DNA of 64,000 nt from Chytridium lagenaria (taxonomy: Eukaryota; Chytridiomycota; Chytridiomycetes; Chytridiales; Chytridiaceae): positions 176,988 through 240,987 of the forward strand of contig JAHLKC010000051.1 of the NCBI GenBank assembly GCA_025449115.1, in the 5' to 3' direction. Positions within the stretch are counted from its first letter, which is position 1. The number at the start of each line of letters is the position of its first letter. Made by a program: the position numbers and the translations under genes. A model generated the notes under the pieces. It had not been told where the DNA came from. It searched no databases and saw only the letters and a program-made list of their open reading frames with translations. Positions 1 through 64,000 of the stretch are shown here, piece by piece.

Positions 1-3000
1 CCATCCTTGATGAGTGTTTTCCCGATTCCGATCGAAAAAGAGTTGAACACTTGACTAACGCTTCCGAGCAGGTCGCTGCGCTCCGTGCGCTTTACACTGT
101 TGGTAATCTTGACGGTCAGGCCGGCCAGCAGTGGAACATCAAGTGGGGTCACCTCAGGGTTGGTCCCACTGCTACTATGACCGATATTATCCGCTATATT
201 GATCAGATCCTTGACCTTGTTGATGCTCATCAGAGGATCTATCCTAACGATTCCGATCGCAGGCAGATTCTTGATCTCTTGGTCGCCAAGTTTACTCATA
301 ACTGTCCGGCAGTCCCTGAGTTTACTGGTATTTCCGTTGCCGTCAACGATGGAGGTTCGTCGTCGTTCCTTCCCACTGTCGCTCCTGGCGACAATCCTCC
401 CGAGGACTTCTATGCTCAAGGTGTGAATCGGTTCCGTACCAAGATTCAGACCGCGCTCAAGCAACTCCGCGCCAACGCATCGCTCTCTGAGAACCATGTG
501 TTGCATGCTAGAGCAGCAAAGGCGAAATCTTCTAAGGCTGACGCCAACAAGAAGAAATCGTCGACTCCAAAGGTCTCAAAGCACTGCAAGATCCACGGCG
601 ACTGTATGCACGACGACTCTGAATGCCGCGCCCAGAAGCAGTCCAAGACAGCTGAGGGTGGCGTCAAGAAGAGGAAGACTCATAAGACGCCAACGGCAAG
701 CACCAAGTGCACGGTGTGCCAGAAAGGTCATAAGGCATCTGACTGCCCGACTTTGAAGGCCATACTTGATGAGCAGGCTAAGGCTTACCGAGCCTCCGGC
801 AAAGCATCTGCGGCCTCCGAAGCCATGGATGTCGATAGTGAAGCTGACACTAAGGAGGTTCCGACTTCTTCAAAACAGAAAGCCTCCGGGAAAGCTAATC
901 GCGTGGAGATCCCGCTGACTCAGAATGAGATTTCCTCTATCGTGAGAAAGCATCTTCGTGCAAATGCTGCTATAGTTCCTCGTCAGACTGTTCCGACAGT
1001 TACTTGTGAACTTAACGAGACGATTGTTGAACGCTTCCGAGCTCATTCAGCAGTTCACATCAAACTCGGTGGTCTTGTTGATTCTGGAGCTTCTGCCTGG
1101 ATGTCTCCTATTGCCGATCTGTTCGACAATCTTATCCTCCTAGCTCCAGGTGAGGAAGGCACTGTCCACCTCGCTGATGACCGTTCTGTACCGGTCAAAG
1201 GATATGGAGATGTTATGTACAAGTTCGGCGATCATTTCCGTTTGATCAAACATGTTCTGTACGTCCCTGATCTTACTGAGCCTCTGTGTTCGGTATTGGG
1301 CATGATTGAGGGCACACAAGACTTAGTCGTCTTTTCGGCTGATGAGGTATATCTCTATATCCATCAAGAAGGTCGAACAATCACTATTGGCCGTCGTGTC
1401 GGTGACCTTTATCACCTCCTTACTACAGTAGACACAGCACCAAAGCTAATGGAGATTACGGATGGTGATAATGAGGCTAATCACGTTACATCCGCATTAT
1501 TGGTTCCGACTGATGAAGCAACCCTCCTCGGCGACGAGTGGGATACCTGGTTACGCACCGCTCTTGGAGATGAACCTCTGGTTGAAGGATCCGCTCCTGC
1601 AGACAACCACGACATGGTTTTGGACTCACTTTCCGAAGTAAGTTCATCAAACTCGATTAGTAACGCCCAATCTAATCGTCTTTCTACAGCTGCATTTCTA
1701 GGCAAAAATGCAGACATGACCATAAAGGAAATCGTTATGCTGCATAAGCGATTTGGTCATGTTCATCCACGGATTCTTATCCAAACGATGACTCATGTAG
1801 ATTGCATCACAGTAAATAAAAAGTTATTATCAGACCCGTCTGTTATTTCTTTATTGAATGAGTCTATCCTTGAGAACTGTCTTATCTGTGCCCAAAATAA
1901 GATAGTCCAACGGCCCATAGGTTCTTCATCCCAATCGGTCCGCCGAAAACTCTATAGAATCCATACCGATACTGTACCTTTACCTTGCCAAAATGAAAAA
2001 GGGTTGAAGTACTGGTTACCATTCGTCGACGAAGGTACCCGATGGATTACCATACGCTTTGTTCGCGACAAAGGACAATCTGCTAGCATGACCATTTCGA
2101 CCATAATGCAGTTGGAAAATGAAACCGGACTCCGCGTCGCGGAATTCAGATCTGACACAGGCGAAATTGCTACGTCTACAGACTTCCAGAAGTTCTGCAC
2201 GGAAAAACTTCCGCCGATCACAATCTCACCATCACCACCTTACACTAAGGAGCTCAATGGTTTGGTTGAACGGACTATCAGAAGCCTCAAAGTGATGGCA
2301 TCCTGTATGCTTACTCAGTCCAAGCTTCCTGATATTTTCTACTCTCATGCACTCCTGTATAGCGCCCTTGTTAAGAACACGCTTTGGCACCCTTTTCTGA
2401 AAGGAACACCATATCAGTCGTTTACTGACAAGAAACCCGATTTGACACGTATCAGATCGTTTGGTTGCCTGATCAGCATACACTTGCATCCAGATCAGCG
2501 GCGTGCGCTACATACCCGCGACAAATCCGAACTCGGGTTATTTTTGGGATATGAAGGACAGTCGCTTAAAGTAGTGAAAGCTTACAATTACCGAACGGGT
2601 ACGATACGTCCCTACTATCATGTATACTTTCACGATGGTGTATTCCCCGGAAACAGCCCATCGAAATCAGTCCTTGATGATCTACTATCAACTTATCCTG
2701 TTTCGACATTTTCCTTTGACGAAATACCAATTGAAACAGAAGAGGAAGTCATTCCTGAGGATATTACTTCGGAAGTACTTATCCCAAATGATGATAGTGA
2801 CTCCGAAGAAGAGGACCCGATTCCTTTCGTCACTTTCCCTATAAACTTTGACGATGAAATCACGCTTGTAGTACCTCCCGTTGTACTTGTTGCACCTCCT
2901 GAGGATGCACCACTATCAAGACGAACCAGATCACGTGCACCTGCTCCCGAATGGTCTCGTACTCCTGGCGTTACCTTCCGAGGTGATCCAGGCGACCGAG

Positions 3001-3590
3001 CTGCACGCAGTAAAGTCATCAAACCAAAGATTGTTTTCCCTGAACCGGCTCCGAGTTCGACTCCTCCTCAGAAAATCCCTATGTCACAAGTTCTTCCTTT
3101 ACCTTCATCCGTTGAAGAAGCTATGTCACGGCCAGATGAAGCACCATTTTGGTACGCGGCAATGTTGAAGGAATACAACGAACTTAAGCGACGTGGGACG
3201 TGGGATGAAGTACCTTTTCCGAAAGGTGCTCATCTAATTGATGGAAGATGGGTTTTCGATCATAAGTTCGATCAAGACGGTAACCTTATCCGTTATAAGG
3301 CCCGTTGGGTTGCTCGAGGTTTCAGTCAAATTCCAGGCAAAGAATATACCGAAGTGTTTTCGCCTGTCGCAAACGCTAATACTATTCGGTTTTTCACTTG
3401 CTGGAGTGCGATTCTATGCCTTCTTATCTATCAGATAGATATTACTGGCGCATACCTCTTTGGAACTCTCCACGATCTGAATTATTTGGTGATGCCACAT
3501 GGTTTTGAAAAGTTCGCAGCTGACGGTGCTATGATTGTCTGTCGATTGAATCAGGCCATCTATGGTTTACATCAATCCGGACGAGAATAA
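1..3590 (+). pseudogene. Copia-A copy 1 gag-pol, cut at the window edge and deleted in RT
   Basis: Ty1/Copia polyprotein, open from the window edge in one frame. In order it shows gag; a Cys/His module (CKIHGDCMHDDSEC, about nt 580-630); a zinc knuckle CTVCQKGHKASDC near nt 709-747; an aspartic protease DSGAS at nt 1080; the integrase HHCC region (HKRFGHVH to CLIC) near nt 1743-1893; integrase acidic residues in HTDT, RSDTG and NGLVERT; and the start of reverse transcriptase (QIDITGAYL, YGLHQSGRE). RT stops just before its YVDD motif. The next bases are a Copia-A LTR in the same orientation, so the rest of RT, RNase H and the polypurine tract have been deleted. The amino-acid sequence is almost identical to the copy at 10,445-13,806, which indicates recent copying. 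Confidence 0.93.
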
Positions 3591-4392
3591 CAATTCAATA
3601 AACTCTTACTTTGCGATTCATGATGTTCATCCGTCGAACATGTTCATCCGACTGAACCAGAGAGACGACCTTTACGTCGCACGTTATAGATCTATATTCA
3701 CGTTTGACTCGTATTTAACATGATCACATATCAGCTTTAACGCTGTAGCAAAACTCAACTTGTTATTGCGGTACGCCAAATGACTAAGAGTTGCAGTTTT
3801 GCTACGTTGCGGAATGCCGATAGATCAAGTTAACTCGACGACGAGAATGTATACTATAGATCTCAGCTCCGAGCACGCGTGATTATGTTCCGCACATAAG
3901 GTCTTTACACTTTATCATCTTATCGTCATTACACCCCAGGGTCCCGCACCCTTGGGTCAGCGCGTCAGGGTCCCGCTCCCCAGGGTCCCGCTGCCCAGGG
4001 TCCTGCACCCTGGGGACGTCGCTCCAAGCACCCTGAATCACCTCCCCAGGGTCCTGAACCCTGGGGCGTCTCTCCGGTGTCTACCGCACCCTGGATAGAC
4101 CCTGCGGCAGACCCCCGGGCTCTTACACATGTTTATCATGTGTAAGGACATATGTCAGCATATGTCACAGCCACCGTGAGAAGCAAGAGAAGCTGAGAAG
4201 CGCCACCAAAAGGCGTTATATGGAAACATCCCATCAATTCTCAGCATCTGAGTGAGAAGTGCACTTAAGTTCCCAGAGGACTTTTATTGAAAATGACTAT
4301 AAAAGGGATCACTTTCCCCCTCCAAGTGGAAGTATCAGTTCAATCCTGTACTCTCTGCAATATCTATCGCGCATTCTCTCTAAACGTTAACA
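3588..4392 (+). repeat. Copia-A LTR, first ~20 bp missing
   Basis: It matches the complete minus-strand LTR at 6,917-7,746 and ends in GTTAACA. The start is missing because the truncated pol runs straight into the LTR at the sequence ATAACAATTC. The LTR contains a GC-rich array of CCCAGGGTCC-type palindromic units at about 3,935-4,110 and a TATA-like box (ACTATAAAAGGG) near 4,299. Confidence 0.9.
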
Positions 4393-4716
4393 GATAGAAC
4401 ATGTTAAAACAGCTTATTGCGGCGAATATGAGGCCTGGTACACTCCTTGAAGCGGGATGGAATCTCTTCTTGTAGACCCCTTTCCCCCAGTCACTTTAGA
4501 TCTAGTCTCTAGGCATTTCCCTTCCTTTCCCCCGTTATTATTAACGAGTAGAACCAAAATCACAAAATCTTAAATCCCCGCTGTCACTAAAGGCAGAATA
4601 GGGCTTGACTCTTGATCTAGGAGTACTTCCTAGACTCTAGTCTCATCACCTATTATGTGGTTCTCTACCTCTGTATGCTGGGGCTTAGCAGAGGGGGCCA
4701 TAGAGAGAACTTCACA
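4393..4716 (-). repeat. LTR-like repeat X, copy 1
   Basis: About 325 bp that recurs in opposite orientation at 48,081-48,408. In the orientation chosen here it starts TGTGAAGTTCTCTCTATGG and ends near ACATGTTCTATCT. No coding sequence is visible. The size and the TG start suggest an LTR. It abuts the 3' end of the Copia-A LTR exactly, so it is either an insertion or a recombination junction. Confidence 0.6.
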
Positions 4717-4719
4717 AGA

Positions 4720-4850
4720 TGTTGAACCTCTGTTGTATTGTTATAACAATTCAATAAAATCTTAAATTGCGGCATGTTCATCTCACTGAACCAGAGAGAT
4801 AACCTGTACATCACAAGTGACTAATCTATATGCACTTTCAATTCCTATTA
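4720..4850 (+). repeat. Diverged fragment of a Copia-A-type LTR (5' end)
   Basis: Starts TGTTGAACCTCTGTTGTAT and follows the first ~125 bp of the Copia-A LTR with many substitutions, including the ACCAGAGAGA block. It represents an older or sister subfamily and fades out near 4,850. Confidence 0.65.
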
Positions 4851-5049
4851 ACGTTGTCATAAATCAGCCAAAATGAAAGATTGAAAAGGATTTAAATGAG
4901 TTTGAGATGTGGAGAGCAAGTAAAGTGAGAGTTGATCCGCTTCTCACACCAGCGCTTGTAGGACATTTGGATAATACTCTGACGCAATCTTAAACTTGAG
5001 CACCCCGTCTAAGCTTGTAGGCGCCAACACTGATGATGCAGCAAAACTA

Positions 5050-5130
5050 ATAAAATTCTCTCTATGGCCCCCACTGCTCAGCCTCAAGATACAGAGGTAG
5101 TAAACTACATTGTAGGTGACATCACTAGCG
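5050..5130 (+). repeat. Diverged fragment of repeat X
   Basis: Contains TTCTCTCTATGGCCCCC and a degenerate continuation (ATACAGAGGTAGTAAACTAC) that matches the start of the X copy at 48,081. It is inverted relative to the X copy at 4,393. The sequence between 4,850 and 5,050 shows nothing recognisable. Confidence 0.45.
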
Positions 5131-5309
5131 CTCTGGATGTACTCTAGCGTGAAGAGTGAAGTTGTACACATCCATTAAGGGTACCAAGGATTTGGTGTGC
5201 TGTGGTGATAGTTTTTCTTATAACATGAAAGTGATAAAGAAGGATCAAAAGTTAAGAAAATGACCAAGTTCAGGAATCACACATATGTAGGTTAAAGGGT
5301 GATCAAGGA

Positions 5310-5470
5310 GGGAGTCTATCAGTTTTTTCTCTTACGACCTTCATTTGCAAGACGCTCATCAATGAGCTTCTCTTACCCACTCTTCTTCTTTAAAGAGTTA
5401 TTATTGGTAACAGAATGTGCTATATCCAAGATAGCATCAACAAAAATTCAACCTTTTTAATCTGCATTAG
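5310..5470 (-). repeat. Diverged relative of the chromodomain-integrase flank
   Basis: This stretch aligns by eye, with many substitutions, to 49,830-49,970, the segment upstream of the chromodomain integrase remnant. Shared blocks are CTTCATTTGCAAGA, ATGAGCT and TCCAAGAT. No open frame survives. The surrounding 5,130-5,628 is otherwise featureless. Confidence 0.4.
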
Positions 5471-5628
5471 AACAATGCCTTGACAGAGCAACCATTACAT
5501 TAATCAAATATGTGTACAAATTACATTCTGTGATAGTTCACATAATCCACATATTATTCAGAAAAGCTTCAGAGCTTCTATTCATAACTGTTAAATACAT
5601 GTTGTTCACGGGCTCAAATTAAAACAAG

Positions 5629-6893
5629 TCTGTTTTGAAGAAGTCGGAACCTCTTTAGTGTCAGATTCACTATCGACATCCATGGCTTCGGAGGCCTCGG
5701 ATGCTTTGCCGGAGGCTCGGTAAGCCTCAGCCTGCTCATCAAGTATGGCCTTCAAAGTCGGGCAGTCAGATGCCTTATGACCTTTCTGGCATACTGTGCA
5801 CTTGGTGCTTGCCGTCGGCGTCTTATGAGTCTTCCTCTTCTTGACGCCACCCTCAGCTGTCTTGGACTGCTTTTGGACGCGGCATTCAGAGTCGTCGTGC
5901 ATACAGTCGCCGTGGATCTTGCAGTGCTTTGAGACCTTCGGTGTCAACGACTTCTTCTTGTTGGCGTCAGCCCTAGAAGATTTCCCCTTTGCTGCTCTAG
6001 CATGCAACACATGGTTCTCAGAGAGCGATGCGTTGGAGCGGTGTTGCTTGAGCGCGGTCTGAATCTTGGTACGGAACCAATTCACACCTTGAGCATAGAA
6101 GTCCTTGGGGGATTGTCGTCAGGAGCGACAGTGGGAAGGAACGGGACGAACCTCCATCGTTGATGGCAACGGAAATACCAGTAAACTCAGGGACTGCCGG
6201 ACAGTTGTGAGTAAACTTGGCGACCAAGAGATCAAGAATCTGCCTGCAATCGGAATCGTTAGGATAGATCCTCTGATGAGCATCAACCAGGTCAAGGATC
6301 TGATCAGTATAGCGGACTATATTGGTCATAGTAGCAGTGGGACCAACCCTGAGGTGACCGAACTTGATGTTCCACTGCTGGCCGGCCTGACCGTCAAGAT
6401 TACCAACAGTGTAAAGCGCACGGAGCGCAGCGACCTTCTCGGAAGCGTTAGTCAAGTGTTCAACTCTTTTTCGATCGGAATCGGGAAAACACTCATCAAG
6501 GATGGATTTAGCAATCTCGTTCTGCTTGATGTGCTTCTCTCGACGGAGGAGATCATCCTGGTACCGGTTGCGTTCATGGTTGAACACCGTGTACCGTGCA
6601 TTCCATGAGTTAAGCTCCACCTTGAAGCGTTCCGTCTGAGCGGTGTAGATGGCGACCTCGTCGGGAGCAGCACCAGGAGCGAGAGCATTTACGAGTGCCG
6701 GAGGAGGGCCAGGATCTTGGGTCACAGGAGCGAGAGGAATGGCCGGAACCACAGTGCCAGCGTCGTAGAGATGCTCAACACCTCGAGCATGAGCATAGAT
6801 CTTGACCTTCCGAACTTGCTTGTCGAATTCAACCATAGTGGTGCCAGTGAACTTGGAGGGCCGCAGAGAGGTGGAGGAGGTAGTGTCAGCCAT
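5629..6893 (-). pseudogene. Copia-A gag, 3' truncated and frameshifted
   Basis: The start codon (MADTTSSTSLRPSK) lies just inside the PBS-like sequence that follows the LTR at 6,917-7,746. The protein matches the gag part of copy 3, including the Cys/His module and zinc knuckle. A frameshift near 6,020-6,100 splits it into two frames. Homology to the family ends abruptly in the Ala/Ser-rich linker after the zinc knuckle, at about 5,629, where unrelated sequence begins. Protease and pol are missing on this side. Confidence 0.88.
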
Positions 6894-6916
6894 AATAACA
6901 GTATGTAGCAGTTTTG

Positions 6917-7746
6917 TGTTAACGTTTAGAGAGAATGCGCGATAGATATTGCAGAGAGTACAGGATTGAACTAATACTTCCACTTGGAGGGGGAAAGTGA
7001 TCCCTTTTTATAGTCATTTCAATAAAAGTCCTCTGGGAACTAAAGTGCACTTCTCACTCAGATGCTGAGAATTGATGGGATATTTCCATATAACGCCTTT
7101 TGTTGGCGCTTCTCAGCTTCTCTCGCTTCTCACGGTGGCTGTGACATATGCTGACATATATCCTTACACATGATAAACATGTGTAAGAGCCCGGGGGTCT
7201 GCCACAGGGTCTATCCCAGGGTGCGGTAGACACAAGAGAGACGCCCCAGGGTTCAGGACCCTGGGGGGCTGATTCAGGGTGCTTGGAGCGACGTCCCCAG
7301 GGTGCAGGACCCTACGGAGCGGGACCCTGGGGAGCGGGACCCTAACGCGTTGACCCAAGGGTGCGGGACCCTGGGGTGTAATGACGATAAGATGATAAAG
7401 TGTAAAGACCATATGTGCGGAACATAATCACGCGTGCTCGGAGCTGAGATCTATAGTATACATTCTTGTCGTTGAGTTAACTTGATCTATCGGCATTCTG
7501 CAACGTAGTAAAACTGCAACTCTTAGTCATTTGGCGTACCGCAATAACAAGTTGAGTTTTGCTACAGCGTTAAAGCTGATATGTAATCATGTTAAATACG
7601 AGTCAAACGTGAATATAGATCTATAACGTGCGATGTAAAGGTCGTCTCTCTGGTTCAGTCGGGTGAACATGTTCAACGGATGAACATCGTGAATCGCAAA
7701 GTAAGAGTTTATTGAATTGTTATAACGATACAACAGAGATTCAACA
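6917..7746 (-). repeat. Complete Copia-A LTR
   Basis: About 830 bp, running on the minus strand from TGTTGAATCTCTGTTG to AAACGTTAACA, with the canonical TG...CA ends. It is preceded on its strand by a purine-rich tract (GCGGGGGTG) and followed by a PBS-like CAAAACTGCTACATAC and gag. It therefore acts as the 3' LTR of one pol gene and the 5' LTR of one gag gene. Confidence 0.9.
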
Positions 7747-9743
7747 CACCCCCGCAATTCAAGGAACTATTGCTTTTCGGATGGCAGTGTGGTCAAGTCT
7801 CTGAACTGTCGCATACCAAGGCTGCGGACATGCCGTTGTGTTAAATTTCGAGTCCAAGGTGAACTCTCGTTCAGAGACGAGTGAAAGAGGTTATGTCTAA
7901 TAACATTGATAGGTAGGAGAGGAAGGTATAACTGCAGAGAGAGCAGGATTGAACTGCTCTTCCACTATGTAAAAACACTAGCTTTTATAGCTAAGTTTGA
8001 AGGGAAAGTGATGTGAAAGGATCTGAAGGGTAGTACCGAAAAAGGCAACGAGACTCCTGATGAAAATTTCCTTATCGGGATAGGAATGAAGGAGTATAGA
8101 TCCATTCATATGATGTAAAAACATACATACTGATAGAACGAATTGTCTTTAGAGTGACAAGCTACTATGTGACATCCTATACTACCTATTATACCTTCCC
8201 ACGACCTTAACAATGTTAGAACCCTTAGACAACTAAGTAGAATTCAATTGCAGGCGCGGCAAGGAATGTGAGGGCAGAGGAGTGTAGTGTCCCGTTCTAT
8301 GTGTACGCGTTATGAGAGGATATGAACATCTCTCATCTCTCTAGTTCGACGACGAACTTGTTCTGTGAATGAACAGCAGAATAAACTATGAATGATGAAG
8401 TGTTTCGTTGTATTGGATATGACCAACACGAGAACTTAACACGTTGATGTGCTTCAGTAGGCAAAGACTTTGTTAAGACGTCAGCGACCATGTCTTCTGA
8501 CCAGCAATAGGCGAGTTCGATGCGACGTTAATCAATCTTGTCGTCAACAAATCTGTGTTTCACGTTCATGTGTTTGACACGTTGATGATGCATCGGATTT
8601 TTCGCGATAGCAATGGTTGAGTCGTTATCGTGATATATACGGGATACACCAGGATGTTGGATTAAGGCTTCATCCATGAGACTTTGATACCATATCATCT
8701 CGCGGGTAGCTCCACTGAGCGCAATGAGCTCCGCTACAGAAGATTATTGCGCAACAACCGTTTGCTTCTTGGACTGCCATGAAATGGCGCCGCCACCGAA
8801 TAACACCACGTAACCGGTACGTGACTTAAAGTCATCTTCACATGCGTGACTGGCGTCTGCATAACAAAGAGGTGCTTCTTCAATGTCCAAGATGGCGGTT
8901 CTCCCTTCAGTGAGTTGTGTCATAGAAGACAACCTCGATTTCGAGTATAGTATACCGTAATCATGTGTGTCAAGTAAATAACGTATAACTCGAACTAGTG
9001 CAACAAAGTCCCCAGCATTTGGGTTAGCTTGATACTGCCCTAGTTTACTGACGGTAAATGCCAGATCAGGTCTGATCTTCTGCGCGAGATAGGAAATCTT
9101 TTGCAGGATTGAACGGAATTGATCGCGTTTGTTTTGCGATAACTCAGCTGCTGAATCATCGTGACACCAGTTGATGGTCATAGGAGTGGGTTTTGAGGTG
9201 ATACCCGTATCCCATAACCCACAGGACTCTAATAAATGCTTGATATAGAATCGTTGGCAAATAAACGTTCCTTCAACGGTGTGAATAACTTGGATTTTGG
9301 TCATCCAGTCAATAGGCCCTTTGGTTCTAACTTTGAATCGCTTGTCCACTCGATCAATGAAGGCGTGAATAAAGCTTACATTAACAGTAATGATAATGAA
9401 ATCATCCACAAATGATTACGTGGATAAGAGTATTAGACTCTTTGTCATATTTGACGAAATGACAGACATCAGCTCTATTGCGCGTAAAACCTTCATCTTT
9501 TACAAGCCAAAGACACAGTGTTATGTACCATTCTCGTCCGGATTGATGTAAACCATAGATGGCCTGATTCAATCGACAGACAATCATAGCACCGTCAGCT
9601 GCGAACTTTTCAAAACCATGTGGCATCACCAAATAATTCAGATCGTGGAGAGTTCCAAAGAGGTATGCGCCGGTAATCTGATAGATAAGAAGGCATAGAA
9701 TCGCACTCCAGAAAGTGAAAAACCGAATAGTATTGTACGCCAA
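7747..9743 (-). pseudogene. Copia-A pol 3' half (RT to RNase H), interrupted
   Basis: On the minus strand this runs from RT (QITGAYLFGTL, YGLHQSGREW, then a VDDF catalytic motif near 9,405) into RNase H (CYADASHACEDDF near 8,850) and to the C-terminal ADVLTKSLP block. It ends in SLGMRQF, a stop and the polypurine tract beside the LTR at 7,746. It contains frameshifts near 9,400, in-frame stops near 8,744 and 8,540, and a solo LTR of family B at 7,839-8,441. The open sequence resumes exactly across that insertion. The RT start is lost: at about 9,740 the sequence switches to an LTR of opposite orientation. Confidence 0.88.
7839..8441 (-). repeat. Solo LTR, family B, with 5-bp target duplication
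   Basis: 603 bp bounded by TGTTAAATTTCGAG and GAGAACTTAACA, and flanked by the direct repeat CGTTG at 7,834-7,838 and 8,442-8,446. A TATA-like box and a CAGTTCAATCCTGCTCTCT block resembling the Copia-A leader read on the minus strand, so the LTR points that way. It is inserted in the RNase H C-terminal region of the Copia-A copy. The same LTR recurs at 19,673. Confidence 0.93.
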
Positions 9744-10365
9744 ATGACTAAGAGTTGCAGTTTTGCTACGTTGCGGAATGCCGATAGATCAAGTTAACTC
9801 GACGACGAGAATGTATACTATAGATCTCAGCTCCGAGCACGCGTGATTATGTTCCGCACATAAGGTCTTTACACTTTATCATCTTATCGTCATTACACCC
9901 CAGGGTCCCGCACCCTTGGGTCAGCGCGTCAGGGTCCCGCCCCCAGGGTCCCGCGCCAGGGTCCTGCACCCTGGGGTCCTGCACCCTGGGGACGTCGCTC
10001 CAAGCACCTGAATCACTCCCCAGGGTCCTGAACCCTGGGGCGTCTCTCCGGTGTCTACCGCACCCTGGGATAGACCCTGCGGCAGACCCCCGGGCTCTTA
10101 CACATGTTTATCATGTGTAAGGACATATGTCAGCATATGTCACAGCCACCGTGAGAAGCAAGAGAAGCTGAGAAGCGCCACCAAAAGGCGTTATATGGAA
10201 ACATCCCATCAATTCTCAGCATCTGAGTGAGAAGTGCACTTTAAGTTCCCAAGGACTTTTATTGAAAATGACTATAAAAGGATCACTTTCCCCCTCCAAG
10301 TGGAAGTATCAGTTCAATCCTGTACTCTCTGCAATATCTATCGCGCATTCTTCTAAACGTTAACA
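9735..10365 (+). repeat. Copia-A LTR, 5' ~185 bp missing
   Basis: The sequence enters the LTR at GTACGCCAAATGAC, the same point found at 3,771 in the first LTR, and continues to AAACGTTAACA. The GC-rich palindromic array is present with small differences in unit number. The following 16 bp, CAAAACTGCTACATAC, is the candidate primer-binding segment. The missing 5' end marks an inverted junction with the minus-strand pol on the left. Confidence 0.88.
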
Positions 10366-10388
10366 CAAAACTGCTACATACTGTTATT

Positions 10389-13300
10389 ATGGCTGACACT
10401 ACCTCCTCCACCTCCTGCGGCCCTCCAAGTTCATTGGCACCACTGTGGTTGAATTCGACGAGCAAGTTCGGAAGGTCAAGATCTACGCTCAGGCTCGAGG
10501 TGTTGAGCATCTCTACGACGCTGGCACTGTGGTTCCGGCCATTCCTCTCGCTCCTGTGACCCAAGATCCTGGCCCTCCTCCGGCACTCGTGAATGCTCTC
10601 GCTCCTGGTGCTGCTCCCGACGAGGTCGCCATCTACACCGCTCAGACGGAACGCTTCAAGGTGGAGCTTAACTCATGGAATGCACGGTACACGGTGTTCA
10701 ACCATGAACGCAACCGGTACCAGGCTGATCTCCTCCGTCGAGAGAAGCACATCAAGCAGAACGAGATTGCTAAATCCATCCTTGATGAGTGTTTTCCCGA
10801 TTCCGATCGAAAAAGAGTTGAACACTTGACTAACGCTTCCGAGCAGGTCGCTGCGCTCCGTGCGCTTTACACTGTTGGTAATCTTGACGGTCAGGCCGGC
10901 CAGCAGTGGAACATCAAGTGGGGTCACCTCAGGGTTGGTCCCACTGCTACTATGACCGATATTATCCGCTATATTGATCAGATCCTTGACCTTGTTGATG
11001 CTCATCAGAGGATCTATCCTAACGATTCCGATCGCAGGCAGATTCTTGATCTCTTGGTCGCCAAGTTTACTCATAACTGTCCGGCAGTCCCTGAGTTTAC
11101 TGGTATTTCCGTTGCCGTCAACGATGGAGGTTCGTCGTCGTTCCTTCCCACTGTCGCTCCTGGCGACAATCCTCCCGAGGACTTCTATGCTCAAGGTGTG
11201 AATCGGTTCCGTACCAAGATTCAGACCGCGCTCAAGCAACTCCGCGCCAACGCATCGCTCTCTGAGAACCATGTGTTGCATGCTAGAGCAGCAAAGGCGA
11301 AATCTTCTAAGGCTGACGCCAACAAGAAGAAATCGTCGACTCCAAAGGTCTCAAAGCACTGCAAGATCCACGGCGACTGTATGCACGACGACTCTGAATG
11401 CCGCGCCCAGAAGCAGTCCAAGACAGCTGAGGGTGGCGTCAAGAAGAGGAAGACTCATAAGACGCCAACGGCAAGCACCAAGTGCACGGTGTGCCAGAAA
11501 GGTCATAAGGCATCTGACTGCCCGACTTTGAAGGCCATACTTGATGAGCAGGCTAAGGCTTACCGAGCCTCCGGCAAAGCATCTGCGGCCTCCGAAGCCA
11601 TGGATGTCGATAGTGAAGCTGACACTAAGGAGGTTCCGACTTCTTCAAAACAGAAAGCCTCCGGGAAAGCTAATCGCGTGGAGATCCCGCTGACTCAGAA
11701 TGAGATTTCCTCTATCGTGAGAAAGCATCTTCGTGCAAATGCTGCTATAGTTCCTCGTCAGACTGTTCCGACAGTTACTTGTGAACTTAACGAGACGATT
11801 GTTGAACGCTTCCGAGCTCATTCAGCAGTTCACATCAAACTCGGTGGTCTTGTTGATTCTGGAGCTTCTGCCTGGATGTCTCCTATTGCCGATCTGTTCG
11901 ACAATCTTATCCTCCTAGCTCCAGGTGAGGAAGGCACTGTCCACCTCGCTGATGACCGTTCTGTACCGGTCAAAGGATATGGAGATGTTATGTACAAGTT
12001 CGGCGATCATTTCCGTTTGATCAAACATGTTCTGTACGTCCCTGATCTTACTGAGCCTCTGTGTTCGGTATTGGGCATGATTGAGGGCACACAAGACTTA
12101 GTCGTCTTTTCGGCTGATGAGGTATATCTCTATATCCATCAAGAAGGTCGAACAATCACTATTGGCCGTCGTGTCGGTGACCTTTATCACCTCCTTACTA
12201 CAGTAGACACAGCACCAAAGCTAATGGAGATTACGGATGGTGATAATGAGGCTAATCACGTTACATCCGCATTATTGGTTCCGACTGATGAAGCAACCCT
12301 CCTCGGCGACGAGTGGGATACCTGGTTACGCACCGCTCTTGGAGATGAACCTCTGGTTGAAGGATCCGCTCCTGCAGACAACCACGACATGGTTTTGGAC
12401 TCACTTTCCGAAGTAAGTTCATCAAACTCGATTAGTAACGCCCAATCTAATCGTCTTTCTACAGCTGCATTTCTAGGCAAAAATGCAGACATGACCATAA
12501 AGGAAATCGTTATGCTGCATAAGCGATTTGGTCATGTTCATCCACGGATTCTTATCCAAACGATGACTCATGTAGATTGCATCACAGTAAATAAAAAGTT
12601 ATTATCAGACCCGTCTGTTATTTCTTTATTGAATGAGTCTATCCTTGAGAACTGTCTTATCTGTGCCCAAAATAAGATAGTCCAACGGCCCATAGGTTCT
12701 TCATCCCAATCGGTCCGCCGAAAACTCTATAGAATCCATACCGATACTGTACCTTTACCTTGCCAAAATGAAAAAGGGTTGAAGTACTGGTTACCATTCG
12801 TCGACGAAGGTACCCGATGGATTACCATACGCTTTGTTCGCGACAAAGGACAATCTGCTAGCATGACCATTTCGACCATAATGCAGTTGGAAAATGAAAC
12901 CGGACTCCGCGTCGCGGAATTCAGATCTGACACAGGCGAAATTGCTACGTCTACAGACTTCCAGAAGTTCTGCACGGAAAAACTTCCGCCGATCACAATC
13001 TCACCATCACCACCTTACACTAAGGAGCTCAATGGTTTGGTTGAACGGACTATCAGAAGCCTCAAAGTGATGGCATCCTGTATGCTTACTCAGTCCAAGC
13101 TTCCTGATATTTTCTACTCTCATGCACTCCTGTATAGCGCCCTTGTTAAGAACACGCTTTGGCACCCTTTTCTGAAAGGAACACCATATCAGTCGTTTAC
13201 TGACAAGAAACCCGATTTGACACGTATCAGATCGTTTGGTTGCCTGATCAGCATACACTTGCATCCAGATCAGCGGCGTGCGCTACATACCCGCGACAAA

Positions 13301-13806
13301 TCCGAACTCGGGTTATTTTTGGGATATGAAGGACAGTCGCTTAAAGTAGTGAAAGCTTACAATTACCGAACGGGTACGATACGTCCCTACTATCATGTAT
13401 ACTTTCACGATGGTGTATTCCCCGGAAACAGCCCATCGAAATCAGTCCTTGATGATCTACTATCAACTTATCCTGTTTCGACATTTTCCTTTGACGAAAT
13501 ACCAATTGAAACAGAAGAGGAAGTCATTCCTGAGGATATTACTTCGGAAGTACTTATCCCAAATGATGATAGTGACTCCGAAGAAGAGGACCCGATTCCT
13601 TTCGTCACTTTCCCTATAAACTTTGACGATGAAATCACGCTTGTAGTACCTCCCGTTGTACTTGTTGCACCTCCTGAGGATGCACCACTATCAAGACGAA
13701 CCAGATCACGTGCACCTGCTCCCGAATGGTCTCGTACTCCTGGCGTTACCTTCCAAGGTGATCCAGGCGACCGAGCTGCACGCGGTAAAGTCATTAAAAC
13801 AAAGAT
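10389..13806 (+). pseudogene. Copia-A copy 3 gag-pol, truncated before RT
   Basis: Gag starts at 10,389 (MADTTSS). One base is missing near 10,410 relative to the minus-strand copy, so the first ~18 codons are out of frame with the long open stretch from 10,445. That stretch carries the same modules as copy 1: Cys/His module, CX2CX3HX4C knuckle, DSGAS protease at about 11,855, HHCC and DDE integrase. It ends in the linker before RT, where the sequence turns into an inverted LTR fragment. Over about 3 kb it is practically identical to copy 1, differing only near the end (for example RGDPG versus QGDPG). Confidence 0.93.
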
Positions 13807-13970
13807 TTGCTACAGCGTTAAAGCTGATATGTGATCATGTTAAATACGAGTCAAACGTGAATATAGATCTATAACGTGCGACGTAAAGGTCGTCTCTCTG
13901 GTTCAGTCGGATGAACATGTTCGACGGATGAACATCATGAATCGCAAAGTAAGAGTTTATTGAATTGTTA
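13807..13970 (-). repeat. Copia-A LTR fragment, inverted
   Basis: About 160 bp from the 5' part of the LTR on the minus strand, from ATAACAATTC to the GCTGTAGC block. It is joined on one side to plus-strand gag-pol and on the other to minus-strand RT. Confidence 0.85.
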
Positions 13971-14629
13971 TTCTCGTCCGGATTGATGTAAACCATAGAT
14001 GGCCTGATTCAATCGACAGACAATCATAGCACCGTCAGCTGCGAACTTTTCAAAACCATGTGGCATCACCAAATAATTCAGATCGTGGAGAGTTCCAAAG
14101 AGGTATGCGCCAGTAATATCTATCTGATAGATAAGAAGGCATAGAATCGCACTCCAGCAAGTGAAAAACCGAATAGTATTAGCGTTTGCGACAGGCGAAA
14201 ACACTTCGGTATATTCTTTGCCTGGAATTTGACTGAAACCTCGAGCAACCCAACGGGCCTTATAACGGATAAGGTTACCGTCTTGATCGAACTTATGATC
14301 GAAAACCCATCTTCCATCAATTAGATGAGTACCTTTCGGAAAAGGTACTTCATCCCACGTCCCACGTCGCTTAAGTTTGCTGTATTCCTTCAGCATTACC
14401 GCGACCAAAATGGTGCTTCATCTGGCCGTGACATAGCTTCTTCAACGGATGAAGGTAAAGGAAGAACTTGTGACATAGGGATTTTCTGAGGAGGAGTCGA
14501 ACTCAGAGCCGGTTCAGCGAAAACAATCTTTGGTTTGATGACTTTACCGCGTGCAGCTCGGTCGCCTGGATCACCTCAGAAGGTAACGCCAGGAGTACGA
14601 GACCATTCCAGAGCAGGTGCACGTGATCT
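13971..14629 (-). pseudogene. Copia-A copy 4: RT start, inverted fragment
   Basis: The minus strand encodes the pre-RT linker and the start of RT (WVFDHKFDQDG, QIDITGAYL, YGLHQSGRE), then passes straight into the LTR at the same ATAACAATTC junction seen at 3,588. Part of the linker carries a frameshift near 14,400. The fragment ends at 14,629, where the GGGATAGCTAC end of an element-G sequence begins. It is the inverse of roughly 2,930-3,750. Confidence 0.85.
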
Positions 14630-14920
14630 GGGATAGCTACTGGGGTCAAAACAGTTGATGTATGTTACCAAAGTACCGGTTTGAGACCCAACACGGCCGG
14701 GTCCGTACACGGTCTGGAAGAACCGGTACCAAAATACGGCCGGGTCGGGCGGGCCGTCCGTATCCGGTCTGTAAGAACCGGTACCAAAATACGGCCGGGT
14801 CGGGCGGGCTGTCCGTATCTGGTCTGTAAAAACGGGTACCAAAATGTCCCGACCCGGCCGTATTTTGGTACCCGTTTTTACAGACCAGATACGGACAGCC
14901 CGCCCGACCCGGCCGTATTT
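14630..14920 (+). mobile_element. Element G end: terminal repeat plus GC-rich array and long palindrome
   Basis: Starts GGGATAGCTACTGGGGTC, the same end found at 18,470. The conserved block GTATGTTACCAAAGTACCGG follows, then several ~60-bp units of the type TACGGCCGGGTCGGGCGGGC. Its last part is a perfect 59-bp inverted repeat (14,787-14,845 and 14,862-14,920) with a 16-nt spacer. It looks like a deletion derivative in which two inverted G ends have been brought together. It has no coding sequence. Confidence 0.7.
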
Positions 14921-15534
14921 GGGTTATATCCCATAGTACAAAACCGACGACAACTAAAAAAATTTCGTCGAATTTGGATATAGTTTGCCGTAAATCGGCG
15001 TATGCTGCCGCTTTTGCACCAAATCAATTCGTTGGTCACACAATATTCGCCACTTATTAAATGCGGCAGAATACCGCCAAATACGTAAATTTTTTCATCA
15101 TACGGGGAGCTGAATTTTCGGTCACGCAATGGAAATTTCTTTATTTTACAGAATTCAGACAGTACCACAGGATTTGCATCGAACTATACTATAGCGCCGT
15201 AAACGGCCATCTACGGGAGTCTTCTGTTTCTCCACCATAAGGACTTTACCGTAACCTAAAGCTTTTAATCTGAATATATATTTTACAGTCGTACTTAAAA
15301 ATTATTAGGACTCATAAGCCACGTGTGCATAAAGAAAACGTTCTTCCTATTTAGCCCACATACACAGTGTTCAGTACAAACATTGACGTCAGACCGCAAT
15401 ACTCTTTTCCACAAAGGTATTTTTACCTTTTTTGCTTTTGTCAAACTATACTGAATTTGTGGTCATATTCTTTGTGTATACGCTGACTGTCGCAGAATGT
15501 TGACACTGCCAATGCAGGTATAATACGTTTTGTC

Positions 15535-15668
15535 GCGTGTACGTACGCTTACGTGCGTACACGTGCGTTTGTACGCGTGCGTACGTGTGCGTACATTTGC
15601 GCACGTAAATGTAAGACGCGTGCACAAGTGTACGTAAACGTACGCAAACGTGCATGTACGTACGTATA
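15535..15668. repeat. Alternating purine-pyrimidine tract (ACGTRCG-rich) in element C
   Basis: About 130 bp made almost only of overlapping ACGTGCGTACGTGTGCG-type words. The second element-C copy has the same tract at about 52,903-53,036 with small changes. It could form Z-DNA or serve as clustered protein-binding sites; both are inferences. Confidence 0.7.
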
Positions 15669-15842
15669 GTGGAATCAATGCATACTTCGTGAACGTTCCT
15701 ATACATACTCTTGTATTTTATTTTTGAAGATGTTCACGATTTTTTCTCTCTAAACTCCAAAAATAAATACATTCTGCACAAAATTGGGACTTTGATAAAA
15801 TATATTAACGTAATTTTGACATCAACGTACAGCACCATTAGT

Positions 15843-17532
15843 TCAACGTCTATAATTCCTGGCGTTGTACCTGCGAGCTTTGTTAGGAGATATGTCGCTA
15901 TCCGAAGAGGTGTAACTCAAGTTTGTACGCGAACGGTCGCGTAAACGAGATGTTGATCCCCTCAAACTACCACGTGACAGGCTTCTAGCTCTTCCCTTGT
16001 CAGGAGAAAAGCTAGCTGAATTTCGAATACGCTGAGACCGGCGAGGTGGTGACGGGGGCAGTTCCTCAGATAAGATTCGTCGAGACCTGCGAGGTGGGGA
16101 CTCTGAAAATCGTGGCAATGGTCTTACTCCTGGTCGGCGCACGCGGTTATTGGCTACAGCAACGTCATGCTCAAAAGAAGCTGAGGAGACTCTTCGTTGT
16201 GCTTTGTCATGAAAACTAATTACTAAAGTGCTTGAAGCAAGAAAAACTTACAGTTGCTGCTGTTTGTTAAGGCATCCACAGATCCCCTAATAGTTTTTTT
16301 TCGTCGAAGTTGTCAAGTCTTTCCTTCAACGCCAAAAGAGAGGATTCAAAACTTTTCTGCATATTGTCTTGCGCTTGACGTAGATAAGAAAGTTAGATGC
16401 AAGCGTTCTCTGAGTCAAGTTGTTTTCGTGTATAAGAAGGACGAGACTGTCTTGTTGTGCAGCAGCAGTCTGCAAATTCTTGCCGCCAACGCTAACAATG
16501 AAACAGTCGTTCAGCCTTTTGAGCTCGTTAACACCGAACCCTAAATCAAAAATAAGTTAATTTTAATATTTTAATTGTCAGCCAAAACATCAAATAAATG
16601 CACAGTATACAACAGTATACTACCGCACACTACATATACTGCCGCACACTACAGTATACAAACGCACACTACAGTATACAACCGTATGTAGCCGTACATC
16701 ATTGTATGCGGCAGTTTACCACCGTTACCAGCCGTACAATGACTATACACCACAATATACCTTGAATCCTTACCTGGAACATGCTTTTGAAAGCCTGGTG
16801 ACATGTATGCTTTTGCAGCCAAAGCCTCAGGGTACGTAGCTAATAAGACAATGCCAGCGTCAATCTTTCTACTCATGTTATCAGCCTGTTTTTTATATTA
16901 GTTTCTAAAAATGTTCAAACCGATGCAATGGGACTGACCGTCTGAACAAGATGCTCCCAATGTCGACGGAAAAAGTTGATGTTAGAGCTTGTCGAGTTAG
17001 CATTTGAAAATGCATTCCTTCTGTTGTTTGACTGCTTCACACTCTCTATAAAAGTAGGGTGTTAGCAAACTTGTTAGATCTTTCCCACCAGTATACCATC
17101 ATGCATCACTTGACCACTCCGAATCTTATATGCTCCTTCAATGGGGACAGGAAGAGAAGGAGCCGGTGGAGCACGTATTCTTGATTCCTCGTTAGCGGCA
17201 TCAACCGCCATCATGCCTGCAGTAACAGTTTCGTTGTCGTCTTCGCTGTAAGTTGGCTCCGAGTGGCTTCTGGACCCTGCAGCTTTATTATAAATAGTTA
17301 ATTTACCGTGTCAGTGAAGATGATCTGGATTTGAGTATGTTACAGAGTTCTCACCAAGGTTGTATTGGAACCCCCTTCCCCCATGTTCATCATCATGTCC
17401 ACCAAGGCTCATCGGTATGTTGATATGTCTGCACAAGTCAAAAAGCTCTGTTGTCAAACCATCGTATGCCTTTAAAATTTTCTTCCAACACCGTATGATG
17501 CTGTCATATAAAAAAAGTTGACAACCGTACAT
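15843..17532 (-). CDS. Element C minus-strand spliced gene, coiled-coil and basic SR-rich tail
   Basis: No family recognised. Exons inferred on the minus strand: about 17,532-17,355 (LFDLCRHINIPMSLGG, ending GFQYNLG at a GTGAG donor); about 17,280-17,085 (SEPTYSEDDNETV); about 17,045-16,935 (NINFFRRHWEHLVQT); about 16,885-16,770 (KIDAGIVLLATYPEALA); about 16,545-16,255, predicted helical/coiled-coil (LLALKERLDNFDE in copy 2, damaged here); and a last exon to the stop at 15,843 with PPRRSRRI-type repeats and a Ser/Arg-rich tail ending YNARNYRR. The first join (GGTGAGA donor, CTGCAG acceptor) keeps phase 1. A 17,532 start is only tentative. The tail suggests nucleic-acid binding. The gene is divergent from the plus-strand gene about 480 bp away. 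Confidence 0.5.
16590..16745. repeat. Short tandem repeats (ACTACAGTATACAACCG-type)
   Basis: Repeated 18-22-bp words around CACACTACAGTATAC lie between two predicted exons of the element-C minus gene. The corresponding intron in copy 2 (53,973-54,130) has one additional unit, so the array differs in length between copies. Confidence 0.65.
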
Positions 17533-18014
17533 AAGCGCACGTTACCGCAAACAACCATAGAATGACGCATTAGACCATATATTGCCATAAATAAACGCAA
17601 ATGGCCGTATACCACAGCCGTTAAGGTGATTAATGAAATATTTCAATATCTTGAGTCCATCGAATTGTAAACTTTTAAAACAGGTTTGTGGTCTGCTACG
17701 TAGGTATTCGTATACAGCTAGCTGCTGCGGTAAGCTAAGATAGGTTTATTTTATCACATCAGACTCAAACATTTGCCTTATGGCCATAGACTCTAAAATA
17801 TTATAACTTCATGTGGCGCTTCTATATTTGATTGTCTTGTACAAAAGACGATGGAATACTTGCGTACCCCACCGCCTTCGTATGAATCACTCATTTGGTT
17901 GTATACACGGCCACAGACGGTTTAGTCAGTAAAAGAATAACCATCGTGAAAGTCAAAGTTACGTCTGATAGTGCGACATTAGTATTACGTACGTAAAAAA
18001 ATTTGACGAAGAAA

Positions 18015-18469
18015 ATGTACTGTCCATGCTGTGCTGAAGACGTCCCCTCCGTCACGTCTAGAAAGATGCTTGAGAACCACATTAGAGATGACCATGCTTC
18101 CAGTAGTGCTCTCATAACCTTGCTTCTGAAGCTTGACAGTGAAGCGACCATTGAAAGAGTCTTGACTATGGTTATTGGCGGCGGTTCCCACGCCCAATCG
18201 CAGCCCCCCTAGCCCAGCAGACGCAACGACAGCCATCACATAGATAGGATGACGGCGGAGCAGAAGACGTTATCCGGAGCAATTTGAATGATTCCGCATT
18301 TGATTGAAGATGCAGCCGTAGCTGAAGCAGTACGTACGAAGATTACCGAGGTAGGCAAAGCTCTGTTGTTTTAGTGATATTGAAGTTGTTAGGCCAAAGA
18401 GAAGTATCTTACCGCTTACCGTGCTGGGTACACTCAACAAAATCCGAACGTTGCAAGCTATCAAGTCAC
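18015..18469 (+). pseudogene. Element C plus-strand gene, copy 1, deleted and truncated
   Basis: Starts MYCPCCAEDVPSVT with a Cys-rich N-terminus and a downstream HIRDDH, a possible CCHH-type zinc finger. Compared with the second copy it lacks about 165 bp at about 18,240, spanning the end of exon 1, the first intron and the start of exon 2. The exon beginning YLAAYRAGYT is then cut by element G at 18,469. It cannot make the full protein. Confidence 0.6.
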
Positions 18470-18529
18470 GGGATAGCTACTGGGGTCAAAACAGTTGACG
18501 TATGTTACCAAAGTACCGGTTTGAGACCC

Positions 18530-18945
18530 AACACGGCCGGGTCCACTGGACCCGGCCGTATACGGTCTGGAAGAACCGGTACCAAAATACGGCCGGGTCG
18601 GGCGGGCCGTCCGTATTTGGTCTGTAAGAACGTGTACCAAAATACGGCCGGGTCGGCGGGCTGTCCGTATCCGGTCTGTAAGAACGGGTACCAAAATACG
18701 GCCGGGTCGGGCGGGCTGTCCGTATCCGGTCTATAAAAACGGGTACCTAAGTACGGCCGGGTCGGGCGGGCCGTCCGTATCTGGTCTCTAAAAATGGGTA
18801 CCAAAACACGGCTCGGTCGGGCGGGCCGTCCGTATCTGGTCTGTAAAAACGGGTACCAAAATACGGCCGGGTCGGGCGGGCCGTCCGTATCCAGTCTTTA
18901 AGAACCGGTACCATAATACTGCCAGGCCAGGGTTAGGGTCTCGGG
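18530..18945 (+). repeat. GC-rich ~60-bp tandem array, left side of element G
   Basis: Units read roughly ACCAAAATACGGCCGGGTCG, then GGCGGGCYGTCCGTATCYGG, then TCTGTAAGAACGGGT. About seven units decay towards the right. The same unit forms the palindrome near 14,850. Confidence 0.85.
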
Positions 18946-19299
18946 CGGGCCTGCCGTAGCCAGACCATGCCCTAAAGGGTCTGTAAGTACTAGAACCAAA
19001 ACACGGATGGGTACGGCGGGCCAGACGTAACCCGTTCGTAAAAGCTGGTACCAAATGACAGCCGGTCATACTGAATGCAAATATGAGGAGACTCTTAAAT
19101 GTGCTTTGACAATAGCACTAACATATATATGTAACGTAGATATTTGTACGCCTATAAACGGACAGTTTGGAGCCCAACAACCACTGTACCGTCAACCACA
19201 TTACAGTCTGTATACACACGTAACTGGTCAAACATGGCCTAGAAGGCCCAGACTGAGTCAAGCGGTGACTTTAAATCAATGAAAAAAATCAAGACGGAC

Positions 19300-20330
19300 G
19301 TGCTTGATAATGTGTGTTATATAATTTGAAAGCTCTTAATTTGTGGAATCTCCCACGTACCTGTGGCAGCTTCTAACGCTCTGTGCCGTCTTGCAATTAT
19401 TATTCCCAGCTTGGTAAACACAAAATTTGACTTCAAAACTCAATAAGATACTCTAAAGACGTGATAGAGGTGTGAAACCATCACCGATGAAGTCCCCAAA
19501 GCTGTTTTTTTTAAACCAAGTAGTTATCCACGCTTGACCTTAAAATCAAAGTTTAGGCTTAACGGGCTGGTGTAGTTTTAAGGCATAGGTGTCAAAAGCT
19601 TTCAGATGAAGAAGCCAAATGCGGGCAGACATATTCGGCATATGTGTGTTCTATCATTTGAAAGCGCTCAATTGTTAAATTTCGAGTCCAAGGTGAACTC
19701 TCGTTCAGAGACGAGTGAAAGAGGTTATGTCTAATAACATTGATAGGTAGGAGAGGAAGGTATAACTGCAGAGAGAGCAGGATTGAACTGCACTTCCACT
19801 ATGTAAAAACACTAGCTTTTATAGCTAAGTTTGAAGGGAAAGTGATGTGAAAGGATCTGAAGGGTAGTACCGAAAAAGGCAACGAGATTCCTTCAATGAA
19901 AATTTCCTTATCGGGATAGGAATGAAGGAGTATAGATCCATTCATATGATGTAACAACATACATACTGATAGAACGAATTGTCTTTAGAGTGACAAGTTA
20001 CTATGTGACATCCTCTACTACCTATTATAGCTTCCCACGACCTTAACAATGTTAGAACCCTTAGACAACTAAGTAGAATTCAATTGCAGGCGCGGCAAGG
20101 AATGTGAGGGCAGAGGAGTGTAGTGTCCCGTTCTATGTGTACGCGTTATGAGAGGATATGAACATCTCTCATCTCTCTAGTTCGACGACGAACTTGTTCT
20201 GTGAATGAACAGCAGAATAAACTATGAATGATGAAGTGTTTCGTTGTATTGGATATGACCAACACGAGAACTTAACATCAATGAGTGGATACCTTCAGGT
20301 ACTGTTGCAGCTTTTAACGCTCTTGCATCG
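19300..20330 (+). repeat. Diverged direct repeat inside element G
   Basis: The sequence around 19,308-19,385 (ATGTGTGTTATATAATTTGAAAG ... GCAGCTTCTAACGCTCT, with gaps) recurs at 19,640-19,672 plus 20,278-20,330, once the intervening solo LTR is ignored (ATGTGTGTTCTATCATTTG ... GCAGCTTTTAACGCTCT). The unit spacing is therefore about 330 bp. The rest of 19,020-19,670 shows no gene. Confidence 0.55.
19673..20277 (-). repeat. Solo LTR, family B, second copy
   Basis: 605 bp, TGTTAAATTTCGAG to GAGAACTTAACA, flanked by the direct repeat TCAAT (19,668-19,672 and 20,278-20,282). It is almost identical to the copy at 7,839, and both read on the minus strand. It is inserted in element G, so it is younger than G. 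Confidence 0.94.
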
Positions 20331-20521
20331 CGTGCCATGCGCTTTTTCCGCTACGTTAGCACTAAATCTTTTACTGAAACTTTGCAGAGACGACTGTTTG
20401 GGACTGACGCATTGTGAAAGGTTAATGTTAGTACTTATACCTTAATCAATTAATATTTTATGAAATATTCTTCAGAAGTTAGCAATTGCGATAGCAGATG
20501 GTTCAAACAGTTTGTATAATT

Positions 20522-20640
20522 GGCCATCTTTGGACGTACTCGTGCGGTTACGGCCTTTTTTGGACGTATTCGTGCGGTTACGGCCTCATTTGGACGTACC
20601 CGTGCGGTTACGGCCTTGATTGGACGTACCTGTCCGTTGT
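20522..20640 (+). repeat. ~30-bp tandem array, right side of element G
   Basis: Four units of TTTGGACGTAYYCGTGCGG followed by TTACGGCC. The ACGGCC core is shared with the left array, as expected for subterminal binding sites. The array is followed by GGCCGTACACGGCC- and GGCCGTACATGGCC-like palindromes up to about 20,950. Confidence 0.8.
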
Positions 20641-21069
20641 GGCGCAAAGGGGGGTACCAAATAATCAGATTTCCTGACCAATGGGCCGTACACGGCCATA
20701 TAATTGATGGTTTTACAAGCGCCAAATTGGGCCGTACACGTCAGGATATTCTGTGCTTTGTGTGGGGCGGTGGGGACAGACAGCCTCTGGTACATACCAC
20801 ATGATTTAATCCAAAGTGGTTGAAGGGTAAACGTATGTGGTTGGCTAAATGTGGCGCCAAATATTGCGCCAACCACCAGCTGGGTAAGGCCATACATGGC
20901 CCGGCCATGTACAACCACCATCTGGGTAAGGCCGTATAAGGCCGTACATGGCCCTGATTTTGTTTACATATTGATGCTGGTTCAATTCAGGGCGTATACG
21001 CCCTAACCCGGTTTTAAACCAGTACTTTGGTAACATATGTCAACGGTTTTAACATAAGTGATATGACCC

Positions 21070-22991
21070 AGAGCTGGCCGTCGTATCTGTCCACGAAATA
21101 CTGCTGCGCCCGATTCCGTAACTTCTGTGCTGCCCTCTCAGACTCCTCCTCCCCTTCCCTCCTTACTCCCAGCATCAGCTCGACAACCCTCCTCAGGTAG
21201 GCATCCTCCGTCCCAAAGTACCGACTAGCATCCGATCCCCTGCTGTAGTCTAAGAAGCTGAGTGACGGCGGCTGGTCCACGGGGTAGAGCGCTCGGATCG
21301 GGATGTCCGGGCCATAGGTCGGACATGGGTGGCTTTCGTCGAGCTCCTCTTCTAGCGTTCTTGATGGTACCTCCGAAGGGGCAACAGGTCGGCGTTCAAT
21401 CCGATCCACACCATCCACTCCACTCCTCGGGACAGTCAAAACCTCGATGCGCAGATGGGAGATCCGCGAGATGAGCCTCTGGATGCGAGGATTGACGCTG
21501 CCCGTAGTGAGGTGGAAGCGGAGAGAGGTGTGGTCAGTAACGAGGATAAGCTTCGAAGTAATCAAATACTCGACCTTGGTGACACCCTGCACGACGGAGA
21601 GGACTTCTCGCTCGGAGGACGTGTACCTGAGCTCGGCTCCTCAAAGGACGCGGCCGATCCACATGATGGGGGCGAAGACAGTGGCGGGAGTGATGTTGGT
21701 GTCGTCGGCGGGGTCTCCGGGGTGGCAGAGGACGGAGGCAGCGACTGTCTCACCGGCGTCGGAGACAAGGACAAGCGGGCGGGCTGGATCGTAGCGGACC
21801 ATGACGCGGGGCGAAGAGCGCAGGCGCGGAGTTCCTCGAAGGCGGCGTTGAGCGTGGGGTTTTCTTTCCATGGGTCACGGAATCCTTGATTGTCAAGACG
21901 CTTGCGGAAGAGGGCGAAGAGCGGCTGGGCATGGTCGGTGAAGCGAGGCACTCCGCGGGCAAAGAAGGAGATGGTCATGACAAAGGAGCGAAGTTCTTTC
22001 TGTGATCGGGGCGTCGGCCACTTCCTGATGACATCCAACTTCTCCGGATGCACCCAGTATCTCCCCTCCTCCACGATATGACCCAGCGTCGCGAACCGAG
22101 AGACAAAGGCGTAGAGCTTCTCCATGGCAAGGGTTCCGCTGTGGTGGGCGATGCGGCTGAAAAGGGCTGAGAGGTCCAGAAGGTGCTCGTCAAAGGTAGG
22201 ACTGCCGGCTCGGAAATCATCCACGTATTTGCCCACCCGATCGCTGATGTTTCGTTCTCCTCCAGGCGCCTTATCGTCCCGGTAGACCTCGTCCGCCGCC
22301 GCCCCAAAGTGGTCTCCTGCATCCACCAGTCCCATCGGGATCACTCCATACTCGAAGACCCCGTCTGGGAAGCGTACCGCCGTCAGCCATCTCGAAGCCT
22401 CGTGGAGTGGAACCGACAGATAGCCCTTTAGGTGGTCGCCGCAGGTATGTATCCGATGCCTTGCGCGTCGGAGAGGTAGTCGTCGATGTGTGGGAGAGGG
22501 TACCGATAGGGGACGATCAGGTCGTTGACGGGTCCGAAGTTATGGACAACGCGGAGGGCGGTGGTACCCGGCTTGGGTTAACAGGGAGCATCAGACGAGA
22601 CGCGGGACTTGCTCGGTTGCAGGCGCTCTCCCATCTCCTTACGGTACTCGACCAGGATGGCCACATGCTTGGGGTTGTGGCGGCGGTTCAGCGCGGTGGG
22701 CCACTTCTCCACTTCGGGACGCAGGACTTGGCGGGCGGGCTCGACCCCAGTCAGGATGTCCAGGTAGCTATTGCGGGGGCGGAGGATCCCTCGGAACTTC
22801 TTGAAGATCTCCTCCAGCTCTGGGCAACGGCGGCGATTCTCCTCACAGTCCTCGACCTGAACCCACAGATTCTCCCCCAACTCGATCCTCATCATCGGCG
22901 GCAACTTTGGCATCTTCGCGACCTCCTCCGCTTCCACCTTCACCACCATCTCACGGCTGATCCCTCCCCTCGAGTGATAATCGTCCTCCAT
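21070..22991 (-). pseudogene. Ty3/Gypsy reverse transcriptase-RNase H, frameshifted and cut
   Basis: Minus strand. The pre-RT region (PELEEIFKKFRG) leads into RT motifs in two frames: RVVHNFGPVNDLIVPYRYPL, then LPHIDDYL, then a frameshift near 22,435, then LTAVRFPDGVFEYGVIPMGL and the catalytic KYVDDF near 22,225. Next come LGHIVEEGRYWVHPEK and SFFARGVPRF. RNase H (LVLVSDAGETVAAS; SSEREVLSVVQG; LVTDHTSLRF) lies in shifted frames. Domain order and motifs fit Ty3/Gypsy. The gene stops at the element-G end at 21,069, so no integrase remains. GC content is clearly higher than in neighbouring DNA. Confidence 0.85.
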
Positions 22992-24406
22992 CCTCCTCCC
23001 GGTCCAAGCTGCGGCTCCCTACCATCCACCAGGTGCATCAAGTCGTCCCTCGTCCCCGTGGCGTCAAGGCTGTCGTCCAGTGCCCCTGGAAACTCCTCCT
23101 CCAGGTCGTCGGGATGCGGTGTGCGGCCCTTCAAGATGAACACCCGACAGACTCGGTCTCGTAGCTTCCTCCACTCTTCTTGCCCCATCACGTCCTGTAT
23201 CTCCACCCTCGGCGTGTCCACCTCTGCGGCGAGTCGTCGTAGAACGGCGTTTGACAAGTGTCCCGGTAGAACTGAACCTTCCATCTTTGGAGGAATTGGA
23301 GAACGGTTCGCGTCCGGCCACAAACTTTCGAAGCGATCCATGATGGAACCCAGTCCTGCACCACGTGACGGTATTGCCCTGACTGCCCCTCCGAGCAAGT
23401 CACACAACACCATCTGTCCCTCCTCGAAGAAAACCGCCCAACTTGGTGATGCCAAAAACCCTCGCTGAAGCGTGGCCATCGAGATGCAGTCGAGAGAGGC
23501 GCCGTCGTCGTGTACGGCCCGGATGACATGTCCGAGATCTGCACTTCCGACTGGCAGGATCTTCGCAGAATCGGCATGTCCTCCCGGAGTCTTCGTTTCG
23601 TGTTGACGAGGCCAATGGCTCGTTGCGGGCCCATCGGTCGCGCTCCTGTTCGAGTATTGGGTCGGCCAGCTCGGTCTCCACGCACCCCACCAGCTTGAAG
23701 GCCCTAGTGTGTCTCCTCGGATGTTGGCGATCGTGGCGGTACGCGGGAGATTCTTCATGAGCTCGAGAAGGCGTTCTCGAAGGCGGGGACTGAGACCACA
23801 CAGGACGGCGAGAGGAAGTCGGACCTCGGTGGCCTTCTTGATGATCTCATCCAGATCGATTTCGGGTTGTCGGCGAGGGCACGGAGACGGGAGCGGACGA
23901 CGGAGCTTGGGTCCGGGCGAGCGGCTTTGATGGTGAGCGGGAGCGGCGGTACGATGGGGACGGGCAATGATGGACGCGACGGCGGCGGCGAGGGTGGCGG
24001 TGAAGGTGGCGGGGTTGGCGGTCGGGCTGGTGCGGGTCCGCGGGGCACAGGAGAAGGGGTTCTTCGTCGATTTCCATGGAGTCATCCATTTCGGAGGGCG
24101 AGTCAGAATCGATGGTGACAATTGTGACGGTGGCGACGGGGAGGATGGTCGGTAAGGGACTGTGGCGGGGCAATGGGCTGCGGTGGGACACGGGCTGCGA
24201 CGGGAGGGCACGGTATTTAATGGGGGCACGGTCGGGCGAGGGATCTGGACGAGGGTCAAGCTCTGCGGAAGCGAGACGGTGGCGGAACGACTGGAGGCGA
24301 GGATCGGGTCGATGGCGGCGGCGCGGTGGGTCTTGGATGGGCGAAGGCGGGCGGTGCGGGACGAACGGGTCGGCAGGGGCAGATCGGTGTTGTGGTCGGG
24401 GGTCAT
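22940..24406 (-). pseudogene. Ty3/Gypsy linker and protease region
   Basis: A long minus-strand open frame. Its first ~170 residues, Pro/Ser/Arg-rich, may be partly out of the native frame. A block LGLSPRLRERLLELM-like (LCGLSPRLRERLLELMKNL) is typical of the segment between gag and protease in fungal Gypsy elements. Then follows VIRAVHDDGASLDCISMA, which I read as the aspartic-protease site with DDGA in place of DSGA. The frame ends close to the start of the pre-RT region in another frame. Confidence 0.65.
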
Positions 24407-24590
24407 CGCTTGAGAGGGATCCGAACGACGAGGGGTCAGAGTTGGGCGGGGCAGAGAGGACGATCGAGGGATCTTCGGCGAGGCAGCGCTCCTGGAGGCG
24501 GGCGCTTCGACGAGGGGGCGGGTTTAGAACGGCGATTCGGGGGGCGAAGAAGTCGGCGGTGGCGGCGGATTCGAGAAGGCCGGATTATAG

Positions 24591-25665
24591 TCATCCTGCA
24601 AGCTTCTCACTGGCGGGATGGCTGTGAAAAACTCTGCTGGTGGTGTTCTGAGCTCCCGTCGTCATCTGCCCTGGTCCCGTTGGTGGTCCCGTTGGTGGAT
24701 TGGCCTCTCGATACCCTATGGGCGTTCCGTCTGCGGCGTACTGGTGAGCGAAGCTCGCGGAGTACGGTCCCATCGTCGAGCGGTAGTGGGCGTTGCAAGG
24801 ATCGCAGAACTTGTGACCCTCGCGGCGGGTGAGAACATGCCACTGCATTCTCTGCTTTGCCGGCCCCGACCTGCGCCTGACCCTGACTGCATGCGAGCGA
24901 CCGCGTTGGCCACGGCAGCATTGATCCTCCTCTGGATCTCCTCCTCGGAAGCACCCTCGACGGCCGGGCCTCTCTTCGCGAGGACATTCAAGATCGGCGC
25001 CGTGTCTCTGGATGCCTTGAGCCTCTCCTCCTGCAAGATTCGTTGGAGGGCCTCGTAGACCTGGTCGCCGACTGGTTCCCCGCTGCCGCCTTGACTGCTC
25101 AGCTGGTGGGTCGTCTCGTACGACGCGTAGTTGACGTTCTCGTGTATGAACTTCGTGACGATGTCAATGGCCACCCCGAGATCCTCTTCCCCAGGCCATA
25201 ACTTCTCCGCAAGAAGCCTCTGGATCCACGGGTACGCGATGTTGGCCCGAAACTTCGCGATCAAGATGCCGCCCGTGTACGTCAGAATAACGCCCGCTTC
25301 CCTGCTCTGGCAGTATGCTTGCCAGTTTGCCTTTGCCGTCGCGCAGTATGCCCGGAGATCTTCGTCAGGCTTGATACCGTAGAGCGCCGCGCCCGCCTTG
25401 CTCATCTGGCTCAGAGGGTTGGCGGCGAAGGTGTCCCAGAACAGCGTCAGGAGCTCGGTGAGATTGTTGGTCGCCATGTTCGCAGCCCAGAACGCGTCGA
25501 CGGTGGAGTTGGAGCAGGCCGACTGGGAGAGCGCCATCCTCCAGAGCTCGAGCTTGTCGTCATCAGAGTCGGCGGAGGGGCGGCGGTAGAGGTGTGGATG
25601 GCGTTGATGTACGTGTCCGGGGAGGTCTTGTTCGGCACGAACAGCGGCAACGACGAAAGGCCCAT
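24591..25665 (-). pseudogene. Ty3/Gypsy gag
   Basis: Start proposed at 25,665 (MGLSSLPLFVPNKTSPD). One frameshift near 25,580 leads to the long frame with LWRMALSQSACSNSTVDAFW, a capsid-like helical region (LTLFWDTFAANPLSQMSKAG, YPWIQRLLAEKLWPGEEDLG) and a basic, Gly/Arg-rich end (GSGAGRGRQSREC). A second frame carries a Cys-containing segment (GHKFCDPCNAHYR) that may be the remains of a nucleic-acid-binding finger. Assignment to gag rests on position and composition, not on a decisive motif. Confidence 0.6.
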
Positions 25666-25669
25666 GGTG

Positions 25670-26345
25670 TGAGAATTACCCCGATTCTCTCTGTTGCAAC
25701 GGGGTTGGAATATGGACTGGGGAAGGGGTCCTCTGGTGCCCGTGCAAGTATCGATCGTCGAGTTCGCAGGGAAGAAGAATCCTAGAAGTGCGCGAACAAA
25801 ATCAGCCGGTGCCAATCTCGAATGTATTCAAAGTATAATAAAGACAACATGAAATGAAATGAAAATGAAAATGAAAAGGAAGACCGCGCAGAGGGCACGA
25901 AAGGGTAGGATTCTCCACCAGGTGAAAAAAAGTTCTTACCTAGAAGTGCGCGAACATAATCAGCCGGTGCCAATCTGCTCGACACTCTCAGGAAGAGGCT
26001 CTTTTTATACACCAAAAGAGAAAGAGAAGAGGAAGACAACATCGATGAAGAAAGAGAGAAGTAGGAAGCAAAAGCCGCGGAACATGACTCGACCCGGGGG
26101 GGAAGACGATAACATCAAGAATACAAGAAAAGCTATGAATAAAAGGTAGGAGGACGCGAGAAAGCCTAATGAACAGAGATACATCGATGAAGAGGGAAGG
26201 AAAAGAAACGAAAGCCCACAACACATCGAGGAAAGGACGAAATGAGACGGACCGGCAAGAGATGAAGATAGGAAGAAGATAAGGAAGCGAAGAAGATAGA
26301 GAAAGTCCAAAACGCGCCGCGTCGCGTCGCGTCGGTCGTCAAAAA
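25670..26345 (-). repeat. Probable 5' LTR/leader of the Gypsy element
   Basis: Lies upstream of gag on the minus strand. A minus-strand TATA-like box GTATAAAAAGAG sits at about 26,000. Two 38-bp direct repeats with one mismatch, CCTAGAAGTGCGCGAACA plus AATCAGCCGGTGCC, occur at 25,781-25,818 and 25,939-25,976. Purine-rich plus-strand DNA fills the rest, and an A15 run ends it at 26,341-26,355. With no second LTR to compare, the limits are uncertain. Confidence 0.4.
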
Positions 26346-26380
26346 AAAAAAAAAATCCAGAAATCCCTCGCTATGCGACA

Positions 26381-26473
26381 GTGTGTTGAGTCAAAATAAA
26401 TAAAGAACGTTGTTCGAGCAAAAGTGCGTCTACTTTGCTTTAATTGAGCCCCGTGAACAACAAGTATTCAACA
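26381..26473 (+). repeat. 3' fragment of Copia-F LTR
   Basis: GTGTTGAGTC to GTATTCAACA matches the last ~93 bp of the complete LTR at 51,651-52,156, including GAACGTTGTTCGAGCAAAAG. Confidence 0.85.
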
Positions 26474-26930
26474 GCTCGCGACGCGGTAACCCGCAAACCT
26501 TCCTTCGAGAAGGTCTTATGGTGAGTGGCTCCAGAGGCCAGAATCCATCGGTCATCCCGCTTCTCCAGCTTAACCGACCAGGCTTGCCCATCCTCCCGTC
26601 AACCTTACGCACAATAGCCATAGAGGCAATTGGACTCGCACGCGCCATGTTTGCAGACTTCTTCTTGTCCAAGGCGCTTCTTCCACCACGTCCGACGATG
26701 ACGTTCCTACCACCAGCATATCTCTCGTTCTCTGAGGTATCATCACTTGACTCCCCCGATTCCTTCTTCTTTCCAGAGCGACACTTGTTTGCGATGTGTC
26801 CTATTTCTTGCACTTCAAACAAGTCACTGACCTTGTATCTCCAACTTTGGACGCGTCCTTTCCTGCTGGTTTCTTCCCCTAACGCGCTCTTGTCGTGAAG
26901 AAGGCCTCCGCTTCCTCCGATGCTTCCACG
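26474..26930 (-). pseudogene. Copia gag zinc knuckle and protease remnant
   Basis: On the minus strand a CCHC knuckle (ends GHIANKC, with a one-base shift inside the first Cys pair) lies near 26,790-26,820. It is followed by a Ser/Asp/Glu-rich segment and then by WILASGATHH in another frame near 26,545. The latter is the Copia protease motif with Ala where Asp is expected. The piece is therefore degenerate as well as frameshifted. It faces a plus-strand Copia-F LTR fragment on one side and the inverted arm on the other. Confidence 0.65.
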
Positions 26931-27640
26931 CGATTCCTCGAGAAGACATACGCGCGATTATCATTGGTTTCACCTTTAGTTTTAAGGTGGAGTCAGCCTT
27001 TTGGCCCCTTTTCTCTCAATGGTATGGCATCGTCTCGTAACACTCCCTGCCCCGTTTCTTATCTCGTTATTGGTGTTCTTCCACTTCGGTGTTAATGTGT
27101 TGCTTGGTTTCCTGTCCCGGGGTTCCAGGAACATTTATATGTTTTCCTCCCTTTGTTATGATTCGGCCGGTGCTGGATTATCTCCTTTCTTTGCCATCTC
27201 TTTTGTTATTATTGTTCCTGAGATCTACGACTCTTGGTGGCCCTTTTGTAGGCCTCTGCTTCATCGTCTTTTCTTTTGTCGGAACCCCCTCTTTATCTGT
27301 TGAGGTTTATGGCCCGACTTCTCAGTCTTATGCTTCTATTGTCCTCCCCATCGTTTGTGGGCTTTTTCTGTTGTCACTCGGTTTCTGTTTGATTTGTGTT
27401 TGCTTAATACATTGTTTTCTAGTCTCACGTCTTGTCTTTGTGTTGTCATGTGCGTGGTCTTCCGGGGGTGCTCGTTTCTGTTATGCTGTGGCTGTCCCCA
27501 GTTTACCCGCTGTCGGACCATCCTGCGGCTCTCTCTCTGGGGGCTCGGTTTGCTTCTCCTGTGGTCACAGACACTTTCTGGATATCTATGCATGGCGGGC
27601 GTCGTCCTCAGGATTATTGCCATTTGAAACATGATCTAAT
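26931..27640 (+). pseudogene. DIRS-like RNase H C-terminal fragment (left arm)
   Basis: The plus strand, in shifting frames, encodes FGPFSLNGMASSRNTPCP, then segments corresponding to the PPF-type and hydrophobic strands that follow RNase H in tyrosine-recombinase retroelements. It is the inverted twin of 46,270-46,980, where upstream RNase H sequence is also kept. No recombinase domain is present. Confidence 0.55.
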
Positions 27641-28167
27641 AAATCTGGATTAAGAATAGCGAGAACGAAATTGTAACAACCTTCCAAAGCCTTTCCATCA
27701 AGGTAATCGTTTACCGCTGATAAAACATCGTTGGGATCGTCGTCAGAGTCATCGGAAGATTCGAGTGAGATCTCATCGGATTCTGCAGCATCAACACTAG
27801 TAGCGGTGTCTAACAAATGCAAAGTATCTGTTAAAGAACGACGAGATATACAAACCTTCATCAAAGTCTGCCCTGTCTATAGAAATAGCCTTGTCTAAGT
27901 CGGATTACTTGTCACTGACATCATGACCTTGATCCACATCCACATCCATGCTAGGAACTACAGAAGCATCAAAACAATCTGCAGGTCCAGCCTTGCAGTT
28001 GCATCGATTACTCGCATTAAGATGGTATAGCAGCCGCTCCGGGCATTGTATTGCTTGTTGCATAGCAGGCATTCAAGCACCTTTCTTTCGCTGCAGCTAC
28101 TGACGAACTCTCATGGCCCCTCTCTTCCATGTTTTGACAAACCTTTAAAGCGTCAAGTTTATCTCCC
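27586..28167 (-). CDS. Small acidic protein gene, left arm, function unknown
   Basis: Not recognised. A minus-strand start MGDKLDALKVCQNMEERGHE at about 28,167 is followed by Cys-containing segments (CLNACYAT or, in another frame, CLLCNKQYN) and a last exon from about 27,810. That exon encodes an acidic stretch (SLESSDDSDDDPNDVL) and ends NPEDDARHA. A GTTTGTAT donor and AACAG acceptor near 27,830-27,860 suggest an intron. The central part needs a frameshift or another intron. The stop lies just beside the DIRS fragment. Confidence 0.35.
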
Positions 28168-28655
28168 ATCTTGTCACCAATTTATAAAAATCAAAAAAAA
28201 AAAAGTCCGCCATAAAAATGGTTAAGAAACCAGCTGCTCCCAACTATAATTCTAAGCATATCTCTTCATAATCCGATTTTACGAACTTTCAAACAGACTG
28301 CCGAATTCTTTGCGCTGAAAGGTGTTTTCCTGCAAAGACTTCATATCCACGACGATGCCATTTTCTTCCGCCATCCAGATTTCAGATGTGAAGCTCCCCA
28401 AAGCATGCATGATACCCGCGGCCTTCACGATCGCATCCTGATGCCTCTTTAACGCACCCGCTTCCTTGGCCGCCGACAATCCTGGTCTCCATAATCCGAT
28501 TTATGAAAAAATACTTGCTAGAAGAATTGTAATCGTGTGGCATCTACGTATATAATATTTATAGAGATACATCTATCATATATTTCTATTCACTTTTATG
28601 TTTTTTCAAAAGTAGAAAGCCGCACAAACTTGGAAAATAATTCGTCCAATTCCCC
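28168..28655. other. Intergenic, left arm
   Basis: AT-rich with an A12 run near 28,194. It contains a short minus-strand frame (KEFGSLFESS end) that I do not regard as a gene with confidence. Mirrored at 45,283-45,753. Confidence 0.5.
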
Positions 28656-31600
28656 TCAAGCCGAAAATCGGTAAGTAGCGAAACCCTTCGAGTCTCGAAT
28701 TTCAAACGCCCCATCAGCCTGCAACCCGGCAACGTAAGGCGGCGTCCCTCTCTTCCCTGAAACAGTCTGAATCGTCACATTCCCCCACATGTTCGTTACA
28801 ACCAAATCCCCATCCACCGTCAACTCCATCACAGTCTTCTCTCTAAACACCATATTACTCAAAATTTGCTTTGGCTGTGTTCCCTTCTTATTCGTCAACA
28901 CCAAGTTTCCGTTCGCACCAAGCTTGAACGATGCACCGTCCTTTTGGAATTTTTCGCCAAAAAACATGAGCCGGTTCCGGTCGGTGCGGAGAGAGTCGGT
29001 GATGGCAGGTCCATGAGACCAGAGTTTAGTGCCGCGAAGGTTGTCGTTGGTGCAACTTGTGAGCGTGAAATTGGTGCCAAGACAGGTGTCGGTTTTATGA
29101 TTCATTGTAAGGAAGTAGTCGTTGTAGTGTTTCCAGGTTGTAAAAGGGGAACAGGCAGAGAGAATGTCGGTGGCGTTTCCCAAGCAGAGCCCGGTCTCGA
29201 CGGTAGTGTTGGTTTCAGACATCGCAATATAGTGCTTGGTAGCTTCGACATACTTGAATGAGCGGCAGGTAGAGTTCGTGTAAGAGATTGGGATACAGAC
29301 GCCTGTGGCGAGATTGTAGATAGGGGCGGTCTTTCCTACGAGCGTGCACTTGGCGCAATGATCACAGGAGACGTAGGGACGAGTGTAAGTCATGTGGCCG
29401 TAAAACGTGGCGTTGAGGTCGACGCGGAGAGTCCAAGTTGGTTTCTGGATGGTGTCGGTTAATCCAAAAAGAGTGCCATTGTCAGTGATGACCATGCTGG
29501 TCATGCCGCCGTTTTCGGTGCTCCAAATGACTTTACTGCCTCCATCTTTGACTTGAAACATACCCTTGGTGTCAAGACCTGCGCGGTAGGGTGGGGTTGC
29601 AAACCACATATCCATGGTCTGGGTTTGCCACATTGTACGCGAACCGTCTTTAAGGAACAAGTTGCCACCTTCATCAAGGTACATGGAGAACCTGCCATTG
29701 GGTGAGCGGATGCCTTGGTTAGACTCGATGAAATTGGCATTGCAGGTCTCCGAAGTAACGTTTTGAATGGTCAAAATAAGTCGGTCGCCTTTCCACTTGA
29801 TGTTGGAGGGAAGGGTGTTGTGGTAATCTTTAGCTCCACTATCAGACGATTCTGTGGGTTTGACGGTTGGAAAGATTGACATGACAGGGTACTTGTAGCC
29901 GAAGCGGTTCTTGCTGAGTCTGTTCGACCAAATACGAATGTCCATGCCATCTAAAAGCTCAAGCTCGCCATCTTCCTGCAGTACTAAGGTGTATCCCTTG
30001 GATCCAAACACACCGACGGGGTAGTCAAGACCGTAAGGTTGGGTGGACCAGACGACAGTCCAATCTGATGGAGCATTGATGTAGACGCCTTGAGCTTCCT
30101 GAATGAGATGACCGTCGGTAGTTACGCGAAGACGGCAAGTGATACTTTTGGATGTAATCGGGTATCCGTTCATGATTCCTGTTGACCATTCCCGGATGGC
30201 GCCTCTGAATACACCGATGTTGCAAGAGTTTTCCGCCTCAAACTTTAAGGTAAATACCCCATTGGATCGATCTTTTTTGGTATTTGTTCCAAGCGTCAAA
30301 TCCATGACATAGCCAAACTTGAGAGCCGCTTGCTCAGGAATATTTACGTACTTTTGCGCTGCGTGTTTAAACACCTTTGAGGAGCTCCAGGATCTTCGAC
30401 CTCCATGATGCAGGTTACATTGTTGGATTGCTCAAGAGTAGGAGGTAACTGAACCTCGGTCGTGTAGATCATGTCTCCTGATTCTTCAATGCAGCTCCAC
30501 GGTGTGATTTCGGAAATAACCAGCGGTCGGCAGACAACGTACCCAATTGTACCAGGAGGAATGGGAATACTTTGAGAAGTTTCGATGGTTTGCGCGATGG
30601 TGTACATGGTGGTGTTAATTGCTTCGACAGAATTTGAATCAGCATATGCATCTGTATAGCCTTTTCCGCTGCTGTACGTCTTGGATTTGAGGACATTTTG
30701 TGCCATATGTGTTACTGGTGGTGTAGCCATACGCGTCGGTGTTGGTGATGGCCCATCCATTCTCCGTGGTGTTGCCGCTCATGTATGCGTTGGAAGTCGA
30801 ATCTGTCTGCCTCAACTCATCGGTGAAGGTGTTGGTATGCCCATGAGTGTAGGCCTTGGATCCGCCATGAGAGTAAGCAACGGTGTGAGTATTGTCGCAG
30901 TTGTGACGGACGGCGTAGTTTTCACCATTGTTCTCAGTAACGGACTGCGAGCAATCGTTACGGACAGACTTTGATTTCATGGCGCCTTGAGAGATGGTGA
31001 ATGTTACGGATCGTGCATTTTGATCTGAGATGGTGGCGGTATAGCCCGCCGATGCTGCACCTTTGGAAATTTCAAGATTGACACCTTCGTCCCAACCACG
31101 TGTTTTAGTGCAGGTCACCGTCATACTGTTATCAGCACTCTTCTGCGACACGGAGTCTCGGCTGGCACCGACGTTAAGGTTGTATTGATTTCCTCCTAGG
31201 GCTGTGTACTCATATCCGTTGCTGATGGTCTGCGTCTTGCTGTCTTCTCGATTCCAAGTGAGTTGGTTCGTCCAACTCTGCTCGTTAGAGTTGGCAGTGG
31301 TGTTGCCACGAGTAATATCAAGAGACTTTGTAAACGTATCTTGCAAATTCTTGCTGAATGAGGAGCTGTTTGTGCTTGCAAAGGTCCGGGTGACAGAGTC
31401 TTCGGTTGCCTTGCTTAATATGTCAGTAGTCGAGTCGGTGCTTCCGTCATTCCAGTTGGTGGCGTTTGTTTTTGTATATGTGACTGTATTGCCTCTGGAG
31501 ATCGCAAAGGAGATGGCGTTCGTCACAGTGACGGAAGTACTTTGGGACCAGATACACGGGGATCCTCCCTTGGGACAATTGACGCCCTTGTTGGTGAGAC

Positions 31601-32591
31601 TGTAGGCCATGCCGGTGCCGAGTCGCCTCACAACATCCGCTCTTGGAATACCTGTGAGAGCCGAGTGGTAGGGGTCCGAAAACGGTCCAGCGCTCACCAG
31701 AGGCATGCACCTACATATAGGGTTGAGTTAGACAATGCTTGGAATCAATGCTTTACAACGCAATCAACGTGCATGATCACCCTGTTTTGCTATGGAGTGA
31801 TCATCCAGAGTGATCATCCTGCTCTTGCCATGATCATCCTGCTTCGCAAGGCATGCACAGATGTGGCGCAGAAGGTGCAGGCATGATCATCCTGCTTCGC
31901 AAGACAAGTCCGCCATAGAAAAAAAAAAAAAGGAGAAACTGACAAGTTCAACATAAACATTTACTCACTTTTTGAATCCAGACAATGTTTTGACGACCTC
32001 ACGCCTTCGTAGGGCCTTTTCAGCAGGTTTTGTGATCTTGTTTGGGCAAAAGCCGTTCCCACCACCTGATCCCAGAGGAACCATGCCAGGATTGTTAGGG
32101 TTTACTTGAAGTTGTCTTTGTTGAAGCCTTCCTGTCTGCCCGACCTTGAAGTTGGCATTGTCGGGGTTCTGAGGTAAGTAGGTGTTGCATCGAGCCATCG
32201 GTGGCCCTTCAATGTTCTCTGGGGTCCCAGCTTGATCGGAAGTGATAGGAGCGTCGTTGAATTGACGGCGGCGGAAAGGTGATGGGTCTTTTGGCGTATC
32301 GGCGTCAGCAGCCTTGATAGTGGAGATCGCGTTGTTCAAAAAGTTATCACAGTCTTTTACGAGCCTGACTTGATCCTCATCAATCTTCCCATCATTGTTG
32401 CAAAAAGCTCTGCACATGGGGATTAACAGCTTTCCAAGACTGTAGCAGCCGACATTACACCCTTGCCTCCTGATGGTCTCCCACGTACTATCATCAATGC
32501 CGATGAACCCTCCGGCACAGAGGTGTGCCAGAAGGCAAAGAACGGAGAGGCATCGCAGAAGAATGAATGACGGCCGAAGTCGTTGCATCAT
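28656..32591 (-). CDS. Large secreted lectin-domain protein, left copy (frameshifted)
   Basis: Exon 1 (32,591-31,969) starts with a signal peptide (FILLRCLSVLCLLAHLCAGG), then Cys-containing sequence and NNDGKIDEDQ, which resembles a calcium-binding loop. A 258-nt intron (31,711-31,968; GTGAGT...TAG) joins in phase 2 to exon 2. Exon 2 opens with a ~400-residue Ser/Thr/Asn-rich domain of alternating polar residues, predicted beta-rich, ending around SIPIPPG. C-terminal repeats follow with bulb-type-lectin character (FSMYLDEGGNLFLKDGS, GNLVLTNKKG, LTVDGDLVVTNMWG). Frameshifts lie near 30,695 and 30,368. Secretion and carbohydrate binding are inferred. The beta-rich domain might be pore-forming-like, but I cannot show it. 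Confidence 0.72.
31711..31968 (-). other. Intron with repeated GATGATCA words, left copy
   Basis: Five copies of GRTGATCAY, mostly within GCAGGATGATCATGC-like words, plus a T11 run, all inside the single long intron of the lectin-domain gene. The twin intron at 41,962-42,218 keeps them all. Confidence 0.8.
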
Positions 32592-33614
32592 GAGCGTATG
32601 TTATTGTATATTTCTAAATCTAAGAAAGGAATATATAGGTGGCGGGTGGAAAGGATGGATTAAGTTGGGGGGGGGGGGCGGTGGAAGGGGGATATGGATA
32701 TTTTGGCACTTTGCCCACATGTATGTAATAGACAGATGTATTTCCATCAAGACAAGACATTTACTTATCACAGAAACGAATCTCTAAATATTATGAATAC
32801 GTACATGGAATGAAAATATAATAAAGAAGGGCCAAAAAATAAACAAAAAAAAAACGTGTTGGTCAAAAGGGGCAAACGGAAGAAAAAGACAAAAAATGGA
32901 AAAAAAAAAGGGATAAAAAAAAAAGGAAAAAAAGGCTTAAAAGGGAAAAAGCAAAAAGGAGAAATACATTTATATAAAGTTTGATCGTCTTATTGATAAA
33001 AGACAGAAAGTATAATATATAGTAATAGTTAATTATAGACAGGTGACCAACCACGGATGGTGTATTTTATTAATATAAATTATAGTTTTACTTAAAGTTA
33101 TAACGACTTAACCATGTGTCATTTTACTAATAAAGTAAAGGTTTCACGAAAGGTCCCAGTCTGGTTGGAAGGTTGCATCAAAAAAGGCTATCAAGAATTT
33201 CTCAACTGATTAGGGTTGGTTTCTTTTCTTTCACCTTCCTCTTTGGGTAAAGTATCTTGTTATTAGGAGGTATATTTATATTTACAGCAATGGTGACAAG
33301 CGTGGAAAAAAAAAGAAAAGAAAAAAAACCAAAAACTTTTAAAGGGTGTCTAGAAGGAGCATGTGTTGGGTGAGGTTATTGCAATAATGGACCAGTCTGT
33401 CTTAAAAGTTGGTACATATGATCGTCATTTTAACTCTACATCTCTTCTATAGTTTCCATTAAATATCACGTCATGGAATTTATTAATCATGTTTTCCACG
33501 AGGAAAGACGTTAAGCAATAGAATTAAAAAGCATAAAGACAGAGGTTAATAGACTCAGATTTCTGTACAGAAGGAGAAAAAGAAAAAAAATCAAGAATCC
33601 CAAGAACAAGAGAA
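32592..33614. other. AT-rich divergent intergenic region
   Basis: Separates the left lectin-domain gene (minus) from the secreted gene starting at 33,615 (plus). It holds a G13 run near 32,668 and many A-runs. A TATATA box at 32,631 lies 40 bp upstream of the minus-strand start codon. No gene is seen. It is not shared with the right arm. Confidence 0.6.
32631..32638 (-). promoter_or_regulatory. TATA-like box for the left lectin-domain gene
   Basis: CTATATAT on the minus strand, about 40 bp before the ATG. It is outside the inverted arm, so the right copy does not share it. Confidence 0.35.
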
Positions 33615-36600
33615 ATGCGCTTCAAGCTAATCAAGGTCGCTGGGGCAGTCGCCCTACTTGCATCCGCCGTTGCTGGAGCCATCACCGATCGTTCCGTCGT
33701 CATGCCAGCCATTGACAAAGATAAGTACTGCGTCGGTATCTCCCTGTTTCATGCCGTATGGAACGTCAAGCAAGCCTTGCCATTCTTTTCAATCTCCTTA
33801 CTCCCATTTGGAGATATACCAGCTTTCGACGAAGATAACGGCATTTTGCTTGCCAATAGCATCGCTTACGGATCGTCAGACTTTTTCTCCATCATCAACT
33901 ACCTTGAAGCAATTATCGACGAGGGTATTGCCACGGTCCCCAAGGCTAACGATGCGATCACTAGAATCAAAGGCGCCGTTCGTCTGATCGGAGAAATCTC
34001 TTCTTGTGAGCCGCAAATTAACCGGCAGCGTCGAGCCTCCGAGTTTGTGGACAAGATGATAGAGAGTTATGGTGCCAGATTCCGTGAAGAAGACTCACTG
34101 ATTGATATCGACGCTCCGTACACCAAACTTGACCCCAACGAAGACTTCGCTGATGAAACTCTCTTCTTTGACCTCAAGGCGTACCCTTCACTTGTGAACA
34201 TTGACACAGCCAATGAAACCGAATACCTTGAGGCGTACAATTTGATCATAGAGCCTATCCTATCTTATGTCTTCGACGCCATCCTTCTGGAGAACCGACA
34301 GGCCGACATTATTCCGAGGCGACGAAGGCGTAGTGAAGTCCAAACTCCTGGCCAACAGGCAACAAGTGGTGTGCTCCCCATGCTCCGCGAGCCCTCCGGC
34401 GCCCTTTCCTCACAAAATGTTGAAAACGCCATCGACACCAATATCAGGCCAGCTTCTGTGCCAATGCCCACAACCTTCTGGGACGGCGTTCAGCAATTTA
34501 TTATCAGACCTAATGCTTTATCTGCATCCGTCATCGTCGAGCTATCCACAGAGACCCTCGATGCAAATACATTGACAAAAGCCTCGTTGATACAATCAAT
34601 AGGACGGATCACTGTCATAAAGAGTTCGAAAGACGTCGCCGCCTTTGGAAATACGATGGCATCTAGTATCTCTCAACGCGTTGAAAACCTTTTGCTATCT
34701 TTGCCGACTGTTGACAAGCTAGTGAAAGAGGTCGCCTCGTTGAATCGACTCGGGACTGAAACCAAGGTTCAGGAATTCTTTTCGAGCCTTGGGTACATCA
34801 TCGGTGAGAAACCCAGCACTGTCGTGTCTTCGTATAAACAAATCTTTAAGAATCTTGCCGTCAGCGGTGGAGGTAAGAGTAATTTTTAAGATCAGGAGAG
34901 CATTTGGCTATACTTTATCTTCCCGCTTATTTTCTGCTCAATTAGGTGGAGCGACTCACCCAACCTTTGGTACGTCCGACATTGAGAAAGCCTGGGACCA
35001 AAACAAGGGTTTTAGCTTTCCAAAGTTCCTCGGCATCGCTATCGCCAGAGAGTTTGAAAAAGACCCGGTTAATGCTATGAATACGCTCCCTGCCTTCGTC
35101 GACGGGCTCTTCTACGATTTCGAGAGCAAAGAGCTCCTTGCTATCAATGACAACGCTTTCATGGAAAGCCTTGATAGGTCTCTCACCGAAAGCGTCAAGA
35201 ACAAGGAGGAAAACAAGCAAAATGCCATCAAGTTCTTGAACATGTTCACCGTAGAAAGCCAAGTTGTGCGGTTCGTCAAAAACTTCCAGAGCAAGGTCGG
35301 CTTAGAAGGCAAGGCTCTTCAAAGTGTTAAGGATGTCGTGGACTATATGACTTCCGACCAAAACGTCGACGCCCCTGATCGCATAGCCATATTCGTTCGA
35401 GGGGCAAGCCTGCTTTCGCGAGGGATCCTTTACAGCGGGAATGAAAATTACAAGGAAATTACACCTGAAGCCATGGTCGACGCTCAACTTGACAGCACAT
35501 TCAAGTTGGTGAGCGGCGTCGTCGGTACTTTTGGGCTAGGTCTTGCAGAAACCGTTCAAGCCGGATTGGCTATGATGAACCTCGAACTGGTAAAAATTCC
35601 TTCGAAAATCACCTCTCAAGATCTTTTGACAGAAGATACTGTTGAGGGCAGACCTCCTTACTATTCCCCAAAGGGCCTCTTTGTCAAGTGCAATCCAAAA
35701 TGCAGCCCAGAGCAAGTCAAATTTCCGCAATCCATCATCAGTCTTTCAGGGATCTGGAAGGCGCCTCTTTTCATCTTAAGTTTGATCCTGATAGTGATGG
35801 TTACTCGGGTATGAGTCTAGTTGGAGAGAAGGGCAAGGCCACCCTCGATGGCGTACGAGAGGCTCTTGTACAAAAGCTCGATGAGATGGTGAGCTTGTCC
35901 CTCAATGGTCAAATTGATAATGAAGTCGTCCTTGGAGCCATCGACTCTGCGATTGCTAAGATGGGGAAGGAGGAGCTTGCCTTTGACGATTTCTACGGAT
36001 CCGAGATGGGCAAGATGTTTATAAATGGACTGACTCAGCGCCTCAAGCTTCAAACTAAAAATCCCATCCCCAGGCAGAGTCTCCGTGGCGATATTTCTGA
36101 TGACGACCTCGAACAGTCTTTCAGGACTATTCTTACACAATTCAAGACCGATCTCGGCGAAAAGAACCCCGCTATTGATTGCCATCGATGTGTTCAAATC
36201 AGATATTCCAGATATCTTTGCCAAAGTCAACGAGAATCTCGAAAGGGATGGTAGACCACCCATAGAGACGAGAGACCAAGCTGTTGCCTACATGATGGAC
36301 CAGTACAAGAATCCCCAGAAAGTTCCTACCAGCAAGATTCCAGCGCGTGCCATCCAAAATTACGTTGCTCAAAGCCGGTTTGCAACCGTCTCAACTCTCG
36401 ACTCATCAAATTACGATATTTCCAAAGGTTTCGCCAGCAACGACCTTATCGATCGTGCCAATTCGATGGCCGATACAATTCGCCTCGAATTCTACACGCC
36501 CGCTGTTCCAGACGAGGTTGTTGCGCTAGATGGAATCATAAAGGCTGCAGCGGCAGTCCGTCTACACGCAAGTCAAATCTCCGACAAAGAGACAAAGGCT

Positions 36601-37364
36601 AAAGCGATTGACTTGACGAAGAAAACTCCGACTGATAGCGCAGCGCCGGATGCGGACGGTGACGTGGCGTTCACTCAGATTTTCTCCACGAATGTTAGAG
36701 GCGATTACTACGCAGACGATGGCCCAAGTTGTGGAAACGTTGACTTTTTATGCTGATAACTATTTGACGGAGTTGAAGGTTGCGGGCGACAGTGATAGTA
36801 GCGTTCTCAGAAGTGAGGGCAATGCTTTTGTCTTCCGGATTGTGACGAACAATGTTCGTCAGGCCATCAAGTACATGCAGTACAAGCTTGACAAGCTTGC
36901 AGACGATAAGACATTTCAGTCGACGGATGATGACACAAATACGTTTGAAGGTCTCCAACGCCTGGACGAAAAATTGGAAGAGACCGCCTCCAAAAATGTT
37001 GAACTCCTGGAAAGCATTGATGGCAAGATGCCTAATGTGTTTTCTGACGATCAAAGTGATGGGTCGGACAGCTGAACACGGCCGAAGGAACAGAATATAA
37101 GGTAATTTTATTTTTCTTCTTCTGTAAATTTACAGTTTAATCCTCTGACTTCAAACATTAATACCTTCTTGATATTTTTAATAGGGAGGTCCCCTCAACC
37201 GAAGGCTACAGCGACCCACTCTTACTAGAAAAACTGACAACCTGCCGAGTGGTGGTCAAGTGTCCATTTTTCAGACCAGAGGAGTAAAATCAGGATCGGG
37301 TCAATTTTTCAACAGGCCTGGAGGTGCTAGACAGACGGCCATCAAGTTCTACACCAAGAAGTAA
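33615..37364 (+). CDS. Large predicted secreted protein, unknown family (frameshifted)
   Basis: Signal peptide at the start (IKVAGAVALLASAVAGA). Exon 1 runs to 34,872. A 72-nt intron (GTAAGA...TTAG) joins in phase 1 to exon 2 at 34,945 (GATHPTFGTSDIEKAW). The reading then moves between frames near 35,745, 36,170 and 36,720. A likely last intron (37,102-37,184) leads to a basic C-terminus ending ARQTAIKFYTKK, which needs one more frame change near 37,060. Total length would be about 1,200 residues, mostly helical and acidic, with dibasic clusters (PRRRRRSE near residue 240; INRQRRASE) that could be processing sites. No known domain is recognised. Confidence 0.6.
34873..34944 (+). other. Intron of the 33,615 gene
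   Basis: 72 nt, GTAAGAGTAA donor and GCTCAATTAG acceptor. Removing it keeps phase 1 and joins two well-conserved open frames. Confidence 0.8.
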
Positions 37365-38082
37365 CCTCTTACTAAGCTTGATGGCAAATTAGAAATAAAA
37401 AGCTTTTATCTCTCTCCGATGTAAACTTCTTTATAGTCGCCCTCATTCGTTTTTAAGGTAAGTAAAGGGATGGGAAGACATTTAAGACTTCGGAAATTCA
37501 ATGCAAGCATACGAAAAATCCTGCCATATGAACACATCTTCACTCACCGAAAAAAAGTAGGTCTTAGGGGAAAGCGGCTAAAATGTGAAGTCTGAACGTG
37601 TGCGTCGCCAATTTGATCAATTTACAGTAAAGCGTTAACAGTAGTTTTGGATGGAAAGAAAATCGTCCAAGCACGAATAATTAATGCCATTAAATGTGAT
37701 TAAACGCAAAAGAAGTGTGAAAAAGACTGCAGTTTTATTATCGAAAAAACAGGTTTCGCTAATCTTTCTGTACTTCTTCAACACGGATTGGATTCAACGG
37801 CCCAATGTTTAGAGTCTTTGACGTTAAGCGCTTTACAGATCCTACAAAAAATACAATTATTATTGATACATTTGTATATCAGAGACGAGACACACCCTTT
37901 ACGGATTGCAGAATAAGTTGAGACACGACCAGCTTTAGTAGATGTAAAACTCAAAAGTTCAAAAGCGTGAACGAAAAGGAAAGGAACGGATTTTTTAAAC
38001 GGAGAAGAAAGTCTATTATTTTTTTGCCGAGTATTTAAAAGCATGAGGCAAATGTATAGATAGATAGATAGTGGAACAGAGT
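37365..38082. other. Intergenic between convergent genes
   Basis: The 3' regions of two convergent genes meet here. It is AT-rich with a (TAGA)n microsatellite near 38,056-38,070. No open frame looks genuine. Confidence 0.5.
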
Positions 38083-40678
38083 TCAAGCAAAATTGTCCCA
38101 AGTCAATGCATTGCTCTTGTTGCAATCCCACATCTGAAGGTAACCACCGTCATTCAGCCCCCTCTCCCAGTTCACACAACCCAACGGCTGCGTCTGAATC
38201 ATACCGTTAGTGATAGTCCACTTCTTCACATCCGTGCTGCAAGCCTGCATGAACAACCTCCCGTCACCCTTCACCAGGAGGATCCGCATGGAGACACATG
38301 GATGGATCATTCTTGCTTCTCATCCTACCCAAAGCATCAATCCCAAAGTACTTGCGATCGTCATTGACTTCAACGTCAGTGATGACTTTGCCTCGGTACT
38401 GACACTATCTACCCTCATGAACTTGTTGCTGAAAGCTGTCTTGTACTTGAGGTAGTTGAGGTTTGTGGGAACCACCGAGTTGATGTTGGTTGACCATCGC
38501 TGGTTGCTGTTATCCACATAGTTCAACGCGAAGATGACGACGTTAGATCCAACGGTGAGGTAGTCGTCGAGGGGTCGACCATCAGGAAGCCTGATGCTCT
38601 CATCGTTCGCGTTTCTCACAAACACAAGGCCGTTGGTTGTGCACGCAGGAGACCAATACGGTTGTCGAAGGTGTTGCCGGCGCCAGAGCTCAGGATTGCT
38701 CTCAGGGTGAAGCTTTCCTTGAGAGTCGAATGCCCACCTTTGAAGAGCGTTGGCACGGGCACGGTTCGGTGGAGATGGGGGCGTTGCGTGTGTTGCCCTT
38801 CTTTAAGGCAAGACAGGTGTTCTTGACGATCTGATATATGGGACTATAGATGAGACCGTTAGGTAAACTCTCATCGGCCACAACAACGTGCGAAACTGTT
38901 TTGTCAACCCAGCTGGAGGTGGCTTGGCAGTCGTCGCTGACCTCAAGGATATGGGACGTTGCGGCATTGAGCTCGATGGCGGGAGACCAGATGGATTTTC
39001 CGGCAGGATTGTAAACGTTTACGGAACCATCCTTTCCAAGGACCATCCGGGAAACAGCCTCGTTAAAGAAATGATGCGACGGGTGCGGCCATTGCAAGTG
39101 AGGACGAGAGCGCGCTCTTCGATGCGGAGATTGGCGATAGAGGAGTCGGAGTAGATGGCTTCACCGGACGTTCATGTAGTTCAGCGGGGTAGAGGTCCTG
39201 AGCTTAAAGACCTTGTAGCCCGTCTCTTCGTAACGCTGACCGGTGACCTTGTCGGAGCAAGTGACGATACCGTCGTCATTGATGGCGAGAACCTTGTGCG
39301 GGAAAGGAGCAGGGATGTTGACAGGGGTGATATCGTCAAAGATTAAGCCTTGGATACTTTTCCCGAACGCGCTTGAAGCGAATGTAAGCCGGCAAGTGTG
39401 AGAGAGGGTTAGGGTGAAAAATGTTTGCGAGGCGACGGTGGATTGGTCAATGATGTTAGGAGAGTAACGCCTGAGAACAACGCCGTCCTTTACAATCTGA
39501 ACATAACCATCAGAGCCGATACCTATAGCATAGAGGTTTTAGAACATGACCACAGTTTGAAGGTGCAGAGATGATAAACAAAGGTACACGCACTTACCAA
39601 ATTTAAAAGAGCCAGATGGCGAGACGATAAATTGGTCCTTGACGAGTACGGGGTTGGTGTCACTCCACAGGGCCTTGTGTTGAAGACAGGCAGTGGACTG
39701 GGAGAGGGACTGGGTGAGGGTGAGGGTGAAGTGAGGGGGTGACAGTGGTGGTGGAGGTGGGAAGGACAGGGGGAAGAGTGACGACAGGGGGCCAAGGAAG
39801 AGCAGGGTCCGATCCACTTGGCGGACCAGCATAACCAACCGTGGCGATGTCGAACACAAGAGAAGAGGTACCTGAGACTTGATCAATGACTACAATCTTG
39901 CCGTCATCTTCAATTTGGATAATGAAAGTACCAGGAAGCTCGCTTGCCTGCTTTCTTGAGATGATCGTGCCGCGGCCCTCGCCGTCCGCTGTGAAGGATT
40001 CGATGGCGCCATACTTGGAAATGGAGAGAACTCTTGGGTCGAAAGGAACGTTTGAGGCCTTGTTTAGGGCGAAATTGTTGTTGGTGCGCAAGAGGCCATT
40101 CTTGTTGAATGTGATCCACCACATGTTGTTGCTAGACCTCAGCAAGTCGCCCTCACCCATGTAGTTCAAAGACGAACTGTCCAAAAACGTCAAGTTTTGC
40201 CTAGTGGAGGGGAACGTCCACACGACGTCGTTCGCACCGTTACGGACCCTGAAGCGGCGATCGAATTCGAGGCGACCTGAAAAGTCTTGATTGTCTAGAC
40301 CGTCGTTCCACGTACAGCCAGTGCTGATGATGGATTGAGAACCCTTGTTGTAGAGCTCAATGTAACCGTCGTCTTTGATGGTGAGGGAGATGTCGTCGCC
40401 AACTTGGGGTACCTCTCCGGTGACGATGCGCTGGCTGGCTACGGTACGTTTCTTGTTGGCGACCTTTGTACCAATCTGGATGGTGAGGTAGCCGGATTGG
40501 GTAAACACGAATTGGGCATCTGGGAGGTCCGTAGTGCCGGCGACCGGAGCAATAACCATGAGACCACCGATTGGCATAAGGCTGTTTGGTCCCAGTTATA
40601 GCGGGTGAAGTCAGCCATCGCACCCGCGCCAAAGGACACGGCAGCGATGGCCAGGGATAGAAGTTTGGAGCTATGCAT
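38083..40678 (-). CDS. Secreted protein with bulb-lectin-like and ricin-B-like repeats (frameshifted)
   Basis: Starts MHSSKLLSLAIAAVSFGAGA, a signal peptide. A frameshift near 40,577 leads into a long frame of lectin-like beta repeats (LTIQIGTKVANKKR, ISLTIKDDGYIELYNKGSQ, NNMWWITFNKNGLLRTNNN, FIIQIEDDGKIVVIDQ). A Pro/Thr-rich linker (PWPPVVTLPPVLPTSTTTV) follows, then an exon junction at a 65-nt intron (39,533-39,597, GTAAGT...TATAG) and IGSDGYVQIVKDGV. The C-terminus (MQWPHPSHHFF onwards, then LQMWDCNKSNALTWDNF) has a QxW-like ricin-B flavour. Further frameshifts lie near 39,665, 39,170, 38,650 and 38,330. Probably a secreted carbohydrate-binding protein, distantly like the flanking genes in its repeats. 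Confidence 0.62.
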
Positions 40679-41335
40679 GGTTCTATCTATATATGGGTTT
40701 ACGGACGTGTTTGAATGGAAGGGAAAAGTGTTTGAAGGATAGGTGCTAAGGAGGGTGGGATAGAACGAGGAGGGGAAAAGTCTCGTCCTTATATAAAGGA
40801 ATTGTTATGTAGGGTTAAGACATTACAAATTGATAACGTGTTTGTTTTGTTTTTTCGCTAAGATGTGAAGGTGGAAAAGTTATAGGAATATGCATTGTTG
40901 TTCGAGGTAGGTCTTTGATGGTGCTTGCCATCTTTTTACATTTCCATCTTTTAAAACTCTCTTAGCCCTCCCATTATTTTCTCATTTTAAAAAAGGAAAA
41001 ATCTTAACAACACATGTCAAGTTGTCAACCAATTTATTACTTCCACTTCACAAACGGACGCAGTCAATGTTACATCGGCCCAGCCAGGGATCTCTTCCTT
41101 TCCTTCTCCTCTGCATACTCCTTCTCTCTTCTCCATCTCACCCTTCTCACGCGCTCCTCTCGTCCCTGCTCTTCCAGAAAAATGGCGTGTATTTCTCCGT
41201 ATCCATACAGCTGTTAATAATAAACGCATCGTTACTTACTTCCCTCCTCCATCCGTTTCGTCCAAAAGCTTTCCCCTCCGTTCCCCCCTACACATAACAT
41301 AATTCAAGCATACGTGAGGAAGATATCGCGACAAT
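40679..41335. other. Divergent intergenic region
   Basis: Between the minus-strand lectin-like gene and the right lectin-domain gene. It contains pyrimidine-rich DNA near 41,090-41,290 leading to the plus-strand ATG, a TATATAA box for the minus gene, and no recognisable gene. Confidence 0.5.
40789..40797 (-). promoter_or_regulatory. TATA-like box for the 40,678 gene
   Basis: TTTATATAA on the minus strand, about 110 bp upstream of the start codon, in otherwise mixed sequence. Confidence 0.4.
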
Positions 41336-44300
41336 ATGCTCGTTAGACAACGACTTCGGCCGTCATCCATTCTTCTGCGATGCCTCTCCGTTCTTTGCCT
41401 TCTGGCACACCTCTGTGCCGGAGGGTTCATCGGCATTGATGATAGTACGTGGGAGACCATCAGGAGGCAAGGGTGTAATGTCGGCTGCTACAGTCTTGGA
41501 AAGCTGTTAATCCCCATGTGCAGAGCTTTTTGCAACAATGATGGGAAGATTGATGAGGATCAAGTCAGGCTCGTAAAAAGACTGTGATAACTTTTTGAAC
41601 AACGCGATCTCCACTATCAAGGCTGCTGACGCCGATACGCCAAAAGACCCATCACCTTTCCGCCGCCGTCAATTCAACGACGCTCCTATCACTTCCGATC
41701 AAGCTGGGACCCCAGAGAACATTGAAGGGCCACCGATGGCTCGATGCAACACCTACTTACCTCAGAACCCCGACAATGCCAACTTCAAGGTCGGGCAGAC
41801 AGGAAGGCTTCAACAAAGACAACTTCAAGTAAACCCTAACAATCCTGGCTTTCCTCTGGATCAGGTGGTGGGAACGGCTTTTGCCCAAACAAGATCACAA
41901 AACCTGCTGAAAAAGGCCCTACGAAGGCGTGAGGTCGTCAAAACATTGTCTGATTTAAAAAGTGAGTAAATGTTTATGTTGAACTTGTCAGTTTCTCCTT
42001 TTTTTTTTTTCTATGGCGGACTTGTCTTGCGAAGCAGGATGATCATGCCTGCACCTTCTGCGCCACATCTGTGCATGCCTTGCGAAGCAGGATGATCATG
42101 GCAAGAGCAGGATGATCACTCTGGATGATCACTCCATAGCAAAACAGGGTGATCATGCACGTTGATTGCGTTGTAAAGCATTGATTCCAAGCATTGTCTA
42201 ACTCAACCCTATATGTAGGTGCATGCCTCTGGTGAGCGCTGGACCGTTTTCGGACCCCTACCACTCGGCTCTCACAGGTATTCCAAGAGCGGATGTTGTG
42301 AGGCGACTCGGCACCGGCATGGCCTACAGTCTCACCAACAAGGGCGTCAATTGTCCCAAGGGAGGATCCCCGTGTATCTGGTCCCAAAGTACTTCCGTCA
42401 CTGTGACGAACGCCATCTCCTTTGCGATCTCCAGAGGCAATACAGTCACATATACAAAAACAAACGCCACCAACTGGAATGACGGAAGCACCGACTCGAC
42501 CACCGATATACTGAGCAAGGCAACCGAAGACTCTGTTACTCGAAGTTTTGCAAAGACGAACAGCTCGTCTTTTAGCAAAACTCTTCAAGACACTTTCACA
42601 AAGTCCCTCGACATTACCCGCGGCAACACCACTGCCAACTCTAACGAGCAGAGCTGGACGAATCAACTTACCTGGAACCGCGATATCAGTAACACTCAGT
42701 CTACCAGCAATGGTTACGAGTACACGTCGTTGGGTGGTAACGAGTATACTCTCAACGTAGGAGCTAGCAAGGATTCCGTGTCGCAGAAGAGTGCTGAGAA
42801 TGCTGTTTCTGTAACTTGTGCCAAAACACGCGGTTGGGATGAAGGGGTCAACCTCTCCATTTCCAAAGGTGCAGCATCGGCGGGCTACACAGCTACAATA
42901 AGAGATCAGAACGATCGAAGTGTAACCTTTTCCATATCGAATGGCGCTATGAAATCAAAGTCTGTCCGTAACGATTGCTCACAGTCCGTTACCGAGAACA
43001 ATGGTGAAAACTACGCCGTCCGTCACAACTGCGACAACGCTCATACAATCACTTACTCTCATGGCGGATCCAAGGCCTACACTCATGGGCATACCAACAC
43101 CTTTACCGATGAGTTGAGGCAGTCCGATGGTGTTTCCAACGCATACATGAATGGCAACACCACCGAGGACGGATGGTCTGTCACCAACACCGATGCATAT
43201 GGCTACACCACTAGTAACACGTACGGGACAAATACGGAAAAGTCAAAGACATTCAGCAACGGTGGTGACTTTACAGATGCTTACGCAGCGTCCGGTAGCG
43301 AAGAAGCAACCAACACAACAACTTACACCATCTCACAAACCATTGAGACGACACAAAGCATCCCCATTCCCCCTGGCAATATCGGTTACATTGTCTGCCG
43401 TCCTGTGGTAGTTTCCGAGATCACCCCGTGGAACTGCATTGAAGAATCGGGGGATATGATCTACACAACTGAGGTTCAGACACCGGCCACTATTGACCAG
43501 TCCAAGAATGTTTTGCATTCTTGAATTTGAGGAGCTTGGCGCGGCACCAAAAATCTTCAAGCATTCTGCGCAGAGGTACCGGAACATTGCTGACGGATCG
43601 TCCCTCAAATATGGCTATACGTATGAGTTCAACAGTGTCAGGTCTGGGACCACGAATATCGACACGACGATCAGGAATGGGGATTACCAATTGATATTTG
43701 AAAGCCCTACCTCCTGTAACGTTGGTGTTTACTTAGGTGGATGGAGTGAATGGTCGACAGGCATCAATAACCTCTGGCTCACTCCTAAGGGTAGTCGAGC
43801 TTGTCGTCTTCGCATTACAACCGACGGTCATTTTATCCAAGAGGCTCAAGGTGTTTACGTTAATGCTCCATCGGATTGGACCGTCGTTTGGTCTACCCAG
43901 CCATATGGTGTTAATTACCCTGTCGGAGTGTTTGGAAGCAAAGGATACACTTTGGTTCTTCAAAAGATGGCGAGCTTGAGCTTTTGGATGGAATGGACAT
44001 CCGTATTTGGTCAAGTAGGATCAGTAAGAATCGCCTTGGCTACAAGTACCCTGTCATGTCCGTCTTCCCCACGACCAAAGTCACCGAGACCTCAGACGTC
44101 CTCGCTAAAGACTATCATAATACCCTTCCCTCCAACATCAAGTGGAAAGGCGACCGACTTACTTTGACCATTCAAAACGTTACTTCGGAGACCTGCAATG
44201 CCAATTTCATCGAGTCTAACCAAGGCATCCGTTCACCCAATGGCAGGTTCTCCATGTACCTTGATGAAGGTGGCAACTTGTTCCTTAAGGACGGTTCGCG

Positions 44301-45282
44301 TACAATGTGGCAAACCCAGACCATGGATATGTGGTTTGCAACCCCACCCTACCGCGCAGGTCTTGACACCAAGGGCATGTTTCAAGTCAAAGATGTAGGC
44401 AGTAAAGTCATTTGGAGCACCGAAAACGGCGGCATGACCAGCATGGTCATCACTGACAATGGCACTCTTTTTGGATTAACCGACACCATCCAGAAACCAA
44501 CTTGGACTCTCCGCGTCGACCTCAACGCCACGTTTTATGGCCACATGACTTACTCTCGTCCCTACGTCTCCTGTGATCATTGTGCCAAGTGCACGCTTGT
44601 AGGAAAGACCGCCCCTATTTACAATCTCGCCACAGGCGTCTGTATCCCAATCTCTTACACGAACTCGGCCTGCCGCTTCTTCAAATACGTTGAAAGCACC
44701 AAACACTACATTGCCATGTCTGAAACCAACACTACCGTCGAGACCGGGCTCTGCTTGGGAACGCCACCGACATTTCTCTCTGCCTGTTCCCCTTTTACAA
44801 CCTGGAAACACTACAACGACTACTTCCTTACAATGAATCATAAAACCGACACCTGTCTTGGCACCAATTTCACGCTCACAAGTTGCACCAACGACAACCT
44901 TCGCGGCACTAAACTCTGGTCTCATGGACCTGCCATCACCGACTCTCTCCGCACCGACCGGAACCGGCTCATGTTTTTTGGCGAAAAATTCCAAAAGGAC
45001 GGTGCATCGTTCAAGCTTGGTGCGAACGGAAACTTGGTGTTGACGAATAAGAAGGGAACACAGCCAAAGCAAATTTTGAGTAATATGGTGTTTAGAGAGA
45101 AGACTGTGATGGAGTTGACGGTGGATGGGGATTTGGTTGTAACGAACATGTGGGGGAATGTGACGATTCAGACTGTTTCAGGGAAGAGAGGGACGCCGCC
45201 TTACGTTGCCGGGTTGCAGGCTGATGGGGCGTTTGAAATTCGAGACTCGAAGGGTTTCGCTACTTACCGATTTTCGGCTTGA
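41336..45282 (+). CDS. Large secreted lectin-domain protein, right copy (frameshifted)
   Basis: Same architecture as the left copy: signal peptide, Cys-containing N-terminus, 257-nt intron (41,962-42,218), Ser/Thr/Asn-rich beta domain, then bulb-lectin-like repeats. Exon 1 has an extra A in an A-run at 41,576-41,580, which breaks the frame after VRLVK. Two further breaks lie near 43,515 and 43,965. None coincide with the left-copy breaks. Protein identity to the left copy is near total up to about TEDSVTR and again from about NTLPSNIKWKG, but falls to roughly three quarters between them (for example VFRGAIREWSTGIMN versus VYLGGWSEWSTGINN). The upstream region is unrelated to the left copy. 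Confidence 0.72.
41962..42218 (+). other. Intron with repeated GATGATCA words, right copy
   Basis: GTGAGTAAAT donor, ATATGTAG acceptor. Same five GRTGATCAY words as in the left copy; almost no changes. Confidence 0.8.
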
Positions 45283-45753
45283 GGGGAATTGGACGAATTA
45301 TTTTCCAAGTTTGTGCGGCTTTCTATTTTGAAAAAACATAAAAGTGAATAGAAATATATGATATATGTATCTCTATAAATATTATATACGTAGATGCCAC
45401 ACGATTACAATTCTTCTAGCAAGTATTTTTTCATAAATCGGATTATGGAGACCAGGATTGTCGGCGGCCAAGGAAGCGGTGCGTTAAAGAGGCATCAGGA
45501 TGCGATCGTGAAGGCCGCGGGTATCATGCATCACATCTGAAATCTGGATGGCGGAAGAAAATGGCATCGTCGTGGATATGAAGTCTTTGCAGGAAAACAC
45601 CTTTCAGCGCAAAGAATTCGGCAGTCTGTTTGAAAGTTCGTAAAATCGGATTATGAAGAGATATGCTTAGAATTATAGTTGGGAGCAGCTGGTTTCTTAA
45701 CCATTTTTATGGCGGACTTTTTTTTTTTTTGATTTTTATAAATTGGTGACAAG
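45283..45753. other. Intergenic, right arm
   Basis: Mirror of 28,168-28,655. It lacks a few bases in the short frame seen there (HALGSF-coding part deleted), which argues against that frame being a gene. Confidence 0.5.
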
Positions 45754-46318
45754 ATGGGAGATAAACTTGACGCTTTAAAGGTTTGTCAAAACATGGAAGA
45801 GAGGGGCCATGAGAGTTCGTCAGTAGCTGCAGCGAAAGAAAGGTGCTTGAATGCCTGCTATGCAACAAGCAATACAATGCCCGGAGCGGCTGCTATACCA
45901 TCTTAATGCGAGTAATCGATGCAACTGCAAGGCTGGACCTGCAGATTGTTTTGATGCTTCTGTAGTTCCTAGCATGGATGTGGATGTGGATCAAGGTCAT
46001 GATGTCAGTGACAAGTAATCCGACTTAGACAAGGCTATTTCTATAGACAGGGCAGACTTTGATGAAGGTTTGTATATCTCGTCGTTCTTTAACAGATACT
46101 TTGCAAGTAGCGTTGATGCTGCAGAATCCGATGAGATCTCACTCGAATCTTCCGATGACTCTGACGACGATCCCAACGATGTTTTATCAGCGGTAACGAT
46201 TACCTTGATGGAAGGCTTTGGAAGGTTGTTACAATTTCGTTCTCGCTATTCTTAATCCAGATTTATTAGATCATGTTTCAAATGGCAATAATCCTGAGGA
46301 CGACGCCCGCCATGCATA
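45754..46318 (+). pseudogene. Small acidic protein gene, right arm, broken
   Basis: Starts MGDKLDALKVCQNMEERGHE like the left copy. The last exon (VDAAESDEISLESSDD) has lost 13 bp near 46,110 and has one-base losses in GGTAAACG and GGAAAGG runs, so the acidic C-terminus shifts to a different ending. Function unknown. Confidence 0.4.
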
Positions 46319-48078
46319 AATCCAGAAGATGTCTGTGACCACAGGAGAAGCAAACCGAGCCCCAGAGAGAGAGCCGCAGGATGGTCGACAGCGGTAAACT
46401 GGGGACAGCCACAGTCATAACAGAAACGAGCACCCCCCGGAAGACCACGCACATGACAAGCACAAAGGCAAGACGTGAGACTAGAGAAACAATAATGTAT
46501 TGAGCAAAACACAAATCAAACAGAAACGGAGTGACCAACAGAAAAAGCCAACAAACGATGGGGAGGACAAGTAAGAGTATAAGACCGAGAAGTCGGGCCA
46601 TAAACCTCAACAGATAAAGAGGGGGGCTCAGACAAAAGAAAAGACGATGAAGCAGAGGCCTACAAAAGGGGCCATCAAGAGTCGTAGATCTCGGAACAAT
46701 AATAACAAAAGTAAATGGCAAGGAAAGGAGATAATCCAGCACCGACCGAATCATAACAAAAGGAGGAAAGACATATAAATGCTCGTGAAACCCCGGGACA
46801 GGAAACTAAGCCAGCACATTAACACCTGAAGTGGAAGAACACCAATAACGAGATAAGAACCGGGGCAGGGAGTGTTACGAGACGATGCCATACCATTGAG
46901 AGAAAAGGGGCCAAAGGCTGACTCCACCCTTAAAACTAAAGGTGAAACCAATGATTAATCGCGCGTAATGTCTTCTCGAGAAATCGCGTCCGCCTCAACA
47001 TTCAATACCCCCAGAACGTGCTGGAACTGAAGACAAAAACCACCAACACGCGCAAATTCAAAGATGGCTATAATCTCTGCATTAAGGGCCGGTGAAGGAA
47101 AGGAACCCTTCAAAAGAGAGTGAGTGATAAACTCCTTTAGTCCGTTCCCGCTTTTCTCCGTCTGTGTAACCCCAACTAACGCGTCCTGTGAAATGACGCG
47201 AGAAAACCATGTAGGTGAAAAGAACGCGACAGGCTGATCCCAGAGCCTAGCGGCGCCAAGCGCAGCACGGGACTCGGATCTTGCCTCCCCTACCCGCAGC
47301 AGCGTTGCGCTTACCCCACCCTCGACGCGGATGCGAACGCGCTGCACGGCACCTCGCCCGACTCTCGACGCCCCGGCGCGCACGCAAGCATGCAGTGCGG
47401 CCATCCCCGCGGACAACGCAGTGAGCAAAGTGATTGAGGACCTGGACCAAACCCAGGAGGGAAAGGGAAAACACCTCCACTGCCGTTCCTGCCAAACCCA
47501 ACTCCACCCCCAACACTCTGATCCGCCACACCACAACAGCATACGACTGGTTTTGCGGTAAAAAACCTTCGCAAACAATACAATTTCTTGGCTGCCGTGG
47601 GCCGCGTGCATGAAATTGGGCCAAGCCCGCACAACCCCCGTCCATCGCAACCAGTGCGCCAGGCAACACCACCTTCTGTTGGCCCTTCCCCGGGTACAGC
47701 GCCAGGAAACCCGCGACATCCCCCCGAGATAACCGGTCGCACCCGTCCACATTCACGCGTCGGACGTGAACCATCTGCAACTGAAACTGAAACCGAATGT
47801 GGGCCCCAACCATCTCCCGAACCAGACTTGACAGAATTAGAGTGGACCCATACCCCTTCTCAATCATGTTGTTTGCATTATCCGTGTGCCACTGGATGCA
47901 CTGCGCCAATTTTCCCCCGCCAACCGTTCATAGACCCAACGCGACGGTAGCGAGCTCCCACGTTTGGGCAGCCGGCCCCCTGGCAAGAGCGCCGACACGG
48001 TGCAGGCACCTCGCACCAACCAAAAATGATCCCTTGTGCAGAATCCCCCCCCCCGGTCAAGGAACTGTCACTCACCAC
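46270..48078 (-). pseudogene. DIRS-like RNase H region(s), degenerate
   Basis: The minus strand begins with MVSDSSLTGGGDSAQG at 48,078, fitting the first catalytic Asp of a DIRS/Ngaro-type RNase H. Next come WHTDNANNMIEKGYGSTL and VRRVNVDGCDRLSRGDV, giving further acidic sites and the D.LSR motif. A second, separate RNase H-like stretch follows (SPALNAEIIAIFEFARVGG, then LGVLNVEADAISRED), and FGPFSLNGMASSRNT lies inside the inverted arm. Two partial elements may be fused here. The frame changes several times. The tyrosine recombinase itself is not seen. Confidence 0.6.
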
Positions 48079-48080
48079 CC

Positions 48081-48408
48081 TGTGAAGTTCTCTCTATGGC
48101 CCCCTCTGCTAAGCCCCCAGCATACAGAGGTAGAGAACCACATAGTAGTTGACGAGACTAGAGTCTAGGAAGTACTACTAGATCAAGAGTCAAGTCCTAT
48201 TCTGCCTGTAGTGACAGCAGGGATTTAAGTTGCTGTGGTTTTCTTTCTAATCGTTAATAATAAAGGGATAAAAGAAAGGGAAATGCCTAGAGACTAGATT
48301 TAAAGTGACTAGGGGAAAGGGGTCTACAAGAAGGGATTCCATCTCGCTCCAAGGAGTGTACCAGGCCTCATATTCTCCGCAATAAGCCGTTTTAACATGT
48401 TCTATCTC
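48081..48408 (+). repeat. LTR-like repeat X, copy 2
   Basis: TGTGAAGTTCTCTCTATGGC to ATGTTCTATCT; inverted match of 4,393-4,716. It lies right at the RNase H start of the DIRS-like sequence. A terminal TG is present, but a clean CA end is not. Confidence 0.6.
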
Positions 48409-49104
48409 AATCTCATCTACCCAGGGCCCTGCTCATGCCGCTCTCCCACTCACAGGCAACTAGATAGCCTGTCATAGCCATCGAGAATAGAACAGAGGTA
48501 GTTATACTTACCAAACCTTTGAAGGAATCATGCCGTTGAGGCGTATTCCCATGGCTCATACCTTCTTAGACAATGTCTTGGTTCGGATTGCAGTCTCCCT
48601 GGGCGGCGTGCTAACCAGAGCACCTGCTAGTACAACTCGATACACGATAGTGAATAAAAGGGGAAAGATGATAGCACAGCCCACCAGGGGCTGGCTTAAT
48701 GGAACGGGAACAAGGAAATAAGAGTAATGGCACGACGTGCATTCATGCCTCTTGGTGAGGTTATCTTATAATCTCACATGCACCCACACTTGAGAACAGG
48801 GTCCCGCGTGAGTTTATAACGACGTACATGTATATATTCTTATATAGACTAGTATAGTGTAGTGAATACAAAGTCTTCTAATGCTAACGGTACATCATCA
48901 TCCTTAGCTCTTTCCGCGTCTTAACGTGGAGAGACAAGTTCTAACAGATTCACATCTCATGAGTATGTATTATGATCAATGGCATCATGCACATTAACTC
49001 CATTGTCAAGTTCTACCTCTAGGTGTGGAACTATGACTTGCTCTGACGAGGTGCTGGACAACTCTTGGAAGCCAGCATTATCACTCGCGTCTGTATAGCA
49101 AGTT
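48409..49104. other. Unassigned, possibly LTR of the chromodomain element
   Basis: A 63-codon plus frame (48,530-48,721) resembles nothing I know. On the minus strand, TGTTAGAACTTGTCTCTCCA begins at 48,946, just after the chromodomain gene ends. It could be the start of a 3' LTR, but there is no partner to compare. Confidence 0.3.
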
Positions 49105-50008
49105 TCAACTTTCTTGCGTTTGTGTAAAGAACTCTTTAACATTTGTCTTGGCAATACCATTCCAATAATCTCTAACTATTGCAGTTGGAATCTCGCGTTC
49201 CAATAGCCAAGTGTTGTGGTATGGGCCTCGACCAAGCCATTTAACCTTATACTCATACTCTCTACCATTCTCAAGGGTATGATCTTCTAATCTTTCAACA
49301 TAGAACTCTGGGTCATCATATTGACCTTCAGCATCATCACTATCAAATCTCTTGTTCACGCCTTCAGCAACCTTCATTCTTGGTCGACGCTGAAGAACGG
49401 CAAACTTCTTCCAAAGCTGAATCTCTTGAGCAAAGTCATCATCAACAACATCTTTAGGGGCTGTATAAGCACTATCCTTGGGTGGTATGATGCAATATGG
49501 TCGCAATCTGGCAGCATTAGCCTGCCTAGATAGTAACCGACCATCGGGTAACACCTCTACAACAGTGTATCTATTATAGTCAGCAGAACGCGCGATGACG
49601 CCCATTGGACTAGACCAACGGAACTGAAACGTCTTAATCTGAGAATCTTCACGACCCTGCTTGTCGGTTCTCAGAGGCATAGAGAACCATGCTTGGTCTC
49701 TTATCTCAAATATGTATCCATCAATCTTCTTAAGAGATTTAGCTTTGTTCTTTCACTGAAGTTCATCTAGTAACAGCAAAGCTTTAGCATAGCTCAGTAA
49801 TGCGGGTAACTCGTCAGCATAATCTCGTATCTTCTGACTTTCATTTGCAAGATGCGCACCAATGAGCTCTCTTGTTTACTTTTCTTCTTGTTATTAGAAG
49901 AACTACTATCAACGGCTGCATGTGCAGTCTCCAAGATTGTATCAACCAGTGTTTCAACTTCTTCTCTTGTCTGTATCAGAACTAGGGGCTCCACAGAGAT
50001 GTGGGCTG
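49105..50008 (-). pseudogene. Ty3/Gypsy integrase C-terminus with chromodomain
   Basis: Minus strand. From 50,008 a Glu/Lys/Ser-rich segment (REEVETLVDTILETAHAAVD) ends at a stop near 49,794. After a frame break comes KSLKKIDGYIFEIRDQAWFS, then an integrase C-terminal barrel-like part (FQFRWSSPMGVIARSADYNR, ANAARLRPY). A chromodomain follows, with FYVERLEDHTLENGREYEYK, then VKWLGRGPYHNTWLLERE and IVRDYW. Such a chromodomain after integrase marks a chromovirus-type Ty3/Gypsy element and is known in that group to guide integration to marked chromatin. Upstream pol is missing: a Copia-E LTR starts at 50,009. Confidence 0.8.
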
Positions 50009-50409
50009 TGTTGGGTTTATACATCTTTCTATTTTGTTTTACTCACCCACATTCGTTGTATTGTCTAAGTTATTTTCCCCGAACCTTATTTGTTTACGCG
50101 TTATTTTAAGTTTTGATTTGATCAGTTGTATTGAGCTCCTCATTTCATTTGAGGATGCGTTAATCCCTAAACTTTATTATTTCATGTTTAGTTTATGATA
50201 CGTAATTGGAGGGATTTACGGGTCATGAGTTCTGACGTAAATCCCCACCCTCTACATGTATTGCGAAAAATAGTTAACATTAATATATGGAAGTTTCGAA
50301 GTAATTAGCTCCCTGTCACCGCTGGAGACTCCATCACCATTCTTTATAGTTTAATTCTCTTTATTAATACATTTTATTTTAATTACAATTGAGCCCCGTA
50401 ACCCCTACA
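50009..50409 (+). repeat. Copia-E LTR (5' LTR)
   Basis: 401 bp, TGTTGGGTTTATACATC to GTAACCCCTACA, followed by AGTGGTAGCACTTC, the likely primer-binding segment. Nearly identical to 50,791-51,191. Confidence 0.88.
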
Positions 50410-51650
50410 AGTGGTAGCACTTCACCTGGTTGGAAGGAGGAGTGAATTGATCCATTTGAGGGCCGAAGAGTAAAAGAGAAAAGAGCGATCATCCCAAGAA
50501 TGAAAGAAAGCTGTCGACAGGAGAAGATGACGAAAGAAAACGACGACAAACCGGTGATGTTTTGATGGGACACAGTTCACATGTGGAAGTACCGCATGAT
50601 CGGGTACTTGAAAGGCAAAGGCCTTTGGAAAATCGTCGAAAAGGGCTGGACGCCCTATGCAGTCGTTGACACGCCTACAAATGCCGAAAAGAAGACTAGG
50701 TTAGAAGAAGAAGACTTGGACATGAAAGCAAAGCAAGAACGAATCAAGAGTTCACGACATCATCCGACCGTTGATACAGGACGAATCCACTGTTGGGTTT
50801 ATTCATCTTTCTATTTTGTTTTACTCACCCACATTCGTTATTTTGTCTAAGTTATTTTTCTCCTGAACTTTATTTGTTTATGCGTTAATTTAAGTTTTGA
50901 TTTGATCAGTTGTATTGAGCTCCTCATTTCATTTGAGGATGCGTTAATCCCTAAACTTTATTATTTCATGGTTAGTTTTATGATACGTAATTGGAGGGAT
51001 TTACGGGTCATGAGTTCTGATGTGAATCCCCACCCTCTACATGTATTGCAAAAAGTAGTTAACATTAATATATGGAAGTTTCATAGTAATTAGCTCTCTG
51101 TCACCGCTGGAGACTCCATCATCATTTTATAGTTTAACTCTCTTTATTAATTCATTATATTTAATTACAATTGAGCCCCGTAACCCCTACATCCACGGCA
51201 AAGGCGACATGGGATAAAATCATCGAGACCTATGAGAGAAAGGCTCAGACGAACAGAAAAGCGATTAGACGCAAACTCACGAACTTGAAGATGAAAGAAG
51301 AAGACGACTTGAAGACTTACATCGAAGGCTGCGGGGGAGGACACGGCAACCCCGCAACACATCTCCATCCTCTTGACGACCCTCCCTGAAGCATACGACA
51401 TTATCGTAAACCTTCTTGAGAACGAACCCAAAGCCGAGGCTGACTATGCCTATGTTGTTGGAAAGCTGTTAGATCATGAAACAAAACTGAAAGAGAGAAA
51501 GAAAGAAAATTCGAAGGCGCCCAGGCTCACGCTGCGGGACGCTATAACAACCAACAACAAAGACACCGCGGCGGCGAGGACCGAGAATGCTACAATTGCG
51601 GAAAGAAAGGTCACTTAGCAAGAGACTGTTGGAGCGCGAGAAGAAATAAC
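50410..51650 (+). pseudogene. Copia-E gag, interrupted by a solo LTR
   Basis: After the PBS-like segment, a gag of the UBN2 type begins in degenerate form (MWKYRMIGYLKGKGLWKIVE), then continues beyond the inserted LTR as TAKATWDKIIETYERKAQTN, LTTLPEAYDIIVNLLENEP and, in another frame, a classical zinc knuckle CYNCGKKGHLARDC at about 51,590-51,632. At least three frame changes are needed. The gene is cut at 51,650 by the Copia-F LTR, so protease and pol are absent. Confidence 0.78.
50791..51191 (+). repeat. Solo Copia-E LTR inserted in Copia-E gag
   Basis: 401 bp flanked by the direct repeat TCCAC (50,786-50,790 and 51,192-51,196). The gag coding sequence resumes directly after it. It is therefore an insertion of the same family into its own gag followed by LTR-LTR recombination. 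Confidence 0.92.
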
Positions 51651-52156
51651 TGTTGGGTTTCGCTCACTTGACTCACGAGGACGCGTCAGGATCACTTGCA
51701 CCATTAGTCCGCGGCGTCGGGCGCAACACTAGAGTGCTCTGGAATTTACGCGTCGTTAGAGTTGAGCGCGAACGCGCCCACTGGACTTCTCATTTACATT
51801 CTGGACTCGTTCTGAATTTCCCACTTTGACTTACCTTCCTTGATTGGTTTATTTTCTTTATGCCAGTTTAATTGTAATTCTACCTGTTTGTGATTGGACA
51901 TTCCCTTCTAGCCTTTATTCCCTTTGTTCCCGTCAAGGCTCTCTGATTTGTTTATCTTTGTAGTGGAGAGTTTAACGCGTGAGTGTACGCGTCTCCGATA
52001 GGTTTACCTTTGTGTTGTCTTTCCTCTTTACTTGTTCGTTTTGTTTGAGTATTTAAAGACTCGTGTGTTGAGTCGAAATAAATTAAGAACGTTGTTCGAG
52101 CAAAAGTGCGTTTAACTTTGTTTTAATTGAGCCCCGTGAACAACAAGTATTCAACA
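51651..52156 (+). repeat. Copia-F LTR (5' LTR)
   Basis: 506 bp from TGTTGGGTTTCGCTCAC to GTATTCAACA. The ends resemble Copia-E (TGTTGGGTTT; AATTGAGCCCCGT) but the middle does not. GTGGTAGCACTTCTTC follows as PBS. A 3' fragment of the same LTR is at 26,381. Confidence 0.85.
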
Positions 52157-52179
52157 GTGGTAGCACTTCTTCTGACGAC

Positions 52180-52285
52180 ATGGGAAAGAAAGACGACTCA
52201 GATGACGAGCGCAGCAAGCCAGTCAAGTTCGACGGGCAAGACTTTCACATCTGGAAACGTCGGATGACAACTTACCTCAAAGACA
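52180..52285 (+). pseudogene. Copia-F gag start, truncated by element C
   Basis: MGKKDDSDDERSKPVKFDGQ then DFHIWKRRMTTYLKDR is the characteristic start of a UBN2-type Copia gag. It stops after 35 codons where element C begins with GGGTTATATCCC. Confidence 0.85.
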
Positions 52286-53211
52286 GGGTTATATCCCATA
52301 GTACAAAACCGACGACAACTAAAAAAATTTCGTCGAATTTGGATATAGTTTGCCGTAAATCGGCGTATGCTGCCGCTTTTGCACCAAATCAATTCGTTGG
52401 TCACACAATATTCGCCACTTATTAAATGCGGCAGAATACCGCCAAATACGTAAATTTTTTCATCATACGGGGAGCTGAATTTTCGGTCACGCAATGGAAA
52501 TTTCTTTATTTTACAGAATTCAGACAGTACCACAGGATTTGCATCGAACTATACTATAGCGCCGTAAACGGCCATCTACGGGAGTCTTCTGTTTCTCCAC
52601 CATAAGGACTTTACCGTAACCTAAAGCTTTTAATCTGAATATATATTCATTACAGTCGTACTTAAAAATTATTAGGACTCATAAACCACGTGTGCATAAA
52701 GAAAACGTTCTTCCTATTTAGCCCACATACACAGTGTTCAGTACAAACATTGACGTCAGACCGCAATACTCTTTTCCACAAAGGTATTTTTACCTTTTTT
52801 GCTTTTGTCAAACTATACTGAATTTGTGGTCATATTCTTTGTGTATACGCTGACTGTCGCAGAATGTTGACACTGCCAATGCAGGTATAATACGTTTTGT
52901 CGCGTGTACGTACGCTTACGTGCGTACACGTGCGTTTCTGTACGCGTGCGTACGTGTGCGTACGTTTGCGCACGTAAATGTAAGACGCGTGCACAAGTGT
53001 ACGTAAACGTACGCAAACGTGCATGTACATACGTATAGTGGAATCAATGCATACTTCGTGAACGTTCCTATACATACTCTTGTATTTTATTTTTGAAGAT
53101 GTTCACGATTTTTTCTCTCTAAACTCCAAAAATAAATACATTCTGCACAAAATTGGGACTTTGATAAAATATATTAACGTAATTTTGACATCAACGTACA
53201 GCACCATTAGT

Positions 53212-54932
53212 TCAACGTCTATAATTCCTGGCGTTGTACCTGCGAGCTTTGTTAGGAGATATGTCGCTATCCGAAGAGGTGTAACTCAAGTTTGTACGCG
53301 AACGGTCGCGTAAACGAGATGTTGATCCCCTCAAACTACCACGTGACAGGCTTCTAGCTCTTCCCTTGTCAGGAGAAAAGCTAGCTGAATTTCGAATACG
53401 CTGAGACCGGCGAGGTGGTGACGGGGGCAGTTCCTCAGATAAGATTCGTCGAGACCTGCGAGGTGGGGACTCTGAAAATCGTGGCAATGGTCTTACTCCT
53501 GGTCGGCGCACGCGGTTATTGGCTACAGCAACGTCATGCTCAAAAGAAGCTGAGGAGACTCTTCGTTGTGCTTTGTCATGAAAACTAATTACTAAAGTGC
53601 TTGAAGCAAGAAAAACTTACAATTGCTGCTGTTTGTTAAGGCATCCACAGATCCCCTAATAGTTTCAAGTTTTTCGTCGAAGTTGTCAAGTCTTTCCTTC
53701 AACGCCAAAAGAGAGGATTCAAACTTTTCTGCATATTGTCTTGCGCTTGACGTAGATAAGAGAAGTTAGATGCAAGCGTTCTCTGAGTCAAGTTGTTTTC
53801 GTGTATAAGAAGGACGAGACTGTCTTGTTGTGCAGCAGCAGTCTGCAAATTGTTGCCGCCAACGCTAACAATGAAACAGTCGTTCAGCCTTTTGAGCTCG
53901 TTAACACCGAACCCTAAATCAAAAACAAGTTAATTTTAATATTTTAATTGTCAGCCAAAACATCAAATAAATGCACAGTATACAACAGTATACTACCGCA
54001 CACTACATTATACTGCCGCACACTACAGTGTACTGCCGCATACCACAGTATACAAACGCACACTACAGTATACAACCGTATGTAGCCGTACATCATTGTA
54101 TGCGGCAGTTTACCACCGTTACCAGCCGTACAATGACTATACACCACAATATACCTTGAATCCTTACCTGGAACATGCTTTTGAAAGCCTGGTGACATGT
54201 ATGCTTTTGCAGCCAAAGCCTCAGGGTACGTAGCTAATAAGACAATGCCAGCGTCAATCTTTCTACTCATGTTATCAGCCTGTTTTTTATATTAGTTTCT
54301 AAAAATGTTCAAACCGATGGCAATGGGACTGACCGTCTGAACAAGATGCTCCCAATGTCGACGGAAAAAGGAGTTGATGTTAGAGCTTGTCGAGTTAGCA
54401 TTTGAAAATGCATTCCTTCTGTTGTTTGACTGCTTCACACTCTCTATAAAAGTAGGGTGTTAGCAAACTTTTAATCTGTTTCCCACCAGTTATACCATCA
54501 TGCATCACTTGACCACTCCGAATCTTATATGCTCCTTCAATGGGGACAGGAAGAGAAGGAGCCGGTGGAGCACGTATCTTGATTCCTCGTTAGCGGCATC
54601 AACCGCCATCATGCCTGCAGTAACAGTTTCGTTGTCGTCTTCGCTGTAAGTTGGCTCCGAGTGGCTTCTGGACCCTGCAGCTTTATTGGATAAATAGTTA
54701 ATTTACCGTGTCAGTGAAGATGATCTGGATTTGAGTATGTTACAGAGTTCTCACCAAGGTTGTATTGGAACCCCCTTCCCCCATGTTCATCATCATGTCC
54801 ACCAAGGCTCATCGGTATGTTGATATGTCTGCACAAGTCAAAAAGCTCTGTTGTCAAACCATCGTATGCCTTTAAAATTTTCTTCCAACACCGTATGATG
54901 CTGTCATATAAAAAAAGTTGACAACCGTACAT
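53212..54932 (-). CDS. Element C minus-strand spliced gene, copy 2
   Basis: Same exon set as copy 1, and better preserved in the helical exon, which here reads FESSLLALKERLDNFDEKLE without the base losses seen in copy 1. It ends in the same Ser/Arg-rich basic tail with two PPRRS repeats. The exon LFDLCRHINIPMSLGGHDDE is at its 5' side. The intron with short tandem repeats is longer by one unit. Conservation of exon frames between copies, against indels in introns, supports coding. Function unknown; nucleic-acid or protein scaffold binding is possible from composition only. Confidence 0.52.
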
Positions 54933-55412
54933 AAGCGCACGTTACCGCAAACAACCATAGAATAACGCATTAAACCATACATTGCCATAAATAAACGCAA
55001 ACGGCCGTATACCACAGCCGTTAAGGTGATTAATGAAATATTTCAATATCTTGAGTCCATCGAATCGTAAACTTTTAAAACAGGTTTGTGGTCTGGTACG
55101 TAGGTATACGTATACAGCTAGCTGCTGCGGTAAGCTAAGATAGGTTTATTTTATCACATCAACTTCAAACATTTGCCTTTTGGCCATAGACTCTAAAATA
55201 TTATAACTTCACTTCATTGTCTTGTACAAAAGACGATGGAATACTTGCGTACCCCACCGCCTTCGTATGAATCACTCATTTGGTTGTCTCATTTGGTTGT
55301 ATACACGGTCACAGACGGTTTAGTCAGTAAAAGAATAACCATCGTGAAAGTCAAAGTTACGTCTGATAGTGCGACATTAGTATTACGTACGTAAAAAAAT
55401 TCGACGAAGAAA

Positions 55413-57028
55413 ATGTACTGTCCATGCTGTGCTGAAGACGTCCCCTCCGTCACGTCTAGAAAGATGCTTGAGAACCACATTAGAGATGACCATGCTTCCA
55501 GTGGTGCTCTCATAACCTTGCTTCTGAAGCTTGATAGTGAAGCGACCATTGAAAGAGTCTTGACTATGGTTATTGGCGGCGGTTCCCACGCCCAAGCGCA
55601 GCCCCCCCTAGCCCAGCAGACGCAACGACAGCCATCAACTATAGGCGAGTCTCGCTCAGCAAAAGGCACCTACCATATTGAAACCAGGATGGCGGAAAAA
55701 AAGTAAGATGGTGTTGCTTAAATCTCTCATTTCTTTAGTGTTTTGGGGGTTGCGAGCAACTTTTTAAGTTGAGCACAGAGGAGAAGAAGGCCATAGATAG
55801 GATGACGGCGGAGCAGAAGACGTTATCCGGAGCAATTCGAATGATTCCGCATTTGATTGAAGATGCAGCCGTAGCTGAAGCATTACGTACGAAGATTACC
55901 GAGGTAGGCAAAGCTCTGTTGTTTTAGTGATATTGAAGTTGTTAGGCCAAAGAGAAGTATCTTGCCGCTTACCGTGCTGGGTACACTCAACAAAATCCGA
56001 ACGTTGCAAGCTATCAAGTCACCGATAACAATCAAGTTCGCATTGTTTGGAAGACAGGAAAAGAATTCGAGGAGGTACTGCTTTTTTCTTCCATACATTA
56101 ATCTTACTTCGAGGGCGAGGAGCAACGCAGACCTAGCTCTCCAAAGCTTAGAGTCGGTAGCAGTAAAGCCATCTACGTAGAAGATGACAGTGACAACGAC
56201 GAGGTCCACGCGCAATACAAGCCTGCCTTGGGACAGTACATTGAAGGTTTGACGACAATTTTATTTAAACTAATGGGTATAGAACCTAAGATTGCCTCAA
56301 AAGGTCATCCACTTGCATTGCGGGTCGACGTGAGCAAAATTCGGAAGAAACAAGAAGAGGAGGAGGCTGAAAGCCGACCACGAACGCCATCGGAAGAATA
56401 CGAGGATCGACCCGTTAGAAAAGGTGCGTAATCTTCCGCCCTCCCCTGCTTTTATTTACTGACAGATGGGGTTTTTTCAACCGTTTACCGCCGCTTACTC
56501 CTTTTTTCACCGCATTTTTTGTTTATTTTATTTTGCGCTTACTGAATTTGTTTAGGAAAAGCTCCAGCGGCAACTTTACAGCAGAGAAGGAAGGGTAGGC
56601 TTTAACTTTTTACTCAGCTTTGCTCACCACGCTAAAAGAGGAAATCGAAGGAGGACCGCCATCCGAGGAGTATGAGGAGGAGCCGCCCGTTGGAAAAGGT
56701 GTTTTAAAACGTTACATATATATATATAACCGGAACGTTTCAATGTGATTTTATATAGGTAAGGCTCCGAAGGTCGTGTTGCCGCGGACAAAGAGAAAGG
56801 GTAAGATTTATTACTTTATTTTTAAAAAACGCTTGCTAAACCAAAGGGCAGAAACTGTTGAAGAAGAGTTCCGTCGAATTCATGAGGAAGCGGCAGCAGC
56901 TGGTGGGTTAGATTTATTTAGCAATAAGCCGTTTATTAAACTTACCGATTATATGGAAGCACCGCCAGAAGTGAGAAAGGTACTTAAATCTCCGAAAAGC
57001 CCCAAATCTCCGAAAAGCCCCAAAATAG
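55413..57028 (+). CDS. Element C plus-strand gene with symmetric mini-exons, 3' truncated
   Basis: Unknown family. Exons proposed: 55,413-55,702 (MYCPCCAEDVPSVT, HIRDDH: possible zinc finger); 55,739-55,903 (GGCEQLFKLSTEEKKAIDRM); 55,946-56,074 (YLAAYRAGYTQQNPNVASYQ); 56,114-56,423 (acidic, then RPRTPSEEYEDRPVRK); 56,556-56,594; 56,639-56,698; 56,759-56,800; 56,852-57,028 (EEEFRRIHEEAAAAGG, then SPKSPKSPK). From exon 4 on, every junction is phase 1, and exons of 39, 60, 42 and 177 nt are multiples of three. GKAP occurs twice and PSEEYE twice. Exon 1 to 2 is out of phase by one base at an A7 run. The last donor (GTGCGTAAAT) repeats that of exon 4. Further exons were lost to the Copia D insertion. 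Confidence 0.55.
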
Positions 57029-57099
57029 GTGCGTAAATTTATTATATTCCTCGAAAACCAAAATAAAAACATGTGTGGTGGCGGGCTTGCCGACTTTTA

Positions 57100-57690
57100 T
57101 GTTAAATCCTGTTCATACGCAACCAATTTAATAAACTGCTTTACTTAAGTCGTCATGTTTAAATGTTTATTGATTTGGTTAGATGAAAATTTTCACGCCA
57201 TTTGGCGTAAGTTTTCTAAAGACACGCTAATCATCTCTGCTACTTAACTACATCACATATTATGATTTGGGCCCAACTTACACTAACTATCGTTGCAAAA
57301 TAATCATCAACCTCGGTGATATCCACCGAACTAAGGGTTGTAGTTTTGCAAGGGTATGTTGTGTAAGTGAGGAAATCATATTATCTGCATGAAAGTCATA
57401 GTTAAAAGAACTTAGCAAAAATCAGAAATTTCTGGTTACACAAACATTATTTTGACCGTAAATTAATTTGTCACTTAAAGGGTGATATTCCCTTCAACGC
57501 GAAGGAGATAAAATAACCTTAGAAGGAAAGAACTTGCACAGTTCCCCCTTTCAACGAGACTTCCTGTTTAAGCACAAACAGCACACTGTTGCCTATAAAT
57601 ACGGCCAGGTGATCTTCTTGTTCAATCCAAGATTTTCACTACTATTTTATTCCTCTCCTCACTTACACTGACGTTCCCACTCTGACACAA
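57100..57690 (+). repeat. Copia-D 5' LTR
   Basis: Starts TGTTAAATCCTGTTCATACG and matches 62,931-63,505 with a handful of differences, mostly one-base indels. A TATAAATA box lies at 57,594. The 3' limit is uncertain: similarity to the other LTR stops at GACGTTC (57,676), while a CAAAACTACC PBS-like segment begins near 57,688, as in Copia A. Confidence 0.85.
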
Positions 57691-57716
57691 AACTACCTTA
57701 AGTTTGGTACATCACC

Positions 57717-60700
57717 ATGTCTACTACCACTTCCCTTTCTTCAACTGGCTCTTCCATTCTTCGTCCGCCGAGGTTTAAGGGCACCACTGTTGTTGAGTTT
57801 GATGAACACATGAGGAAAGTGCGTATTTACGCGCAAATCCAAAGGTGTTTCATCTTTACGATGCTGGTATTGTTATTCCTTCCTCCTCCCGTCATTCCCG
57901 CTCCTGGCGATCCACCTGTTGTTCCAGCTGATCCCGCTGATTTTGAGGATTTCCGACTCCTCATGGCTAACTGGACCGCTCGGTCTAATAGCTACCAACA
58001 AGAGCGTGCACACTTTGATCGTGAACTCACGCGTCGGGAGAAGGCTTTGCAGTCCAACGAGGTTGCAAAGGCTATCCTTGATGAGTGTTTTCAATCCGGT
58101 GATCGAAAACGTGTTGAAGGATTGGTGAACGCTTCCGAGCAAGTAACTGCCCTTCGTCAGCTCTATACTGTTGGAAATCTGGACGGTCAGGCTGGACAGC
58201 AGTGGAACGTGCGATGGTCCCAACTCCAACTTCGTGAATCGCTTCCCTTCAGGAGATCATCACTTACCTGGAGTCAGTCATTGACTTAGTGGAAGCTCAC
58301 GAGCGGATCTACGCGACCGACACCGACAAACGGCAAATGCTCGATCTTCTTGTCGCCAAGTTCACCCATAACACTCCATCAGTCCCTGAATTCACTGGCC
58401 TTGCCGTCAAGGTCAATGATGGTGGCTCGGCATCCTTCCTTCCTGCTCTCGCTGAGGGTGCTCCGGCACCTGCTAACTACTACACCCAAGGTGTGGACCA
58501 GTTTAAGACGAAAGTGCAAACAGCTTTGAAGCAACTTGAAGCCAATGCATCTTTGTCTGAAAACCACGTCCTTAACGCCAGGGCTCGTAAAGCAAAAGTT
58601 GAGAGCAAGAACAGGAAAACGCCGAAGTCATCGCTGCGGGAGATCAAGCACTGCACCATCCACGGTGAATGCTTTCATGATGATCGCGAGTGTCGCGCCC
58701 AAAAGGGTTCTAAACAGAACTCCAAGGGTCGGGTGACAAAGCAGAAGAAGCAGCATAACACGCCAACGTCAAAGTCTCATTGTGGAATCTGCAAGAAGGA
58801 GCATAAGGCTGAGGACTGCCCTGTTCTCAAGTCGATCATCGCCGACGCCAAGCAAGCAAAGACAAGATCCGACGCAATGGAGGTGGACGACAACAATACA
58901 ACCAAACCGACAGCCACCAAGGCCAAGACAAAAGCCAATCACGTTGAGATTCCCCTCAGCAATGATGACATCACGGCAATCGTCAAACGGCACTTCAAAG
59001 GCAATCGCGTTCGGCATCAACAGTCTATTGAGACCATTCCAAGTGAGGTAAACGATCAGATCGTTGCTGAACTTAAGGCTCATAAGGCTCTTAACGTCAA
59101 AGTCGGATCTCTCATTGACTCAGGTGCATCCACTTGGATGACACCGGATGAGAACCTCTTTGAACGACTCCACTATCTTCCCGCAGACAGTGAAGGCAAG
59201 GTCTACCTTGCAGATGATAGAACCGTACCTGTCCGCGGGTATGGGGATATTGTCTACACGTTTGGTGATCATCAACGCGTCATCAAAAACGTTCTCTTTG
59301 TTCCTGACCTTGCAGAACCACTCTGCTCTGTCCTTGGGATGATTGAGGGATCCCAGGATCTTATCGTCTTCTCCGCCGACGAGGTATACTTATATCTTAA
59401 CAGAGAAGGCAGGAGTATCAATATCGGCCGCCGTGTTGGTGACCTTTATCACCTACTCTCATCATACTCCACGGCTCCGGCTCCGATGGATACAACGGTT
59501 GAAGCCCACCGAGCATCTTCAACCGTCATGGACGCTTCTCAGCCCATTCACCCTTCGTCTGACCAGGACTTCGATCTCGAAACCTGGATTGAGTGTTGCA
59601 ACGCTACAGACGCGGAAGGTCATAGTACTGGAGTCCCTTCGGGGAACGCAGTCAGTACCGACGCAAGTGACGCTGAACTTATTGACTTTGATGTAAGTTT
59701 AGTCAAACCGATTATAGTCGCTCACACTAATCGTACTTCTACAGCTGGACTTCTAGAAAGAAGAACAGACGCGTTCATAAAGGAAATCGTTTTACTGCAC
59801 AAACGATTTGGACACGTTCATCCCCGAATTATCATTCGAACGATGACTCATGTAGATGCACAGTTAAATAAACTGCATTTTGACGCACAAACCATTGATT
59901 TCATTAACTCCTCAATTATTGAAAACTGTTTAATCTGCGCTCAAACAAAGCCGTCCAGCGTCCAATATACGCGACGACGCATCCAGCACCACGGAAACTT
60001 TTCCGACTTCACGCTGATACAGTACCTCTACCGTGTCAAAGCATACAACGTGAACATTACTGGATACCTTTCGTTGACGAATACACGCGCTTCATAAACA
60101 TCCGCTTTGTGAAGGATAAGTCGCAATCGTCTCCGATTACTATTTCGATGATCAGTCAATTAGAGAATGAATCAGGAGAACACGTTGCTGAACTCCGAAC
60201 CGATTCTGGTGAAATCCTCACGAATACTCTTCGTGATTTCTGCTCTAACAAACTTCCACCTATATCTGTTGTTCCATCACCACCCTATTCGAAAGAATTA
60301 ACGGGTTAGCTGAACGATCAATTAGAAGTTTGAAAATCATCGCCTCATGTATGCTTACACAGGCAAAGCTGCCTATGTCATTATACTCGTATGCACTAGA
60401 GTATGGTGCATTAACGAAGAACGTCCTATGGCATTCAACCATTAAGGATATTCCATACCGACGATTTCTCAATCGTCAACCAGATTTATCTAAAATCCAT
60501 GCCTTCGGCACTCTTGTTAGCATATACTTGTTTAAGGAACAGCGCCGCGCGTTAAGAACAAATGCTAAAACAGAGTTAGGATTATTTCTGGGGTATGAAG
60601 GACAATCAATGAAAATTGTAACTGTCTATAATTACCGGACCCGACGCGTCCAGAATTATTACCACGTCTACTTTCATAAAGACGTGTTTCTTGGTTATCA

Positions 60701-62901
60701 ACCTAGCCAGAAAACCCTTGAACAAGCATTGTTCACGTATCCTCTGAAATCTCTACATGCACCAGATGCAGAAAGAGAAAGAACACCATCTCGGGAATCA
60801 CCCAATGAGGATACCATGCTAGACAGTTCCATTCCACTGCCGGAAGTAGATGATGACGACGAAACTGAATACACGATCACCTTTGATCCAGTTACGTTAA
60901 TCATACCGTCAGCTAGCGAACACAACCGTCACCTGAACCAAGTTCAGACAGCATCGCGGGACCTTCCTTCAGTCCTCTTTCCGTTAATAACGAAGATGCA
61001 GACTCTCATCAGACAGAGGAGCATATGGATGATGAACTCAACGAAGGGATTGAACCCCCAGAGAGTCCAGAACCGTCATCTGATTCCGAAAGCGATAATG
61101 AGTATACACGCGGACTCGATCTATGGCGCCTGCGCCAGAATGGTCCAAAATACTCCAGATCACTTTTGAGAATGAAGAAGCACATAGAGTGCGTCAATCC
61201 TCCGCGGCACACATAGTCTTCCCGACTCCAGCTCCAAGCTCCGTTCCACCTGAACGGATTCCAATGTCAGCTATCAAACCTCTCCCACTTACCGTGGAAG
61301 AAGCTATGTCTCGGCCTGATGAAGCCAAATACTGGTATGCCGCAATGCTTCGAGAGTACAATGAGCTCAAAGACAGAGGAACATGGGAAGAAGTGGTCTT
61401 ACCCGACAACGCACATCTTATCGATGGTCGTTGGGTCTTTGATCACAAGTTCGACCAAGAAGGCTACTTGATCCGTTTCAAAGCCCGATGGGTCGCTCGG
61501 GGTTTTAGCCAAATTCCGAACGTAGAATACACCGAAGTCTACTCCCCAGTAGCAAACTCAAAGACTATCCGTTTCTTCTTAGCACTTGGGGTTTTGCTCA
61601 ATCTGTTTATCTATCAGATAGATATCACAGGTGCATACCTCAACGGAACCTTACACGAGCTTAATTACTTAATTATGCCTCATGGTTTCGAGCGATTCAC
61701 AGAAGACGGAACTCCTTATGTCTGCAAGCTTATTCAAGCTCTTTACGGTTTACACCAATCAGGAAGAGAGTGGTACAATACTCTTAAACAATGGTATTCA
61801 GAAAACGGTTTTACTATCAATCGTGCTGATGTCTGCCATTTCCTGAAGTATGTTGAGGAATTCGATTGTTTAGTCCATACTATTCAATATGTCGATGACA
61901 TCATTATACTCGCTGAACGCGAATCAGCTATCAAACAATTCATTGCACGCGCCGATGAAAGGTTTAAAGTTGGTTCCTCAGGCGCGGTGGACTGGATAAC
62001 TAAAATCCAAGTCATTCGTAAAGATAACGGTACTTTTATTTGCCAACAGTTCTACACTCGGCATTATTAGAATCATGCGGCTTATGGGAAACCGGTGTTA
62101 CGGCTAAGCCAACCCCTATGGCTGTCAACTGGAAACATAATCCAGATGCTAAGCCACTCACACCAGATGGCCAAACACAGTATCGATCACTATTACAACG
62201 TATCGCGTATCTCGCACAGAAAAACGCGACCTGATCTTGCGTTCGTAATAAGCAAACTCGGCCAATATCAGGCCAAACCCAATGAACACGACTTCGCTGC
62301 GGTTATACGAGTTTTACGCTATCTCATTGGTACTTATGACATGGGTCTTTTCTACACAAAAGCTCATACAAAGACAATCTCACGATTGCAAAACGGCGAA
62401 CACGTTATCACAAGTCTCACTGAAGTTCCCATCTGTTATGCAGACGCAAGTCATGCCTGCGAAGATGACTTCAGATCACGTACCGGTTACGTTGTTTTAT
62501 TCGGTGGAGCCGCCATCTCCTGGCAATCCAAAAGCAAACAGTTGTAGCTCAATCCTCGAGTGAAGCTGAACTTATCGCTTTGAACGAAGCTACACGCGAA
62601 ATGATTTGGTATCAAAACTTGATGACAGAATCTCGTCTGACACATCCCGGTGTGTCCGTGATTTATCAAGATAACGATTCAACCATAGACATCGCGAAGA
62701 ACCCGCTTCATCACCCACCGCGTTAAACACATCAACGTTAAACACCGCTACATTAACCAGCAATCGACGAAAAGCGAATTGAACTCTGGTACTGTTGGTC
62801 AGAAAACATGATCGCGGATCTTTTCACAAAGCCGCTCAACGCGTCAACACACGCTAGACATTGTAAAAGCATGGGTTTGTTCCGACAAGCCGAACTTTAA
62901 T
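57717..62901 (+). pseudogene. Copia-D gag-pol, near full length with frameshifts
   Basis: Starts MSTTTSLSSTGSSILRPP. Gag carries CTIHGECFHDDREC and the knuckle CGICKKEHKAEDC; protease DSGAST at 59,117; integrase HHCC (HKRFGHVHPR, CLICAQTK) and acidic sites (RTDSGE, then AERS after a lost base near 60,300); RT with QIDITGAYLNGTL and the catalytic YVDDII near 61,890; RNase H with CYADASHACEDDF near 62,440; the end MGLFRQAEL. One-base frame changes occur near 57,845-57,890, 58,240, 59,990, 60,300, 61,120, 62,065, 62,220, 62,540 and 62,715. All domains are present in Copia order. Protein similarity to Copia A is high throughout, so the two are sister families. Confidence 0.92.
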
Positions 62902-62920
62902 AGAGCCGCAGTTTTCTTAA

Positions 62921-62930
62921 ATTGCGGGAG
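62921..62930 (+). other. Copia-D polypurine tract
   Basis: ATTGCGGGAG directly before the 3' LTR, equivalent to TTGCGGGGG before the Copia-A LTR; the expected plus-strand priming site. Confidence 0.75.
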
Positions 62931-63506
62931 TGTTAAATCCTGTTCATACGCAACCAATTTAATAAACTGCTTTACTTAAGTCGTCATGTTTAAATGTTTA
63001 TTGATTTGGTTAGATGAAAATTTTCACGCCATTTGGCGTAAGTTTTCTAAAGACACGCTAATCATCTCTGCTACTTAACTATATCACATATTATGATTTG
63101 GGCCCAACTTACACTAACTATCGTTGCAAAATAATCATCAACCTCGGTGATATCCACCGAACTAAGGGTTGTAGTTTTGCAAGGGTATGTTGATGTAAGT
63201 GAGGAAATCATATTATCTGCATGAAAGTCATAGTTAAAAGAACTTAGCAAAAATCAGAAATTTCTGGTTACACAAACATTATTTTGACCGTAAATTAATT
63301 TGTCACTTAAAGGGTGATATTCCCTTCAACGCGAAGGAGATAAAATACCTTAGAAGGAAAGAACTTGCACAGTTCCCCTTTCAACGAGACTTCCTGTTTA
63401 AGCACAAACAGCACACTGTTGCCTATAAATACGGCCAGGTGACTTCTTGTTCAATCCAAGATTTTCACTACTATTTTATTCCTCTCCTCACTTACACTGA
63501 CGTTCA
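62931..63506 (+). repeat. Copia-D 3' LTR
   Basis: TGTTAAATCCTGTTC to GACGTTCA. Differences from the 5' LTR are about half a dozen, mostly in homopolymers (CCCCC/CCCC, AACC/ACC), which points to a recent insertion. No convincing 5-bp target duplication is seen around the pair. Confidence 0.85.
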
Positions 63507-63528
63507 ACTTTGTATGTGTTTAATGCAC

Positions 63529-63991
63529 ACCCGCAAAACTGGGTCAGACGCTAGTGCAATACCTCAAGTGAAAGCTCTTGATGTGTTGAGGCTACAAGTA
63601 ACGTGAACTGGCCTCTTATGCTCCTAACCACTCGGTATCGGTGGATTATCGTAGTTTATATGTAAAATATGGGATGTTCATCGGCATAGATATTTGTAGC
63701 GACGCGTCAGCGTCTTGAAACCTTCACCAATGTGTTCCTGGATGCTAATACCTTGTAATCAGCAAAGACCCCACCGTGATTGACGTTTCAACCCATTTGC
63801 ATGTGGTGATCCTGTCAGTTCACGTAAACTTGAGCATATGCAGGAAAATCATGATGTCGTACCCGCAAACTGGCGTCAGACGCTAGTGCAATACCTCAAA
63901 TGAAAGCTCTTGATGTGTTGAGGCTACAAGTAACGTGAACTGGCGTCTTATGCTCCTAACACTCGGTATCGGTGGATTATCGTTAGTTTAT
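63529..63991 (+). repeat. Direct repeat of ~130 bp, two units
   Basis: 63,529-63,660 and 63,861-63,991 match (ACCCGCAAA ... CAGACGCTAGTGCAATACCT ... CTCGGTATCGGTGGATTATC), separated by 200 bp of unrelated sequence. The second unit runs to near the window edge. No coding potential. Confidence 0.85.
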
Positions 63992-64000
63992 TATAAACAT

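Follow-up and report, generated by a model that had tools for sequence, protein, structure and literature searches.

Two copies, A and B, of a gene that probably encodes a protein with lectin-like domains and predicted secretion lie within the window, a 64,000-nucleotide stretch of Chytridium lagenaria DNA (contig JAHLKC010000051.1). At a probability of roughly 0.7, and from one assembly, we read them as old inverted paralogues whose ends were repeatedly overwritten by interlocus gene conversion while the core long escaped. Arm-to-arm conversion would overwrite the 5' end as far as the start codon, where likeness ends, and would repeatedly overwrite the 3' end together with its flank. The core would persist through divergence that prevents strand exchange, through selection that eliminates conversions of the core, or through the two together; under selection, the likeliest target would be the stretch 30,377-30,130, which enters the first lectin-like domain.

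Divergence along the arms

Self-BLAST of the window delimited the inverted arms (A, 32,590→26,931 on the - strand; B, 41,344→46,983 on the + strand), between which lies a spacer of about 8.75 kb. The arm-to-arm alignment was read in 50-column windows, and tracts were called by segmentation of ungapped columns under four preset divergence states, with coordinates given in arm A (Table 1). Divergence along the arms proved uneven, and the even-divergence alternative was rejected. The sequence-only reading had described arms near-identical at both ends around a diverged but alignable core. This was borne out, with near-zero substitutions in the ends and 403 of 1604 columns differing (25%) between A 31,428-29,821 and B. 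The borders of the core are sharp, and the limits first given for it shift by 2-3 bp at the left border and by 3-9 bp at the right one.

Across the gene part including the intron (28,656-32,585), the longest identical runs comprise 566, 544, and 483 bases, compared with no more than 127 when the 435 differences were shuffled 10,000 times among 3919 sites. A single complex indel site (32,078-32,073) divides the two 0.2% tracts at the 5' end of A, and the sole intron difference is the length of one homopolymer. Many residual A/B differences in the ends of the arms are 1-bp indels, several in homopolymer runs. Within one and the same exon, 12 of 531 positions differ in A 29,820-29,290 (two at the core border) versus none in 29,214-28,656 (Fisher p = 1.7e-4). 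The arms contain tracts of different divergence, and both the intron and the synonymous sites of the ends are homogenised. Three features add to what had been noted from the sequence before: the 3' end holds an unconverted island, the core holds one that is partly converted, and the distal 650 bp are more diverged.

On the left, the border of A/B likeness coincides with the start codon, each copy having a separate ATG in unlike surroundings. The 1-kb upstream regions align with a score of 25, close to chance (200 shuffles: mean 22.3, maximum 30), which matches the expectation for old paralogues. Alleles of one locus assembled as two were ruled out, since the sequence beyond the arms differs.

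The near-zero divergence of the ends over about 1.15 and 1.6 kb resembles that of a recent copy, as would follow from a recent inverted duplication after which one copy acquired, by conversion, the core of a third, diverged paralogue. Such a history is unlikely in our judgment: the 49-column island would need a second import, the 1.8% and 4.2% tracts would need separate causes, and the duplication would have to begin, by chance, at the start codon. The two islands and the start-codon border favor old paralogues with repeated conversion of the ends over one recent duplication, and we infer that conversion, not a single duplication, made the ends alike. The sequence-only reading had also proposed ends homogenised by conversion around a core that keeps old differences. 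This is the best reading, as it explains the variety of tracts, the island left unconverted, and the identity of the introns, and as the ends of the Dinochytrium homologues described below are not identical. Against it stands the requirement that conversion, or the original duplication, extend beyond the gene by more than 1 kb, into the 3' flank. For this flank of A, no further location appeared among the matches listed in the assembly.

Table 1. Features and divergence tracts of the inverted arms
Feature	Position	Strand	Remarks
5' end, first part	A 32,585-32,079	-	0.2% substitutions vs B (segmentation)
5' end, second part	A 32,072-31,429	-	0.2% substitutions vs B (segmentation)
Core, left part	A 31,428-30,981	-	24.6% substitutions vs B (segmentation)
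Partly homogenised older tract within core	A 30,980-30,807	-	5.7%; dS 0.22
Core, right part	A 30,806-29,817	-	28.9% substitutions vs B (segmentation)
3' end tract 1, older conversion	A 29,816-29,272	-	1.8% substitutions vs B
Unconverted island in 3' end	A 29,271-29,223	-	13/49 columns differ (26.5%)
Homogenised stretch past island, including flank	A 29,222-27,587	-	0.2%, 3/1601 columns
Distal end of arm	A 27,586-26,931	-	4.2%, 27/649 columns
Copy A exon 1, first ATG followed by about 207 codons in all	31,969..32,591	-	open frame; homogenised from 32,585 on
Copy A intron, GT..AG borders by eye	31,711..31,968	-	no substitutions vs B
Copy A exon 2 start, homogenised	31,429..31,710	-	segmentation and dS
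Copy A diverged core	29,817..31,428	-	dS 1.36, dN/dS 0.11
Fast-evolving stretch reaching into first lectin-like domain	30,130..30,377	-	dN 0.46; A/B protein identity 49%
Copy A 3' end tract 2	28,656..29,222	-	coding part substitution-free from 29,214 on
Copy A 3' noncoding flank	27,587..28,655	-	near-identical to B arm
Degenerate dispersed repeat ending arm A	26,931..27,586	-	4.2% vs B; copies on C36, C63, C109 at 74-75%
Copy B homogenised 5' end, from exon 1 through intron into exon 2	41,348..42,500	+	exon 1 frame-broken in this assembly
Copy B diverged core	42,501..44,121	+	segmentation and dN/dS
Copy B 3' coding end	44,122..45,282	+	holds unconverted island 44,667-44,715
Copy B 3' noncoding flank	45,283..46,318	+	near-identical to A save indels; largest 14 and 16 bases
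Copy B degenerate repeat closing arm	46,319..46,986	+	repeat matches, segmentation

Constraint on the core and the lectin-like product

Comparison of A with B yields a dS of 1.36 and a dN/dS of 0.11 in the core (bootstrap 0.076-0.151), from which purifying selection follows, and a dS of 0-0.07 in the ends, the 22-codon island excepted. Core synonymous sites are near-saturated and the core protein is constrained. The 82 codons of 30,377-30,130 show a dN of 0.46 versus 0.08-0.16 in the remaining three parts of the core (dS 1.1-1.8), with a dN/dS of 0.28 (0.12-0.59). Positive selection was neither seen as an average over the core nor shown for this fastest stretch. GC3 lies at 0.52–0.62 across all parts and is highest in the 3' end.

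A core "selected for difference", as the sequence-only reading had it, is thus unproven; only the 82-codon stretch, which enters the first lectin-like domain, is fast at the protein level, and it offers the only hint of a selected difference. A dN/dS near 1 throughout, which would have spoken against that reading, was not seen. Its further proposal of a two-locus diversification system, in which inter-arm conversion yields new variants of the lectin and selection favors their diversity, is unsupported and very improbable. The elevated dN of the fast stretch speaks in its favor, and the inverted arms and their spacer would permit exchange and spacer inversion. Set against this are the low dN/dS even where it peaks, a gene inventory of only two full-length copies plus short decayed scraps with no donor set found, and the observation that conversion here homogenises without shuffling, the one older converted tract visible inside the core sitting where the protein is well conserved. 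Also decidedly unlikely is a lectin locus with two actively maintained specificities, in which selection would purge conversions merging the fast stretch, continual arm-to-arm copying would share the rest, and spacer inversion would swap the pairing of promoter and core. In the conversion reading, selection is not required to keep the cores apart; sequence divergence itself hinders recombination.

Homologous proteins were found in Dinochytrium kinnereticum (hypothetical proteins P0001, P0002, P0003, P0005, P0006) and Irineochytrium annulatum (P0007). In the searches run, homologues came from chytrid fungi only, and the family is uncharacterised. The hydrophobic N-terminus of copy A is a presumed signal peptide, judged by eye. 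Copy A was the sole sequence above the gathering score (32.4) of the Pfam bulb-type lectin family PF01453, at 33.9 bits; copy B (26.3 bits), P0007 (26.3), P0006 (25.6), P0001 (24.8), and P0002 (20.8) fell below it, the last four being weak matches, and P0003, which is without its C-terminus, had none. The canonical mannose motif of bulb-type lectins is QxDxNxVxY, and no exact match occurred among the 14 sequences scanned (7 window pieces with copy B exon 1 left out, and P0001-P0007, P0004 being a protein of the window itself). A PDB sequence search with a piece of the B core gave a best E of 0.75. Predicted structures were poor (mean pLDDT 50.1 and 27.8), and among the 50 Foldseek matches listed for the first model, bulb lectins included, TM-scores did not exceed 0.15 when normalised by query or 0.35 by target; given these values, the matches were set aside. 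Among the papers searched, none combined bulb-type lectin with chytrid.

Relatives and further copies

P0006 (1201 residues) appears full-length, and P0007 is more distant (about 31-33% identity). In comparable 50-residue end blocks, the A and B proteins are 96-100% alike except for one block at 86%, in which the island lies and B carries two frame breaks that compensate each other. The matching blocks of A and P0006 reach 60-78%, with 24% in block 51-100, placing A and B nearer each other than A is to this protein of another genus. Unlike A and B, the four Dinochytrium homologues compared differ along the compared length and have no identical ends (P0006/P0003, 58-90%; P0006/P0001/P0002, 54-94%).

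Neither A nor B looks foreign over residues 301-600, where their similarity to P0006 is about equal (56-78% and 58-78% per block), which counts against an imported core. In blocks 601-750, A (56-73%) is closer to P0006 than is B (46-64%), a difference that lends that history some support and would be equally compatible with B carrying a foreign segment. Two tree results, judged by bootstrap support, weigh against our main reading. A and B cluster apart from Dinochytrium over residues 321-600 (91-92), so this part of the pair postdates the separation of the two lineages; over residues 736-790, a stretch of 55 columns in which B is incomplete, B pairs with the distant P0007 (support 83). Within the core, sorting by orthology is unsupported for residues 321–600, where A and B group, and residues 601–735 give no clear grouping.

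A donor search at the DNA and protein levels in the organism's own genome, which may be incomplete, used the 3' part, B core, 5' end, and A core as queries and scored best candidates only. It found no third full-length copy, core, or intact donor, a further difficulty for core import, and recovered only short decayed scraps on C71 and C163. The latter scrap, which falls within the core, is 76% identical to A and 72% to B, which are 69% identical to each other there; these distances indicate that other core lineages once existed, as an import would need.

Frame breaks occur in A (two) and B (at least four), and the assembly seems to carry indel errors elsewhere, features that an assembly artefact or two decaying pseudogenes would share. 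We consider either extremely improbable, because a 25% core difference at a dN/dS of 0.11 is beyond read error or neutral decay and because the sequence outside the arms is distinct. Conserved HSP70 and RNA polymerase subunit genes of the same assembly also look frame-broken, so the breaks in the two copies do not establish decay.

Comparison with known systems

The A/B pattern corresponds to the divergence peak known from duplicated genes that undergo gene conversion, as described for primate red/green opsin genes (PMC3924837). Both cases display linked duplicates with low divergence in converted parts, introns included, and a peak in one coding part. The A/B pair differs in being inverted and in having a peak of about 1.6 kb at dS above 1, compared with one exon in the opsins, and its copies are not known to differ in function. 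Opsin orthologues are nearer than paralogues at the peak; this relation fails for A/B in residues 321-600, which makes the pair less opsin-like and leaves the conversion reading unaffected.

In mammalian X-chromosome palindromes with arm-to-arm conversion, the arms are reported to be kept above 99% identity (PMC8981503). The inverted A/B arms would likewise be kept alike by conversion, but a long diverged core persists in them, unlike in the palindromes as described there. In cassette-based antigenic variation, gene copies for a surface or secreted protein undergo conversion with one another. The A/B pair resembles it in that respect and differs in its constrained core and in that no silent donor array was found. 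We therefore regard the pair as a clear but ordinary example of gene conversion between neighbouring duplicates, in which a new mechanism is not shown. As a clean natural mosaic, in which conversion tracts differ in age, an unconverted island survives, and a long core stays protected, it offers a test case for whether selection or recombination barriers keep the cores of duplicates apart.

Tracts of divergence along the inverted arms

The window, which sits at a contig end (C51:176,988–240,987, C51 being JAHLKC010000051.1) in a genome of 41.9 Mb and 356 contigs, carries two inverted arms, A and B, spaced ~8.75 kb apart in a self-comparison. The sequence-only reading had described their ends as near-identical and their core as diverged, which was confirmed by 50-column windows, segmentation, and run-length shuffles. 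Plotted in 50-bp windows, divergence is uneven: the 5′ part shows 98–100% identity, except for one window at 89% and a partial window at the extreme border, vs 50–96% in the core (~A 31,428 to 29,817), while the 3′ part displays 94–100% in most windows, falling to 78% in an island and to 90–92% in a few windows farther along the arm. Segmentation of the arm alignment with four preset divergence states returned eleven segments. In the gene part, the longest identical A/B runs measure 566, 544, and 483 bases, far beyond the maximum of 127 seen in 10,000 shuffles, and even divergence along the arms is thereby ruled out. The last 650 bases of the arms belong to a dispersed degenerate repeat, beyond which arm A adjoins multicopy sequence that we read as Copia-type, which restricts the conclusions to be drawn from the 4.2% distal tract.

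Features of the arms, of copy A, and of the retrotransposon frames (window coordinates)
Feature	Coordinates	Strand	Observation
Arm A	32,590 down to 26,931	-	self-comparison of window
Arm B	41,344 up to 46,983	+	self-comparison of window
5′ end tract	A 32,585–31,429	-	0.2% divergence, one complex indel site excepted (segmentation)
Core, two main segments	within A 31,428–29,817	-	24.6% and 28.9% (segmentation)
Island inside core	A 30,980–30,807	-	5.7% (segmentation)
3′ tract	A 29,816–29,272	-	1.8% (segmentation)
49-column island	A 29,271–29,223	-	26.5% (segmentation)
3′ tract	A 29,222–27,587	-	0.2% (segmentation)
Distal tract	A 27,586–26,931	-	4.2% (segmentation)
Copy A exon 1	first ATG at 32,591	-	~207 codons; hydrophobic start
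Copy A intron	31,711–31,968	-	~258 bases; borders read by eye
Copy A exon 2	ends 28,656	-	follows the intron
Copia-type retrotransposon open frames	51–3,590; 10,445–13,834; 58,289–62,070		

Elsewhere in the window, RVT_2, rve, or Pol_BBD domains were recognized in the scanned frames 51–3,590, 58,289–60,097, and 61,123–62,070, and positions 1–3,032 are 99.9% identical to 10,776–13,807 in the self-comparison. A direct repeat of ~3.35 kb (14,921–18,238 and 52,286–55,637; 97.2% identity, 19 mismatches, 23 gap openings) is adjoined at its first copy by an array that repeats about every 55 bp (~18,530–18,923). Between the arms, 33,615–36,756 holds overlapping open frames in succession and in differing frames, which by eye may form one gene with a hydrophobic start; the four frames scanned there gave no Pfam match above cut-off.

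Protein family and frame breaks

The N-terminus of copy A resembles, by eye, a signal peptide, and its intron contains short repeated units around GCAGGATGATCATG. Dinochytrium kinnereticum, a chytrid, has the closest relatives, all of them hypothetical proteins (P0001, P0002, P0003, P0005, and P0006, the last with 1201 residues); a distant relative, P0007, comes from another chytrid, Irineochytrium annulatum. Three protein searches, which depend on shared short words and one of which scored the best 7994 candidates, returned no organism at E ≤ 0.001 beyond these two and the window's own protein P0004. These matches suggest a chytrid as the source of the window. The family is uncharacterized and, within these searches, confined to chytrids. 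Pfam recognizes a bulb-type lectin domain toward the C-terminus, where only A passes the cut-off (33.9 vs 32.4 bits), and comparison with PDB sequences gave weak bulb-lectin matches in the C-terminal half, the best to Putidacin L1 (E 2.1e-5); P0006 was compared likewise. Segment 30,260–29,922, which Pfam does not recognize, matched agglutinin 1bwu and lectin 1kj1 chains as a profile with its counterparts (E 0.002–0.03, 19–27 positions) and may, with caution, be regarded as a first lectin-like domain. The canonical mannose motif has no exact match in the 14 sequences scanned. Predicted structures were set aside as evidence on the fold, the models being too poor.

Copy A contains two frame changes, both within the core, and copy B at least four, distributed over exon 1 and core. 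These breaks are more simply read as indel errors of the assembly, given that conserved RNA polymerase and HSP70 genes of the same assembly look broken likewise (loci L033 and L036), and they are not taken as a sign of decay. On contig C12, the match to a gene for the second-largest RNA polymerase subunit passes at three places from one open frame to an adjoining piece in another, two of these places being traceable in the listed open frames, and two tandem HSP70 genes are also matched in adjoining pieces. Cleaner are an HSP70 gene on C29 (frames of 253 and 377 residues, an intron-sized gap, one TAG inside the match) and a polymerase gene on C19 (a frame of 286 residues that likewise includes one TAG). 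Many of the 1-bp differences between the arms may be error too; deletions of 14 and 16 bases in the B 3′ flank look real.

Probable conversion between the arms

With codons counted piece by piece and frames taken as they stand, the core (523 codons) gave dS 1.36, dN 0.15, and dN/dS 0.11 (bootstrap 0.076–0.151), well removed from the ratio near 1 throughout that was to tell against the sequence-only reading. Synonymous divergence is 0.03 in exon 1, where most differences lie either at the border beside the start codon or at the complex indel site, and 0.01 where exon 2 begins. At the 3′ end dS is 0.067; a 22-codon island (dS 1.4) contributes roughly half of the synonymous changes there, and the final 183 codons show zero changes between A and B. 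Inside the core, the island 30,980–30,807 displays dS 0.22, and 30,377–30,130 (82 codons), which extends into the first lectin-like domain, shows dN 0.46, dN/dS 0.28 (0.12–0.59; 863 of 1000 bootstraps usable), and 49% A/B residue identity.

Relatives were compared in 50-residue blocks along P0006, with A/B blocks 1–50 and 151–200 not comparable and block 51–100 partly so. Where end blocks can be compared, A and B agree at 96–100%, except for 86% in block 1001–1050, where the 49-column island lies and B carries two frame breaks that compensate each other; core blocks range from 44 to 90%. Dinochytrium blocks are 58–90% alike at the 5′ end, where P0006/P0003 is the sole pair, and 54–94% at the 3′ end (P0006, P0001, P0002); identical ends are absent among these copies, which come from contigs of 1.2–20.7 kb, such that other copies may be missing. 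A tree of residues 321–600 unites A and B against Dinochytrium (support 92), residues 601–735 support no grouping (13 informative sites), and residues 736–790 place B with P0007 (support 83 from 55 columns, B incomplete). Over blocks 601–750, identity to P0006 is 56–73% for A vs 46–64% for B. From these comparisons the core is old, yet most of it is younger than the split from Dinochytrium.

DNA and protein searches of the same genome, which evaluate the best candidates, turned up neither a third full-length copy nor a third core. Elsewhere, short and decayed fragments of the family lie on C71 (L027 and L028, C-terminal) and C163 (L029, core), the latter 76% identical to A and 72% to B over a part where A and B share 69%. 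Repeated conversion between the arms of old inverted paralogues would account for the pattern by one process, a reading that we hold at a probability of about 0.7. The earlier proposal that conversion homogenizes the ends is well supported by the tracts of unlike divergence, the island, and the lack of identical Dinochytrium ends. A single recent duplication followed by core import is not separated from conversion by the identical runs alone, but it is unlikely: import would have to occur twice, the 1.8% and 4.2% tracts would call for causes of their own, and the edge of the duplication would have to fall at the start codon.

Persistence of the core

If conversion between the arms shaped the ends, two accounts could explain why the core persists. 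Mismatch limits recombination, and divergence of about a quarter would hinder strand exchange in the core; alternatively, selection would eliminate conversions of the core. The partly converted island falls where A, B, and the Dinochytrium proteins are well conserved, a position that the selection account would predict, although one island carries little weight. The further suggestion of a two-locus diversification system is unsupported and seems very improbable.

The A/B pattern corresponds to that described in the review PMC3924837, here in a protein family that is uncharacterized and, within these searches, chytrid-only. The larger part of the core postdates the Dinochytrium split, which argues against strict opsin-like retention across species.
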